Virus record (IMG/VR): IMGVR_UViG_3300037961_006399
Coordinates: 1-29,862 of that record
Length of the DNA stretch: 29,862 nucleotides
Origin: a virus
Strand: one strand, 5' to 3'
Shown: piece by piece, positions 1 to 29,862 of the stretch
Numbering within the stretch: position 1 is the stretch's first letter
Layout of the letters: each line of letters opens with the position of its first letter
The notes under the pieces: generated by a model
Databases searched by the model: none
The model's input: only the letters and a program-made list of their open reading frames with translations
What the model was told of the DNA's origin: nothing
Made by a program: the position numbers and the translations under genes

Positions 1-84
1 GTCAACAACATCATAATATGCATTATTCTTCAACTTCATAATACGGCAACGTAACTCTTCAATACTTACTTGATTTCTAGGCAT
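1..84 (-). CDS. partial hypothetical protein (N-terminus only)
   Basis: An ATG at 84 opens a frame of 28 codons that runs off the left edge (starts MPRNQVSIEELR, basic and charged). The start codon lies directly after the U-run of the terminator at 85-117. The best Shine-Dalgarno-like match (GAGG) lies inside the 3' arm of that hairpin. I do not recognise the product, and too little is present to judge function. The continuous frame and its position in the leftward gene series make it probably real. Confidence 0.5.
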   Translation of the reverse strand, partial: MPRNQVSIEELRCRIMKLKNNAYYDVVD

Positions 85-117
85 AAAAATAGACCCTCTA
101 CGGTATGTAGAGAGTCT
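85..117 (-). terminator. intrinsic terminator of the photosynthesis/redox operon
   Basis: On the minus strand, an 11-bp stem (AGACTCTCTAC / GTAGAGGGTCT, one G-T pair, 5-nt loop) is followed by ATTTTT and then the ATG of the next gene. It lies just downstream of the 48-aa ORF ending at 122. The plus-strand side lacks a good U-run, so it should work leftward. Confidence 0.75.
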
Positions 118-121
118 AGTC

Positions 122-268
122 TTAACTTGGTGATGGTGCATACACTGGTGTTAGCATTCCACCATCTGAACCATCGTCGTCTTCGTCTTTACTTGCTAGT
201 GCAAGCATAATAAAATAGGGAGTAATAATAAAAATTAGTGTTTGAAGTAGTGTCCAATCGTAAGTCAT
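122..268 (-). CDS. 48-aa single-pass membrane peptide with acidic tail
   Basis: A 48-residue ORF starting MTYDWTLLQ. It has one hydrophobic segment at about residues 8-25, then an acidic stretch (KDEDDDGSDGG, about 27-37) and a Pro/Ser-rich end. Its ATG overlaps the stop of the preceding 21-aa ORF (ATGA at 265-268), which indicates translational coupling. It is the last gene of the redox/photosynthesis operon before the terminator at 85-117. It looks like the small conserved ORFs common in T4-like cyanophages. Function unknown; a role near thylakoid complexes would be a guess from context. Confidence 0.6.
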   Translation of the reverse strand: MTYDWTLLQTLIFIITPYFIMLALASKDEDDDGSDGGMLTPVYAPSPS

Positions 269-330
269 GATCGTTTTGCTACTGCTGCGATAGGAATAAG
301 CACCAGCAAAGCTGCTACTATAAATCCCAT
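265..330 (-). CDS. 21-aa hydrophobic micro-peptide
   Basis: A very short ORF (MGFIVAALLVLIPIAAVAKRS), almost entirely one hydrophobic helix with a basic C-terminal KRS, as in small single-helix subunits of photosynthetic complexes. Support comes from its junctions: its ATG shares TGATG with the stop of the Hli gene at 330, and its stop shares ATGA with the start of the 48-aa ORF at 268. I could not match it to a named Psb, Psa or Pet subunit. Confidence 0.45.
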   Translation of the reverse strand: MGFIVAALLVLIPIAAVAKRS

Positions 331-437
331 CACCAGATACCAGGAATGATGTTACCTGTTACTGCATACGATCCCATTGCTGCAACAACACCGATCATTG
401 CTGCCCAACCATTAATGCGTTCTGCTTTTTCGTTCAT
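330..437 (-). CDS. hli: short high-light-inducible protein (Hli), 35 aa
   Basis: A 35-residue ORF starting MNEKAERINGWAAMIG carries the chlorophyll a/b-binding-type helix signature AERxNGxxAMxGxxAAxxxYxxTG. Hli proteins bind chlorophyll and carotenoid at photosystem II and dissipate excess light energy; cyanophage copies are thought to protect photosynthesis during infection. The usual NGR arginine is Trp here (NGW), a departure at a pigment-ligand-associated site. It starts by ATGA overlap with the 49-aa ORF and ends by TGATG overlap with the 21-aa ORF. It is the second Hli of the operon and much shorter than the first, with almost no N-terminal extension. Confidence 0.8.
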   Translation of the reverse strand: MNEKAERINGWAAMIGVVAAMGSYAVTGNIIPGIW

Positions 438-583
438 TGTTTTTCCTCTAGTGTTTTGTTGTAGATAACGACTCTGCCATTTTCGTGAGTGAATACAAGT
501 TCATCATCGTGCCCCCAGCAGAGTTCTTCGTATAGGGCATTTAGTTTGGAAACATCTTCAAACAATTTATTTGAATCAGTCAT
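434..583 (-). CDS. 49-aa soluble hypothetical protein
   Basis: ORF of 49 residues (starts MTDSNKLFEDVSKL; contains CWGHDDELVFTHENGRVVIYN). It is acidic, with no signal peptide or membrane segment. It overlaps the end of the thioredoxin-like gene by 8 nt and its stop overlaps the Hli start (ATGA, 434-437). Its place in the tightly coupled operon supports it being translated. I recognise no family beyond resemblance to small cyanophage ORFs. Confidence 0.65.
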   Translation of the reverse strand: MTDSNKLFEDVSKLNALYEELCWGHDDELVFTHENGRVVIYNKTLEEKQ

Positions 584-878
584 AACAATACTTATCAAAG
601 GTTCTTCGGATATTTTGTGTGATACTTAGACCGCCAATAAATTCCTCAAGAACACAATCTTCATCGTCACCTTTAATTACAAGAAGTACAGGTGTTGCAG
701 TAACACTATACTTTTTTGCAATTGCTTTTTCTTCTTCGTTAGGTTCTGATCCTACATCTTCAAGATCAACATATTCAATAAGGTCAGTACGTTGATCTTT
801 GATAGATTTAAGATACTTATCGACGAGCATGCATGGTCCACAGGACTTCTTAGAAAATAGTAAAAATTTATTCTGCAT
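576..878 (-). CDS. thioredoxin-like protein (CGPC)
   Basis: A 100-residue protein with the thioredoxin active site near the N-terminus (SKKSCGPCMLVDKYL, about residues 9-23; redox pair C13 and C16) and a later cis-Pro loop (TATPVL, about 60-65). The length fits a minimal thioredoxin/glutaredoxin fold such as T4 NrdC. It would act as a cytosolic dithiol reductant, for example for ribonucleotide reductase or host redox enzymes, and it sits one gene from ferredoxin. The start overlaps the end of the 98-aa ORF by 11 nt. The acidic segment DLEDVGSEPNEEEK is longer than in classical thioredoxin. Fold is likely; partner unknown. Confidence 0.8.
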   Translation of the reverse strand: MQNKFLLFSKKSCGPCMLVDKYLKSIKDQRTDLIEYVDLEDVGSEPNEEEKAIAKKYSVTATPVLLVIKGDDEDCVLEEFIGGLSITQNIRRTFDKYCYD

Positions 879-1164
879 GATGTTGCTTTAGTTCTGGATT
901 GGGTTGAGATGGTTCAAAAGTATTGCGATCAAGATTCTTGATTACAATAAAAGCATCTTTATTGTATTTGCGAGTACCTTTTGGCGATTGCCATTTTTTG
1001 TTGTACTCTTCACCAACATCAATACCAGAAACAGATGTACCACCAATCTCAACTGCAATGTTATCTCCATGTTCCCATTTAAGGGTAGTAAGAGTTTTAT
1101 GCAGTTGATCAATCCAACTAGATTCAGTCAAAATTCTTTCCTCAGGGTCAAGTGATCCGTGCAT
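868..1164 (-). CDS. 98-aa hypothetical protein in redox operon
   Basis: ORF of 98 residues ([12 protein letters not shown]...), soluble and charged, with no cysteines, membrane segment or motif I recognise. Its ATG at 1164 shares TGATG with the ferredoxin stop, and its end overlaps the thioredoxin-like start by 11 nt, so it is embedded between two electron-transfer proteins. The C-terminus is His/Pro/Gln-rich (SQPNPELKQHHAE). A role linked to ferredoxin or thioredoxin is an inference from position only. Confidence 0.7.
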   Translation of the reverse strand: MHGSLDPEERILTESSWIDQLHKTLTTLKWEHGDNIAVEIGGTSVSGIDVGEEYNKKWQSPKGTRKYNKDAFIVIKNLDRNTFEPSQPNPELKQHHAE

Positions 1165-1454
1165 CAGTAAAGTTCTTCCTCTTTTTCAGTTTCAATTACA
1201 CAATCAGAAGTAGGATATGCCACACAAGTTAGCACAAATCCTGCATCGATTTGATCATCATCAAGGAAGGACTGGTCGCCTTGGTCAACGGTTCCGCTAA
1301 CAATTTTACCAGCGCATGAAGAACAAGCACCAGCACGGCAGGAGTAGTTCATATCGATACCTGCTTCTTCAGCAGCATCAAGTACGAACTGATCATCTTC
1401 ACAAGAGATGATCTGTTCACCATCAGGGGTGCGGAGAGTTACGTTAAAGGCCAT
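1164..1454 (-). CDS. petF: plant-type [2Fe-2S] ferredoxin
   Basis: A 96-residue protein with the chloroplast-type ferredoxin cluster motif: [13 protein letters not shown] supplies Cys-x4-Cys-x2-Cys (about residues 39-47), and LTCVAYP supplies the fourth Cys (about 77). The N-terminal beta segment ([10 protein letters not shown]) and acidic surface ([19 protein letters not shown]) fit the family, and length is typical. Such ferredoxins take electrons from photosystem I and pass them to FNR, bilin reductases, ribonucleotide reductase systems and others; cyanophages commonly carry petF. It starts by TAATG overlap with the 28-aa ORF. Confidence 0.95.
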
Positions 1455-1540
1455 TAGTAAGTTTCAGATAGTTGTTCTACAGAGTATGCCAACAATACAA
1501 AGAAGGCAATACTAGTCATTGTAAATAATGTTGCAGTCAT
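1454..1540 (-). CDS. 28-aa single-helix membrane micro-peptide
   Basis: A short ORF (starts [20 protein letters not shown], ends VEQLSETY) with one hydrophobic helix at about residues 4-19. It begins 2 nt after the stop of the 73-aa membrane ORF, and its TAA shares a base with the ferredoxin ATG (TAATG at 1452-1456). That spacing matches the rest of the operon and argues that it is translated. It has the size of small photosystem or cytochrome b6f subunits, but I could not match it to a named one. Confidence 0.5.
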
Positions 1541-1542
1541 TG

Positions 1543-1764
1543 TCAACCCCCCAATTCAAGAAAAAATTTGGTGTTGTCACTTGGTGTGTTCTCGTAGATA
1601 GAAGAATCACCATATGTTTTATGATCTTTGTATCCAACCATACGACCCTTAGTATTTTGAAGAGCAGGTTGGAATACGATAAAGAAAAATACTCCTGGGG
1701 CACCAATTAAAAGGGCACCACCAATCACATAGTAAGTAAGAATTTCAAGAAGAGAATTTTCCAT
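1543..1764 (-). CDS. 73-aa membrane protein between hli and petF
   Basis: ORF of 73 residues with one strongly hydrophobic segment at about residues 8-31 (TYYVIGGALLIGAPGVFFFIVF) and a polar C-terminal half containing VGYKDHKTYGDSSIYE. It starts at TGATG shared with the hli stop at 1764-1766. Topology and neighbours suggest a small thylakoid-membrane protein expressed with Hli and ferredoxin. I compared it mentally with PsbH, PsbX, PsbZ and PetG and found no convincing match. Confidence 0.75.
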   Translation of the reverse strand: MENSLLEILTYYVIGGALLIGAPGVFFFIVFQPALQNTKGRMVGYKDHKTYGDSSIYENTPSDNTKFFLELGG

Positions 1765-1982
1765 CAGATACCGAATGCTCCAAAGAAGAAAAGACTACCA
1801 GTCGTTGCGTAAGAAATGACTGCCGCTACGAATCCTAGCATAGCAGTGCGACCATTGAGTTTTTCAGCACGCTCAGCATATGTCTCGTAACCATAACGCT
1901 CAGCGTCGGTCTTAGTGACATACATTTGAGGTTCTTTGGCAAACATGTTCTGTTGCCCAAATTCGTTAGTTGTTACAGTCAT
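1764..1982 (-). CDS. hli: high-light-inducible protein (Hli), 72 aa
   Basis: A 72-residue protein with the Hli/CAB helix motif (AERAEKLNGRTAMLGFVAA, about residues 36-54, with the E and N/R pigment-ligand positions) followed by a hydrophobic end (TGSLFFFGAFGI). The polar N-terminal extension of about 35 residues is typical of cyanophage and marine cyanobacterial Hli proteins. The role is photoprotection at photosystem II in the thylakoid. It is the first gene behind the sigma-70 promoter at 2010-2038. No clear Shine-Dalgarno sequence precedes the ATG. Confidence 0.95.
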   Translation of the reverse strand: MTVTTNEFGQQNMFAKEPQMYVTKTDAERYGYETYAERAEKLNGRTAMLGFVAAVISYATTGSLFFFGAFGI

Positions 1983-2009
1983 GTTACAAAGTGTTATAAA
2001 ACTTTACAT

Positions 2010-2038
2010 ATTATATAGTAAAAAAGAAGGTCTGTCAA
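2010..2038 (-). promoter_or_regulatory. perfect sigma-70 promoter for the photosynthesis/redox operon
   Basis: On the minus strand, TTGACA (2033-2038) and TATAAT (2010-2015) are separated by exactly 17 nt. The -35 hexamer overlaps the loop of the terminator at 2020-2043, so one short element ends the sugar operon and starts the next. A start site near 2003 would give a leader of about 20 nt before hli. Confidence 0.9.
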
Positions 2039-2043
2039 GACCT
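2020..2043 (-). terminator. intrinsic terminator at the end of the glycan operon
   Basis: On the minus strand, AGGTCT-TGAC-AGACCT forms a 6-bp stem with a 4-nt loop, followed by TCTTTTTT. It lies 15 nt past the stop of the last glycosyltransferase gene. The loop provides most of the TTGACA -35 box of the next promoter. Confidence 0.8.
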
Positions 2044-2058
2044 CCTTTGTATCAGTTA

Positions 2059-2853
2059 CTACTTATACTCAAAACCTGGGGGTAGTGTACCAAAATATGG
2101 GTTATATTGAAAAATAGTATTCCAATCTTTAACATCCATTGCTTGTTTATACCAAAAATCATACACTGCTTGATATGAATTTTTATGAAAAGCCTCTACA
2201 TGATCAGTATGAATAGAAGAACCCAATTCAGTCTTATAAAGAAATAATGGGATTGCAAATGTATTGCCAGAATTATAAATCAAATCATCTGCAACTGCTC
2301 TTGGTTTGACACCATTATCAATTTTATAAAGATCTTCTCCACGTACATGAAGTCTCAATAACTTTTCAGCATGATGTCTTGTAATCATATAACATGCGGT
2401 AGAAAAATCATTCACAAATCTACGATGCATGTTTATATGAATCTGAGTGGTACTAATAATTGCTAGTTGAATTACATCATAAGCATAAGGAACATTTCTG
2501 TAAAAATCTTTCCAGGAAAAGTGCCAAAACTTTACAGTGTCAAGATCACAATCATCTTCCATCATAATAGCACAAGGAGAATCACTGTTCTCATACCAGT
2601 ACTTAATTGCCTTAAGATGAGATGTAGTACACCCAACTTCACCAGAATTCATTGAATCCGGATACCTACCCTTTAAGATGTGTCCAAGATCATCATCTCT
2701 CCCATCATAAGCAGAGATTCTAGTATAATCTTCTATTTCCCAATATTTAAATTGGTTCTCCATATATTCTTTTCTTTCAGGTTGACCATCAAGATTGATA
2801 TAATAAATTGGAGGAAGATTTTTTAGTTTATGTGCCGCTTTGTTTTTATCCAT
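2059..2853 (-). CDS. GT25-family glycosyltransferase
   Basis: A 264-residue protein with hallmarks of the LPS-type GT25 family: YYINLDGQPERK near the N-terminus (about residues 17-28), GEVGCTTSHL (71-80) and the metal/nucleotide acidic motif MEDD (98-101). These enzymes usually transfer galactose or glucose onto lipooligosaccharide, in the cytosol. It is the last gene of the leftward sugar operon and is joined to its upstream neighbour by TAATG (2851-2855). A second, shorter GT25 lies at 7440-8090. Donor and acceptor cannot be read from sequence. Confidence 0.85.
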   Translation of the reverse strand: MDKNKAAHKLKNLPPIYYINLDGQPERKEYMENQFKYWEIEDYTRISAYDGRDDDLGHILKGRYPDSMNSGEVGCTTSHLKAIKYWYENSDSPCAIMMEDDCDLDTVKFWHFSWKDFYRNVPYAYDVIQLAIISTTQIHINMHRRFVNDFSTACYMITRHHAEKLLRLHVRGEDLYKIDNGVKPRAVADDLIYNSGNTFAIPLFLYKTELGSSIHTDHVEAFHKNSYQAVYDFWYKQAMDVKDWNTIFQYNPYFGTLPPGFEYK

Positions 2854-3635
2854 TATTTTAATGTAAAGAGATCAGACTCATCTTTTTTGCTAACATTAGG
2901 AGATTTTGGTGTGATGATTTCAGAATTGCAACCACCTAACCACCAAGCAACTTCTGAAAAAGTACTTCCCCATGTACCTATAATTTTATCACACTTTGAT
3001 AATAGTAGGCAATCAATAAACCCATCTACCACCAATTGAATATCTTCATAATGAGAATCATATGGATGAAAATAATTTTCATGTGATTTTTGCTCATGTA
3101 CGATTATTCTTTTGCCATATTTTGCTTTAAACTCTCTAACTACCTCTGGATTATCAGAGCATAAAAATATCTTTTTATCCGAATCAAATTTTTCAATCTC
3201 ATCTTCAAATAATTTATTATCATGCCAGTTTAATCTTGGTGGCCCTGCACTCCACCAAGATCTGATGTGAACACCAATTACATTTGACCAATCTTCCAAA
3301 AAATTATCAGCATATTCAATAATATCTGAATTTATTTCTATCCTCGAAAGAGACTTTAAATATTTTTCAATAAAATACTTTGGAGTATCATGATACAAAA
3401 AATCAATTGTTTTATACTTCTCAATATAGTTTTCTTCTTCTGGAAGAACATTTAGTCTCCAACCACAAGCACGATCTTTCTCTTCAAAATCTTCCTTATA
3501 TTTTATTGATGGAAAAATATAAGAGTCTGCAAATACTTCAGTATTAACTTGATCATGTTCTGATAGAAGAGTCATGTAAGTTTTAATACGATTGCAGATT
3601 CCTTGCGCTTTTACGACAGTAGGGGAATTAGTCAC
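2853..3635 (-). CDS. fucosyltransferase-like GT-B enzyme (NodZ / O-FucT type)
   Basis: 260 residues. The N-terminal GICNRIKTYM (about 12-21) resembles the G-x-x-N-R loop of NodZ/alpha-1,6- and O-fucosyltransferases. GVHIRSWW (121-128) matches their GDP-binding H-x-R motif, and GTWGSTFSEVAWWLGG (about 220-235) matches the C-terminal donor-site motif. It probably uses GDP-fucose, which gmd and fcl upstream can supply, but donor specificity is inferred. The start is GTG at 3635, 9 nt after a GGAGG Shine-Dalgarno sequence; the first internal ATG would remove the G-x-x-N-R motif. It overlaps the previous gene by 8 nt. Confidence 0.7.
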   Translation of the reverse strand: MTNSPTVVKAQGICNRIKTYMTLLSEHDQVNTEVFADSYIFPSIKYKEDFEEKDRACGWRLNVLPEEENYIEKYKTIDFLYHDTPKYFIEKYLKSLSRIEINSDIIEYADNFLEDWSNVIGVHIRSWWSAGPPRLNWHDNKLFEDEIEKFDSDKKIFLCSDNPEVVREFKAKYGKRIIVHEQKSHENYFHPYDSHYEDIQLVVDGFIDCLLLSKCDKIIGTWGSTFSEVAWWLGGCNSEIITPKSPNVSKKDESDLFTLK

Positions 3636-4383
3636 TTAAAATATCCTCCATTAACTTATTAAAAATAACTGTTTTTTGCGCCAAAGGATCTTTTGATCCC
3701 TTCCAATTAGAATGCCAATTAGTTGCTGCCCTATAGTGTAAAAACTTATCATCTAGATGAAGTTCCATATTATATCCACCAGAATCTTTTTGCAGATCAA
3801 TATCATTGAAATGCGTTGGATATGTTGGGAATTCTTCGTTAGTTTTTTTCATAACAACACCAGTATTCTTAAAATACCAGTATGTATGGCCCCCAACATC
3901 AGTCATCTCACCATCAACCACACCTTCAGAAAAATCAATATCTTTATCCTCAATCTTTGGCATATTGAAGAACATAATACCATTCCACATGTAAGTAACA
4001 TGACCCCTTACCTGAGGAAGACCTGCAATAATTGCATCTGACATATACTCTTCAATATCAAACTCATCAATGAGGAACATATCAGAATCAAGAAAGAATA
4101 CAATATCTTCAGTATGATTTTTCTTGATGAGATTATCATAAGTCCACTGAACCGTATGAGCACACGCTTGTGCCGGATTCATAGATTTAGTTGCAGGAGG
4201 TTTACGATAGTATTCAAGATCATTCAAAGAACAAGCAATTTCAAACTGCTGTGTAATCTCCGGTTCAATAGAGTCATCGACAATATGAAACTTATAATCG
4301 TTCTTTAAGAACTTACCGAACAATTTTTCCTGCAGAATTACAAAGTCAGGTCTATTTACGACAGATGTAAAAATATGAATCAT
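3628..4383 (-). CDS. GT-A fold glycosyltransferase
   Basis: 251 residues from the ATG at 4383, chosen because it overlaps the epimerase stop as ATGA; a frame extension to 4428 lies inside that gene. The N-terminal sheet (MIHIFTSVVNRPDF) and DIVFFLDSDMFLID (about 93-106) give a DxD-type metal site (DSD 99-101). A Gly/Trp-rich middle and a C-terminal NWHSNWKG follow. No family number is certain. It is soluble, acts in the cytosol, and lies between the epimerase and a FucT-like gene. Confidence 0.7.
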   Translation of the reverse strand: MIHIFTSVVNRPDFVILQEKLFGKFLKNDYKFHIVDDSIEPEITQQFEIACSLNDLEYYRKPPATKSMNPAQACAHTVQWTYDNLIKKNHTEDIVFFLDSDMFLIDEFDIEEYMSDAIIAGLPQVRGHVTYMWNGIMFFNMPKIEDKDIDFSEGVVDGEMTDVGGHTYWYFKNTGVVMKKTNEEFPTYPTHFNDIDLQKDSGGYNMELHLDDKFLHYRAATNWHSNWKGSKDPLAQKTVIFNKLMEDILSD

Positions 4384-5279
4384 AGTTGCTCCTTTACCCA
4401 ATCCTCTAGTTTTACTTTTGGACTCCACCCAAAAGTATTACGCATCCTCTCATTATTAGCACAAGTAGTTCTAGACTCCCCAATGCGTGGAGGAATATTA
4501 GTAGTATTGTCAGAAATCATTGCTGCCACTTCATTTACAGAATAATTTACACCATTACCAATATTATAGACTTGTCCAAATGAATCTTCTTCACAATTAC
4601 CGATTGCTGCCATGACATTTGCTCTGACAACATCACCAACGTATGTAAAGTCCCTACGCTGCTCTCCATCGCCCACAATGGTTAGAGGTTCCTCAGCAGC
4701 ACGTTGACGAAGGAAGATGCCGATAACGGGAGCGTACTGCCCCTTAAGAGGTTGTCTCTCCCCATAAACATTAAAGTATCGAAAGATAACTGTATTCAAT
4801 CCAAACAGATTGGTGTACATAGTACATAGTTTCTCACCGTTTGTCTTGGAGACTGAGTAAGGGTTTAAACAATCATCAGGTTGAGTCTCAACATTAGGTG
4901 CTTCATTGAAACCATATGCAGATGATGTTGAAGAATAGATAACTCTCTTCACACCCGCTTCTCTTGCACACTGAAGAACAGTGCAAGTTCCTACAGAGTT
5001 TACACTAACAGCTTTGATGGGATTTTCAATAGCAGGTTGAATTCTCGACTCTGCAGCTAGATGAAAAACATAATCAACACCGTCATACAATGGACGAGTA
5101 TTATCATAATCACAAATGTCAAGCACATTGTTTTGTACTTTATCATTCCAATAAAACTCTTCATTAGATTTGGCACTTTGATTGTCGATAACGACAACTT
5201 CGTGACCCAGTTCTACAAGATAGTCCACAAGGTTAGACCCAATAAAACCAGCACCACCTGTTACCAGACTTTTAGTCAT
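4380..5279 (-). CDS. NAD-dependent sugar-nucleotide epimerase/dehydratase (GalE-like)
   Basis: 299-residue extended short-chain dehydrogenase. The NAD-binding TGGAGFIGS is at 7-15, the catalytic SSTSSAYG at about 116-123 and YSVSK (Y141/K145) follows. RYFNVYGERQ and the later RRDFTYVGDV match UDP-glucose/UDP-GlcNAc 4-epimerases (GalE, WbpP). It likely interconverts UDP-Glc(NAc) and UDP-Gal(NAc), or acts on the product of the neighbouring heptose-like module. It lies just downstream of the HAD/nucleotidyltransferase fusion with an 8-nt overlap. The SDR class is certain; the substrate is not. Confidence 0.85.
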   Translation of the reverse strand: MTKSLVTGGAGFIGSNLVDYLVELGHEVVVIDNQSAKSNEEFYWNDKVQNNVLDICDYDNTRPLYDGVDYVFHLAAESRIQPAIENPIKAVSVNSVGTCTVLQCAREAGVKRVIYSSTSSAYGFNEAPNVETQPDDCLNPYSVSKTNGEKLCTMYTNLFGLNTVIFRYFNVYGERQPLKGQYAPVIGIFLRQRAAEEPLTIVGDGEQRRDFTYVGDVVRANVMAAIGNCEEDSFGQVYNIGNGVNYSVNEVAAMISDNTTNIPPRIGESRTTCANNERMRNTFGWSPKVKLEDWVKEQL

Positions 5280-6006
5280 GACTAGATTTCTCCAAAATAG
5301 AATCGTAAATTTGTTGTTTTAGTTTTGTAGTTGAATAATTGTGTCCTCTATTCAACCAAACGATGTCAATGGGAATCTCTTTCCCAGTGTAAGATCCATC
5401 CATGTAATCATCACCTAAGAACCTAATATCATAGTCCTTGAGGTATTCCAGAAATGTTTCTTCTTTTTGATATACTACAATATCATCAATATATATGATT
5501 GATTTCAGAATCTCTTTTCGTTCTTCTACAGTTTGAACTGGAGTAAGTTTATGAAGTCTTTCTTCTGAAGGGTCATTATGAAGAGCTATTGTCAAATGAT
5601 TGCAATGCCATTTCGCTTCTTTAAACATCCTAATATATCCAGGATGAATAATATCAAATGCACCAGCAACTATTCCTTTTAATTTTGGTTGTGATGCTGC
5701 CCACTTACTTGCTTCAACCCCCTTATCATCAATAAAGATATCGGCATTTGGTTTATGAAACATGGGTTCAAGTTCGTGGTACTTATATCCCCACATTGCC
5801 AACTGATTGCGTGTCAAATCACTATGGTCTATACCAGAACCTCTACCACGAGCAGTCATCATAATAATGTAATGACCTTGATCATATAAGTTATTGACTG
5901 CTCTCACCATCCAGGGGAGAGGAATAGCATTATGATAATCAGGTTTTCCATTTACCTTATTTGGTGTATGACACAGAGTGCCATCAATATCAAAACAATA
6001 TCTCAT
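5272..6006 (-). CDS. HAD phosphatase (EcbF/BcbF-type) fused to a cytidylyltransferase-like domain
   Basis: 244 residues from the ATG at 6006 (ATGA overlap with the upstream SIS gene). Residues 1-105 are a HAD domain: FDIDGTLC (5-12), TARG (51-54), FIDDK (91-95), with the WGxxYHEL pattern of EcbF/BcbF capsule phosphatases. Residues 110-235 resemble glycerol-3-phosphate cytidylyltransferase/HldE-type nucleotidyltransferases: VAGAFDIIHPGY (113-124), a later EERKEILKSI and the C-terminal STTKLKQQI. The usual H-x-G-H is H-P-G-Y, so the second His is Tyr. Neighbours are a SIS isomerase and a GHMP kinase, so it may dephosphorylate and activate a heptose-type sugar. Confidence 0.75.
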   Translation of the reverse strand: MRYCFDIDGTLCHTPNKVNGKPDYHNAIPLPWMVRAVNNLYDQGHYIIMMTARGRGSGIDHSDLTRNQLAMWGYKYHELEPMFHKPNADIFIDDKGVEASKWAASQPKLKGIVAGAFDIIHPGYIRMFKEAKWHCNHLTIALHNDPSEERLHKLTPVQTVEERKEILKSIIYIDDIVVYQKEETFLEYLKDYDIRFLGDDYMDGSYTGKEIPIDIVWLNRGHNYSTTKLKQQIYDSILEKSSHD

Positions 6007-6506
6007 ACAACTCCGTGAAGAAAAATCTGATGAACACATTCTACCACACCATAAGACTCACTGTCTATATGGTAATTAAATACGGCATTTTTAGATCTTG
6101 TTCTTAGTCTATTGTTTCCATAAAATCCTGTAAGAACACCGTAATCAATTTCATTTTCATCACAGTATTTTTGACACTTAATAATGTTCTCAGACTCACC
6201 ACCAGAGCTCATAAGGATAACAAGTGTATCATCCTCCACATGATACTCTAAAAATTTCAGGTATGCATTCTCATATCCAAAGTCGTTAGCAAGCATTGTA
6301 AGCATTGATGGGTCAGAAAAGATGGATACCCTCTTCTTTCCAAACTTCATATAGTCCTGAGAGATGTGTGATGCAACAGAATTACTACCACCATTTCCCA
6401 AGATGATAATTCTTTTATGGTTATCAAATGCTTCCTTAAATTTTTGAAACTCACATTCCATGTGAGCAGATTTAAGAGCATCTACATATTCATTAAATGG
6501 ATTCAC
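6003..6506 (-). CDS. SIS-domain phosphosugar isomerase, GmhA-like
   Basis: 167 residues with the SIS sugar-phosphate motifs GNGGSNSVASH (37-47) and MSSGGESENI (99-108), the pattern and order seen in sedoheptulose-7-phosphate isomerase (GmhA, typically about 190 aa). GmhA converts sedoheptulose 7-phosphate to D-glycero-D-manno-heptose 7-phosphate; sedoheptulose 7-phosphate is abundant in the Calvin cycle of a cyanobacterial host. The start is GTG at 6506 with a strong GAGGGGG Shine-Dalgarno sequence 6-7 nt upstream, overlapping the GHMP kinase by 14 nt. It is slightly short for GmhA, so another SIS isomerase function is possible. Confidence 0.75.
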   Translation of the reverse strand: MNPFNEYVDALKSAHMECEFQKFKEAFDNHKRIIILGNGGSNSVASHISQDYMKFGKKRVSIFSDPSMLTMLANDFGYENAYLKFLEYHVEDDTLVILMSSGGESENIIKCQKYCDENEIDYGVLTGFYGNNRLRTRSKNAVFNYHIDSESYGVVECVHQIFLHGVV

Positions 6507-7440
6507 CCAATACCCCCTCAGACACTACGTCTATTTTAACAGAATCATATGGAAGAGTCAAAGAATTTTTTTCAGAAAATGTTAAAAAGAATCCTCCATT
6601 GCCTGCTCCACATAATTTATGTGCGATAACAGACTGGTCTATTTTAAGGTAATCATCAATCTCCCTAATACGACGATTCTCCGTAATACTAGTAGATGTA
6701 TTCTTCTTTTGAATCCACCCTTCCTTAAAAAGTTTGAAGAATTTTATAAAGTCACAGTTTAAAATTTCCTGATGTGCTTTCTCAACTGTGTCAAGCAGAG
6801 GTTTGATTTTATCTAGATTATCAGTTACATTCTTCAGAACTTTTTTTGAATTCCTAGTTACACCGCTGAAGACAAGATGAACGTCATACCGATTGAAAAT
6901 ATCAGTATTCAAATACTCATATCTAATTCTATCATTCTCTAAGAATTCAATCCTCTTAAAACCACCGATACCACATCCATATGGATCTTGATATCCACAA
7001 TAAGGATTAAATGACAATTCAAGTTCATGTGCCAACTTACAGATAGACTCGGAAGTCATATCTATTTTCTTAAAGATACAGCAAGCTTTGATAAGACTAA
7101 TAATATAAGACGAAGAAGATGCCAACCCACTACCTTGTGAGTAAGCATCACTTGTCAGGGTTACCTGCACTGGAGGCATCTTGAAATATTCAAAAACAAC
7201 TCTAACTACATCATTCTTGATTTCAGAAACACCACCTACCTCTTCTCTACGTGAATAATTGATAATGTATTTGTGTTGGTCTTTGTTAAATCCAAACTTA
7301 TCCTGACTAATTGTCACATAAGTTTTAAGATTGGATGTAAAACTAATTACAGAACCATATCCATATTTCTTGACGAAAAATGGATTGTCAGTAGAACCTC
7401 CAAAAAGAGAAACTCGAAGAGGGCAGGAGGATATAATCAT
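6493..7440 (-). CDS. GHMP-family sugar kinase, HddA-like
   Basis: 315 residues. The N-terminus CPLRVSLFGGSTD (6-18) matches the GHMP motif 1 of D-glycero-D-manno-heptose-7-phosphate kinases. GSGLASSSS (103-111) is the ATP-binding P-loop, and CGAGNGGFF near residue 280 is motif 3. HddA phosphorylates the anomeric carbon to give heptose 1,7-bisphosphate, the step before phosphatase and nucleotidyltransferase. It is immediately followed by the GmhA-like and HAD/nucleotidyltransferase genes, which supports the heptose reading. L-fucose or galactose kinase activity is a less likely alternative. Confidence 0.75.
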   Translation of the reverse strand: MIISSCPLRVSLFGGSTDNPFFVKKYGYGSVISFTSNLKTYVTISQDKFGFNKDQHKYIINYSRREEVGGVSEIKNDVVRVVFEYFKMPPVQVTLTSDAYSQGSGLASSSSYIISLIKACCIFKKIDMTSESICKLAHELELSFNPYCGYQDPYGCGIGGFKRIEFLENDRIRYEYLNTDIFNRYDVHLVFSGVTRNSKKVLKNVTDNLDKIKPLLDTVEKAHQEILNCDFIKFFKLFKEGWIQKKNTSTSITENRRIREIDDYLKIDQSVIAHKLCGAGNGGFFLTFSEKNSLTLPYDSVKIDVVSEGVLGESI

Positions 7441-8090
7441 TAATTAACACGCTCAGGTAAAAACAACTGTTTGATTGGTTGGAAAATTTCAATAGACTGT
7501 TGTTCAGACAACTTATTATATGTTACAGTTTGATTTCCATCAGAACTTGTCTGATAGAAGTATGGATCATCAAATGCATAGACATTAAAGAATCTCATCA
7601 CTTCAGCAACCTGAACATCATAGTAACTCTCAATTTCATATCCAGCAAAACTACATGCCTTTTGTGCCATATCAATCCACTCTTGTGTAAGATATAAAAC
7701 AGCATGTCCACTCAACATGTTTCTAATTCTTACTATATTGTCACCCATGTCTTCATACTGAACACAAGGACCAGAGTGTCCATTCATCCTACCCCATCCA
7801 GAAATACCAAGATAAAAAGCATCTGTGTCATCAGGAATGTCAATTATAGGTTCCCAGTTTTTCAATGCAATGTCATCTTCCAAAAGAACGAATGGCCCTT
7901 TATTTTCTTTCAGAAAGTCAGCAACAGTTATAGCACAACCAGCAAAACCATTACTATGAGAAGTTGCTTCTACTCTAAAATAGTTCTCAATTTCAAGAGA
8001 AGATAGAAGTTTTTCCATCCTCTCTTTTCTTTCAGGTTGTCTGTCTAGGTTGATGTAATAAAAAGGTATTTTTCTAAGATCTAAGTTCAT
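7440..8090 (-). CDS. short GT25-like glycosyltransferase
   Basis: 216 residues, with YYINLDRQPERKERM (11-25) and LLEDDI (69-74) of GT25/LPS glycosyltransferases. It is about 50 residues shorter than the paralogue at 2059-2853 and lacks a clear EVGC-x-x-SH block, keeping only GFAGCAITVADFL in that place. It joins the GHMP kinase by TAATG at 7438-7442 and overlaps the GT6 gene by 17 nt. Probably a cytosolic transferase with altered acceptor handling. Confidence 0.75.
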   Translation of the reverse strand: MNLDLRKIPFYYINLDRQPERKERMEKLLSSLEIENYFRVEATSHSNGFAGCAITVADFLKENKGPFVLLEDDIALKNWEPIIDIPDDTDAFYLGISGWGRMNGHSGPCVQYEDMGDNIVRIRNMLSGHAVLYLTQEWIDMAQKACSFAGYEIESYYDVQVAEVMRFFNVYAFDDPYFYQTSSDGNQTVTYNKLSEQQSIEIFQPIKQLFLPERVN

Positions 8091-8772
8091 TGTGATTTTT
8101 TTTCAAAGCAATAATTTTAGGTTCATAAGGATATTGAGGGTTTCCCATCATTTCCTCAGCAAAACAGTAAGTCGGCGTAAGAGTTACTGTGGGAGGATTA
8201 TCAATCAAATATCGATTCATATGAGACTCATCGTGCCACAAAGCAATAACATCATTTTCAAGGTCTTTGGTTACACGATCTGCAATGACTTCTGCCATTT
8301 CAAGAAATCCTTTGGTACTACCACCATTAAATCCTCCAGCATAATAATACTCACCTTCTTCGCCAGGAGGAACATAAGCAAGACTCTTAGGATTTCTATC
8401 ATATGTTCTATCACTCTTTGGATAAAAAGATTGATAAGGATGCATCGTTGCTACAAGATCACCAAAGACTTCTTCACCAACTTTGTCCACTAAACCCATA
8501 TCCGCATCAAAGTAGTAGCAATAGTCAAACTGAGAAATAAACTCTTTCTCCTTCACGAAGTAATTATACCTCTTTAAGGTAGGCATTGGCCAAGGTTCGT
8601 GCTCAATCTGACTAATCTTTACATTATCAGAAGACTCTTCAATCTCATGGTCTGTAAACAAAAGACATTGAATATCATGTCCTTCCAAAAAATTTTGAGA
8701 AATATTTTCAAGCAATCTATCAATAAATTGAATGTACTTATTTGTTGCTATTGTCAATATACAAATTTTCAT
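8074..8772 (-). CDS. GT6-family glycosyltransferase (ABO / alpha-1,3-galactosyltransferase type)
   Basis: 232 residues with the run of GT6 signatures in the right order: HEPWPMPTLKRYNYF (58-72), FDADM (88-92, the metal-binding site), PKSLAYVPPGEEGEYYYAGGF (about 128-148; its GEYYYAGGF part aligns with the family's YYxGAxFGG), and WHDESHMNRYL (179-189, with the catalytic-site Glu). GT6 includes the human histo-blood-group A and B transferases, which add GalNAc or Gal in alpha-1,3 linkage to a fucosylated acceptor. There is no membrane anchor, as in bacterial GT6. Several alpha-1,2-fucosyltransferases in the same operon make an H-antigen-like acceptor plausible. I recall GT6 relatives in some bacteria and in a marine cyanophage. 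Confidence 0.85.
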   Translation of the reverse strand: MKICILTIATNKYIQFIDRLLENISQNFLEGHDIQCLLFTDHEIEESSDNVKISQIEHEPWPMPTLKRYNYFVKEKEFISQFDYCYYFDADMGLVDKVGEEVFGDLVATMHPYQSFYPKSDRTYDRNPKSLAYVPPGEEGEYYYAGGFNGGSTKGFLEMAEVIADRVTKDLENDVIALWHDESHMNRYLIDNPPTVTLTPTYCFAEEMMGNPQYPYEPKIIALKKNHNELRS

Positions 8773-8773
8773 T

Positions 8774-9406
8774 TCAAATAATTCTCTGATTTACATTCTG
8801 CTTTATATAAAGAGCATCTCCCCAAGTATCTCCATCCCAAGAAACATCGACCCTTTTAAAATTAAACTCTGCTAGGTAGTCATCAATTTCTTCAATATAT
8901 GCATTATTTTCATAAACTTCATCTCTATTAACTTCACAATAAACATAATCAACTTTTTTCAAAGTTTCTTTTCCACCTTTCAATACTTCAAGTTCATATC
9001 CCTGAACATCCATATTCAAAAAATTAAAATCTTGAGTATCAAAATTATCAAGAAGTTTAACTTCTACCGTTTCACGATCATTAAATAAGATATCTTTATA
9101 TTGAGTAAGATGTTTTTTTGGTTTTAGAATAGAACTACTAAGTCCATTATTACTACTTATGTACATCTCAACAGTTTTTTCTTCCGATCCAAGTGCCACT
9201 TGGTGCCCATATATGTTGGCATTTAGATTTTGACAATTTTTTCCAAGAACTTCAAAATTTTTAGACAAAGGTTCAAATACAATAATATTTTTGATGCCCT
9301 CAGAGATGTATTCTCTCATCTCTTCACCAAAGTGTCCACCAACATGAATAATACCTTTTATATCCATGCCGTATTTTTTTCTCATTCCACCAAAACTAAT
9401 CAGCAT
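8774..9406 (-). CDS. FkbM-family methyltransferase
   Basis: 210 residues with the SAM-binding IIHVGGHFGEE (19-29), VFEPLSKN acidic loop (about 44-51), NMDVQGYELEVLKGG (132-146) and a C-terminal YVYCEVNRDE, all typical of FkbM methyltransferases that O-methylate sugars. It overlaps the GT47-like gene by 7 nt and ends 2 nt before the GT6 start. It probably caps or decorates a glycan residue; the methylated hydroxyl cannot be predicted. Confidence 0.85.
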   Translation of the reverse strand: MLISFGGMRKKYGMDIKGIIHVGGHFGEEMREYISEGIKNIIVFEPLSKNFEVLGKNCQNLNANIYGHQVALGSEEKTVEMYISSNNGLSSSILKPKKHLTQYKDILFNDRETVEVKLLDNFDTQDFNFLNMDVQGYELEVLKGGKETLKKVDYVYCEVNRDEVYENNAYIEEIDDYLAEFNFKRVDVSWDGDTWGDALYIKQNVNQRII

Positions 9407-10290
9407 TTTTCAATCCTCTTTGCAATTGTATTTAAACACCCATCCCAAGTAAGATGTTTCTCATAAACTTTTTGACCATAGTCAATCATTTCCTGGTGCT
9501 TTCCAGATTCTAGTATAGCATCTACTCTTTCTGGTATACTATCTATTTCATTTTCATTTACGAGTAAACACATTTTTTCCCACTCAATTTGATCAGTAAA
9601 TGGTAACCAAAATTCGTCCGAAATATAAATGGGAATGCACTGCATTTGTATTGCTTCATACATTCTATATGAAGCTGGTCCAAATCCTCTAGGTGCCAAA
9701 GCAAACACAGAATTGGAGAGTATCTCTCTAAATTTACGGGTTTTAAAATCACCAGATTGATATGAATTCATAAAAAATTCATATCCCTCAAGATTATTGA
9801 GAGAGTCGAACATTTTTTGTCTTATTGGATGAGTTACAATTCCAGCAAATCCAACTTTATTCGTCCTAGTTTCTTTTCCAACAGTAGGATGTGGTTCACA
9901 TAGTAATGGGATAGGTTCATATACAGAATTATTTCCAATCGGAGAATTAAACTTTCCAGATGAACCGAAAATAATTGAATTGTCAATTGGAACTAACGTT
10001 CCCCCATCATATTGAACAATAGTAAAAAACTTTTCGTTTGGATATTTTTGTGTTAAATTGGAACAAAAATCAATCAAAGGTTTTGAATTCAATCCATACT
10101 CTCCACCTGGATTGATGTGCCAAGATGTCCATTGAATTGGAATATAAATGTAGTCAGAGTCTAAATCTTTTTTTGTGGTGAAAAAACTAAAAGCCCTTTC
10201 CTCAATCATTGGATTTGATCCTTGATGTGGAGGATATTGGACTGGCATTTTAGGAAGAAATTCCCTAGGTACATCAACAATGCGTATCAT
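9400..10290 (-). CDS. exostosin-like (GT47-type) glycosyltransferase
   Basis: 296 residues. The C-terminal donor-binding half has SVFALAPRGFGPASYRMYEA (194-213) and CIPIYISDEFWLPF (218-231), matching the exostosin/GT47 pattern in which an Arg and a Glu hold the nucleotide sugar. The N-terminal half carries YIYIPIQWTSWHINPGG. No membrane anchor. It starts by ATGA overlap with the GT2 gene at 10287-10290. Family members add xylose, galactose, glucuronate or GlcNAc; donor unknown here. Confidence 0.8.
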   Translation of the reverse strand: MIRIVDVPREFLPKMPVQYPPHQGSNPMIEERAFSFFTTKKDLDSDYIYIPIQWTSWHINPGGEYGLNSKPLIDFCSNLTQKYPNEKFFTIVQYDGGTLVPIDNSIIFGSSGKFNSPIGNNSVYEPIPLLCEPHPTVGKETRTNKVGFAGIVTHPIRQKMFDSLNNLEGYEFFMNSYQSGDFKTRKFREILSNSVFALAPRGFGPASYRMYEAIQMQCIPIYISDEFWLPFTDQIEWEKMCLLVNENEIDSIPERVDAILESGKHQEMIDYGQKVYEKHLTWDGCLNTIAKRIEKC

Positions 10291-11036
10291 AATTGTTTAA
10301 TTGCAGTTTCATAATAGTTTACAGATGCTTGTGAATTGTTTCCACAAGAGTGCCAATTGCTATCAGATCTAAGTCTATGATTGTGTCTAAGTCCTTCAAC
10401 TATTTTAACCTTTCCACCACTCTTTAACCAATAGTAAAAAACAGCAGCAGTGTCAGCATGTAGTAAAGGTGTTTCAACATTTTCATAAGGTTCTTTCAAA
10501 ACCTCAGTATATCTATCTTTATTAACAATATAGTTGCCAGAATTTACTAACCAACCAAACCATTCAATATTACCCAGGATACATTTCTTACTTTCCTCAA
10601 TACCAATTAAATCATATCCAAAATTATAATCAGATACAACTTCAAAGTCATTAGCACCATCATGCTTACAACAGAGATGTTGTGGAGAATAAAAAATATT
10701 AGGATCGCTATCTGGTATTCCTCTCATGAGTTGATAACTTTCTTCAAATGGATAATTATCACTATCTAATAGATATACCCATTCATTGGAACAGTTTTTT
10801 ACTGTCTGGTACTTATTTCTAAATGCGCCTACATTTTTAGTATTGGAAAATAACTTTATCTTTTTAGAGTTAATATTTTCTATTTTACTTTTAAATGTTT
10901 GAAAATGTTCTGGAGATGAACAATCATCATTAACAACAATTTCATCAATAAAATCATCATCTAAAGCATATTTTATACAATCATCAAAATATTGAGATGT
11001 ATTGTATGTTGGAAGAGCAAGACTAATTTTTTTCAT
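10287..11036 (-). CDS. GT2-family glycosyltransferase
   Basis: 249 residues with an N-terminal GT2 GT-A core: SLALPTYNTSQYFDDCI (5-21), EIVVNDDCS (32-40) and the DxD region VYLLDSDNYPF (87-97). The C-terminal half (GLRHNHRLRSDSNWHS) is of the kind that binds acceptors. No membrane segment, so it is not a processive synthase. It starts at TAATG shared with the RmlD-like gene at 11036 and ends by ATGA overlap with the GT47-like gene. Confidence 0.85.
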   Translation of the reverse strand: MKKISLALPTYNTSQYFDDCIKYALDDDFIDEIVVNDDCSSPEHFQTFKSKIENINSKKIKLFSNTKNVGAFRNKYQTVKNCSNEWVYLLDSDNYPFEESYQLMRGIPDSDPNIFYSPQHLCCKHDGANDFEVVSDYNFGYDLIGIEESKKCILGNIEWFGWLVNSGNYIVNKDRYTEVLKEPYENVETPLLHADTAAVFYYWLKSGGKVKIVEGLRHNHRLRSDSNWHSCGNNSQASVNYYETAIKQL

Positions 11037-11812
11037 TATGAAATATTAAAAGAGTACATTTCCAATAGTTGTTGTTCAACTGTCAAATCCACAGGACGCC
11101 CATAAATTGTTTTCAAACTTCTATCACAATAATCAACCATCACCGGATTTATTTTGTTGTTCAAATTATATATCTGATTAATAAATGAGGTCAATTGATA
11201 TTTACTAACAGTATCCTTAGAGTGATAGTGTCTTACACCATCCCAATATGATTTTGAATTAATAATTGAAACTATTTCTTTAGTCAATTGTAAACATGTC
11301 AATCCATTCCAAAAATGGTTCAAGTATCCGTTTATAGTTGTATTCTTATTGGTTTTTACCCATTCAACCAAAGATTTTTTATTCAGTAGTTCTTCACCTA
11401 TAATTGATGTGCGAATTACAGTTACATTATTTGGCTCTCCCAAAGATTTACTTTTGCCATAATCATCAAGACAATCATGAACACTAAGTTCTGTATATGA
11501 TCCTTCTTTACCACTAAAAACACAATCTGTAGTAACATGAATTACATGACACTTGAGAGAAGACAGAAAATGTGGAAACAATGAATTAACTCTAATCAAT
11601 TCATTTGCAGTATATGATCTTTGCTTAATAACTCCTGCAGCGTTCACAATAACATCATCATCATTAAAACAATACTTATCGGTGATGTTGTTAAAGTCTT
11701 CTAATAAATCAACATCTTTTCTTGTAATAGGAACTACATCAAGAAAAGAACTCATATACTTTGTAAGGTATCTTCCCAACATTCCATTGGCACCAAAAAT
11801 GTAAACTTTCAT
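11036..11812 (-). CDS. RmlD-like nucleotide-sugar 4-ketoreductase
   Basis: 258-residue SDR of the RmlD substrate-binding family: FGANGMLGRYL (6-16), IVNAAGVIKQ (about 55-64), HVTTDCVFSG (about 92-101) and the YGKSKSLGE catalytic block. RmlD reduces dTDP-4-keto-rhamnose; relatives such as WbvR reduce the UDP-linked 4-keto amino sugar made by a WbjB-type enzyme. The WbjB-like gene lies three genes upstream and no RmlABC is visible, so the UDP-amino-sugar route is preferred. It lacks the C-terminal cupin of WbjC/CapF, judging from its length. Confidence 0.75.
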   Translation of the reverse strand: MKVYIFGANGMLGRYLTKYMSSFLDVVPITRKDVDLLEDFNNITDKYCFNDDDVIVNAAGVIKQRSYTANELIRVNSLFPHFLSSLKCHVIHVTTDCVFSGKEGSYTELSVHDCLDDYGKSKSLGEPNNVTVIRTSIIGEELLNKKSLVEWVKTNKNTTINGYLNHFWNGLTCLQLTKEIVSIINSKSYWDGVRHYHSKDTVSKYQLTSFINQIYNLNNKINPVMVDYCDRSLKTIYGRPVDLTVEQQLLEMYSFNIS

Positions 11813-11814
11813 AA

Positions 11815-12489
11815 TTATTTGTAAGTAGATTTAATTAAGTAGAGAATAGTATCGTCCTTACATCTCACAAAAGCATTTGGGTATGGATCTTGTAAGGATC
11901 TAATTTTATCAAAAAGTTCTTTTGATGTATAGTTAGAAAAGTCTTCTAACTTTATTTCACTCATATATTTTTTTCTTCTTTTAAAATAAGAGGATTTAGA
12001 ATTGTCTTGGTCAATAAGATTTAAAGATAAATTTTTCAAATCTTTTTCGATAATTTTTGTACACCCCTCTACACCAATACTTATAATTTTTTCAAAAACT
12101 TCATACAAATCACAATCTTCAATACCAAATTGTCTTTGAAATACTATTGGTCCAGTATCAATTCCAGTATCCATCAAAAATAAAGTAACGCCACTAATAG
12201 TTTCCCCATTTATAATCTGATGCTGTATTGGACTTCCGCCCCTATACTTTGGCAATAGAGATGGATGCAAACATATACATCTATTAGAATTTACTATAGA
12301 TTCGTCTACTATACTACTCCAACCTATAAAAAAAATTAAATCATATTTGTAGTTTGATATTAAATATGAAAATTTGTTATCAGTATTGCAAACGGAAAAT
12401 ACAACATCTTCAGTTTTAAACTTCTCTTGAATTTGAACACATATTGAATCAGACCATTCTCTATATGAGCATAGTAAAATGCTTTTCAT
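11815..12489 (-). CDS. formyltransferase-fold protein with altered catalytic Asn
   Basis: 224 residues of the formyl_trans_N type used by Fmt, ArnA and sugar N-formyltransferases: LHPSLLPKYRGGSPIQ (74-89) and GVTLFLMDTGIDTGPIV (100-116). His75 and the Asp in GIDTG (111) are present. The catalytic Asn two residues before the His is Cys73 (codon TGT) where NxH is expected. The C-terminal part may recognise the sugar. It follows the PIG-L deacetylase with TAATG coupling at 12487-12491, fitting removal of acetyl followed by addition of formyl from N10-formyl-THF. Activity is uncertain because of the Asn change. Confidence 0.75.
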   Translation of the reverse strand: MKSILLCSYREWSDSICVQIQEKFKTEDVVFSVCNTDNKFSYLISNYKYDLIFFIGWSSIVDESIVNSNRCICLHPSLLPKYRGGSPIQHQIINGETISGVTLFLMDTGIDTGPIVFQRQFGIEDCDLYEVFEKIISIGVEGCTKIIEKDLKNLSLNLIDQDNSKSSYFKRRKKYMSEIKLEDFSNYTSKELFDKIRSLQDPYPNAFVRCKDDTILYLIKSTYK

Positions 12490-13112
12490 TAATCAACCCA
12501 TCTAATAATTTGAAACGATTCTGCACTCGGCATGTTGGATTGAAATCCTCTCAAATAAGCCATCTGTCTTAGAGTATCAGGACCTCTATGTCCCCTGACC
12601 TGTGATTTTAGGAAGTTATATGAAAAAACTTTATCGTCAATATCTAATGGAGAGAAGTAATTTGGTTTAAAAGAACTATTGAGATCATGAGTACAATCCC
12701 ACAAAAAACTGTGAACTTCTTCATAAACTAAAACTTTTTTAACGAAAAAGTTGATGTCATGATGACGAAGAGCAACTAATGCTGCATCATAAACTGCAAT
12801 GTGATCTTGATTATAGGATGGATAAGGAATAAAAACTTTATCGGGTTTAACCTTATTAATTTGCTCTTCAAAAATAGGTATCAAATCTTGCATTACATAG
12901 TTGTTTACCTTGTTCTCAAGATATACATCGTAACTAAATCCACAGTGATCGGAAAGATTTTTTAATTCTTGCAATCTTTCCTCTCTACTCACCACATGAA
13001 ATACATCAACACCACACTCAACAACGTGAGCATCTTCATTCAAAAAACTGAAGCATCCCAATAACTCATCATCAACATGAGGAGATATTACTAGTGTTTT
13101 TTTAGTGGTCAT
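12489..13112 (-). CDS. PIG-L/LmbE-family de-N-acetylase
   Basis: 207 residues with the zinc-binding PHVDDELLG motif (11-19; H12, D14, D15) and YNQDHIAVYDAALVAL (about 110-125), the second metal/His motif of PIG-L deacetylases. The family removes the acetyl group from GlcNAc-type sugars, here probably a nucleotide- or glycan-linked N-acetyl sugar. It lies 3 nt after the WbjB-like gene and directly before the formyltransferase-like gene. The P-H-x-D-D-E core has Val where Pro is most common. Confidence 0.85.
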   Translation of the reverse strand: MTTKKTLVISPHVDDELLGCFSFLNEDAHVVECGVDVFHVVSREERLQELKNLSDHCGFSYDVYLENKVNNYVMQDLIPIFEEQINKVKPDKVFIPYPSYNQDHIAVYDAALVALRHHDINFFVKKVLVYEEVHSFLWDCTHDLNSSFKPNYFSPLDIDDKVFSYNFLKSQVRGHRGPDTLRQMAYLRGFQSNMPSAESFQIIRWVD

Positions 13113-13115
13113 AAT

Positions 13116-14045
13116 TTAAGGTTTAAAAAAGTTTTTTTCTTTCAAGATTGAATATAGCATGTTTTTGTCAATAACACAATCTTCTGAAGAGTATTGATTA
13201 TTTGGAAAACTTACTTCATCGTAAATATTCGTTTGATGCATCAGATAATGATCATTAAATTTTTTCATTCTCGCAACTTCATCTTGAGATGCCATTATCT
13301 CATGTATTTTTTCACAACTCCTTGGTTGTGAAACATCATACTTCAATCCAAACTCTTCTTTAAAGATTTCAAAAAGATCAGAGACTTTCATACTATGTAA
13401 AATGGGAATTACATTATATCCATCAGTTTTAAGTCCAATCTCAATTAAATTAATAGCATCATCAACATTGATAAAAAATCTAGTCATCTCTTCACCATAC
13501 AAGGACAAACTAAACCCCTCCTTTATACTATGCCACATCAAAGGAATGATGCTACCAGTACTATTCAAAACATTCCCATAAACTGCCGTGCTCAGTCTAA
13601 CATCACTTTTACTAGAATTTGAAATAAACGATTCACCTGCAACATATTTCATTGCACCATATATTGTAGTTGCAGATCTGCTTTTATCACTTGAAATAAA
13701 ACATGATGACTCAAACTCATTTTCCTCAGAGCACCTCCTACTATTAAAGGCACCATTAACAATCACCTGATTTGCTTCTTCATAGTTATCATGACAAGCT
13801 TGAATCTGTTTAAATGAAGCAGTAAAAATTCCAACATCATGATTTTTACTGGCACGTTTCATTAAATCATAATTCCTAACATCACCACAAATACATTCCA
13901 AATTTGGATACTTTTTCTTTAGATGATATTGCTTTGATTCATCTCTAGAATAAACCGTGATATGATTTTTATCATAAAATCTCTTAATTATTGACCGTCC
14001 AAGAAAACCAGTTCCTCCTGTCAAGAATATTTTTTTGTTTTCCAT
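13116..14045 (-). CDS. PseB/WbjB-type UDP-GlcNAc 4,6-dehydratase (with or without 5-epimerase)
   Basis: 309-residue SDR of the polysaccharide biosynthesis CapD/FlaA1 group: TGGTGFLGRSI (9-19), VYSRDESKQ (31-39), CGDVRNYDL, ASFKQIQACHDN, SSDKSRSATTIYGAMK (about 118-133, with the Tyr-x3-Lys pair) and RFFINVDDA. In PseB and WbjB the same positions read TDKA and YGATK. Those enzymes make UDP-4-keto-6-deoxy-HexNAc; the RmlD-like reductase downstream could finish a UDP-L-RhaNAc-type sugar. Sub-type is inferred from context. Confidence 0.75.
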   Translation of the reverse strand: MENKKIFLTGGTGFLGRSIIKRFYDKNHITVYSRDESKQYHLKKKYPNLECICGDVRNYDLMKRASKNHDVGIFTASFKQIQACHDNYEEANQVIVNGAFNSRRCSEENEFESSCFISSDKSRSATTIYGAMKYVAGESFISNSSKSDVRLSTAVYGNVLNSTGSIIPLMWHSIKEGFSLSLYGEEMTRFFINVDDAINLIEIGLKTDGYNVIPILHSMKVSDLFEIFKEEFGLKYDVSQPRSCEKIHEIMASQDEVARMKKFNDHYLMHQTNIYDEVSFPNNQYSSEDCVIDKNMLYSILKEKNFFKP

Positions 14046-14057
14046 AATTAAAATTAA

Positions 14058-14810
14058 TCAATATCCTTTAATAATTGGACGATTTCCAAACATAGAAGAC
14101 GCAGAAGGTCCAGACCCTGGCCTATCTGTTTGGTTATACATATATCCTAGCACAGAATCATCCCATTTTTTCCAAGAGTTTCTAATATCATCTCTTCTTT
14201 CACCAATCATCGAGTCCCATTTATCATACTTTGGTTCTGGGCAATTTTTAATAACACGATCTCCAAGATGTGAATATTTTCTAGACCATCTTGGTTCAGA
14301 TTCATCACATCCAGGAGGGCCATTCAATGGAGATTTTGGATACACTTTGCAATGCATATCATAATTACCCTCTAAACTTTCATATATGCACAAATCATTA
14401 TACTTGTGTCTATATACCCAATCTCTATCTTCCCATCCACCCAAATAGAACTCTTCATCAAACCAACCAATAGTTCTAATAAGTTCTTTGGAAAATGCCA
14501 TGAATGCACTATTAAAAATATACACTGTTGCATACCCATTTTCAAGAAGATTGAGTGTCTTTTCAACTTCTTCAACAGTAGGAAATAATCTATCATTCAT
14601 TAAAACAATCCATTCAGTTGGAGAAGTTGCAACAGCATGATTTACCAACTCAGAGAATGATGGATACATACCAGGATGTCTATCAATTCTATTATTCCAA
14701 TGAACTTTATATTTTTCTTCTAGAGGTTTTAATAAACCCATCTGATTGTCAACGATAGATCTATCATATCCACAATGCAAAGATATTGTGAATTCATCAA
14801 TCTTAATCAT
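14058..14810 (-). CDS. GT2-like glycosyltransferase
   Basis: 250 residues. EWIVLMNDRLFP (about 66-77) takes the place of the GT-A DxD strand and WFDEEFYLGGWEDRDWVYR (about 115-133) is the conserved acceptor/base block (F-x-GWEDxD) of GT2- and galactosyltransferase-like enzymes. The C-terminus is Gly/Ser-rich with no membrane helix. It is preceded by a 38-nt spacer, the longest gap inside the operon. Confidence 0.75.
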   Translation of the reverse strand: MIKIDEFTISLHCGYDRSIVDNQMGLLKPLEEKYKVHWNNRIDRHPGMYPSFSELVNHAVATSPTEWIVLMNDRLFPTVEEVEKTLNLLENGYATVYIFNSAFMAFSKELIRTIGWFDEEFYLGGWEDRDWVYRHKYNDLCIYESLEGNYDMHCKVYPKSPLNGPPGCDESEPRWSRKYSHLGDRVIKNCPEPKYDKWDSMIGERRDDIRNSWKKWDDSVLGYMYNQTDRPGSGPSASSMFGNRPIIKGY

Positions 14811-14848
14811 AAATTTTTCTCAAAACAATTTTTTTACTGAATTATATA

Positions 14849-15586
14849 TCATACATAAATGTATCTATCTTCATCATCAACAATTACATCTATATCATTT
14901 CCATCTTTACGATGTTGCCAATATTTTTTAGAAGTTCTTGGGTAATATATTCTAGTTGCATCAGACAACCAAGCAGCCCACCACGAATATGACGATTGAG
15001 ATATTGCTATGTGTTTATAAGATGCAATATCAACAAAGTCTTGCCATTCACTATTAGATACAACTTTACAATTAAACACATCTTTTATTTCAGATATAAA
15101 AGAGTGATTTGGTTCATCGGTATAGATGACTGGAACTTTTTTAGAATCCTTTATTACATCGATATAATATTCAACTGGAAGATTATTATTGTCTCTATAA
15201 TATTCCCCCAACCTAATATGAACTGCAATTAAGTCATCATCATATAGAGATCCATTTTTTTCAAAAGAGTATATTTTTTTCACATACTCTTTATAATTTT
15301 TTATATTTTCATAGACTTGATAATATCCATGAATACATATCATCCCTTTATGTTTAGATAATTTATCATAATCCATTTGCCAAATATCAGAACAAATGAT
15401 TGGATTATCTTGAATGATTATATTATTATTTTCACCCAAATTAGATTCATAAAAATTTCCTGGTTTTTTTGCATTTAAAAAATACTTTGTCTTTTTAGAT
15501 AAAATCCTACAACATGCGTATTGGAAAAGGTGATTTCCAAATCCAGAATTTATATCAGACTGTCCTCGGTATTGCAAATTAATCAT
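14849..15586 (-). CDS. GT11 alpha-1,2-fucosyltransferase-like (copy 1 of tandem pair)
   Basis: 245 residues with GFGNHLFQYA (15-24, family G-x-GNQxFQYA), VHIRLGEY (122-129, the GDP-fucose-binding HxRxGDY motif) and SQSSYSWWAAWLSDA (about 195-209, the family SxFSWWxAWL). GT11 enzymes add L-fucose in alpha-1,2 linkage to galactose. Copy 2 lies 8 nt upstream; both end in the same ten residues (VDDEDRYIYV) and share exact DNA repeats, so they arose by duplication. Asp to Glu in the HxRxGDY motif (GEY) is shared by both copies. Confidence 0.85.
   Translation of the reverse strand: MINLQYRGQSDINSGFGNHLFQYACCRILSKKTKYFLNAKKPGNFYESNLGENNNIIIQDNPIICSDIWQMDYDKLSKHKGMICIHGYYQVYENIKNYKEYVKKIYSFEKNGSLYDDDLIAVHIRLGEYYRDNNNLPVEYYIDVIKDSKKVPVIYTDEPNHSFISEIKDVFNCKVVSNSEWQDFVDIASYKHIAISQSSYSWWAAWLSDATRIYYPRTSKKYWQHRKDGNDIDVIVDDEDRYIYV
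14853..14875. repeat. 23-nt repeat at the 3' ends of the tandem GT11 genes, copy 1
   Basis: Identical to 15599-15621. It encodes the shared C-terminus of the two GT11 paralogues. Confidence 0.9.
14955..14991. repeat. 37-nt exact repeat in GT11 genes, copy 1
   Basis: Identical to 15695-15731. It encodes the conserved SYSWWAAWLSDAT region of both genes. The near-perfect DNA identity over the active-site block, against diverged flanks, fits recent duplication or gene conversion. Confidence 0.9.
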
Positions 15587-15594
15587 AATATCTG

Positions 15595-16347
15595 TTAAAC
15601 ATAAATGTATCTATCTTCATCGTCAACGGTAAAGTCTATATCATTACCATTGTGACTCCAATAATTTTTATATGAAAGGGGATAATAAATTGTCGTTGCA
15701 TCAGACAACCAAGCAGCCCACCACGAATATGTAGATTGAGATATAATAATATGTTTATGAGATGCCATTTTTACAAAATCATCCCACTGTGTAGGAGATT
15801 TTGATTCTACCCAAGTTTTATCAGAAGAAGAAATGTCACAATCAACTAAAGATTCTATTTCTTGAACATATGGATGTGTAGGTTGATCTGTGTAAATAAT
15901 TGCTTTCTTTTTAGACTTTCTAATACAATCTACATAATATTCTTTTGGCAATTGATTGTTATGCCTACAATACTCACCAAGTCTAATGTGAACTGCTATT
16001 AAATTATCATCATAAAGATTTTTATCTTTTTCAAAAGAATAAAGATTTTTTACATATTCTTTATGGTATTTTATATTAGAGTATCTTTGAAAGTATCCAT
16101 AAAAGTGTATTAATCCCTTATGCTTTGAAATACTATCATAATCAATACTCCACACATCACCACCAATCATCATTTCATTATTACTATATCTAATATCATT
16201 ATTCTCTGGAGGATTAAGATCTATAAATTTACCTTCAATAGGAGGTACTCCATCCAAAAAATATTTTGTTTTATTAGATAAAATCCTCGCTACAGCATAT
16301 TGCATCATCTGATTGGCAAGGTATCCACCATAACTAAGTTTTATCAT
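15595..16347 (-). CDS. GT11 alpha-1,2-fucosyltransferase-like (copy 2 of tandem pair)
   Basis: 250 residues. GGYLANQMMQYAVARIL (7-23) is a weakened G-x-GNQxFQYA loop, VHIRLGEY is at 119-126 and SQSTYSWWAAWLSDA at about 205-219. Compared with copy 1 the middle (a segment around TWVESKSPTQWDD) is about ten residues longer and the N-terminal loop differs. Acceptor specificity may therefore differ while the donor site is kept. TAATG coupling with the GT34-like gene at 16347. Confidence 0.85.
   Translation of the reverse strand: MIKLSYGGYLANQMMQYAVARILSNKTKYFLDGVPPIEGKFIDLNPPENNDIRYSNNEMMIGGDVWSIDYDSISKHKGLIHFYGYFQRYSNIKYHKEYVKNLYSFEKDKNLYDDNLIAVHIRLGEYCRHNNQLPKEYYVDCIRKSKKKAIIYTDQPTHPYVQEIESLVDCDISSSDKTWVESKSPTQWDDFVKMASHKHIIISQSTYSWWAAWLSDATTIYYPLSYKNYWSHNGNDIDFTVDDEDRYIYV
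15599..15621. repeat. 23-nt repeat at the 3' ends of the tandem GT11 genes, copy 2
   Basis: Identical to 14853-14875, at the 3' end of the second GT11 gene. Confidence 0.9.
15695..15731. repeat. 37-nt exact repeat in GT11 genes, copy 2
   Basis: Identical to 14955-14991, 740 nt away, in the same reading frame of the paralogue. Confidence 0.9.
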
Positions 16348-17093
16348 TAATAATCATTCCTCCAGGGTTGACCGCCAGCAAAGTGGCGAATGATGACATC
16401 CTTTCGTTCTACCTGATTAATATTAAACGTACATCCAGATTCACCAGGCATCTCAGTCACGTTCCAGCATGTAGGTAACACCTCAACGTGTTTATACAAC
16501 TCTTCTAAAGAGTATACCGTCCATTCATCTTTATCAGAATGCCAACCATAATGTGCAAGATTGTAAAATGGAATATTAGAATGTCTTTTTATACCAGCCA
16601 AAGAATACCAGGATGCTTGTTCTCTGAATATACTCCAAAAACTATCTCTGTGACCAAAGTATTCATGAAGAGTAATCTTATCCTTTAAATTCTGATACCT
16701 ATTTTCATCAAGAAGATGATCAAGCATATTTTTAGACCATTCATTAACTTTGATGGAATAATTTCCCATACAATGAGTATTTCCAGAATCAATACAATAG
16801 GTAAATGATTTATTAGAAGGATAATCAACATTCAGTTTATGAATACACATATCAGCATCAATATGTGTTAGGGTATCTCCTTCTTTCAAAGTTCCATCAT
16901 TTATAAGATCTCTAACAATAGTAAACTTCCACCAAGTTGGATGATCTCTAAACGGTTTATAAGGACCAAGATATTCCAAATATTCATAACCATGAATATC
17001 ACAATACTCCCTATTCCTAGGAGAAAAATTAGTTTTAAAAAATTCTTGCCTCTGATCTGGGTAATTTGCAATTACCATTAAGTATTTTTTCAT
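16347..17093 (-). CDS. GT34-like GT-A glycosyltransferase
   Basis: 248 residues. The pattern N-R-x-Y-C-x-x-HGYEYLEY (about 27-40), HPTWWKFTIVRDLI (about 51-64) and THIDADMCIHK (about 76-86, DxD) resembles GT34 (GMA12/MNN10) galactosyl/xylosyltransferases. The C-terminal IIRHFAGGQPWR would carry the last metal ligand His. No signal anchor, unlike eukaryotic GT34. It sits between two pairs of GT11 genes, so it may supply the hexose that is fucosylated. Family call is tentative. Confidence 0.65.
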   Translation of the reverse strand: MKKYLMVIANYPDQRQEFFKTNFSPRNREYCDIHGYEYLEYLGPYKPFRDHPTWWKFTIVRDLINDGTLKEGDTLTHIDADMCIHKLNVDYPSNKSFTYCIDSGNTHCMGNYSIKVNEWSKNMLDHLLDENRYQNLKDKITLHEYFGHRDSFWSIFREQASWYSLAGIKRHSNIPFYNLAHYGWHSDKDEWTVYSLEELYKHVEVLPTCWNVTEMPGESGCTFNINQVERKDVIIRHFAGGQPWRNDY

Positions 17094-17899
17094 TTTAAAA
17101 AAGTAAAATTACCAAACTTTAATCCATCTACATTTTTATGTATATTGTCAGAACCAACCCAATTACTTGGCGCTATAACTTTTTTACTTTTAGATAACCA
17201 TGCACCCCACCAAGAAAATGATGAATTAGCGATAATATGATATGTACAAAGTGATTGCAAACAAAGATCTACTCCACTATTGTTATCTTCAACAAAAATA
17301 AATCTATCTTGGTCAAACATTTTTTGATTTTTACACCAATCAATATCGTCAGAAAAAATCATGACGGTAAGTTCTTGTGGCAAAAGATCTAAAGATTTTT
17401 TATAAAAATCAATACTAGCTAAAGGATGATGATTTTGAAGTTGCACATAATCTGTTCTGCGAATATGAAGAGAAATTACTTCAGAATTGTCAAAATTTTC
17501 TCTAAACGCATCTTCAGTTGGTTCTATAATTTCATCTACAAAGGTAAATGCATTTCTTATATCTTTCTCAATGTGTTTAAAATATTTTTCTGTTTGAAAA
17601 TACCCCATCAAACTAATATTATCTGGACACCTATCCCACAACAGTTCATCTAAATTGTAACTAGTTCTTTCCATTACTTTTGGAAAATTTGTTATGTTTC
17701 TGGGAGCATCAGGTATGTTAAAGCATTCAAACATAGTAATGTCAGAATTTTTAACCTTATCGTCTTTTGTACCGATTACCTCTTCTGGGGGAAGACAATA
17801 ATCATAACCATGCTTTTGTGCCAATCCTCTTAAAGATGCATACTGGAACATTTGGTTACCAAGTCTCCCCAGATTTCCTAAATCGTCATTTGCAATCAT
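17090..17899 (-). CDS. GT11 alpha-1,2-fucosyltransferase
   Basis: 269 residues, the most canonical GT11 here: GRLGNQMFQYASLRGLA (11-27), HIRRTDYV (145-152) and NSSFSWWGAWLSKSKKV (about 218-234), with length close to bacterial FutB/WbsJ-type enzymes. It uses GDP-L-fucose, which gmd plus fcl can make. It ends by ATGA overlap with the GT34-like gene. Confidence 0.9.
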   Translation of the reverse strand: MIANDDLGNLGRLGNQMFQYASLRGLAQKHGYDYCLPPEEVIGTKDDKVKNSDITMFECFNIPDAPRNITNFPKVMERTSYNLDELLWDRCPDNISLMGYFQTEKYFKHIEKDIRNAFTFVDEIIEPTEDAFRENFDNSEVISLHIRRTDYVQLQNHHPLASIDFYKKSLDLLPQELTVMIFSDDIDWCKNQKMFDQDRFIFVEDNNSGVDLCLQSLCTYHIIANSSFSWWGAWLSKSKKVIAPSNWVGSDNIHKNVDGLKFGNFTFLK

Positions 17900-17906
17900 C
17901 TGTAAA

Positions 17907-18698
17907 TTAAATTATTTTCCAATGAGAAAGGTACAAGTCATCAGTATTGTGATTTATACAATCTCCAGCAAACCATTTCTTTGGAGCTACAACATTTTGA
18001 CTATTTGCCAACCAAGCACCCCACCAACTAAAAGTACTATTACAAATTACATGATACTTACATTTACTCATAATATAAAGATCATAATATGCATTATCAG
18101 TTTCTGAAATAATAAATCTATCATCAGAAAATATGTCTTGTTGTTTTGCCCACTCAATATCATCAGTAAAAACAAGAACTGGAATATCTGTAGGAAACTC
18201 ACCCAGACCGTCAATATAGTATTGATTATCCTGAACGGGATGATTTGGATTTTTTAGAAAATCATTTCTCCTAATATGAATAGCAATCGAATCTTTATAT
18301 TGATCAACTATATCAGAACAATCGTCTTGTATTTCTTTTTTAAATACAAAGTCATTGGTTCTCAATTCATCCTCTATATTTTTAAAATATTTTTCAGATT
18401 GAAAAAATCCAACAAGATTGTAATCTCCATTTGATAGAGCCTCTACTAATTCACTATCATAATGAAAAAATCTTTCATTGACATTTGTATATGATGATAT
18501 TCCACGATAACATTTTATATCAAAAGCTTCATCGATATTACTAAAAAGATTTTGATAATAATGCTTACCAAAAATATTACTTGGAGGAATACAATATTCA
18601 GTATTATATTTTTTTGCAAATGCCTTAACAACAGAATACTGAAACATCTGGTTCCCCAGATGTCCATTATTTCCCAGATGATTGATAGAAAAACTCAT
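17907..18698 (-). CDS. GT11 alpha-1,2-fucosyltransferase
   Basis: 263 residues with NGHLGNQMFQYSVVKAFA (11-28), HIRRNDFL (141-148; Tyr of the usual DY is Phe) and NSTFSWWGAWLANSQNVV (about 215-232). It is clearly related to the GT11 at 17090-17899 and more distant from the tandem pair at 14849-16347. Starts by ATGA overlap with the ColD-like gene. Likely a cytosolic transferase with GDP-fucose as donor. Confidence 0.9.
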   Translation of the reverse strand: MSFSINHLGNNGHLGNQMFQYSVVKAFAKKYNTEYCIPPSNIFGKHYYQNLFSNIDEAFDIKCYRGISSYTNVNERFFHYDSELVEALSNGDYNLVGFFQSEKYFKNIEDELRTNDFVFKKEIQDDCSDIVDQYKDSIAIHIRRNDFLKNPNHPVQDNQYYIDGLGEFPTDIPVLVFTDDIEWAKQQDIFSDDRFIISETDNAYYDLYIMSKCKYHVICNSTFSWWGAWLANSQNVVAPKKWFAGDCINHNTDDLYLSHWKII

Positions 18699-19858
18699 AG
18701 TAAAGAAAGAATATCACTAAGTAAATTTATTTCTTGTTCTCCAATGAAATGATTATTTCCTAGGTAAATTCCATTGTAGTGGACAAGATCTACATTAAGT
18801 TCTTTTTTACTAGTAGTTATAGAATAATCTTTTAGGAATGGTTGTTTAAGCAAATTTCCACCAATAATAGGACGGTGTTCAATACCATTTTGATCAAAGA
18901 CTTTTCTCAACCTATGAGCATATCTAACGTCCTTACAAATAATTGGGAAGCAAAAATTACTCACTCCCTCGTGATACTTAGGTACATAGAATAAGTTTGG
19001 ATACTTTTCCATCAAAGAAATAAACATTGAATAATTTTTATTTCTTTTCTCAATATATGAATCAAGTCTGTTTAATTGAGATAGTCCAAGAACTGCACTA
19101 AGTTCATCATTTCTAAAATTATATCCATCAGTAACAAATAAAAATTGTTTAGAAATATCTGGATACATCTCTTTATATCGATCAAACATTTCAGATTCTC
19201 TTGCAAGACCATGAGAACGTTTGATTCTCATCAAATCATAAAGTTCATAATTGTTGGTAGAAACTATTCCACCTTCAATTGTAGACATATGATGTCCAAA
19301 ATAAAAACTAAAGGTTGCTCCAATACTATCAGATCCTACTTTAGATCCATCGGCATTTTTACATCCATGAGACTCGCATACATCATCAATAATTAAAGCA
19401 TTTGGAAATAGTTCAGAATACTTACTGTTATTTGCAGGAAATCCTATCAAATGTGTTGTAAAAATTAATTTAATATCTGGATGTTCTTTTGCAATGTACT
19501 GCAAATCTTCTTCGCAGAAACTAAAATTATCTAAGTTAATATCACAAAAGATTGGTGTAAATCCTAACTGAATAACTGGACCAATATTTGTTACCCAAGT
19601 ATCTGCCGGTACTAATACCTTGTCGCCATCTTTTAAACCATAATATTCTTTTACGGATGCAAGTAAAAGATAATTCGCGGTACTTCCAGAGGAAACAAAT
19701 AGTGAGTGTTTACAACCCAACCACTCTGACCATTCTTTTTCAAAACTTCTAACTTTCCTACCATTAGTAAAACGATCAGAAGTTAATACAAACTTTGCTA
19801 GATTATATCTGTCACCTAGAGTGACATTGTTTTTCATTAACGGCCATTTATAGTTCAT
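18695..19858 (-). CDS. ColD-like GDP-4-keto-6-deoxymannose 3-dehydratase (DegT/DnrJ fold)
   Basis: 387 residues from the ATG at 19858, chosen for its AGGTGG Shine-Dalgarno sequence 7 nt upstream; a longer frame to 19891 would overlap fcl more. PLP-fold signatures are SSGSTANYLLLAS (56-68), DDVCESHG (158-165, the Asp that binds the pyridine) and ATFSFYFGHHMSTIEGG (181-197). His189/190 stand where aminotransferases have the Schiff-base Lys. That exchange defines ColD and E1/RfbH dehydratases (ColD active-site His188, about 388 aa, from memory). It lies directly after gmd and fcl, whose intermediate is the ColD substrate. A GDP-perosamine synthase is unlikely without the Lys. Confidence 0.75.
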   Translation of the reverse strand: MNYKWPLMKNNVTLGDRYNLAKFVLTSDRFTNGRKVRSFEKEWSEWLGCKHSLFVSSGSTANYLLLASVKEYYGLKDGDKVLVPADTWVTNIGPVIQLGFTPIFCDINLDNFSFCEEDLQYIAKEHPDIKLIFTTHLIGFPANNSKYSELFPNALIIDDVCESHGCKNADGSKVGSDSIGATFSFYFGHHMSTIEGGIVSTNNYELYDLMRIKRSHGLARESEMFDRYKEMYPDISKQFLFVTDGYNFRNDELSAVLGLSQLNRLDSYIEKRNKNYSMFISLMEKYPNLFYVPKYHEGVSNFCFPIICKDVRYAHRLRKVFDQNGIEHRPIIGGNLLKQPFLKDYSITTSKKELNVDLVHYNGIYLGNNHFIGEQEINLLSDILSLL

Positions 19859-20762
19859 TTTTATACCACCTGTATGTTTTTTCAATTCCATCTTTTAATT
19901 CAATTTTAGGTTCCCAACCAAGTGCTTTGATCTTATCTACATTTAGGAGTTTTCTTGGAGTCCCATTTGGTTTACTAGTATCCCATTCAATTTCTCCAGC
20001 AAATCCAACAACATCTGCAACTGTTTCAGCAAGTTCTTTAATAGTTACGTCGGTTCCAGTTCCAACATTAATAATATCAGAACTATCATAATCACGCATA
20101 CAAACAAAACATGCTTCAGCAAGATCATCGGCATGAAGAAACTCTCTTCGTGCTGAACCATCACCCCAAAGAGTAACTTTATTGTTTTCCTCATAAAACC
20201 TACGAATCATGGCAGGAAGAACATGAGAACTTTCTAAATCAAAGTTATCATTAGGTCCATACAGATTAGTAGGCATAACAGAAATTGCATTGAATCCATA
20301 TTGCTTACGGTATGCTTGGCACATTTTAATACCAGCAATCTTTGCAATAGCATATGAATCATTAGTTGGTTCCAGAGGACCTGTCATCAAATACTCTTCC
20401 TTGATTGGTTGCTCACACATCTTTGGATAGATGCAAGAAGATCCAAGGAACAAAAGTTTCTTGACACCATACTTACGTGCAGCATGAATGATATTTGACT
20501 GAATCATCAAATTATCATAGATGAAATGTCCAGGATAATCCCTATTTGCAACAATACCACCAACCTTTGCAGCAGCAAGATAAACATATTCAGGCTCATT
20601 GATTCTGAAAAAATCTTCTACATCTTGTTGATTACGTAAATCCCATCGATAAGATGGCGATGAAATAATATTAGTATACCCCTTCATATGAAGCATACGG
20701 ACGATTGCTGATCCTACAAGTCCTGTATTGCCAGCAACATATACTTTACTATTACTGTCCAT
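19848..20762 (-). CDS. fcl: GDP-L-fucose synthase (WcaG/Fcl)
   Basis: 304 residues from the ATG at 20762; a frame extension to 20780 lies further inside gmd. [16 protein letters not shown] (7-22), AAAKVGGI (63-70), GSSCIYP (107-113), SYAIAK (Y137/K141) and [17 protein letters not shown] match NADPH-dependent GDP-4-keto-6-deoxymannose 3,5-epimerase/4-reductase. It makes GDP-L-fucose from the gmd product. Because a ColD-like enzyme follows, it or a relaxed activity could also reduce the 3-deoxy intermediate, as ColC does. The start overlaps gmd by 11 nt. Confidence 0.92.
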
Positions 20763-21753
20763 AGATACACATATCCTCAACTAGTTCCTTAAATGATGTT
20801 TTGGGTTCCCAACCCAATTTTTCTTTTGCCTTGGTAGGATCTCCAAGTAAAGTCTCTACTTCTGCGGGACGGAAATACTTAGAATCAACTTTAATAATCG
20901 GTCTCTTCGTATTCCAATCATATCCAACTTCATCCAATCCTTCACCCATCCATTCAATCTGCATACCAAAGATTGGTGCAGCAGCTTCAACAAAATCACG
21001 AACAGAGTATTGTTCACCAGTTGCAATCACATAATCATCAGGTTCATCCTGTTGAAGCATCAACCACATTGCCTCAACAAAATCTTTTGCATGTCCCCAA
21101 TCCCTCTTTGCATTGAGATTGCCAAGGTACAAGCAGTCTTGAAGACCTGCAGAAATTCTAGACAATCCTCTTGTGATCTTACGAGTTACAAAAGTTTCAC
21201 CACGTCTTGGCGACTCATGATTGAATAGAATCCCAGAACTACAGTGCATTCCATAAGACTCTCTATAGTTTTTTATAATCCAATATCCATAAACTTTAGC
21301 ACATCCATAAGGAGATCTGGGATAGAAAGGTGTAGTTTCTGACTGTGGTATTTGCTGAACTTTACCATACATCTCAGAAGTAGATGCTTGATATATCCTA
21401 ACTTTACCCTCCATACCCAACAAACGGACTGCCTCAAGCACTCTCAGGGTTCCTAGAGCATCTGTCTGTCCTGTGTACTCAGGCATCTCAAACGATACCT
21501 TTACATGACTCTGAGCGCCCAGATTATAAATCTCATCTGGTTGAACTTGCTGAATAACTCTGACAAGATTAGTAGAATCTGTTAAATCTCCATAATGAAG
21601 ATTAAGTTTATCGTAAATATGATCAATACGATGTGTGTTAATCAGAGAAGCGCGACGGACAATACCATGAACTTCATATCCTTTTTCGAGGAGAAGTTCT
21701 GCTAAGTATGATCCATCTTGCCCTGTGATACCAGTAATTAGAGCAACTTTCAT
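20752..21753 (-). CDS. gmd: GDP-mannose 4,6-dehydratase
   Basis: 333 residues, full length for [19 protein letters not shown] (7-22), [15 protein letters not shown] (77-91), STSEMYG (124-130), SPYGCAK (Y149/K153) and [16 protein letters not shown]. It converts GDP-D-mannose to GDP-4-keto-6-deoxy-D-mannose in the cytosol. First gene of the 25-gene leftward operon, about 20 nt behind the -10 box at 21774. Phosphomannomutase and GDP-mannose pyrophosphorylase are not in the window, so GDP-mannose must come from the host or from elsewhere in the genome. Confidence 0.96.
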
Positions 21754-21773
21754 CTATAAAAATACTTTGTTCA

Positions 21774-21802
21774 ATTATACTAAAAAAGGACGGTTTATGC
21801 AA
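21774..21802 (-). promoter_or_regulatory. sigma-70-like promoter of the glycan operon, overlapping a terminator
   Basis: On the minus strand TATAAT (21774-21779) lies 17 nt from TTGCAT (21797-21802), a weak -35 box set in the loop of the terminator at 21781-21809. Start site expected near 21767, just before gmd. The arrangement copies that at 2010-2043. Confidence 0.6.
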
Positions 21803-21809
21803 CCGTCCT
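21781..21809 (-). terminator. intrinsic terminator upstream of gmd
   Basis: On the minus strand a 9-bp perfect stem (AGGACGGTT / AACCGTCCT, 5-nt loop) is followed by TTTTT. It ends the small-gene operon that comes from 22185 (and the 30-aa ORF). Confidence 0.9.
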
Positions 21810-21833
21810 ATGTAGGTCTTGCAGGCTCGCCAC

Positions 21834-21926
21834 TTATTCTTTAACAGGAAATAAGAAACCTGGCGGGAGCATAAAACCCCATCCGCACCACTTGCTCTTA
21901 GGAAAAGCAAGAAACCTAAGGGTCAT
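21834..21926 (-). CDS. 30-aa hypothetical peptide
   Basis: A short ORF starting MTLRFLAFPKSKWCGWGFML and ending FPVKE, rich in aromatic residues and Pro, with a GGTGG Shine-Dalgarno-like sequence about 6 nt upstream. It lies between the 71-aa ORF and the terminator at 21781-21809. The frame is open and the position is right for a last gene in a small operon, but nothing else supports it and I know no function. Confidence 0.4.
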   Translation of the reverse strand: MTLRFLAFPKSKWCGWGFMLPPGFLFPVKE

Positions 21927-21969
21927 ATGACTCCACCAGTTCTGTTATAGTCCATCCGTGACTAATGTC

Positions 21970-22185
21970 TCAGATGGTTTCTACTGACTCAAATTCTTGA
22001 CTCAAGACATCCATCAAAATATCATAATCATCAAGTGGTTCTCCAGAGAACATTACTCCAGATCCTTCATAATAGCGAAGAACTTTTTTATAAAGTTTTG
22101 GGTTTTTCACATCTAGATAAAAATCTCCATTAGCAGCAGCACGAAGGGTGCTGATGTCTTTCTTGAATTTCTCAGTCAGTGTCAT
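21970..22185 (-). CDS. 71-aa hypothetical protein
   Basis: Soluble 71-residue ORF starting MTLTEKFKKDISTLRAAANG, with an acidic C-terminal half (EPLDDYDILMDVLSQEFESVETI). It has its own promoter at 22208-22236, with about 20 nt of leader, so early expression is likely. It has the look of small conserved cyanophage genes (a stretch KLYKKVLRYYEGSG). No motif recognised. Confidence 0.7.
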   Translation of the reverse strand: MTLTEKFKKDISTLRAAANGDFYLDVKNPKLYKKVLRYYEGSGVMFSGEPLDDYDILMDVLSQEFESVETI

Positions 22186-22207
22186 TGTCCGTTTTGGTTA
22201 CCTGTAT

Positions 22208-22236
22208 ATTATAGGGTATCAAGACTATGTAGTCAA
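22208..22236 (-). promoter_or_regulatory. sigma-70 promoter upstream of the 71-aa ORF
   Basis: On the minus strand TTGACT (22231-22236), 17 nt, TATAAT (22208-22213). One mismatch to consensus in total. It stands in the 63-nt gap between the 149-aa and 71-aa genes. Confidence 0.85.
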
Positions 22237-22248
22237 GAGGTATGCCTG

Positions 22249-22698
22249 TTAAGAACTTACAAATGTGATCGTTCCACCCTTACCAAACCTGATTCCTCTT
22301 GTTTCATCATAATAGTAATACAGGGTCCATTTATCAGAATTTAAAGTATATGCACCATTATCAATTACTTGTTGCCAGGTATATGAAGAGTCTACATGAG
22401 ACTTGAATGTATCTGACCATATATCAAGACTAAATCCACTTTGATTTTCAGGAAATTGATTAGTATCATCCATACTTCTAAACGTTACATAATCTCCCTG
22501 ATATCTTCCAATGTAAGAAGGTGCAAAATCAACGTCAGAAGGATCACTGCCTGTAAGTTCATCAGGATCTGTAGCAGTTATAGTTGATGCCATACCAGCG
22601 GTCACTGCAGCACCAACTGAAACATTATAAATGATTCCCGACCACGTAGTAGAATTGCCTCCAGAGGCACCACTAATCGTATAAGTTATATCAGCCAC
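22249..22698 (-). CDS. 149-aa beta-rich putative virion protein
   Basis: 149 residues starting at a GTG (22698), Ser/Thr/Gly- and aromatic-rich with few charged residues (MADITYTISGASGGNSTTW...; C-terminal KWTLYYYYDETRGIRFGKGG). The composition suggests a beta-structured particle or fibre-tip protein, with no signal peptide. A late-promoter-like AATAAATA lies 22 nt upstream (22720-22727). Virion location is an inference from composition and promoter class only. Confidence 0.65.
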   Translation of the reverse strand: MADITYTISGASGGNSTTWSGIIYNVSVGAAVTAGMASTITATDPDELTGSDPSDVDFAPSYIGRYQGDYVTFRSMDDTNQFPENQSGFSLDIWSDTFKSHVDSSYTWQQVIDNGAYTLNSDKWTLYYYYDETRGIRFGKGGTITFVSS

Positions 22699-22719
22699 TT
22701 TTTATTCTCGCTTTTGACT

Positions 22720-22727
22720 TATTTATT
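22720..22727 (-). promoter_or_regulatory. T4-type late promoter-like motif (AATAAATA)
   Basis: Minus-strand AATAAATA, one mismatch from the T4 late consensus TATAAATA, 22 nt upstream of the 149-aa gene and overlapping the stop of the gene at 22723. Confidence 0.5.
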
Positions 22728-22944
22728 GCTGTAGGGTTATTTTCAACCAAGGGAATATAGGATCGATTACTCCAATAAGTCGAAGCAGACCCTCAGCAAA
22801 AAGTGCAAGAACAACCCAACCAACACAGAAACTGATAATTGAAGCATTACGATTGTGTCTGCGTATTGCATCATCAATCATCTCCTGACATTCTTCTTTT
22901 GTCACATGATGTATAGGTTTAATTTCATCCATTCTATGAGACAT
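22723..22944 (-). CDS. 73-aa membrane protein
   Basis: Starts MSHRMDEIKPIHHVTKEECQ, with a charged N-terminal half and one hydrophobic segment (about residues 36-60, IISFCVGWVVLALFAEGLLRLIGV). The ATG at 22944 overlaps the upstream gene; an ATG at 22932, just past that gene's stop, is an alternative, and the frame is open to 22968. Probably an inner-membrane protein. Function unknown. Confidence 0.65.
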   Translation of the reverse strand: MSHRMDEIKPIHHVTKEECQEMIDDAIRRHNRNASIISFCVGWVVLALFAEGLLRLIGVIDPIFPWLKITLQQ

Positions 22945-23194
22945 CACTCTCTTCACCCATTTTCTCAAGATCTTCTAATCGTTTTACCCATGTATCTCCA
23001 CCTTCCATACCTTTTTTAGGATTAATACATTGGTGATCACCCAAGTTATTACATACTAATCCTGCTAAATCTAATTCACTACCTTTGTTACCTGTTCCAG
23101 ACCATCGATGCTCTCCGTTTATCCAGATTGCATTACATTTAGGACATTCCTTCCTCTCAAGTTTGAGGTCGGACAGTTCCCTGTCATTGGTCAT
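22934..23194 (-). CDS. 86-aa cysteine-containing hypothetical protein
   Basis: 86 residues with four Cys (ERKECPKCNAIW, LVCNN, HQCINP) that could form a small zinc site, and an acidic C-terminus (EDLEKMGEESDVS). It resembles a conserved small cyanophage protein (SGTGNKGSELDLAGLVCN). It overlaps the upstream membrane protein by 11 nt. Confidence 0.7.
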   Translation of the reverse strand: MTNDRELSDLKLERKECPKCNAIWINGEHRWSGTGNKGSELDLAGLVCNNLGDHQCINPKKGMEGGDTWVKRLEDLEKMGEESDVS

Positions 23195-23432
23195 GTTTAA
23201 TCTCCTTGATAAGTTTGGTGTAGTATTCTGTGTCTTTAAGTAGTCTTTTCCTCAGTTTCCTCTGAAAGAAGAACATGCGAATTTTGACTATGGCATATTT
23301 AAATTGCAAATCAAAATATGCAAAGACTCTCAGCGTACCCTCTACCCCGTCATATGCTATCATCAACGAGATGATGATAAGGAATATATAAACTCCCAAA
23401 AGAGAAGATGTATATGCAGTAGATGGATCCAT
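23184..23432 (-). CDS. 82-aa membrane protein
   Basis: 82 residues with a hydrophobic segment at about 9-27 (SLLGVYIFLIIISLMIAYDG), a second moderately hydrophobic stretch and a strongly basic C-terminal half (FFFQRKLRKRLLKD). Topology suggests one inner-membrane helix with a cytosolic basic tail. It has its own promoter (23461-23489). Function unknown. Confidence 0.7.
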   Translation of the reverse strand: MDPSTAYTSSLLGVYIFLIIISLMIAYDGVEGTLRVFAYFDLQFKYAIVKIRMFFFQRKLRKRLLKDTEYYTKLIKEIKHDQ

Positions 23433-23460
23433 TAAGGCACAGTGCTACGTTTACTTATAA

Positions 23461-23489
23461 ATTCTATATAGGGTAAACACAGATGTCAA
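23461..23489 (-). promoter_or_regulatory. sigma-70 promoter upstream of the 82-aa gene
   Basis: On the minus strand TTGACA (23484-23489), 17 nt, TAGAAT (23461-23466). It lies in the 117-nt gap between genes. A short inverted repeat GTGTT-CATATA-AACAC sits just upstream. Confidence 0.8.
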
Positions 23490-23549
23490 CAGTTATGTGT
23501 TCATATAAACACAAAGTTTTACAACAATCCAAATAAATTGTTAAATTTG

Positions 23550-23807
23550 CTACCTAATTTCAAAGTCTAACTTACGAACCTTACGCTTTCTTCTATCTTC
23601 TTGCCAGCGAATATCTTCGTTTGTTAATACGCCAGATTCTTTGTTTTTTGAATAACTATTCAACATAACAATCTCACCCAGGTCCACTGCTGAAATCTTA
23701 TCACCACGAATAGTTGCCATGTTCGGACACCCGCAAGAAACGGTCTTAGTTGGGTGCCCCACTAACTCCTTTCCACAAGAGCGGCACCTTATTTTTATAT
23801 TATCCAT
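23550..23807 (-). CDS. 85-aa zinc-ribbon-like protein
   Basis: 85 residues. The N-terminus has IRCRSCGKELVGHPTKTVSCGCPN: two CxC/CxxC-type pairs (about C8, C11, C25, C27) that could bind one zinc ion. The C-terminal half is basic (RRKRKVRKLDFEIR). Similar small proteins are common in T4-like cyanophages. A nucleic-acid or protein-binding role is a guess. Confidence 0.7.
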   Translation of the reverse strand: MDNIKIRCRSCGKELVGHPTKTVSCGCPNMATIRGDKISAVDLGEIVMLNSYSKNKESGVLTNEDIRWQEDRRKRKVRKLDFEIR

Positions 23808-23843
23808 TTTATAGTTTTGGTTACTTCTTCAGTTTTTTACTAT

Positions 23844-24176
23844 TTAGTCAACCCTCCCATAATTATCTTTAAGTCTTACAATATCTTCTTCCTTACACTT
23901 ACCAACTTGAGTTTCAATAATCACAAGTTCTTCTTCAGCAGTAATTCTATGAACTGTTCTGATTGGTATCACTACAGTTTTTCCTGGAAATAGTGATCCT
24001 TCTGTTCTGCCAAGGACATATTCACCAATACCAGAAACAACAACCCAACTTTCCAATCTATGATTATGGTATTGCAAAGAAATAGACTGACCATCGTGAA
24101 TGACCAGCCTCTTAACTTTATATTTTGGTTCATCAACTATAACTTCAAAAGATCCCCACGGTTTTTCAATCTTCAT
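23844..24176 (-). CDS. mannose-6-phosphate isomerase type II cupin domain
   Basis: 110 residues forming one cupin: KPWGSFEVIVDEPKYKVKRL, GQSISLQYHNHRLESWVVVSG (about 28-48, metal-binding H-x-H and E), PGKTVVIPIRTVHRI (about 64-78, the third His) and the C-terminal EEDIVRLKDNYGR. It matches the C-terminal isomerase domain of ManC-type bifunctional enzymes without the guanylyltransferase domain. It would supply mannose 6-phosphate from fructose 6-phosphate for GDP-mannose, feeding gmd. It is separated from the sugar operon by about 2 kb. Confidence 0.85.
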   Translation of the reverse strand: MKIEKPWGSFEVIVDEPKYKVKRLVIHDGQSISLQYHNHRLESWVVVSGIGEYVLGRTEGSLFPGKTVVIPIRTVHRITAEEELVIIETQVGKCKEEDIVRLKDNYGRVD

Positions 24177-24355
24177 TCATTAATTTTATTCTGTAGTATA
24201 TATTCAACCGTATTCGCCACATCGTTCATAGCATCTCTAAGCATTGGCTGCTGTCCAGAATGCTGTTCAATCTTTGTGACACCATTTCTAAATTCTTCAG
24301 ATAGAGTCCATCTCCATTGACTCATACTCTTTGAATACCATAAATTAATTTTCAT
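24173..24355 (-). CDS. 60-aa hypothetical protein
   Basis: 60 residues from the ATG at 24355, which overlaps the oxygenase stop as ATGA (an upstream TTG at 24361 is an alternative). It contains SQWRWTLSEEFRNGVTKIEQ and a predicted helical C-terminal half (DAMNDVANTVEYILQ). It ends by ATGA overlap with the cupin gene, so oxygenase, this protein and cupin are probably co-translated. No family recognised. Confidence 0.65.
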   Translation of the reverse strand: MKINLWYSKSMSQWRWTLSEEFRNGVTKIEQHSGQQPMLRDAMNDVANTVEYILQNKINE

Positions 24356-24888
24356 ATACAAAAATCCATTGCTACAGAAGTTCTAGGTAAAGTTACATTA
24401 TTTGGAAAAGTATGTTCTATTCGCGTATCAAAAACTATCACAGAATTTTCTTGACCTTTGATCTGATATTCTTTTCCATCAATTTTAAACATGGTTCCCA
24501 AATTTTCTGGATTCTCTAAGTAATAAACTAATCCTATCTGAGTATTAGGTCCATGAGAATGCCAGTTAATATAATCCATACTTGGATCAGAATAATTAAA
24601 CCAAAATGTACGATAATTTACTTTCAGTTTATGCAACTTAGCCTTTTTTACAATCTTATCTATTAAGTGACCTTCACCTCTAGATCTCAAATAAATTTCT
24701 ATATCGTTATCTGATTGTAATCCAGGATGAATGTCTACAAGAGGTCCCCGACAAACTTCAATCTTTTTAATATATTTTTTAGATATTTTCAATAGTTGTT
24801 TACGTTCGGATTCTGTTAAAACATTTTTATATACTTTAATGTTATTTTTAAGTCTAAAAAACAATTCACCATATAAATTCATTTTCAT
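24352..24888 (-). CDS. 2-oxoglutarate/Fe(II) oxygenase-like protein
   Basis: 178 residues. The C-terminal half has INWHSHGPNTQIGLVYYLE (about 108-126), an NLGTMF turn, VIVFDTRIEHTFPNN (about 149-163) and RTSVAMDF (169-176). This is the order of facial-triad motif, second His and 2OG-binding Arg of the 2OG oxygenases found in cyanophages. The first motif reads HSH rather than a clean HxD. Such phage enzymes hydroxylate unknown protein or small-molecule targets. The fold is likely; the substrate is unknown. Confidence 0.65.
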   Translation of the reverse strand: MKMNLYGELFFRLKNNIKVYKNVLTESERKQLLKISKKYIKKIEVCRGPLVDIHPGLQSDNDIEIYLRSRGEGHLIDKIVKKAKLHKLKVNYRTFWFNYSDPSMDYINWHSHGPNTQIGLVYYLENPENLGTMFKIDGKEYQIKGQENSVIVFDTRIEHTFPNNVTLPRTSVAMDFCI

Positions 24889-25076
24889 TTTAACCAGTCC
24901 TCAGGTAAATATTCGGCACATTCGCCAGGGTTTGCTCTACAATACTTTCTCACTACACCATGAATATCATGTTCCATTGTATGGTGTGCATGATTATGCA
25001 TCACACCAATAATGATCAAAGTTCCCACCAACAAAACATTAAAGTGAGTAACAGGGGAGAGTAAAATCCTTTTCAT
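24885..25076 (-). CDS. 63-aa His-rich membrane protein
   Basis: 63 residues from the ATG at 25076. It starts MKRILLSPVTHFNVLLVGTL with a hydrophobic segment at about 12-25, followed by HNHAHHTMEHDIHG and a Cys-containing tail (YCRANPGECAEYLPEDWLK). The His-rich loop could bind metal. The longer frame to 25214 crosses a terminator and lies antiparallel in the barrel gene, so it is rejected. The ATG lies directly after the terminator's U-run. Confidence 0.65.
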   Translation of the reverse strand: MKRILLSPVTHFNVLLVGTLIIIGVMHNHAHHTMEHDIHGVVRKYCRANPGECAEYLPEDWLK

Positions 25077-25101
25077 AAAAAAAGGGGTGCCGTCGCACCC
25101 C
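25077..25101 (-). terminator. intrinsic terminator after the barrel-like gene
   Basis: On the minus strand GGGGTGC-GACG-GCACCCC (7-bp stem, 4-nt loop) followed by TTTTTTT. It is 31 nt past the stop of the 121-aa gene. Confidence 0.9.
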
Positions 25102-25131
25102 AGTATAACATCTAGATGGTTAGTTGTAAAC

Positions 25132-25497
25132 TCAGAAGGACCAGGTTGCACCGACCTTAGTACCATAACCGTTGTCGGCATCATCAATGCCGCCAGCGAA
25201 AGCAAACTCACCATAGATGCTCAGAGCTTCGGTAGCAGCAACGCTAGCACCAACTTTACCAGAAACGACGGTGTCACTTTCACCACCGTCACTTACAACG
25301 AAAGAAGGCCCGACTTGAGCGTAGTAACCTACTGCACCAATTTCACCAGCATAGCCTACATGAGCGTCTGTAGTTGTTCCGGTGTAATCTGAACCCGTGA
25401 ATCCAGAATTTGCTTCCACATTAACATATGGACCAGCAAGGGCAGGTGCTGCCATTAGGGGAGCAGCGGCAGCAAGAGCGATTGCAGATTTGATCAT
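25132..25497 (-). CDS. 121-aa exported, outer-membrane-barrel-like protein
   Basis: 121 residues. The N-terminus is a textbook signal peptide (MIKSAIALAAAAPLMAAPALA, cleavage after about residue 21). The mature part is Gly-rich with alternating hydrophobic residues (VGYAGEIGAVGYYAQVGPSFVV, YGEFAFAGG) and ends in WSF, a C-terminal aromatic typical of BAM-inserted outer-membrane barrels. A mature length of 100 residues suffices for a small barrel only. It has a late promoter (25604-25611), a clear GAGG Shine-Dalgarno sequence, and its own terminator. Role in infection unknown. Confidence 0.7.
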   Translation of the reverse strand: MIKSAIALAAAAPLMAAPALAGPYVNVEANSGFTGSDYTGTTTDAHVGYAGEIGAVGYYAQVGPSFVVSDGGESDTVVSGKVGASVAATEALSIYGEFAFAGGIDDADNGYGTKVGATWSF

Positions 25498-25603
25498 TTG
25501 TTTAACCTCGTTTGTTTTACTTGCGGAATGGTTACCCGCAGATGAAAAGAACCTCGACTTGGTTCTGTTGTTACCTTCTGTAATATTATGACAAAAGGTT
25601 AAG
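25498..25603 (-). promoter_or_regulatory. structured leader of the barrel-like gene
   Basis: Minus-strand leader of about 100 nt between the late promoter and ATG at 25497. Two stem-loops are visible: GAACC / GGTTC (25549-25565, followed by TTTTC) and TGCGG / CCGCA (25522-25540). The Shine-Dalgarno GAGG lies 8 nt before the ATG, outside both stems. Confidence 0.4.
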
Positions 25604-25611
25604 TATTTATA
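25604..25611 (-). promoter_or_regulatory. T4-type late promoter (TATAAATA, exact)
   Basis: Exact match to the T4 late promoter consensus on the minus strand, 107 nt upstream of the exported 121-aa protein and downstream of tRNA-Gly. It indicates gp55/gp33-type late transcription. Confidence 0.75.
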
Positions 25612-25636
25612 CGGAAAACTTTTTAGGGTTTACCGA

Positions 25637-25707
25637 AGCGAATTACGGGGATCGAACCCGTGACACCAACTTGGAAGGATGGGATGTTACCGCTACACCA
25701 AATTCGC
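25637..25707 (-). tRNA. tRNA-Gly (TCC)
   Basis: Cloverleaf: acceptor GCGAATT/AATTCGC, D arm around GTGTAGCGGTAACAT, anticodon loop CTTCCAA (anticodon TCC), and T arm ACGGG-TTCGATC-CCCGT. CCA is not encoded. Reads GGA/GGG codons. Confidence 0.95.
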
Positions 25708-25744
25708 AGTGATGAAAGTATAAGACAACCTTTACTGATTGTCA

Positions 25745-25816
25745 AGCCTCCGACAAGATTTGAACTTGCGACCTTTGCTTTACAAAAGCACTGCACTACC
25801 ACTGTGCTACAGAGGC
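25745..25816 (-). tRNA. tRNA-Thr (TGT)
   Basis: Acceptor GCCTCTG/CGGAGGC (one wobble), D arm GCACAGTGGTAGTGC, anticodon loop TTTGTAA (TGT), T arm GCAAG-TTCAAAT-CTTGT. CCA not encoded. The outer anticodon pair is weak. Confidence 0.95.
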
Positions 25817-25818
25817 AA

Positions 25819-25890
25819 CTCCCCTTCCTGGGATCGAACCAGGGACCAAACGATTAACAGTCGTTCGCTCTACCGCTGAGCTAAAGAGGA
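25819..25890 (-). tRNA. tRNA-Asn (GTT)
   Basis: Acceptor TCCTCTT/AAGGGGA (one wobble), D arm GCTCAGCGGTAGAGC, anticodon loop CTGTTAA (GTT), T arm CCTGG-TTCGATC-CCAGG. Two bases from tRNA-Thr. Its 5' end lies inside the 3' end of the 54-aa ORF. Confidence 0.95.
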
Positions 25891-26045
25891 TTGTTTTCTT
25901 CTCTCTTGAGTTTGAAGTATAGTTTATAATACTTCTTTCTCAGTTGATCGAAGATTTTATTGTCTTCCTCAAAACCAAGTTTCTTAGTGTGCGTATAGCA
26001 CCCTTCTAATTCAGATAACAGAAGTAAGATGTCTACTGGTTTCAT
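25881..26045 (-). CDS. 54-aa hypothetical protein between tRNAs
   Basis: 54 residues from the ATG at 26045 (MKPVDILLLLSELEGCYTHT...). The frame is open upstream to a GTG at 26066, but that would overlap tRNA-Arg. It is helical and basic at the C-terminus (RKKYYKLYFKLKREENNPL). Its last codons and stop (CCT CTT TAG) lie in the first 10 nt of tRNA-Asn, so tRNA processing would cut its mRNA. Function unknown; the ORF may be real as it is compact and free of rare features. Confidence 0.5.
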   Translation of the reverse strand: MKPVDILLLLSELEGCYTHTKKLGFEEDNKIFDQLRKKYYKLYFKLKREENNPL

Positions 26046-26059
26046 AGTAAAAAAGACAA

Positions 26060-26132
26060 CAGGCACGGCTGGGGTCGAACCAGCAATCTACCGCTTAGAA
26101 GGCGGGGGCATTATCCATTATGCTACGTGCCC
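26060..26132 (-). tRNA. tRNA-Arg (TCT)
   Basis: Acceptor GGGCACG/CGTGCCT (first pair G-T), D arm GCATAATGGATAATGC, anticodon loop CTTCTAA (TCT), T arm GCTGG-TTCGACC-CCAGC. Reads AGA/AGG, codons common in AT-rich phage genes and rarer in many hosts. Confidence 0.95.
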
Positions 26133-26137
26133 ATAAA

Positions 26138-26182
26138 AGAGGTGGAGATCTGTTTGTCGATCCCTCTTACGGTTTTACCTCT
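26138..26182 (-). other. structured leader before the tRNA cluster
   Basis: On the minus strand, outer stem AGAGGT/ACCTCT and inner stem GGGATC/GATCTC enclose an 8-nt loop, with an unpaired AAAACCGTAAGA on the 5' side, followed by TTTTA. It lies between the promoter at 26217-26245 and tRNA-Arg. It could be a processing element, a weak terminator or a small RNA. Confidence 0.3.
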
Positions 26183-26216
26183 CGTGGCGTGTCTCAGGTC
26201 TCCCCTTGACTTAGAT

Positions 26217-26245
26217 ATTATAAGGGATAAGACCAAGTGTGTCAA
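26217..26245 (-). promoter_or_regulatory. perfect sigma-70 promoter of the tRNA cluster
   Basis: On the minus strand TTGACA (26240-26245), 17 nt, TATAAT (26217-26222). It drives tRNA-Arg, the 54-aa ORF and the Asn, Thr and Gly tRNAs, in a gap shared with the divergent rightward genes. Confidence 0.9.
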
Positions 26246-26273
26246 GGGTACGCCTTGATACAATCACCTTTTC

Positions 26274-26281
26274 CATAAATA
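26274..26281 (+). promoter_or_regulatory. late promoter-like motif (CATAAATA)
   Basis: One mismatch from TATAAATA on the plus strand, 28 nt before the ATG of the 164-aa gene at 26309. Confidence 0.5.
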
Positions 26282-26290
26282 ATCGCATAG

Positions 26291-26307
26291 TCCTAGTATA
26301 TAGACAA
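26291..26307. repeat. 17-nt exact repeat, copy 1
   Basis: Identical to 29646-29662 (same orientation). It sits just before the ATG at 26309. AT-rich and partly symmetric. Confidence 0.7.
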
Positions 26308-26308
26308 G

Positions 26309-26803
26309 ATGAAAGCAGGTCTAATAGCATTTGGAATGTTACTTTTGAGCACTCCTGCAATGGCAGGTGGCATTGTAAGCAAGCATGCATCAAGCGTCCA
26401 ATTGACTGTTGACGCTGCCAGATCAACCGCAACAAGAGTTGGGAGTTCGTTCAGTATTTCCGGGTCAAATATAGATACTACTGATGGGTCAACTGCAGGT
26501 ACAGTTTCTGCTGGAACAATTACTTCTGGTGTATATTCTCCAGGAACAATTGCAGCAACACAAGATACTGCAGGAGCAGCATTCTCCTTCAGTCAATCTT
26601 ACACACAGGCCGATGCTGTGCCCACAAGTGCAGCTACTGTAGGCGCTATTCCTAACTTCGGTTCGGTTACTTCTTACACCGCCGGAACTGCAGGAGACCT
26701 AGCAGGTACTGTAACTTCAGCAGGTGTACTAACCGTGACCGCTGGTGGAGCTGGATCTAGTGCTGTCGGACAATTTGTTTCAGAAGTCACTGTAATTGAC
26801 TGA
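26309..26803 (+). CDS. 164-aa exported Gly/Ala/Thr/Ser-rich protein
   Basis: 164 residues. The N-terminus is a signal peptide (MKAGLIAFGMLLLSTPAMAG, cleavage after about 19). The mature part is low-complexity and beta-prone (TSGVYSPGTIAATQDTAGAA, TAGTAGDLAGTVTSAGVLTV) and has no Cys. It is the first of a three-gene rightward group behind a late-like promoter. The composition suggests an extracellular or periplasmic structural protein, perhaps particle-associated. I do not recognise a named family. The start lacks a good Shine-Dalgarno sequence. Confidence 0.75.
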   Translation: MKAGLIAFGMLLLSTPAMAGGIVSKHASSVQLTVDAARSTATRVGSSFSISGSNIDTTDGSTAGTVSAGTITSGVYSPGTIAATQDTAGAAFSFSQSYTQADAVPTSAATVGAIPNFGSVTSYTAGTAGDLAGTVTSAGVLTVTAGGAGSSAVGQFVSEVTVID

Positions 26804-26815
26804 GGTTAAATAATA

Positions 26816-27250
26816 ATGACCAGAATACAAGAAGCAATCGGTCTCGGGTTGATTCTTGGTGCCTTACACGGAGCAGCGCAAGCTGTTCCGGTAGTCCCAA
26901 ATTTTACCCAGGGCTCAATGTCAAGTCACACAGAAACTTCACAAACAATAACCGAGACCATCAACTCCATGGACTATAACACAGGATATCAGTATTCTGT
27001 GACAGGAAGTGGAATCACAGCATCAGGAAGTTTATCGCCTCAAACATCAGAATCATCAGCATCAATTGAAGGAGTGACATCAAAATGGGTTGGATTGAAC
27101 AGCAGACCAAACTTCACACAGACAACACCTGGAGGAGCGTTCCAGTTTACGGAGACCTATCAAGGTCCAGGATTGAGCAACCACACAATCATCCAAAGAG
27201 AGACACTCATAGAATCGGTCACAGAAACTACAAGTATCTTCTCGCAGTAG
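26816..27250 (+). CDS. 144-aa Ser/Thr-rich protein with N-terminal hydrophobic segment
   Basis: 144 residues. The N-terminal segment IGLGLILGALHGAAQAVPVVP is signal-like (cleavage after about residue 23). The mature part is Ser/Thr/Gln-rich with repeats of the T-E-T-x-x-x-I-T-E-T kind and beta character. A GAGG Shine-Dalgarno sequence lies 9 nt before the ATG. Its last 166 nt overlap the next gene in another frame. Related in style to the 164-aa gene 12 nt upstream (PNFxxxxxSxT patterns). Function unknown. Confidence 0.7.
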   Translation: MTRIQEAIGLGLILGALHGAAQAVPVVPNFTQGSMSSHTETSQTITETINSMDYNTGYQYSVTGSGITASGSLSPQTSESSASIEGVTSKWVGLNSRPNFTQTTPGGAFQFTETYQGPGLSNHTIIQRETLIESVTETTSIFSQ

Positions 27251-27909
27251 TTTCTTTACTATTTGCCTCACCAGTCAATGCTAATACTGTTGGTGGGGTA
27301 TCAGCAACAGCATCGCCGGTCGCAAACAGTTCCGGCAGCGTGACCAATCAGGCCATTCAGGTTTTGCAAGGTCCATATATTACCAACACTTATGGGTCAG
27401 GAATCCAGTGTCAAGGTCCTACTCGCAATTTTACTCCCTATGTAACGGGAAGTGTATCTGCGGCAAAACCATATGAACCATACTACATGGATCCAGTATA
27501 CGATGTTACCGATAATTTCGGAGCATTCGATGAAGACAATAATCCAATTGGAGATGGAATTTTAGATAATCCCGGCGATATTGTCTTCCATAAAAAAACA
27601 AGAACTGGACAGAAAGATAACTATAGTTTAGGTGTTGGTTTCTCTATGACATGGAGTACACCAACAGATAAGAAGATGCAGGAGTTGTGTAAAGAAGCAG
27701 CATCTGCAAATATTGAAATGATGAAACAACAAACTGCCAATAAAAGATTAGATTTTGAGATCGCTCGTCTCAAGAATTGTGGCGAGTTGATGTTAAAGGG
27801 AATTCAATTTCATCCTAAAAGTAAATATTATTCCGTATGTGCAGATGTCCTAGTGAACAATCCTCCAGGACATACTCATCCACACATTCATAAGATTCCT
27901 AATGACTAA
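27085..27909 (+). CDS. exported protein with long out-of-frame 5' overlap
   Basis: 274 residues from the ATG at 27085, which has AAGGAG 10 nt upstream, but the signal-peptide-like helix (YKYLLAVVSLLFASPVNA) starts only near residue 50. No ATG, GTG or TTG lies just before that helix; ATC at 27214 is the nearest candidate for a non-canonical start. The mature part has ASPVANSSGSVTNQAIQVLQ, a region rich in Tyr/Pro (AKPYEPYYMDPVYD), a helical segment with Cys (KKMQELCKEAASANIEMMKQ) and a His-rich end (GHTHPHIHKIPND). Real start or frameshift from the preceding gene is unresolved. Function unknown; probably exported or virion-linked. Confidence 0.6.
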   Translation: MGWIEQQTKLHTDNTWRSVPVYGDLSRSRIEQPHNHPKRDTHRIGHRNYKYLLAVVSLLFASPVNANTVGGVSATASPVANSSGSVTNQAIQVLQGPYITNTYGSGIQCQGPTRNFTPYVTGSVSAAKPYEPYYMDPVYDVTDNFGAFDEDNNPIGDGILDNPGDIVFHKKTRTGQKDNYSLGVGFSMTWSTPTDKKMQELCKEAASANIEMMKQQTANKRLDFEIARLKNCGELMLKGIQFHPKSKYYSVCADVLVNNPPGHTHPHIHKIPND

Positions 27910-28448
27910 AAAACACTTCTAGTTCTTGAACCAACTGTTGATCTTGGAGATCTAGGTGAACCAGTTGTTACCTGAACTGAATCAGGCATTCTACCACTTT
28001 GTTGAGCACTACTTGTCACAGCTGACCGCTCAGAACTAGTTAAATCAGACCAACGAGCGTCCTGACCATTTTTGGTAATATTTGGCATTCTCTTACCTGT
28101 TGCACGAGAACCTGCACCTGGTGATGCTACTTCCCTAGGTTTTCTTGCAGTTGGTTTTGTTACTTCTCTGGGTTTTCTTGTTTCAGATTCGGGTTCAGGT
28201 TTTTTCTTCTCACTTTTTTTACTGCCACCAATTTTAAACTTACCAGAAACATTTACATTACCACTCACTGTGGTTTTCATTCCACCCTTCTTTGAAGATG
28301 CTGATTGTGCTTGTCCTGAATTAGCAAGTGCTCTATCAACAGCACCTCTTATCGATGCCGTTGTTGCTTGTGCAGGGGCAGCACCACGAGTAACTCTAGC
28401 AAAACCACTAATTTCTGCTTCAGCAAAAAACTCTTGAAATGTCTTCAT
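27906..28448 (-). CDS. putative capsid-targeted internal protein (T4 CTS-like N-terminus)
   Basis: 180 residues. The first 11 residues, MKTFQEFFAEA, closely match the T4 internal protein capsid-targeting sequence MKTYQEFIAEA, which brings IPI-IPIII into the prohead and is cut by gp21 after the Glu. The rest is basic and low-complexity (KSEKKKPEPESETRKPREV with a second KPREV repeat, SPRSPRSTVGSRTRS) with no membrane helix, as expected of a DNA-associated internal or ejected protein. A late promoter motif lies 25 nt upstream. Its stop interlocks with that of the convergent gene (27906-27909). Confidence 0.7.
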   Translation of the reverse strand: MKTFQEFFAEAEISGFARVTRGAAPAQATTASIRGAVDRALANSGQAQSASSKKGGMKTTVSGNVNVSGKFKIGGSKKSEKKKPEPESETRKPREVTKPTARKPREVASPGAGSRATGKRMPNITKNGQDARWSDLTSSERSAVTSSAQQSGRMPDSVQVTTGSPRSPRSTVGSRTRSVF

Positions 28449-28472
28449 TTCTACCCAATCTTTTACATATTA

Positions 28473-28480
28473 TATTTATT
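28473..28480 (-). promoter_or_regulatory. late promoter-like motif (AATAAATA)
   Basis: Minus strand, one mismatch from TATAAATA, 25 nt before the start of the CTS-like gene and overlapping the stop of the 271-aa gene. Confidence 0.5.
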
Positions 28481-29291
28481 TCTTCTTCCGTCTCGGGAAC
28501 ACAGAACGCAACTCCTTAACAGCATGATTCATCTGACGCTGTTCTGCTCTACGCTCCCCGTCAGAAAGCACTGGAGGTTTCTTACCTCTAATAGCAGCAA
28601 TCTTCTTCATAACCTTCTTTACAGCAGGTTTGACTGCCTTTAGTAAAATATCAGCAAGAGGTTTGGCAAGTAGTGCTGAAGTGGTTGCAATTACGGCAAC
28701 ACCACCAACCTGCATCACCTGACCACCACTAGGAAGTCCCGCTACTATTTGTGTAGGTAGTGGGACTTTTTCTGTAATCTGGATACAAGTTTTATCGATA
28801 AGTTCATAACCAGTAACTATCTCCCTAAAACCATTAACATATGTTCCTACAGGTTCCTGTGCTTGCTGAACTTTAGTAGGACATTCAATTTTTACTGTTT
28901 TTGGTGAAGGTGGTTTAGGTGTTTCAATCTTTGGTGATTCTGGAATATCTGGTTCTGGAGTCTCTGTTTTTGGAACAACTGCAGGAGTTGTTATAGTCAT
29001 ATTCTCAGGTTCATATTGAATGGGATCAAAGCTTGGCATCCCACCATCACAATAAACCACTATACCCTGCTGATCATCCTCACCTATAGTTTTAGATTTA
29101 TTATTTGATTCATGAGCCTCTACACATCCAGGAATGTCAACTACAGGAAGTCCGATGTTAACCACAACTGGTGGAGAAAGTGGCAATGAAGTAGATGTAT
29201 CATTCAACCTATAAGTAGGAATATCAATCTCCCTAATTGTATCGATGCGAATATTGATATCCTTACTAGTAATAATAGGAATATCAGGCAT
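28476..29291 (-). CDS. 271-aa Pro-rich/basic putative virion protein
   Basis: 271 residues in three parts. Residues 1-100 are beta-prone (starts MPDIPIITSKDINIRID; Cys at 56 and 81). A Pro-rich repeat region follows (about 102-132, with TPEPDIPESPKIETPKPPSP). The C-terminal part has a hydrophobic helix (about 193-215, VMQVGGVAVIATTSALLAKP) and a strongly basic tail (LKAVKPAVKKVMKKIAAIRG; ends PRRKKK). It resembles late structural proteins of cyanophages but I do not know its role. It joins the 36-aa ORF upstream by TGATG at 29289-29293. Confidence 0.7.
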   Translation of the reverse strand: MPDIPIITSKDINIRIDTIREIDIPTYRLNDTSTSLPLSPPVVVNIGLPVVDIPGCVEAHESNNKSKTIGEDDQQGIVVYCDGGMPSFDPIQYEPENMTITTPAVVPKTETPEPDIPESPKIETPKPPSPKTVKIECPTKVQQAQEPVGTYVNGFREIVTGYELIDKTCIQITEKVPLPTQIVAGLPSGGQVMQVGGVAVIATTSALLAKPLADILLKAVKPAVKKVMKKIAAIRGKKPPVLSDGERRAEQRQMNHAVKELRSVFPRRKKK

Positions 29292-29401
29292 CAGTCATCA
29301 TTAAACATATTAAAAGCAGCAGTCCACATAGAATGAAAGAAGACGTATAAAAAAAATTGTTTATCTGCTTCTTTTTTAGCAGGAGACTTTGTTTTTCTCA
29401 T
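29291..29401 (-). CDS. 36-aa small protein
   Basis: A 36-residue ORF starting MRKTKSPAKKEADKQFFLYV, with a basic N-terminus and an aromatic C-terminal half (FFHSMWTAAFNMF). The ATG overlaps the stop of the 75-aa ORF (ATGA at 29398-29401) and its stop overlaps the start of the 271-aa gene (TGATG). The double coupling supports translation. Function unknown. Confidence 0.55.
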   Translation of the reverse strand: MRKTKSPAKKEADKQFFLYVFFHSMWTAAFNMFNDD

Positions 29402-29625
29402 GGCAATCTAATGTCAGGACCAGTTACTTCTGGAATGTCAGGCATGGCAGCATCAATTAAACCAGGAAGTGCTTCAGAAATTGCTTCTACTGCGGCATTC
29501 GCAACATTCTCTCTTGCCTGTTCTTTCCACTTTTCAATATTAGTATAGACATACACACCACTACCAATCACGGCAAGTGATGTAAGTCCAGAAAGAAGTG
29601 CGATTACATTGATTACTTTTTGCAT
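29398..29625 (-). CDS. 75-aa single-pass membrane protein
   Basis: 75 residues with an N-terminal helix (about 5-27, INVIALLSGLTSLAVIGSGVY), then a helical amphipathic stretch and a C-terminus AAMPDIPEVTGPDI. The motif MPDIP also opens the 271-aa protein two genes downstream. Overlaps the 48-aa ORF by 13 nt. Probably membrane- or particle-associated. Confidence 0.7.
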   Translation of the reverse strand: MQKVINVIALLSGLTSLAVIGSGVYVYTNIEKWKEQARENVANAAVEAISEALPGLIDAAMPDIPEVTGPDIRLP

Positions 29626-29759
29626 GATGATTCTCTTTCATCAATTCCTAGTATATAGACAATTACATAGAAAACTCCAGCAAGAAGTATTACCAGTGAC
29701 CAGACAATACTCCAAGTTACATCATTAACATCTGCAAGTGGTCTCAAAAAAAGATTCAT
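29613..29759 (-). CDS. 48-aa single-pass membrane protein
   Basis: 48 residues (starts MNLFLRPLADVNDVTW) with a hydrophobic helix at about 18-37 and a charged end (DERESSCKK). Its ATG overlaps the stop of the next upstream gene (TGATG at 29757-29761). The plus strand of its 3' half holds a 17-nt repeat shared with 26291-26307. Confidence 0.55.
   Translation of the reverse strand: MNLFLRPLADVNDVTWSIVWSLVILLAGVFYVIVYILGIDERESSCKK
29646..29662. repeat. 17-nt exact repeat, copy 2
   Basis: Identical to 26291-26307; here it lies inside the 48-aa ORF (on the opposite strand from that gene). Confidence 0.7.
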
Positions 29760-29862
29760 CAACAATCATTGAATACAGAACCAATTTCTGAACCAACAGA
29801 TTCTCCTACTTGATTGCCAAGGAGAGTTGCCCATCCTGCTGCCAACCATCCAATATATGGAA
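29759..29862 (-). CDS. partial C-terminus of an upstream gene
   Basis: The open frame at the right edge ends at 29759-29761. It encodes PYIGWLAAGWATLLGNQVGE... to FNDC, rich in Gly and Ala. It overlaps the 48-aa ORF start (TGATG), so it belongs to the same leftward operon. Too short to identify. Confidence 0.55.
   Translation of the reverse strand, partial: PYIGWLAAGWATLLGNQVGESVGSEIGSVFNDC

What the first reader, a model, noticed from the sequence alone, without database searches (positions are those of the whole stretch)
5272..7440. Phage heptose-type module: GHMP kinase, SIS isomerase and HAD/nucleotidyltransferase fusion
The order kinase (HddA-like), isomerase (GmhA-like), phosphatase plus nucleotidyltransferase (fused) matches the GDP/ADP-heptose pathway, with the last two steps in one polypeptide. 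A Calvin-cycle host holds plenty of sedoheptulose 7-phosphate, the entry substrate. The phage could therefore divert a photosynthetic intermediate into a nucleotide-activated heptose. The nucleotidyltransferase domain looks like the HldE/GCT group, so the nucleotide could be CMP, AMP or GMP.
Basis: partly seen in the sequence, partly recalled or inferred. Interest (0 to 1): 0.8.

Follow-up and report, generated by a model that had tools for sequence, protein, structure and literature searches.

The report
Phage heptose-activating gene cassette
A marine cyanophage carries four overlapping genes that most likely turn a seven-carbon sugar phosphate into an activated sugar for building surface glycans; the same four genes sit in many related viruses and in some Prochlorococcus chromosomes, and the activating enzyme has an unusual, invariant change in its catalytic motif.

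Summary
The three genes are real and close to the stated coordinates. A fourth belongs with them: kinase (GHMP), isomerase (SIS), HAD phosphatase fused to a nucleotidyltransferase (NT), and an NAD-dependent epimerase. In 88 distinct loci, wherever the flank is long enough, the order is always GHMP-SIS-HAD/NT-epimerase. The cassette is not phage-only: it lies on Prochlorococcus chromosomes (4 of 4 species held of one GTDB genus, 5 of 300 in the family), and host and phage cassettes are sister clades. The isomerase matches GmhA-type models. The kinase is nearer HddA than fucokinase or galactokinase, but forms its own clade. The HAD half is kin to AfhF, a phage D-arabinose 1,5-bisphosphate phosphatase, not to GmhB. 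The NT half is GCT-like, with HPGY instead of HxGH in every cassette copy and in no other relative examined. Best reading: an NDP-D-manno-heptose cassette with an alpha-type kinase and a GCT-fold transferase, a mixture of the two classical heptose routes. Sugar, anomer and nucleotide are untested. The heptose annotation was already published for phage SynMITS9220M01, so this is a new variant of a known kind.

The parts
6493..7440 (-). GHMP-family sugar 1-kinase (HddA-like), 315 aa
   Evidence: Pfam GHMP_kinases_N 1.4e-08; NCBIfam HddA 91.5 bits vs fucokinase/FKP 42.6, galactokinase 39.9, mevalonate kinase 45.1; PDB best 3k85, 4n3o
6003..6506 (-). SIS-domain ketose/aldose phosphate isomerase (GmhA-like), 167 aa, GTG start
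   Evidence: NCBIfam gmhA best; all 28 aligned members match GmhA models, KdsD matched by only one; PDB hits are phosphoheptose isomerases, then DiaA
5272..6006 (-). HAD phosphatase + GCT-like nucleotidyltransferase fusion, 244 aa from the likely start at 6006 (longer ORF from 6039)
5689..6006 (-). HAD (capless, AfhF/EcbF type) domain; motifs DxDGT, TARG, K, DD
   Evidence: 9iqw AfhF, 39% id over 111 columns; D17, D19, K96, D104, D105 invariant in 36 sequences
5272..5688 (-). GCT-type nucleotidyltransferase domain with HPGY in place of HxGH
   Evidence: 1coz Z 17.7, 2b7l 16.8, HldC 5xf2 14.6; HPGY in all 139 cassette matches, His at that place in the other relatives
4380..5279 (-). NAD-dependent nucleotide-sugar epimerase (GalE-like), fourth gene of the cassette
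   Evidence: Pfam Epimerase 5.8e-59; follows the fusion in 87 of 87 loci that could be judged
2059..2853 (-). GT25 glycosyltransferase, on the same locus in 70 of 88 cassettes, usually soon downstream (candidate user of the activated sugar)
   Evidence: Pfam Glyco_transf_25 9.5e-12

Best explanation
The four genes are a translationally coupled nucleotide-sugar cassette. Proposed chemistry: the SIS enzyme isomerises sedoheptulose 7-phosphate to D-glycero-D-manno-heptose 7-phosphate; the GHMP kinase phosphorylates C1 (by analogy with HddA, the alpha anomer); the HAD domain removes the 7-phosphate; the fused GCT-type domain transfers a nucleotide (CMP is the first guess by fold) to give NDP-heptose; the epimerase changes one stereocentre (C4 or C6). 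A nearby glycosyltransferase, perhaps the GT25, then adds the sugar to a glycan made by the surrounding glycosyltransferase cluster. The cassette is shared by cyanophages and Prochlorococcus chromosomes. Shown: gene order, families, conserved catalytic residues, purifying selection, host/phage sharing. Inferred: each substrate, the anomer, the nucleotide, the epimerised carbon and the destination.
For: Invariant four-gene order in 88 distinct loci. SIS matches GmhA-type models far above any other SIS family and keeps the metal/catalytic positions conservatively: E. coli H61, E65, Q172, H180 correspond to H, D, E, H by a gapless reading (invariant). Kinase best to HddA models and structures. 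The HAD family has a phage member solved as a D-arabinose 1,5-diphosphate phosphatase, and in P-SSM2 its homologue sits beside HldA-like and HldC-like genes, so the family fits removal of the distal phosphate of a sugar bisphosphate. Standalone HAD homologues in bacteria often lie next to GmhA-like SIS genes. NT folds as GCT, then HldC. Median dN/dS 0.11 for HAD and 0.15 for NT. The heptose annotation was published for SynMITS9220M01 (PMC7378029).
Against: No protein reaches an equivalog cutoff (HddA 91.5 of 600, gmhA 51.6 of 209, GCT 58.7 of 165). The kinase is outside the canonical HddA clade. The NT lacks the second His of HxGH. LR756511 carries a kinase-NT fusion with no HAD or SIS detected nearby, so the product could be a sugar that needs neither. 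The epimerase is nearer GalE than HldD and also occurs in P-SSM2 and S-SKS1, where no cassette kinase was found. Cyanobacterial LPS cores are described as lacking heptose (PMC4390846).
Confidence: 0.6

Rival explanations
1. C5 version: ribulose 5-phosphate to arabinose 5-phosphate to arabinose 1,5-bisphosphate to NDP-D-arabinose, as in T4-like phages that arabinosylate DNA, or in a glycan pathway.
For: The HAD half's nearest solved relative is AfhF, a phage D-arabinose 1,5-diphosphate phosphatase. T4-like phages place this HAD beside an isomerase, an NTP-transferase-like protein and a thymidylate-synthase-like gene; PMC13390438 describes such arabinose clusters.
Against: In those phages the isomerase is annotated as arabinose 5-phosphate isomerase or kpsF; here the SIS matches GmhA-type models and the only KdsD match among 28 members is weak and comes from the Cr30 outgroup. 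The kinase is HddA-like. No DNA-modification gene was recognised among the window proteins examined.
Confidence: 0.12
2. Classical GDP-D-glycero-alpha-D-manno-heptose pathway (HddA/GmhA/GmhB/HddC), the NT accepting GTP.
For: HddA-like kinase and GmhA-like isomerase.
Against: The NT is GCT-fold, not an NTP_transferase like HddC, and the phosphatase is not GmhB-like. SynMITS9220M01 also carries a separate HddA-like kinase and an NTP_transferase, suggesting a different product for this cassette.
Confidence: 0.08
3. The HPGY domain no longer transfers nucleotides; it binds or channels the sugar phosphate, and another enzyme activates the sugar.
For: The second His of HxGH, catalytic in the superfamily (general knowledge), is replaced in every copy.
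Against: Other motif residues are retained (H132, R174, R231, S236), the domain is under purifying selection, it is fused to the kinase in LR756511, and no other NT is constant in the cassette.
Confidence: 0.1
4. A different aldose product (another heptose stereoisomer or a hexose), with the epimerase setting the final sugar.
For: Kinase clade distinct from canonical HddA; GalE-like epimerase.
Against: No positive evidence for another substrate; isomerase models all point to GmhA.
Confidence: 0.1

Closest known systems
GDP-D-glycero-alpha-D-manno-heptose pathway (HddA, GmhA, GmhB, HddC)
   Same: HddA-like GHMP kinase and GmhA-like isomerase, with phosphatase and nucleotidyltransferase steps
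   Different: GCT-type NT instead of HddC; AfhF/EcbF-type HAD instead of GmhB; the last two are fused; a constant epimerase is added
ADP-L-glycero-beta-D-manno-heptose pathway (GmhA, HldE or HldA+HldC, GmhB, HldD)
   Same: isomerase and a nucleotidyltransferase of the same broad superfamily; an SDR epimerase at the end
   Different: GHMP instead of PfkB kinase; HPGY instead of HxGH; HAD not GmhB-like; epimerase nearer GalE than HldD
Heptose genes of cyanophage SynMITS9220M01 (MT408532; PMC7378029)
   Same: the same four genes in the same order, 62-80% identical, three of them already annotated as heptose genes
   Different: the fusion there is annotated 'hypothetical protein'; the fusion, HPGY and host copies are not in the passage read
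Phage AfhF and arabinose clusters of T4-like phages (PDB 9iqw)
   Same: the HAD family and the logic of isomerase, kinase, phosphatase, transferase
   Different: arabinose 5-phosphate-type isomerase; a different NT protein; linked to DNA modification
P-SSM2 genes PSSM2_309-311
   Same: AfhF-like HAD next to an HldC-like NT and a sugar kinase
   Different: PfkB/HldA-like kinase, HPGH motif, HAD and NT not fused

Membership tests
GDP-heptose pathway (HddA/GmhA/GmhB/HddC) | HddA kinase at the family cutoff | tested here: not met
   91.5 bits against a cutoff of 600; cyanobacterial HddA reach only 399, so the cutoff is strict; kinase outside the HddA clade
GDP-heptose pathway (HddA/GmhA/GmhB/HddC) | HddC-type NTP_transferase guanylyltransferase | tested here: not met
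   NT is CTP_transf_like with GCT fold
ADP-heptose pathway (HldE/HldC) | PfkB-family heptose 7-phosphate kinase | tested here: not met
   kinase is GHMP
GmhA isomerase family | best match to GmhA models over other SIS families | tested here: met
   all 28 members match GmhA models; KdsD only one; below equivalog cutoff
GmhA isomerase family | metal/catalytic residues H61, E65, Q172, H180 (E. coli numbering, from general knowledge) | tested here: inconclusive
   H, D, E, H by gapless reading; the automatic alignment shifts the third by a gap
GmhB phosphatase | GmhB-like sequence | tested here: not met
   best families are PNKP-type HAD in Pfam and phrog_1238 in PHROGs; best structure AfhF; alignable to E. 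coli GmhB only at general HAD motifs
GCT/TagD cytidylyltransferase | GCT fold | tested here: met
   1coz Z 17.7, rmsd 1.9 over 123 residues, on a predicted model
GCT/TagD cytidylyltransferase | HxGH motif | tested here: not met
   HPGY in all 139 cassette matches
HldD 6-epimerase | best match to HldD | tested here: not met
   HldD model 121 bits against 144.8 (LegB) and 143.7 (GalE); PDB HldD 3sxp 79.5 bits against 164.3 for a GalE
NDP-heptose synthesis | enzymatic activity on C7 phosphates | not testable with these tools
   needs biochemistry

The most novel reading that the evidence does not exclude
The cassette is a third route to activated heptose: an alpha-type GHMP kinase feeding a GCT-fold transferase whose catalytic His is replaced by Tyr, making an NDP-alpha-heptose (possibly CDP) used in surface glycans of Prochlorococcus and of the phages that exchange genes with it.
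Probability: 0.35. Interest if true: 0.65.

Novelty: new variant of a known kind. Interest (0 to 1): 0.48.

Why it matters
Cyanobacterial LPS cores are described as lacking heptose (PMC4390846), yet an apparently complete heptose-activation cassette is shared by Prochlorococcus chromosomes and many marine viruses. If it works as proposed it gives marine picocyanobacteria an unexpected sugar, links a Calvin-cycle intermediate to surface chemistry that phages can change, and offers a natural test of whether HxGH transferases can run with tyrosine.

Tried and rejected
Dedicated HldD epimerase: rejected as a specific assignment, the gene is nearer GalE-like enzymes. GmhB: rejected for the HAD half. 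Prochlorococcus copies as stray phage DNA: the flanks of L057 hold what look like host genes (ketol-acid reductoisomerase, two ClpP-like proteases, a CbiB-like protein; read from the sequence, not scanned), and no Gp23 was found, though that control rang nowhere and shows little. Recent repeated transfer between host and phage: not seen, host and phage cassettes are sister clades. IQ-TREE timed out, so FastTree was used. The paper behind 9iqw was not found and the arabinosylation paper cited by PMC13390438 is not held. The pdb_via list tested almost only the NT half.

Full report
Setting. The window is a whole 29,862-base virus record, probably a fragment. It carries a high-light inducible protein and a ferredoxin with PHROG matches, four tRNAs, and a long minus-strand run of glycosyltransferases and nucleotide-sugar enzymes. 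The nearest named genome with the whole module is Synechococcus phage SynMITS9220M01 (Kyanoviridae).

The observation. The three genes exist as described, and a fourth, the NAD-dependent epimerase at 5279-4380, belongs with them. Neighbouring genes overlap (SIS/fusion ATGA at 6006-6003, fusion/epimerase at 5279-5272), which suggests translational coupling. Two scans of viral contigs with the fusion protein or its alignment, plus SynMITS9220M01 and the loci, gave 88 distinct cassette loci: SIS lies before the fusion in 80 of 80 that could be judged, GHMP before SIS in 71 of 71, the epimerase after the fusion in 87 of 87. GT25 is on 70 of the 88 loci. Eight loci also hold an HldC-like and seven an HldA-like gene of the P-SSM2 kind.

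The isomerase. All 28 aligned members match GmhA models; KdsD is matched by one only. PDB relatives are phosphoheptose isomerases, then DiaA. Against E. coli GmhA, H61, E65 and H180 align with H, D and H; Q172 corresponds to E if read without the gap that the aligner placed there, and these residues are invariant. This favours a C7 over a C5 substrate.

The kinase. HddA model 91.5 bits, ahead of fucokinase/FKP (42.6), galactokinase (39.9) and mevalonate kinase (45.1); PDB 3k85 and 4n3o first. In a tree, the cassette kinases group with those of Caulobacter phage Cr30 and two Prochlorococcus genomes, apart from the canonical HddA clade, which sits nearer fucokinase (few references, FKP only partial). 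So it works like HddA by resemblance but is not filed as HddA.

The fusion. AlphaFold model mean pLDDT 86.6, pTM 0.80. The HAD half resembles 9iqw, titled phage HY126 D-arabinose 1,5-diphosphate phosphatase AfhF, 39% identical over 111 columns; HAD motif residues D17, D19, K96, D104, D105 are invariant in 36 sequences. The NT half is GCT-like: 1coz Z 17.7, HldC 5xf2 Z 14.6. All 139 cassette matches, not all distinct, read HPGY where every other relative found ends in His, making the change a hallmark of this lineage. Median dN/dS over 52 pairs is 0.11 (HAD) and 0.15 (NT), so the NT half is maintained. In LR756511 the kinase is fused directly to an HPGY-type NT.

Distribution and origin. The cassette occurs in Prochlorococcus single-cell genomes L055-L057, in a further genome on a contig of over 668 kb (G008), and in G215: 4 of 4 species held of one GTDB genus, 5 of 300 genomes of the family. 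The flanks look like host genes from the sequence. In a tree of the concatenated cassette, rooted on LR756511, the five host copies form one clade (support 0.998), sister to the clade of virus copies that includes the window, with L008 and MAG L058 outside. This fits one old exchange; direction cannot be told. The Acidimicrobiaceae MAG copy L054 falls among virus copies and may be a binned virus contig.

Rivals. T4-like phages use the same HAD family in clusters next to an arabinose 5-phosphate isomerase, and PMC13390438 describes arabinose-modified phage DNA. The GmhA-type isomerase and HddA-like kinase argue for heptose here, but activity is untested. SynMITS9220M01 also has a second HddA-like kinase (286.7 bits) with an NTP_transferase, so this cassette probably makes a different product.

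What is known. PMC7378029 already lists heptose genes for SynMITS9220M01. PMC11573728 reports heptose biosynthetic enzymes in viruses, and transferases that make ADP-, CDP- and UDP-heptose. What I did not find described in the papers searched is the HAD-NT fusion, the HPGY motif, the constant four-gene unit and its chromosomal copies in Prochlorococcus; the library is partial, so this is not proof of novelty.

Noticed in passing
L001:18555-21822 (SynMITS9220M01): A second module: HddA-like kinase (286.7 bits), NTP_transferase with weak HddC match, a cupin-like protein and an RmlD-like SDR, suggesting a separate GDP-heptose-type pathway in the same phage.
   Followed up: partly
L005:9986-11362 (LR756511, 595 kb uncultured phage): GHMP kinase fused to an HPGY nucleotidyltransferase in one 458-aa ORF, with the epimerase nearby and no HAD or SIS detected around it.
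   Followed up: partly
L027, L044, L047, L054 and others: P-SSM2-like HldC-like and HldA-like genes sit beside the cassette on some contigs, so two sugar-activating routes can coexist.
   Followed up: partly
window 11036-14045 and 18695-21753: RmlD-like, formyltransferase, PIG-L-like, PseB-like, DegT-type aminotransferase, Fcl and Gmd genes: pathways for GDP-fucose and perhaps a formylated amino sugar. Several ORFs at 14849-18698 were read as fucosyltransferase-like from sequence only.
   Followed up: no
window 4380-5279: The epimerase also occurs in P-SSM2 and S-SKS1 DNA, where no cassette kinase was found.
   Followed up: partly

Follow-up and report, generated by a model that had tools for sequence, protein, structure and literature searches.

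Schemes in which an amino sugar is deacetylated and then re-acylated are already known. In lipid A synthesis, LpxC deacetylates a UDP-GlcNAc derivative and LpxD then N-acylates the freed amine. In Nod-factor synthesis, the CE4 deacetylase NodB and the N-acyltransferase NodA act in turn on a chito-oligosaccharide, to which a fatty acid is added. Sugar N-formyltransferases such as WbtJ, VioF and WbkC form N-formyl sugars and, like ArnA, keep an asparagine in the active site. They are described as being fed by aminotransferases, as by WbtI before WbtJ in Francisella (PMC10924466). For Halorubrum PV6, a formyltransferase gene has been proposed for 5-N-formyl-legionaminic acid, a sugar that carries formyl on a GlcNAc-derived nitrogen and occurs also on a virus glycoprotein; the pathway as outlined there names no deacetylase (PMC6137143). 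Fusaminic acid is defined in PMC7371886. Literature searches among CC-licensed PMC articles turned up none whose title or opening abstract lines describe a paired deacetylase and formyltransferase, and searches by term in PMC7439481, PMC10059132 and PMC7725333 returned nothing on such a pair.

Here we analysed a 29,862-nt stretch of viral DNA (the window), a cyanophage-like fragment that probably encodes an N-acyl exchange module coupled to a pathway for a 6-deoxy-amino sugar, with formyl replacing acetyl. The chemistry would follow the same order as in LpxC/LpxD, and some phages place an LpxD-like enzyme beside the same PIG-L family; unlike that system, the window has a PIG-L fold instead of LpxC, a formyltransferase fold and a predicted 6-deoxy sugar. 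There is also a likeness to NodB/NodA, in that a CE4 relative stands in for PIG-L in 4 of 41 viral loci. We rate this version of the scheme as new.

A four-gene block in a glycan gene cluster

Four consecutive minus-strand open reading frames run from 14045 to 11036, each intact and with an ATG start, and encode the dehydratase, deacetylase, formyltransferase-like protein and RmlD-like reductase that an earlier note had read from the sequence. Their order is established directly, with successive spacings of 3, −1 and 2 nt; a glycosyltransferase gene (10287–11036) comes next and overlaps the reductase gene by 1 nt.

13116–14045, minus strand: PseB-like UDP-GlcNAc 4,6-dehydratase/C5-epimerase (SDR), 309 aa
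12489–13112, minus strand: predicted PIG-L/LmbE-type zinc N-deacetylase, 207 aa
11815–12489, minus strand: formyltransferase-fold protein with Cys73 at the catalytic Asn site, 224 aa
11036–11812, minus strand: RmlD-like 4-keto-sugar reductase (SDR), 258 aa
18695–19891, minus strand: DegT-family protein, ColD-like 3-dehydratase, with His replacing the PLP lysine
19848–21753, minus strand: two further genes of this cluster, Fcl/ColC-like and Gmd, for the supply of GDP-sugars
2059–21753, minus strand: run of 25 co-directional genes, mostly for glycans (glycosyltransferases, heptose genes, GDP-sugar genes)

The Fcl/ColC-like gene scores 470 bits against the GDP-L-fucose synthase model (cut-off 500), and Gmd scores 560.7 bits against a cut-off of 415.

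The dehydratase (Pfam Polysacc_synt_2, E = 8.7e-40) has the GGTGFLG motif and active-site residues D120, K121, Y129 and K133. The 'PseB/WbjB-type' label given earlier stands on its PseB side, with 167.6 bits for the PseB model, but not for WbjB: the FnlA model (WbjB/CapE type) reaches only 106.9 bits. Both scores are far under the equivalog cut-offs (407.75 bits for the NCBIfam PseB model). Its best solved relatives are 4tqg (E = 9.5e-36) and the UDP-GlcNAc C6 dehydratase 2gn4 (E = 2.7e-30). The nearest, 4tqg, we take to be a UDP-GlcNAc-type dehydratase of Megavirus chilensis, from a pathway that presumably leads to an N-acetyl sugar and includes a C2-epimerase, unlike the one proposed here. 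The reductase matches RmlD_sub_bind (E = 1.1e-14; 54.6 bits against a Pfam gathering threshold of 27) and, by profile, 2ggs (E = 1.1e-22), and has a YGKSK motif with Y118 and K122; at 55.8 bits, it lies under the NCBIfam equivalog cut-off for dTDP-4-dehydrorhamnose reductase (224.05).

The deacetylase falls just under the gathering threshold for PIG-L (PF02585; E = 6.2e-06; 27.2 against 28.2 bits), and its zinc and base residues H12, D14, D15 and H104 (PHxDD plus a distal His) are invariant in 15 relatives. Its AlphaFold2 model (pLDDT 89.1) has the LmbE fold, closest to BshB (6ull; Z = 23.3, 2.1 Å, 192 residues aligned) and diacetylchitobiose deacetylase (8bgn; Z = 21.9, 2.6 Å, 191 aligned). 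These enzymes act on other GlcNAc substrates and have no formyl step, unlike the proposed module.

Deacetylase and formyltransferase genes are paired

We found 43 viral loci anchored on the formyltransferase and, leaving out two partial matches (L183 and L184), retained 41. A deacetylase directly adjoins the formyltransferase in 39 of the 41 (35 PIG-L and 4 NodB/CE4-type), that is, in all 39 that could be assessed once two loci with the formyltransferase at a contig end (L163 and L181) were set aside. One locus (L039) was scored as adjacent by eye; its stop-to-stop frames overlap beyond the limit of the script. Among 47 viral loci anchored on PIG-L, the neighbour is a formyltransferase in 34, an LpxD-like N-acyltransferase (identified by LpxD model matches) in 6, neither in 7 and both in none. 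The sets of 41 and 47 share contigs and include near-identical loci; there are 67 representatives at 90% identity. A scan for NodB-type proteins found the formyltransferase adjacent in all nine loci (five on new contigs, three of which are alike).

Both the pairing across many loci and the replacement of either half are direct observations. In the tree of the formyltransferase family, NodB and PIG-L have replaced one another, in either direction, at least twice. In the NodB-type proteins, TFDDG is intact and a single later His remains, but the second His that normally completes a CE4 metal site was not recognized. With NodB/CE4 in place of PIG-L and LpxD-like enzymes in place of the formyltransferase, both halves are swapped for unrelated analogues of the same chemistry. 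Such comparisons support the view, already put forward in the earlier note, that the two enzymes would work as one functional pair.

The nearest viral relative (a single contig, L001/L146; 83% identity for the deacetylase and 70% for the formyltransferase) keeps the PIG-L–formyltransferase and PseB–RmlD pairs, as do many further contigs, so the four-gene set is not a chance assembly. Many viral contigs have RmlD-type and PseB-like genes side by side (80 of the 109 RmlD-type loci were examined). Where the deacetylase–formyltransferase pair occurs, PseB and RmlD genes are often present too; they are also frequent without it, so their link through a common substrate appears looser than that between deacetylase and formyltransferase. 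Among sequenced phage isolates, no close relative was seen. In the phage collection, the sole similar set is in an uncultured 634-kb genome (LR745206), with the order PseB–NodB–formyltransferase and RmlD farther off; its formyltransferase has Gly at the Asn site, is highly diverged and falls outside the family in the tree. PIG-L matches in Escherichia and Vibrio phages had no recognized formyltransferase in the stretches examined, and all matches in 283 plasmid records were below 60% identity.

Cellular loci numbered 76, of which one (L074; incomplete at a contig end, PIG-L adjacent) was left out. Among the 19 that score at least 200 bits, PIG-L is adjacent in 14 and a CE4-like protein in 1. 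Three Pelagibacteraceae members (L033, L034 and L040) have no deacetylase neighbour and, like the seven viral PIG-L loci with neither acyl enzyme, count against the pairing. The 56 weaker relatives have no adjacent PIG-L, and ten of them have a nearby DegT, always of the lysine form. We rejected a housekeeping Fmt identity for the window protein because none of these weaker, Fmt-like relatives adjoins PIG-L. Of 296 genomes sampled from a single phylum, only the centre genome itself gave a match at E = 1e-40; the cassette is thus rare in the sampled phylum.

A formyltransferase fold without the catalytic asparagine

The third protein matches Formyl_trans_N (E = 2.7e-19; 70 bits against a Pfam gathering threshold of 26.1). 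Its AlphaFold2 model (pLDDT 90.2) is closest to 1zgh (Z = 23.6, 2.1 Å, 211 residues aligned) and also matches ArnA (5j63; Z = 20.9, 2.4 Å, 213 aligned), VioF (4yfv; Z = 20.1, 2.8 Å, 216 aligned) and many other sugar formyltransferases (Z = 18–21). With WbtJ, VioF, WbkC and ArnA it shares the fold across the whole chain, the HPSLLP motif, the His and the Asp. Folds and conserved residues are directly established: H75, S77 and D111 are present, and H75 and D111 are invariant in 16 relatives. Where ArnA keeps Asn in our alignment, the window protein has C73. This Asn has been called crucial for the enzymes Fmt, ArnA and GART (PMC4388273), and HypX is an example of the same fold with an altered catalytic triad (PMC6802093). 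Across the family, Asn is absent from 64 of 65 representatives, in which Cys, Met, Ile, Gly, Ala or Val takes its place. The sole Asn-bearing member (L026) lacks an adjoining deacetylase; next to it is a lysine-type DegT, apparently a true aminotransferase.

The window yielded no sugar aminotransferase, in keeping with the earlier reading. Its only DegT protein is His-type (motif FGHHMSTIEGG; best solved relative ColD, 2gms, E = 1.6e-50), and we rejected an aminotransferase route through this gene because the PLP lysine is His. The window likewise has no ArnB-type (lysine) aminotransferase of the kind that belongs to an ArnA/ArnD cycle. DegT proteins near viral members of the family are His-type in all four cases with a readable motif (L154, L155, L156 and L171; the motif of L169 is unreadable).

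Proposed pathway and alternatives

The PseB-like enzyme would dehydrate UDP-GlcNAc and invert C5, and the RmlD-like enzyme would reduce the 4-keto group to give a UDP-2-acetamido-2,6-dideoxy-hexose. The PIG-L enzyme may then take the N-acetyl group off the nitrogen that stems from GlcNAc. With N10-formyl-THF as donor, the formyltransferase-fold enzyme may formylate the exposed amine, and neighbouring glycosyltransferases could pass the 2-formamido sugar to a surface or virion glycan. The UDP level (as against a lipid-linked or free sugar), the order of the steps, the stereochemistry and the glycan are what we infer, as is formyl as the added group, in a clade that has lost the usual catalytic Asn. 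Acyl exchange itself has good support from the comparison of loci and would be our reading of the pair.

The exchange might take place away from the UDP-sugar stage: the substrate could be a glycan, either finished or still on a polyprenyl carrier, or else a nonulosonic acid in free or CMP-activated form. We consider this reading unlikely, though the least so of the alternatives. CE4/NodB enzymes act mostly on oligosaccharides. In several cellular genomes, the pair sits within nonulosonic-acid (NeuB) operons, with a NeuB-like synthase nearby in 9 of 19 cellular and 7 of 41 viral family loci, NeuA nearby in 4 of the 19, and in one case (L027) the order PseB–RmlD–NeuB–GT–PIG-L–FMT–NeuA. However, profile scans found neither NeuB nor NeuA among the 25 genes of the window's run, the LpxD-like replacement brings to mind an enzyme with a UDP-sugar substrate, and all four window proteins look cytosolic, judging by their folds. 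It is rather improbable that the acyl enzyme does not formylate at all, and instead breaks down formyl-THF by hydrolysis, like FDH, or moves a different one-carbon group, in which case the sugar would not be N-formyl. The near-universal replacement of Asn would fit this idea, as would the Val of 1zgh and the Ile at that site in FDH, a formyl-THF hydrolase (PMC4388273); but the active site retains its His, Ser and Asp, the whole chain matches sugar formyltransferases, and substitution by LpxD-like N-acyltransferases points to a reaction in which an amine is acylated.

Slightly less probable still is a conventional N-formyl sugar, made with an aminotransferase encoded outside the window, while PIG-L acts elsewhere or has a deformylase role like that in the ArnA/ArnD cycle. 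Known N-formyl sugars are made in this way, as in the Francisella example, and a 29.9-kb fragment is likely to cover no more than a small portion of a T4-like genome, so that an aminotransferase may lie elsewhere in the phage or in the host. Against this stand the deacetylase, drawn from two unrelated families, beside the formyltransferase in every assessable viral locus, the His-type DegT neighbours, and the reverse arrangement in the one Asn-bearing member. Very improbable, and rejected on model scores and clade, is a PurN-type auxiliary metabolic gene of cyanophages. The best PHROG is indeed a cyanobacterial phosphoribosylglycinamide formyltransferase (phrog_9240, E = 1.8e-22), and cyanophages P-SSM5, P-SSM7 and S-SKS1 carry genes annotated as such; yet the protein scores 99 bits for Fmt and 88 for ArnA against 54.6 for PurN, the PurN match spans only residues 36–133, and in the tree the protein belongs to the clade tied to deacetylases.

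Implications

At about even chances, we propose that viruses and some cells share a modular cassette with which the N-acyl groups of 6-deoxy-amino sugars are edited. It would have an interchangeable deacetylase slot (PIG-L or CE4) and acyl slot (the Asn-less formyltransferase clade, with its modified active site, or LpxD-like enzymes), through which a GlcNAc-derived nitrogen of surface sugars is re-acylated without an aminotransferase. If true, N-acyl exchange would be an aminotransferase-free route to N-formyl sugars with formyl on the GlcNAc-derived nitrogen, and would explain how 5-N-formyl nonulosonic acids and similar sugars could arise. PIG-L or CE4 beside this formyltransferase clade would then be a predictable gene signature for such glycans. 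The mechanistic question that this raises is how formyl is transferred without the conserved Asn. The findings suggest that phages modify the small acyl groups of glycans, with possible effects on receptor or antigen recognition.

Gene content of the window

The window is an IMG/VR virus record of 29,862 bases. Its right part (24000-29862) matches T4-like cyanophages; 612 records gave a match, 366 of them Synechococcus phages. Positions 2059-21753 hold a co-directional run of 25 genes, most with glycan functions.

Glycan-related features of the window
5272-7440: HAD-like plus nucleotidyltransferase protein, GmhA-like isomerase and HddA-like kinase
14045-11036, minus strand: four-gene set inside the 25-gene run, with intergenic spacings of 3, -1 and 2 nt
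14849-18698: four GT11-type (fucosyltransferase-like) genes, in two neighbouring pairs of similar look
18695-21753: Gmd, Fcl/ColC-like protein and ColD-like His-type DegT protein

The earlier note had described four consecutive sugar genes, and both the gene order and the Pfam and NCBIfam assignments (PseB-like, PIG-L, formyltransferase and RmlD-like) bear this out. The genes at 5272-7440 are likely to form a heptose-nucleotide pathway, and the arrangement of the GT11-type genes suggests tandem duplication. Taken together, Gmd, the Fcl/ColC-like protein and the ColD-like protein suggest a phage capacity for GDP-colitose or a comparable 3,6-dideoxy sugar, made either in addition to GDP-fucose or in its place. 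Other phage glycan clusters also carry RfbH/ColD-like His-type DegT proteins, at 6173-7489 of the contig locus L154 and 4998-6308 of L171.

Exchange of partners in viral loci

Our formyltransferase profile scan of viral contigs recovered 43 loci, or 41 after exclusion of two with a partial formyltransferase. PIG-L adjoins the formyltransferase in 35 of the 41, a PF01522 polysaccharide deacetylase does so in 4 (L164, L167, L168 and L171; 28.8 to 44.4 bits, gathering threshold 23.1) and the remaining 2 loci end at a contig edge. A scan with the NodB-type protein gave 9 loci, all with an adjacent formyltransferase; four are contigs already found by the formyltransferase scan. The 634-kb phage LR745206 provides an additional, diverged example of a NodB-type deacetylase with a formyltransferase. 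Clustering of the formyltransferase family at 90% identity yielded 67 representatives, from which two at contig edges were removed; the neighbouring deacetylase of the other 65 is PIG-L (52), NodB (8), another CE4 enzyme (1) or none (4). On the tree, the distribution of the NodB label calls for two or more changes on branches with good support; the bootstrap values are not fully settled.

When viruses were scanned with the PIG-L profile, a formyltransferase was adjacent in 34 of 47 loci, and an LpxD-like hexapeptide N-acyltransferase lay within 132 nt of PIG-L in 6 (L126, L127, L132, L134, L135 and L137, which include two near-identical pairs). None of the 47 has both enzymes beside PIG-L, and 7 (L139-L145) have neither. 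Longer-chain N-acyl exchange is possible in the phage contigs L126, L132, L134 and L137.

Folds and active sites

AlphaFold2 models, built from alignments of the window and viral proteins, are confident for both the formyltransferase (pLDDT 90.2) and the PIG-L protein (89.1). The PIG-L model matches BshB (6ull; Z 23.3, 2.1 Å, 192 residues aligned) and diacetylchitobiose deacetylase (8bgn; Z 21.9, 2.6 Å, 191 aligned), and its zinc and base residues, whose roles are presumed from MshB/BshB, are conserved. Over its full chain, the formyltransferase model matches 1zgh (Z 23.6, 2.1 Å, 211 aligned) and ArnA (5j63; Z 20.9, 2.4 Å, 213 aligned). The protein retains His75, Ser77 and Asp111, with Cys73 at the position of the ArnA Asn. 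Across the 65 representatives this site is Cys (39), Met (15), Ile (4), Gly (3), Val (2), Ala (1) or Asn (1), four residues having been read by eye. A passage of PMC4388273 describes the Asn as crucial in FMT, ArnA and GART, and reports Ile at this site in FDH.

Cellular relatives and the source of the amine

Cellular genomes contributed 76 formyltransferase loci: 19 scoring at least 200 bits, 56 weaker and one (L074) truncated. PIG-L adjoins the formyltransferase in 14 of the 19 (13 by script, L039 by eye) and is also present in L074; L032 has a weak CE4-like neighbour (20.9 bits, below gathering), and no deacetylase is adjacent in L026, L033, L034 or L040. The last three are Pelagibacteraceae family members with a C-methyltransferase-like gene directly upstream (Methyltransf_13/14; Pfam on L033 only). 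Among the 56 weaker relatives, 38 carry the Asn and none has an adjacent PIG-L; a DegT gene, in every case with the PLP lysine, lies in the locus of 10. L026, without a deacetylase, is the sole Asn-bearing family member and lies beside a fused protein with this lysine.

L026, 10720-12903: epimerase plus lysine-type DegT fusion (728 aa), next to the formyltransferase

In known N-formyl sugars the amine is supplied by an aminotransferase, as for WbtI and WbtJ (PMC10924466). The only DegT protein of the window is ColD-like, with His at the PLP lysine position. Because lysine-type DegT genes occur within 10 kb of the cellular members L028, L032 and L036, and the motif of a further DegT gene, in L031, is unread, we claim a clear lack of aminotransferases for the viral family loci only.

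Interpretation and sugar substrate

The strongest argument that these pairs would deacetylate and then re-acylate is the two independent replacements by enzyme families of the same chemistry. This part of the acetyl-to-formyl swap proposed in the earlier note is thus strengthened. Support for formyl as the new acyl group comes from the fold and the His/Ser/Asp residues. The chief argument against formyl transfer of the ordinary kind is the absence of the Asn. Deacetylate-then-reacylate pairs are already known (LpxC/LpxD and NodB/NodA); searches of CC-licensed PMC papers found none on a deacetylase–formyltransferase pair. An N-formyl group on a GlcNAc-derived nitrogen is known chemically from 5-N-formyl-legionaminic acid, for which passages of PMC6137143 propose a formyltransferase but name no deacetylase.

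NeuB is nearby in 9 of the 19 cellular family loci. The order in L027 is PseB, RmlD, NeuB, glycosyltransferase, PIG-L, formyltransferase and NeuA, an operon from which an aminotransferase gene is absent.

L027, 2247-8080; also L028-L031, L035-L037 and L050: NeuB with the PIG-L/formyltransferase pair (cellular)

An N5-formyl nonulosonic acid of the 7-hydroxy (trideoxy, fusaminic-like) type is a candidate product of these loci; L029 belongs to a cultured organism, Flavivirga rizhaonensis. Neither NeuB nor NeuA was found among the 25 run genes scanned in the window, and its product is therefore more likely a hexosamine than a nonulosonic acid. PseB-like matches occur in 34 of the 41 viral family loci, although the weak ones among them may belong to other SDR enzymes, and RmlD-like matches in 24. 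The PseB–RmlD pair is also found without the deacetylase and formyltransferase genes, consistent with a base 6-deoxy-sugar pathway to which an editing module can be added as an option.

Follow-up and report, generated by a model that had tools for sequence, protein, structure and literature searches.

The 29,862-base IMG/VR fragment analysed here in full (the window) comes from a T4-like cyanophage and encodes, on its minus strand, a basic protein of 180 residues that begins MKTFQEFFAEA. The question raised by this locus is whether the protein is loaded into the phage head, as the internal proteins of bacteriophage T4 are, by means of an N-terminal capsid-targeting sequence (CTS). Our reading, to which we give a probability of about 0.75, is that this T4-like cyanophage makes it as an accessory internal head protein. 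The features on which the argument turns are:

27906..28448, minus strand: gene for a basic 180-residue protein with a CTS-like N-terminus (ORF and translation; from the ATG at 28448 to the last base of the stop at 27906)
28416..28448, minus strand: CTS-like tag MKTFQEFFAE/A (9/11 identical to T4 IpII/IpIII; predicted cut after Glu10)
27909..28418, minus strand: predicted mature part, 170 residues, pI 11.5, largely without confident structure (sequence and AlphaFold model)
28473..28480, minus strand: late-promoter-like AATAAATA, 24 nt 5' of the ATG and sharing bases with the stop codon of the upstream gene
28476..29291, minus strand: upstream neighbour, phrog_570, no assigned function (PHROG match; in 401 phage records)
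27085..27909, plus strand: convergent downstream neighbour, phrog_848, no assigned function (PHROG match; in 434 phage records)
27892..28476, no strand: 585-bp segment present in the window and absent from its closest relative, L220 (blastn pieces that abut in L220, at 4812/4815, lie 585 bp apart in the window)

The gene and its locus

The codon log-odds of the 180-residue ORF is 0.253 in its own frame, against 0.16–0.32 for six genes nearby in the window and −0.27 to 0.10 for the other five frames of the same ORF; the coding signal is like that of the neighbours, and is confined to its own frame. The gene makes a compact fit between the stops of the two flanking genes. A late-promoter motif had been noted ahead of it in the preliminary description, and this is borne out: the T4 late promoter consensus is TATAAATA, and AATAAATA, at 28480–28473, agrees with it in 7/8 positions, as a sequence motif only and relative to a consensus from coliphage T4. 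ATAAATA has one occurrence on the plus strand of the window and three on the minus strand. More generally, a late-promoter motif precedes 39/124 tagged genes, as against 181/994 other ORFs (Fisher, 6 × 10−4), a modest enrichment relative to a control set that contains spurious ORFs.

Records of the two flanking families nearly all bear the name Synechococcus, Prochlorococcus or cyanophage (10 are named 'Marine' and one or two 'uncultured'). On one side of the junction, the window and L220 are 97.3% identical (1,386 bp), and on the other 87.5% (1,819 bp); what L220 is missing is precisely the 585-bp segment with the query gene and the promoter-like site, and the AATAAATA motif is not present at the matching junction of L220. 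We surveyed this junction in 86 loci (80 from IMG/VR and six from cultured phages), 84 of which show both flanking genes; in all 84 of these readable loci, phrog_570 and phrog_848 adjoin (−4 to 23 nt) and the query gene is absent. The other two are without a phrog_848 match, the locus ending at or just past phrog_570. Since neither the near-identical L220 nor any of the 84 readable relatives has the segment, the query gene is a single-gene cassette, either gained recently here or lost in the relatives.

No gp21-type protease or scaffold gene was found in the 30-kb fragment; in the cultured cyanophages S-CREM2, S-SZBM1 and S-SCSM1, prohead protease and core scaffold are both annotated. Elsewhere in the window, and also on the minus strand, are four tRNA genes (Gly, Thr, Asn and Arg; 25637–26133) and some 20 kb of sugar genes (2059–21753). 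These encode a GDP-mannose dehydratase, a fucose-synthase-like epimerase, a DegT aminotransferase, a GHMP kinase, an SIS isomerase, a HAD-like/cytidylyltransferase fusion and several glycosyltransferases (families 11 and 25), and a wcaG RNA lies at 21819–21919, ahead of the GDP-mannose dehydratase. The region looks like a surface-sugar pathway, and its kinase–isomerase–phosphatase/nucleotidyltransferase order presumably recalls heptose activation.

The N-terminal tag

The T4 letters in record AF158101 confirm the N-terminal likeness on which the preliminary description was built: IpII and IpIII both begin MKTYQEFIAEA, which is identical to the query in 9/11 positions, the differences being Y4F and I8F. 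By comparison, the best match to the tag among the first 11 residues of 6,167 background ORFs (ATG starts, at least 50 residues; nine genomes of cultured cyanophages and 80 related loci from IMG/VR) is 6/11, and MKTFQEFFAEA is the sole CTS-like start among 271 candidate starts in the window.

Passages on the CTS in a T4 review assign residues 4 and 7 to targeting and residues 8 and 10 to processing, and give L/I-X-E as the specificity of the prohead protease gp21 (PMC9026906). The query retains the targeting residues, as the aromatic pair F4 and F7, and also Glu at position 10; position 8 is Phe, where IpII and IpIII have Ile. Phe at this position is a minority state, seen in 2/123 tagged sequences among the matches listed; it is also found in one other tagged family (L040, L057 and L315-L317) and in ORF136 of S-CREM2, a virion-detected protein that starts MQTFSMFFSE. 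The gp21-type processing that had been proposed is plausible, with Glu10 present, but Phe8, set against the Ile of IpII and IpIII and the Ile or Leu of most tagged proteins, makes it less certain. On balance, we put the predicted cleavage after Glu10 at somewhat more likely than not.

The tag in T4 and in environmental viruses

In the T4 genome, the pattern MKT[FY].EF matches four genes, namely, ipI, ipII, ipIII and the hypothetical 61.1, and the reversed pattern, used as a control, matches none. In IMG/VR, MKTF.EF..EA is present in at least 120 stretches; a scrambled version, which has one extra fixed base, gave no matches, and MKTFQEF..EA has none in 84,980 bacterial and archaeal genomes. 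Among the matches listed, 113/120 of the tagged loci have ORFs in common with six cultured cyanophages. Peptidase_S77, the gp21-type protease, was found in 8/24 parent contigs, including all three over 240 kb, and was not seen in parent contigs of 146 and 117 kb, the contigs being fragments.

Single-linkage clustering, from which 3/127 pattern matches of 40 residues or fewer were left out (the 127 include the query), places the tagged bodies from IMG/VR in 36 clusters, one of them that of the query, and there are thus at least 35 other unrelated bodies among the matches listed; the largest cluster, of 26, may be chained. Among these same matches, bodies are net positive in 35/36 clusters, compared with 42% of 629 background ORFs, Gln occupies position 5 in 36/123 clustered viral tagged sequences, and position 8, although free in the search pattern, is Ile, Leu or Val in 31/35 non-query clusters, as the gp21 L/I-X-E rule predicts. 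Overall, the tag behaves as a capsid-targeting sequence and tracks T4-like viruses.

The strict tag is, nevertheless, rare and not widespread across whole cyanophage genomes: MKTF.[EQ]F occurs in 3/10 cyanophage records and MK[TS][FYL]..F..E in 2/4,674 cyanophage ORFs, and CTS-like starts were found neither in S-PM2, ACG-2014e and Sf-CH11 nor in any of 1,214 ORFs in the loci of 80 relatives.

As a separate observation, T4 gene 61.1 (AF158101, 18966–19130; a hypothetical protein of 54 residues) starts MKTFKEFIKED, in the manner of the internal proteins, and on this basis is a candidate for an unrecognised member of that group.

Tagged proteins in cyanophage virions

A looser CTS-like start motif, ^[MVL].{1,2}[FYL]..F[ILMVFN].E, was compared with published virion proteomes. 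Table 3 of the S-CREM2 paper lists 52 virion proteins (PMC10665884), and the motif is present at the start of 5/219 CDS of this phage, all five of which are among the 52 and none among the other 167 (Fisher, 6.5 × 10−4). The p value is optimistic, as the motif was loosened after inspection of the N-termini of 20 virion proteins. The five are a SAM hydrolase, an APH/ChoK-like kinase, a cytidylyltransferase, ORF13 and ORF136, and none is listed there as a structural protein.

With the motif unchanged, S-SCSM1 (290 CDS in the test; 293 features listed) yielded an NMNAT, annotated as a virion protein and detected, and SSCSM1_30, which was not, whereas S-SZBM1 yielded the cytidylyltransferase SSZBM1_140, which appears in Table 1 of its description (PMC9146016), and SSZBM1_191, which does not. 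An unannotated match at S-SZBM1 87820 and matches with TTG starts were not counted as tagged genes. In these two independent phages, therefore, virions were found to contain 2/4 tagged proteins (p about 0.10), and the link is only suggestive. Pooling all three gives 7/9 (p 2.5 × 10−4), and all seven are enzymes or have no assigned function. A stricter rule derived from T4 ([FY]4, F7, [IL]8 and E10), counted by hand from the match lists, gives 4/5 (p about 0.006); the query itself fails this rule at position 8. Occurrence of this N-terminus on numerous unrelated proteins from outside the virion had been named beforehand as an outcome that would refute packaging, and it is half realised: the unrelated bodies do exist, by the dozen, but seven of the nine with data are virion-detected, two of the four in the independent phages included.

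The S-CREM2 authors regard contamination by abundant proteins as possible (PMC10665884), and those of S-SCSM1 likewise could not exclude it. The main text of the S-CREM2 paper appears silent on a common start, as neither 'N-termin' nor 'target' occurs in it (PMC10665884). A further NMNAT-like protein, gp184 of Syn9, starts MKKFSAFLSEA.

SSCSM1_30 (S-SCSM1 44215–44535) and SSZBM1_191 (S-SZBM1 122311–122628) are small conserved proteins with the CTS-like start M..FK.F.SESVNISGDFNGNLY; they sit among virion genes, yet are unreported in the respective virions, and are either too small for detection or a counter-example. In S-CREM2, a virion-detected 'Cas9-like' protein (7704–10313) carries its tag-like RFASFMAEA inside the annotated sequence, at residues ~18–26; either the annotation may place the start codon too far 5', or the tag may be functional at an internal position.

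The query body and other proteins behind the tag

The remainder of the query had been described as basic and of low complexity, and so it is: the 180-residue protein has a pI of 11.3 and a net charge of +19, and is rich in Ser, Ala, Gly, Arg, Thr and Lys. The AlphaFold model is of low confidence (mean pLDDT 57), with a handful of short helices, including one at residues 4–10. The body has no passing match in Pfam or PHROGs and no relative in the IMG/VR scan. The single tblastn match, in S-8S53 (E 1 × 10−4; residues 4–67) was set aside as a match of composition, as it lies away from the start of the 834-residue protein that contains it.

Other tagged proteins are more readily assigned. One is matched from end to end by phrog_2667, 'internal head protein'; L097 and P-TIM68 carry a SAM (S-adenosylmethionine) lyase domain; and others carry GNAT, DPBB, DUF5661, DUF6321 or DUF6267. 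For one tagged family (A2; 14 members aligned), an ADP-ribosyltransferase (ART)-like fold is predicted (mean pLDDT 79), the best structural match being Tpt1/KptA (Z 9.8; rmsd 2.9 over 82 residues) and the Pfam match, ART-PolyVal, falling below the cut-off; this family would be ADP-ribosyltransferase-like by fold, with no activity implied. A basic tail, R[RT]T[QK]TQPKKK, is conserved at the C-terminus of many members (L049, L067, L096, L005, L068, L052, L042, L046 and L088) and is possibly a second signal.

Proposed role and alternatives

The proposal first made, of a cyanophage internal protein packed in the capsid, is borne out in part. Targeting of the query to the head has good support by analogy: the pattern of the tag picks out the internal proteins of T4, tracks T4-like viruses and marks non-structural proteins found in cyanophage virions. 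We infer the following route. The protein would be made late in infection, and its first ten residues would act as the capsid-targeting sequence and bind the prohead core; as the shell forms around this core, the protein would become enclosed. A gp21-type prohead protease would then probably remove MKTFQEFFAE, leaving a basic, mostly disordered protein of 170 residues lying with the packaged DNA, with which it may exit the head at the next infection. Packing in the head, together with the DNA, is probable, given the resemblance of the first ten residues to the head-loading tag of T4; by analogy with T4, ejection into the host is about evenly balanced, and a role in countering host defence, which had also been raised, is doubtful.

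As to what a packed protein of this kind might do, the form that survives best, and to which we give slightly less than an even chance, is that of a DNA-condensing or core-filling protein without a function in the host. Its pI of 11.3 and low complexity would suit such a role, and tagged proteins as a rule have basic bodies; however, the protein is evidently dispensable, being missing from every readable relative. A packed effector, acting in the new host at infection, for example, against restriction or other defences as T4 IpI does, is a good deal less likely. It would accord with the enzyme-like nature of other tagged bodies (SAM lyase, ADP-ribosyltransferase-like fold, GNAT and DPBB) and with presence or absence between near-identical phages, as is typical of accessory genes, but the query body is disordered-looking and without a domain match, and the effector role of the other tagged proteins is itself presumptive.

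Improbable is a likeness of the tag that arose by chance, or through a shared preference for amphipathic N-termini, on a soluble, non-virion protein of host takeover. The CTS-like proteins unreported in virions, SSCSM1_30 and SSZBM1_191, would fit this, as would T4 61.1, which shares the start and yet is only a hypothetical protein; against it are the 9/11 identity of the query, where the background reaches 6/11, and the control searches (scrambled pattern; bacterial and archaeal genomes), which came back empty. Finally, a non-coding insertion in which the ORF is fortuitous would explain why no homologue was detected, but is very improbable given the neighbour-like, own-frame codon signal, the compact fit between two stops and the promoter-like site.

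Beyond the accessory internal head protein that we favour for this locus, the tag may serve T4-like viruses of marine and fresh waters as a general address for cargo. Dozens of unrelated payloads would be exchanged behind it, packed alongside the DNA and released into the host as infection begins, the query being among the newest; these payloads would include a SAM lyase, ADP-ribosyltransferase-like proteins, NMNAT, a kinase, an acetyltransferase and many basic orphans. We regard this reading, payloads included, as a toss-up. If it is true, the tag predicts virion cargo from sequence alone. Enzymes recur in cyanophage virion proteomes with their route into the particle unexplained, and a T4-style tag offers a simple mechanism; moreover, a common tag makes the set of proteins that marine phages deliver with their DNA directly testable, and the query gene provides a clean single-gene case of presence or absence between near-identical phages.

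Comparison with known systems

T4 internal proteins with a capsid-targeting sequence are already known, and passages of the T4 review suggest that T4-like phages bring in various proteins via the CTS (PMC9026906). In our literature search, this review alone contained both 'capsid targeting sequence' and 'cyanophage', although an earlier report may exist elsewhere. As far as the literature was searched, what is new is that a cyanophage orphan bears the tag, how broadly the tag is spread over T4-like viruses of aquatic habitats, and that enzymes detected in cyanophage virions carry it.

The query shares with T4 IpI, IpII and IpIII the N-terminal MKT[FY]xEF tag, with Glu at position 10 as in IpII and IpIII, and, as with the T4 internal proteins generally, a small basic body, unrelated and variable behind the common tag. 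It differs in that this body is unrelated to those of IpI–III, of low complexity and more basic (pI 11.3, as against 8.9–9.5), in having Phe at position 8, and in coming from a cyanophage rather than a coliphage, its packaging being predicted from sequence. As regards the restriction inhibitor IpI, in particular, the query body has no passing match to any family in PHROGs or Pfam. T4 Alt, a packed ADP-ribosyltransferase, offers a precedent for a packaged protein that gp21 processes, as outlined in the T4 review (PMC9026906), but resembles only the tagged ART-like family and not the query. The tagged virion proteins of S-CREM2 have, like the query, a CTS-like start in the T4 register, and were detected in virions by mass spectrometry, whereas their tag is looser (mostly MKxFxxFLxE) and several of them are large enzymes.
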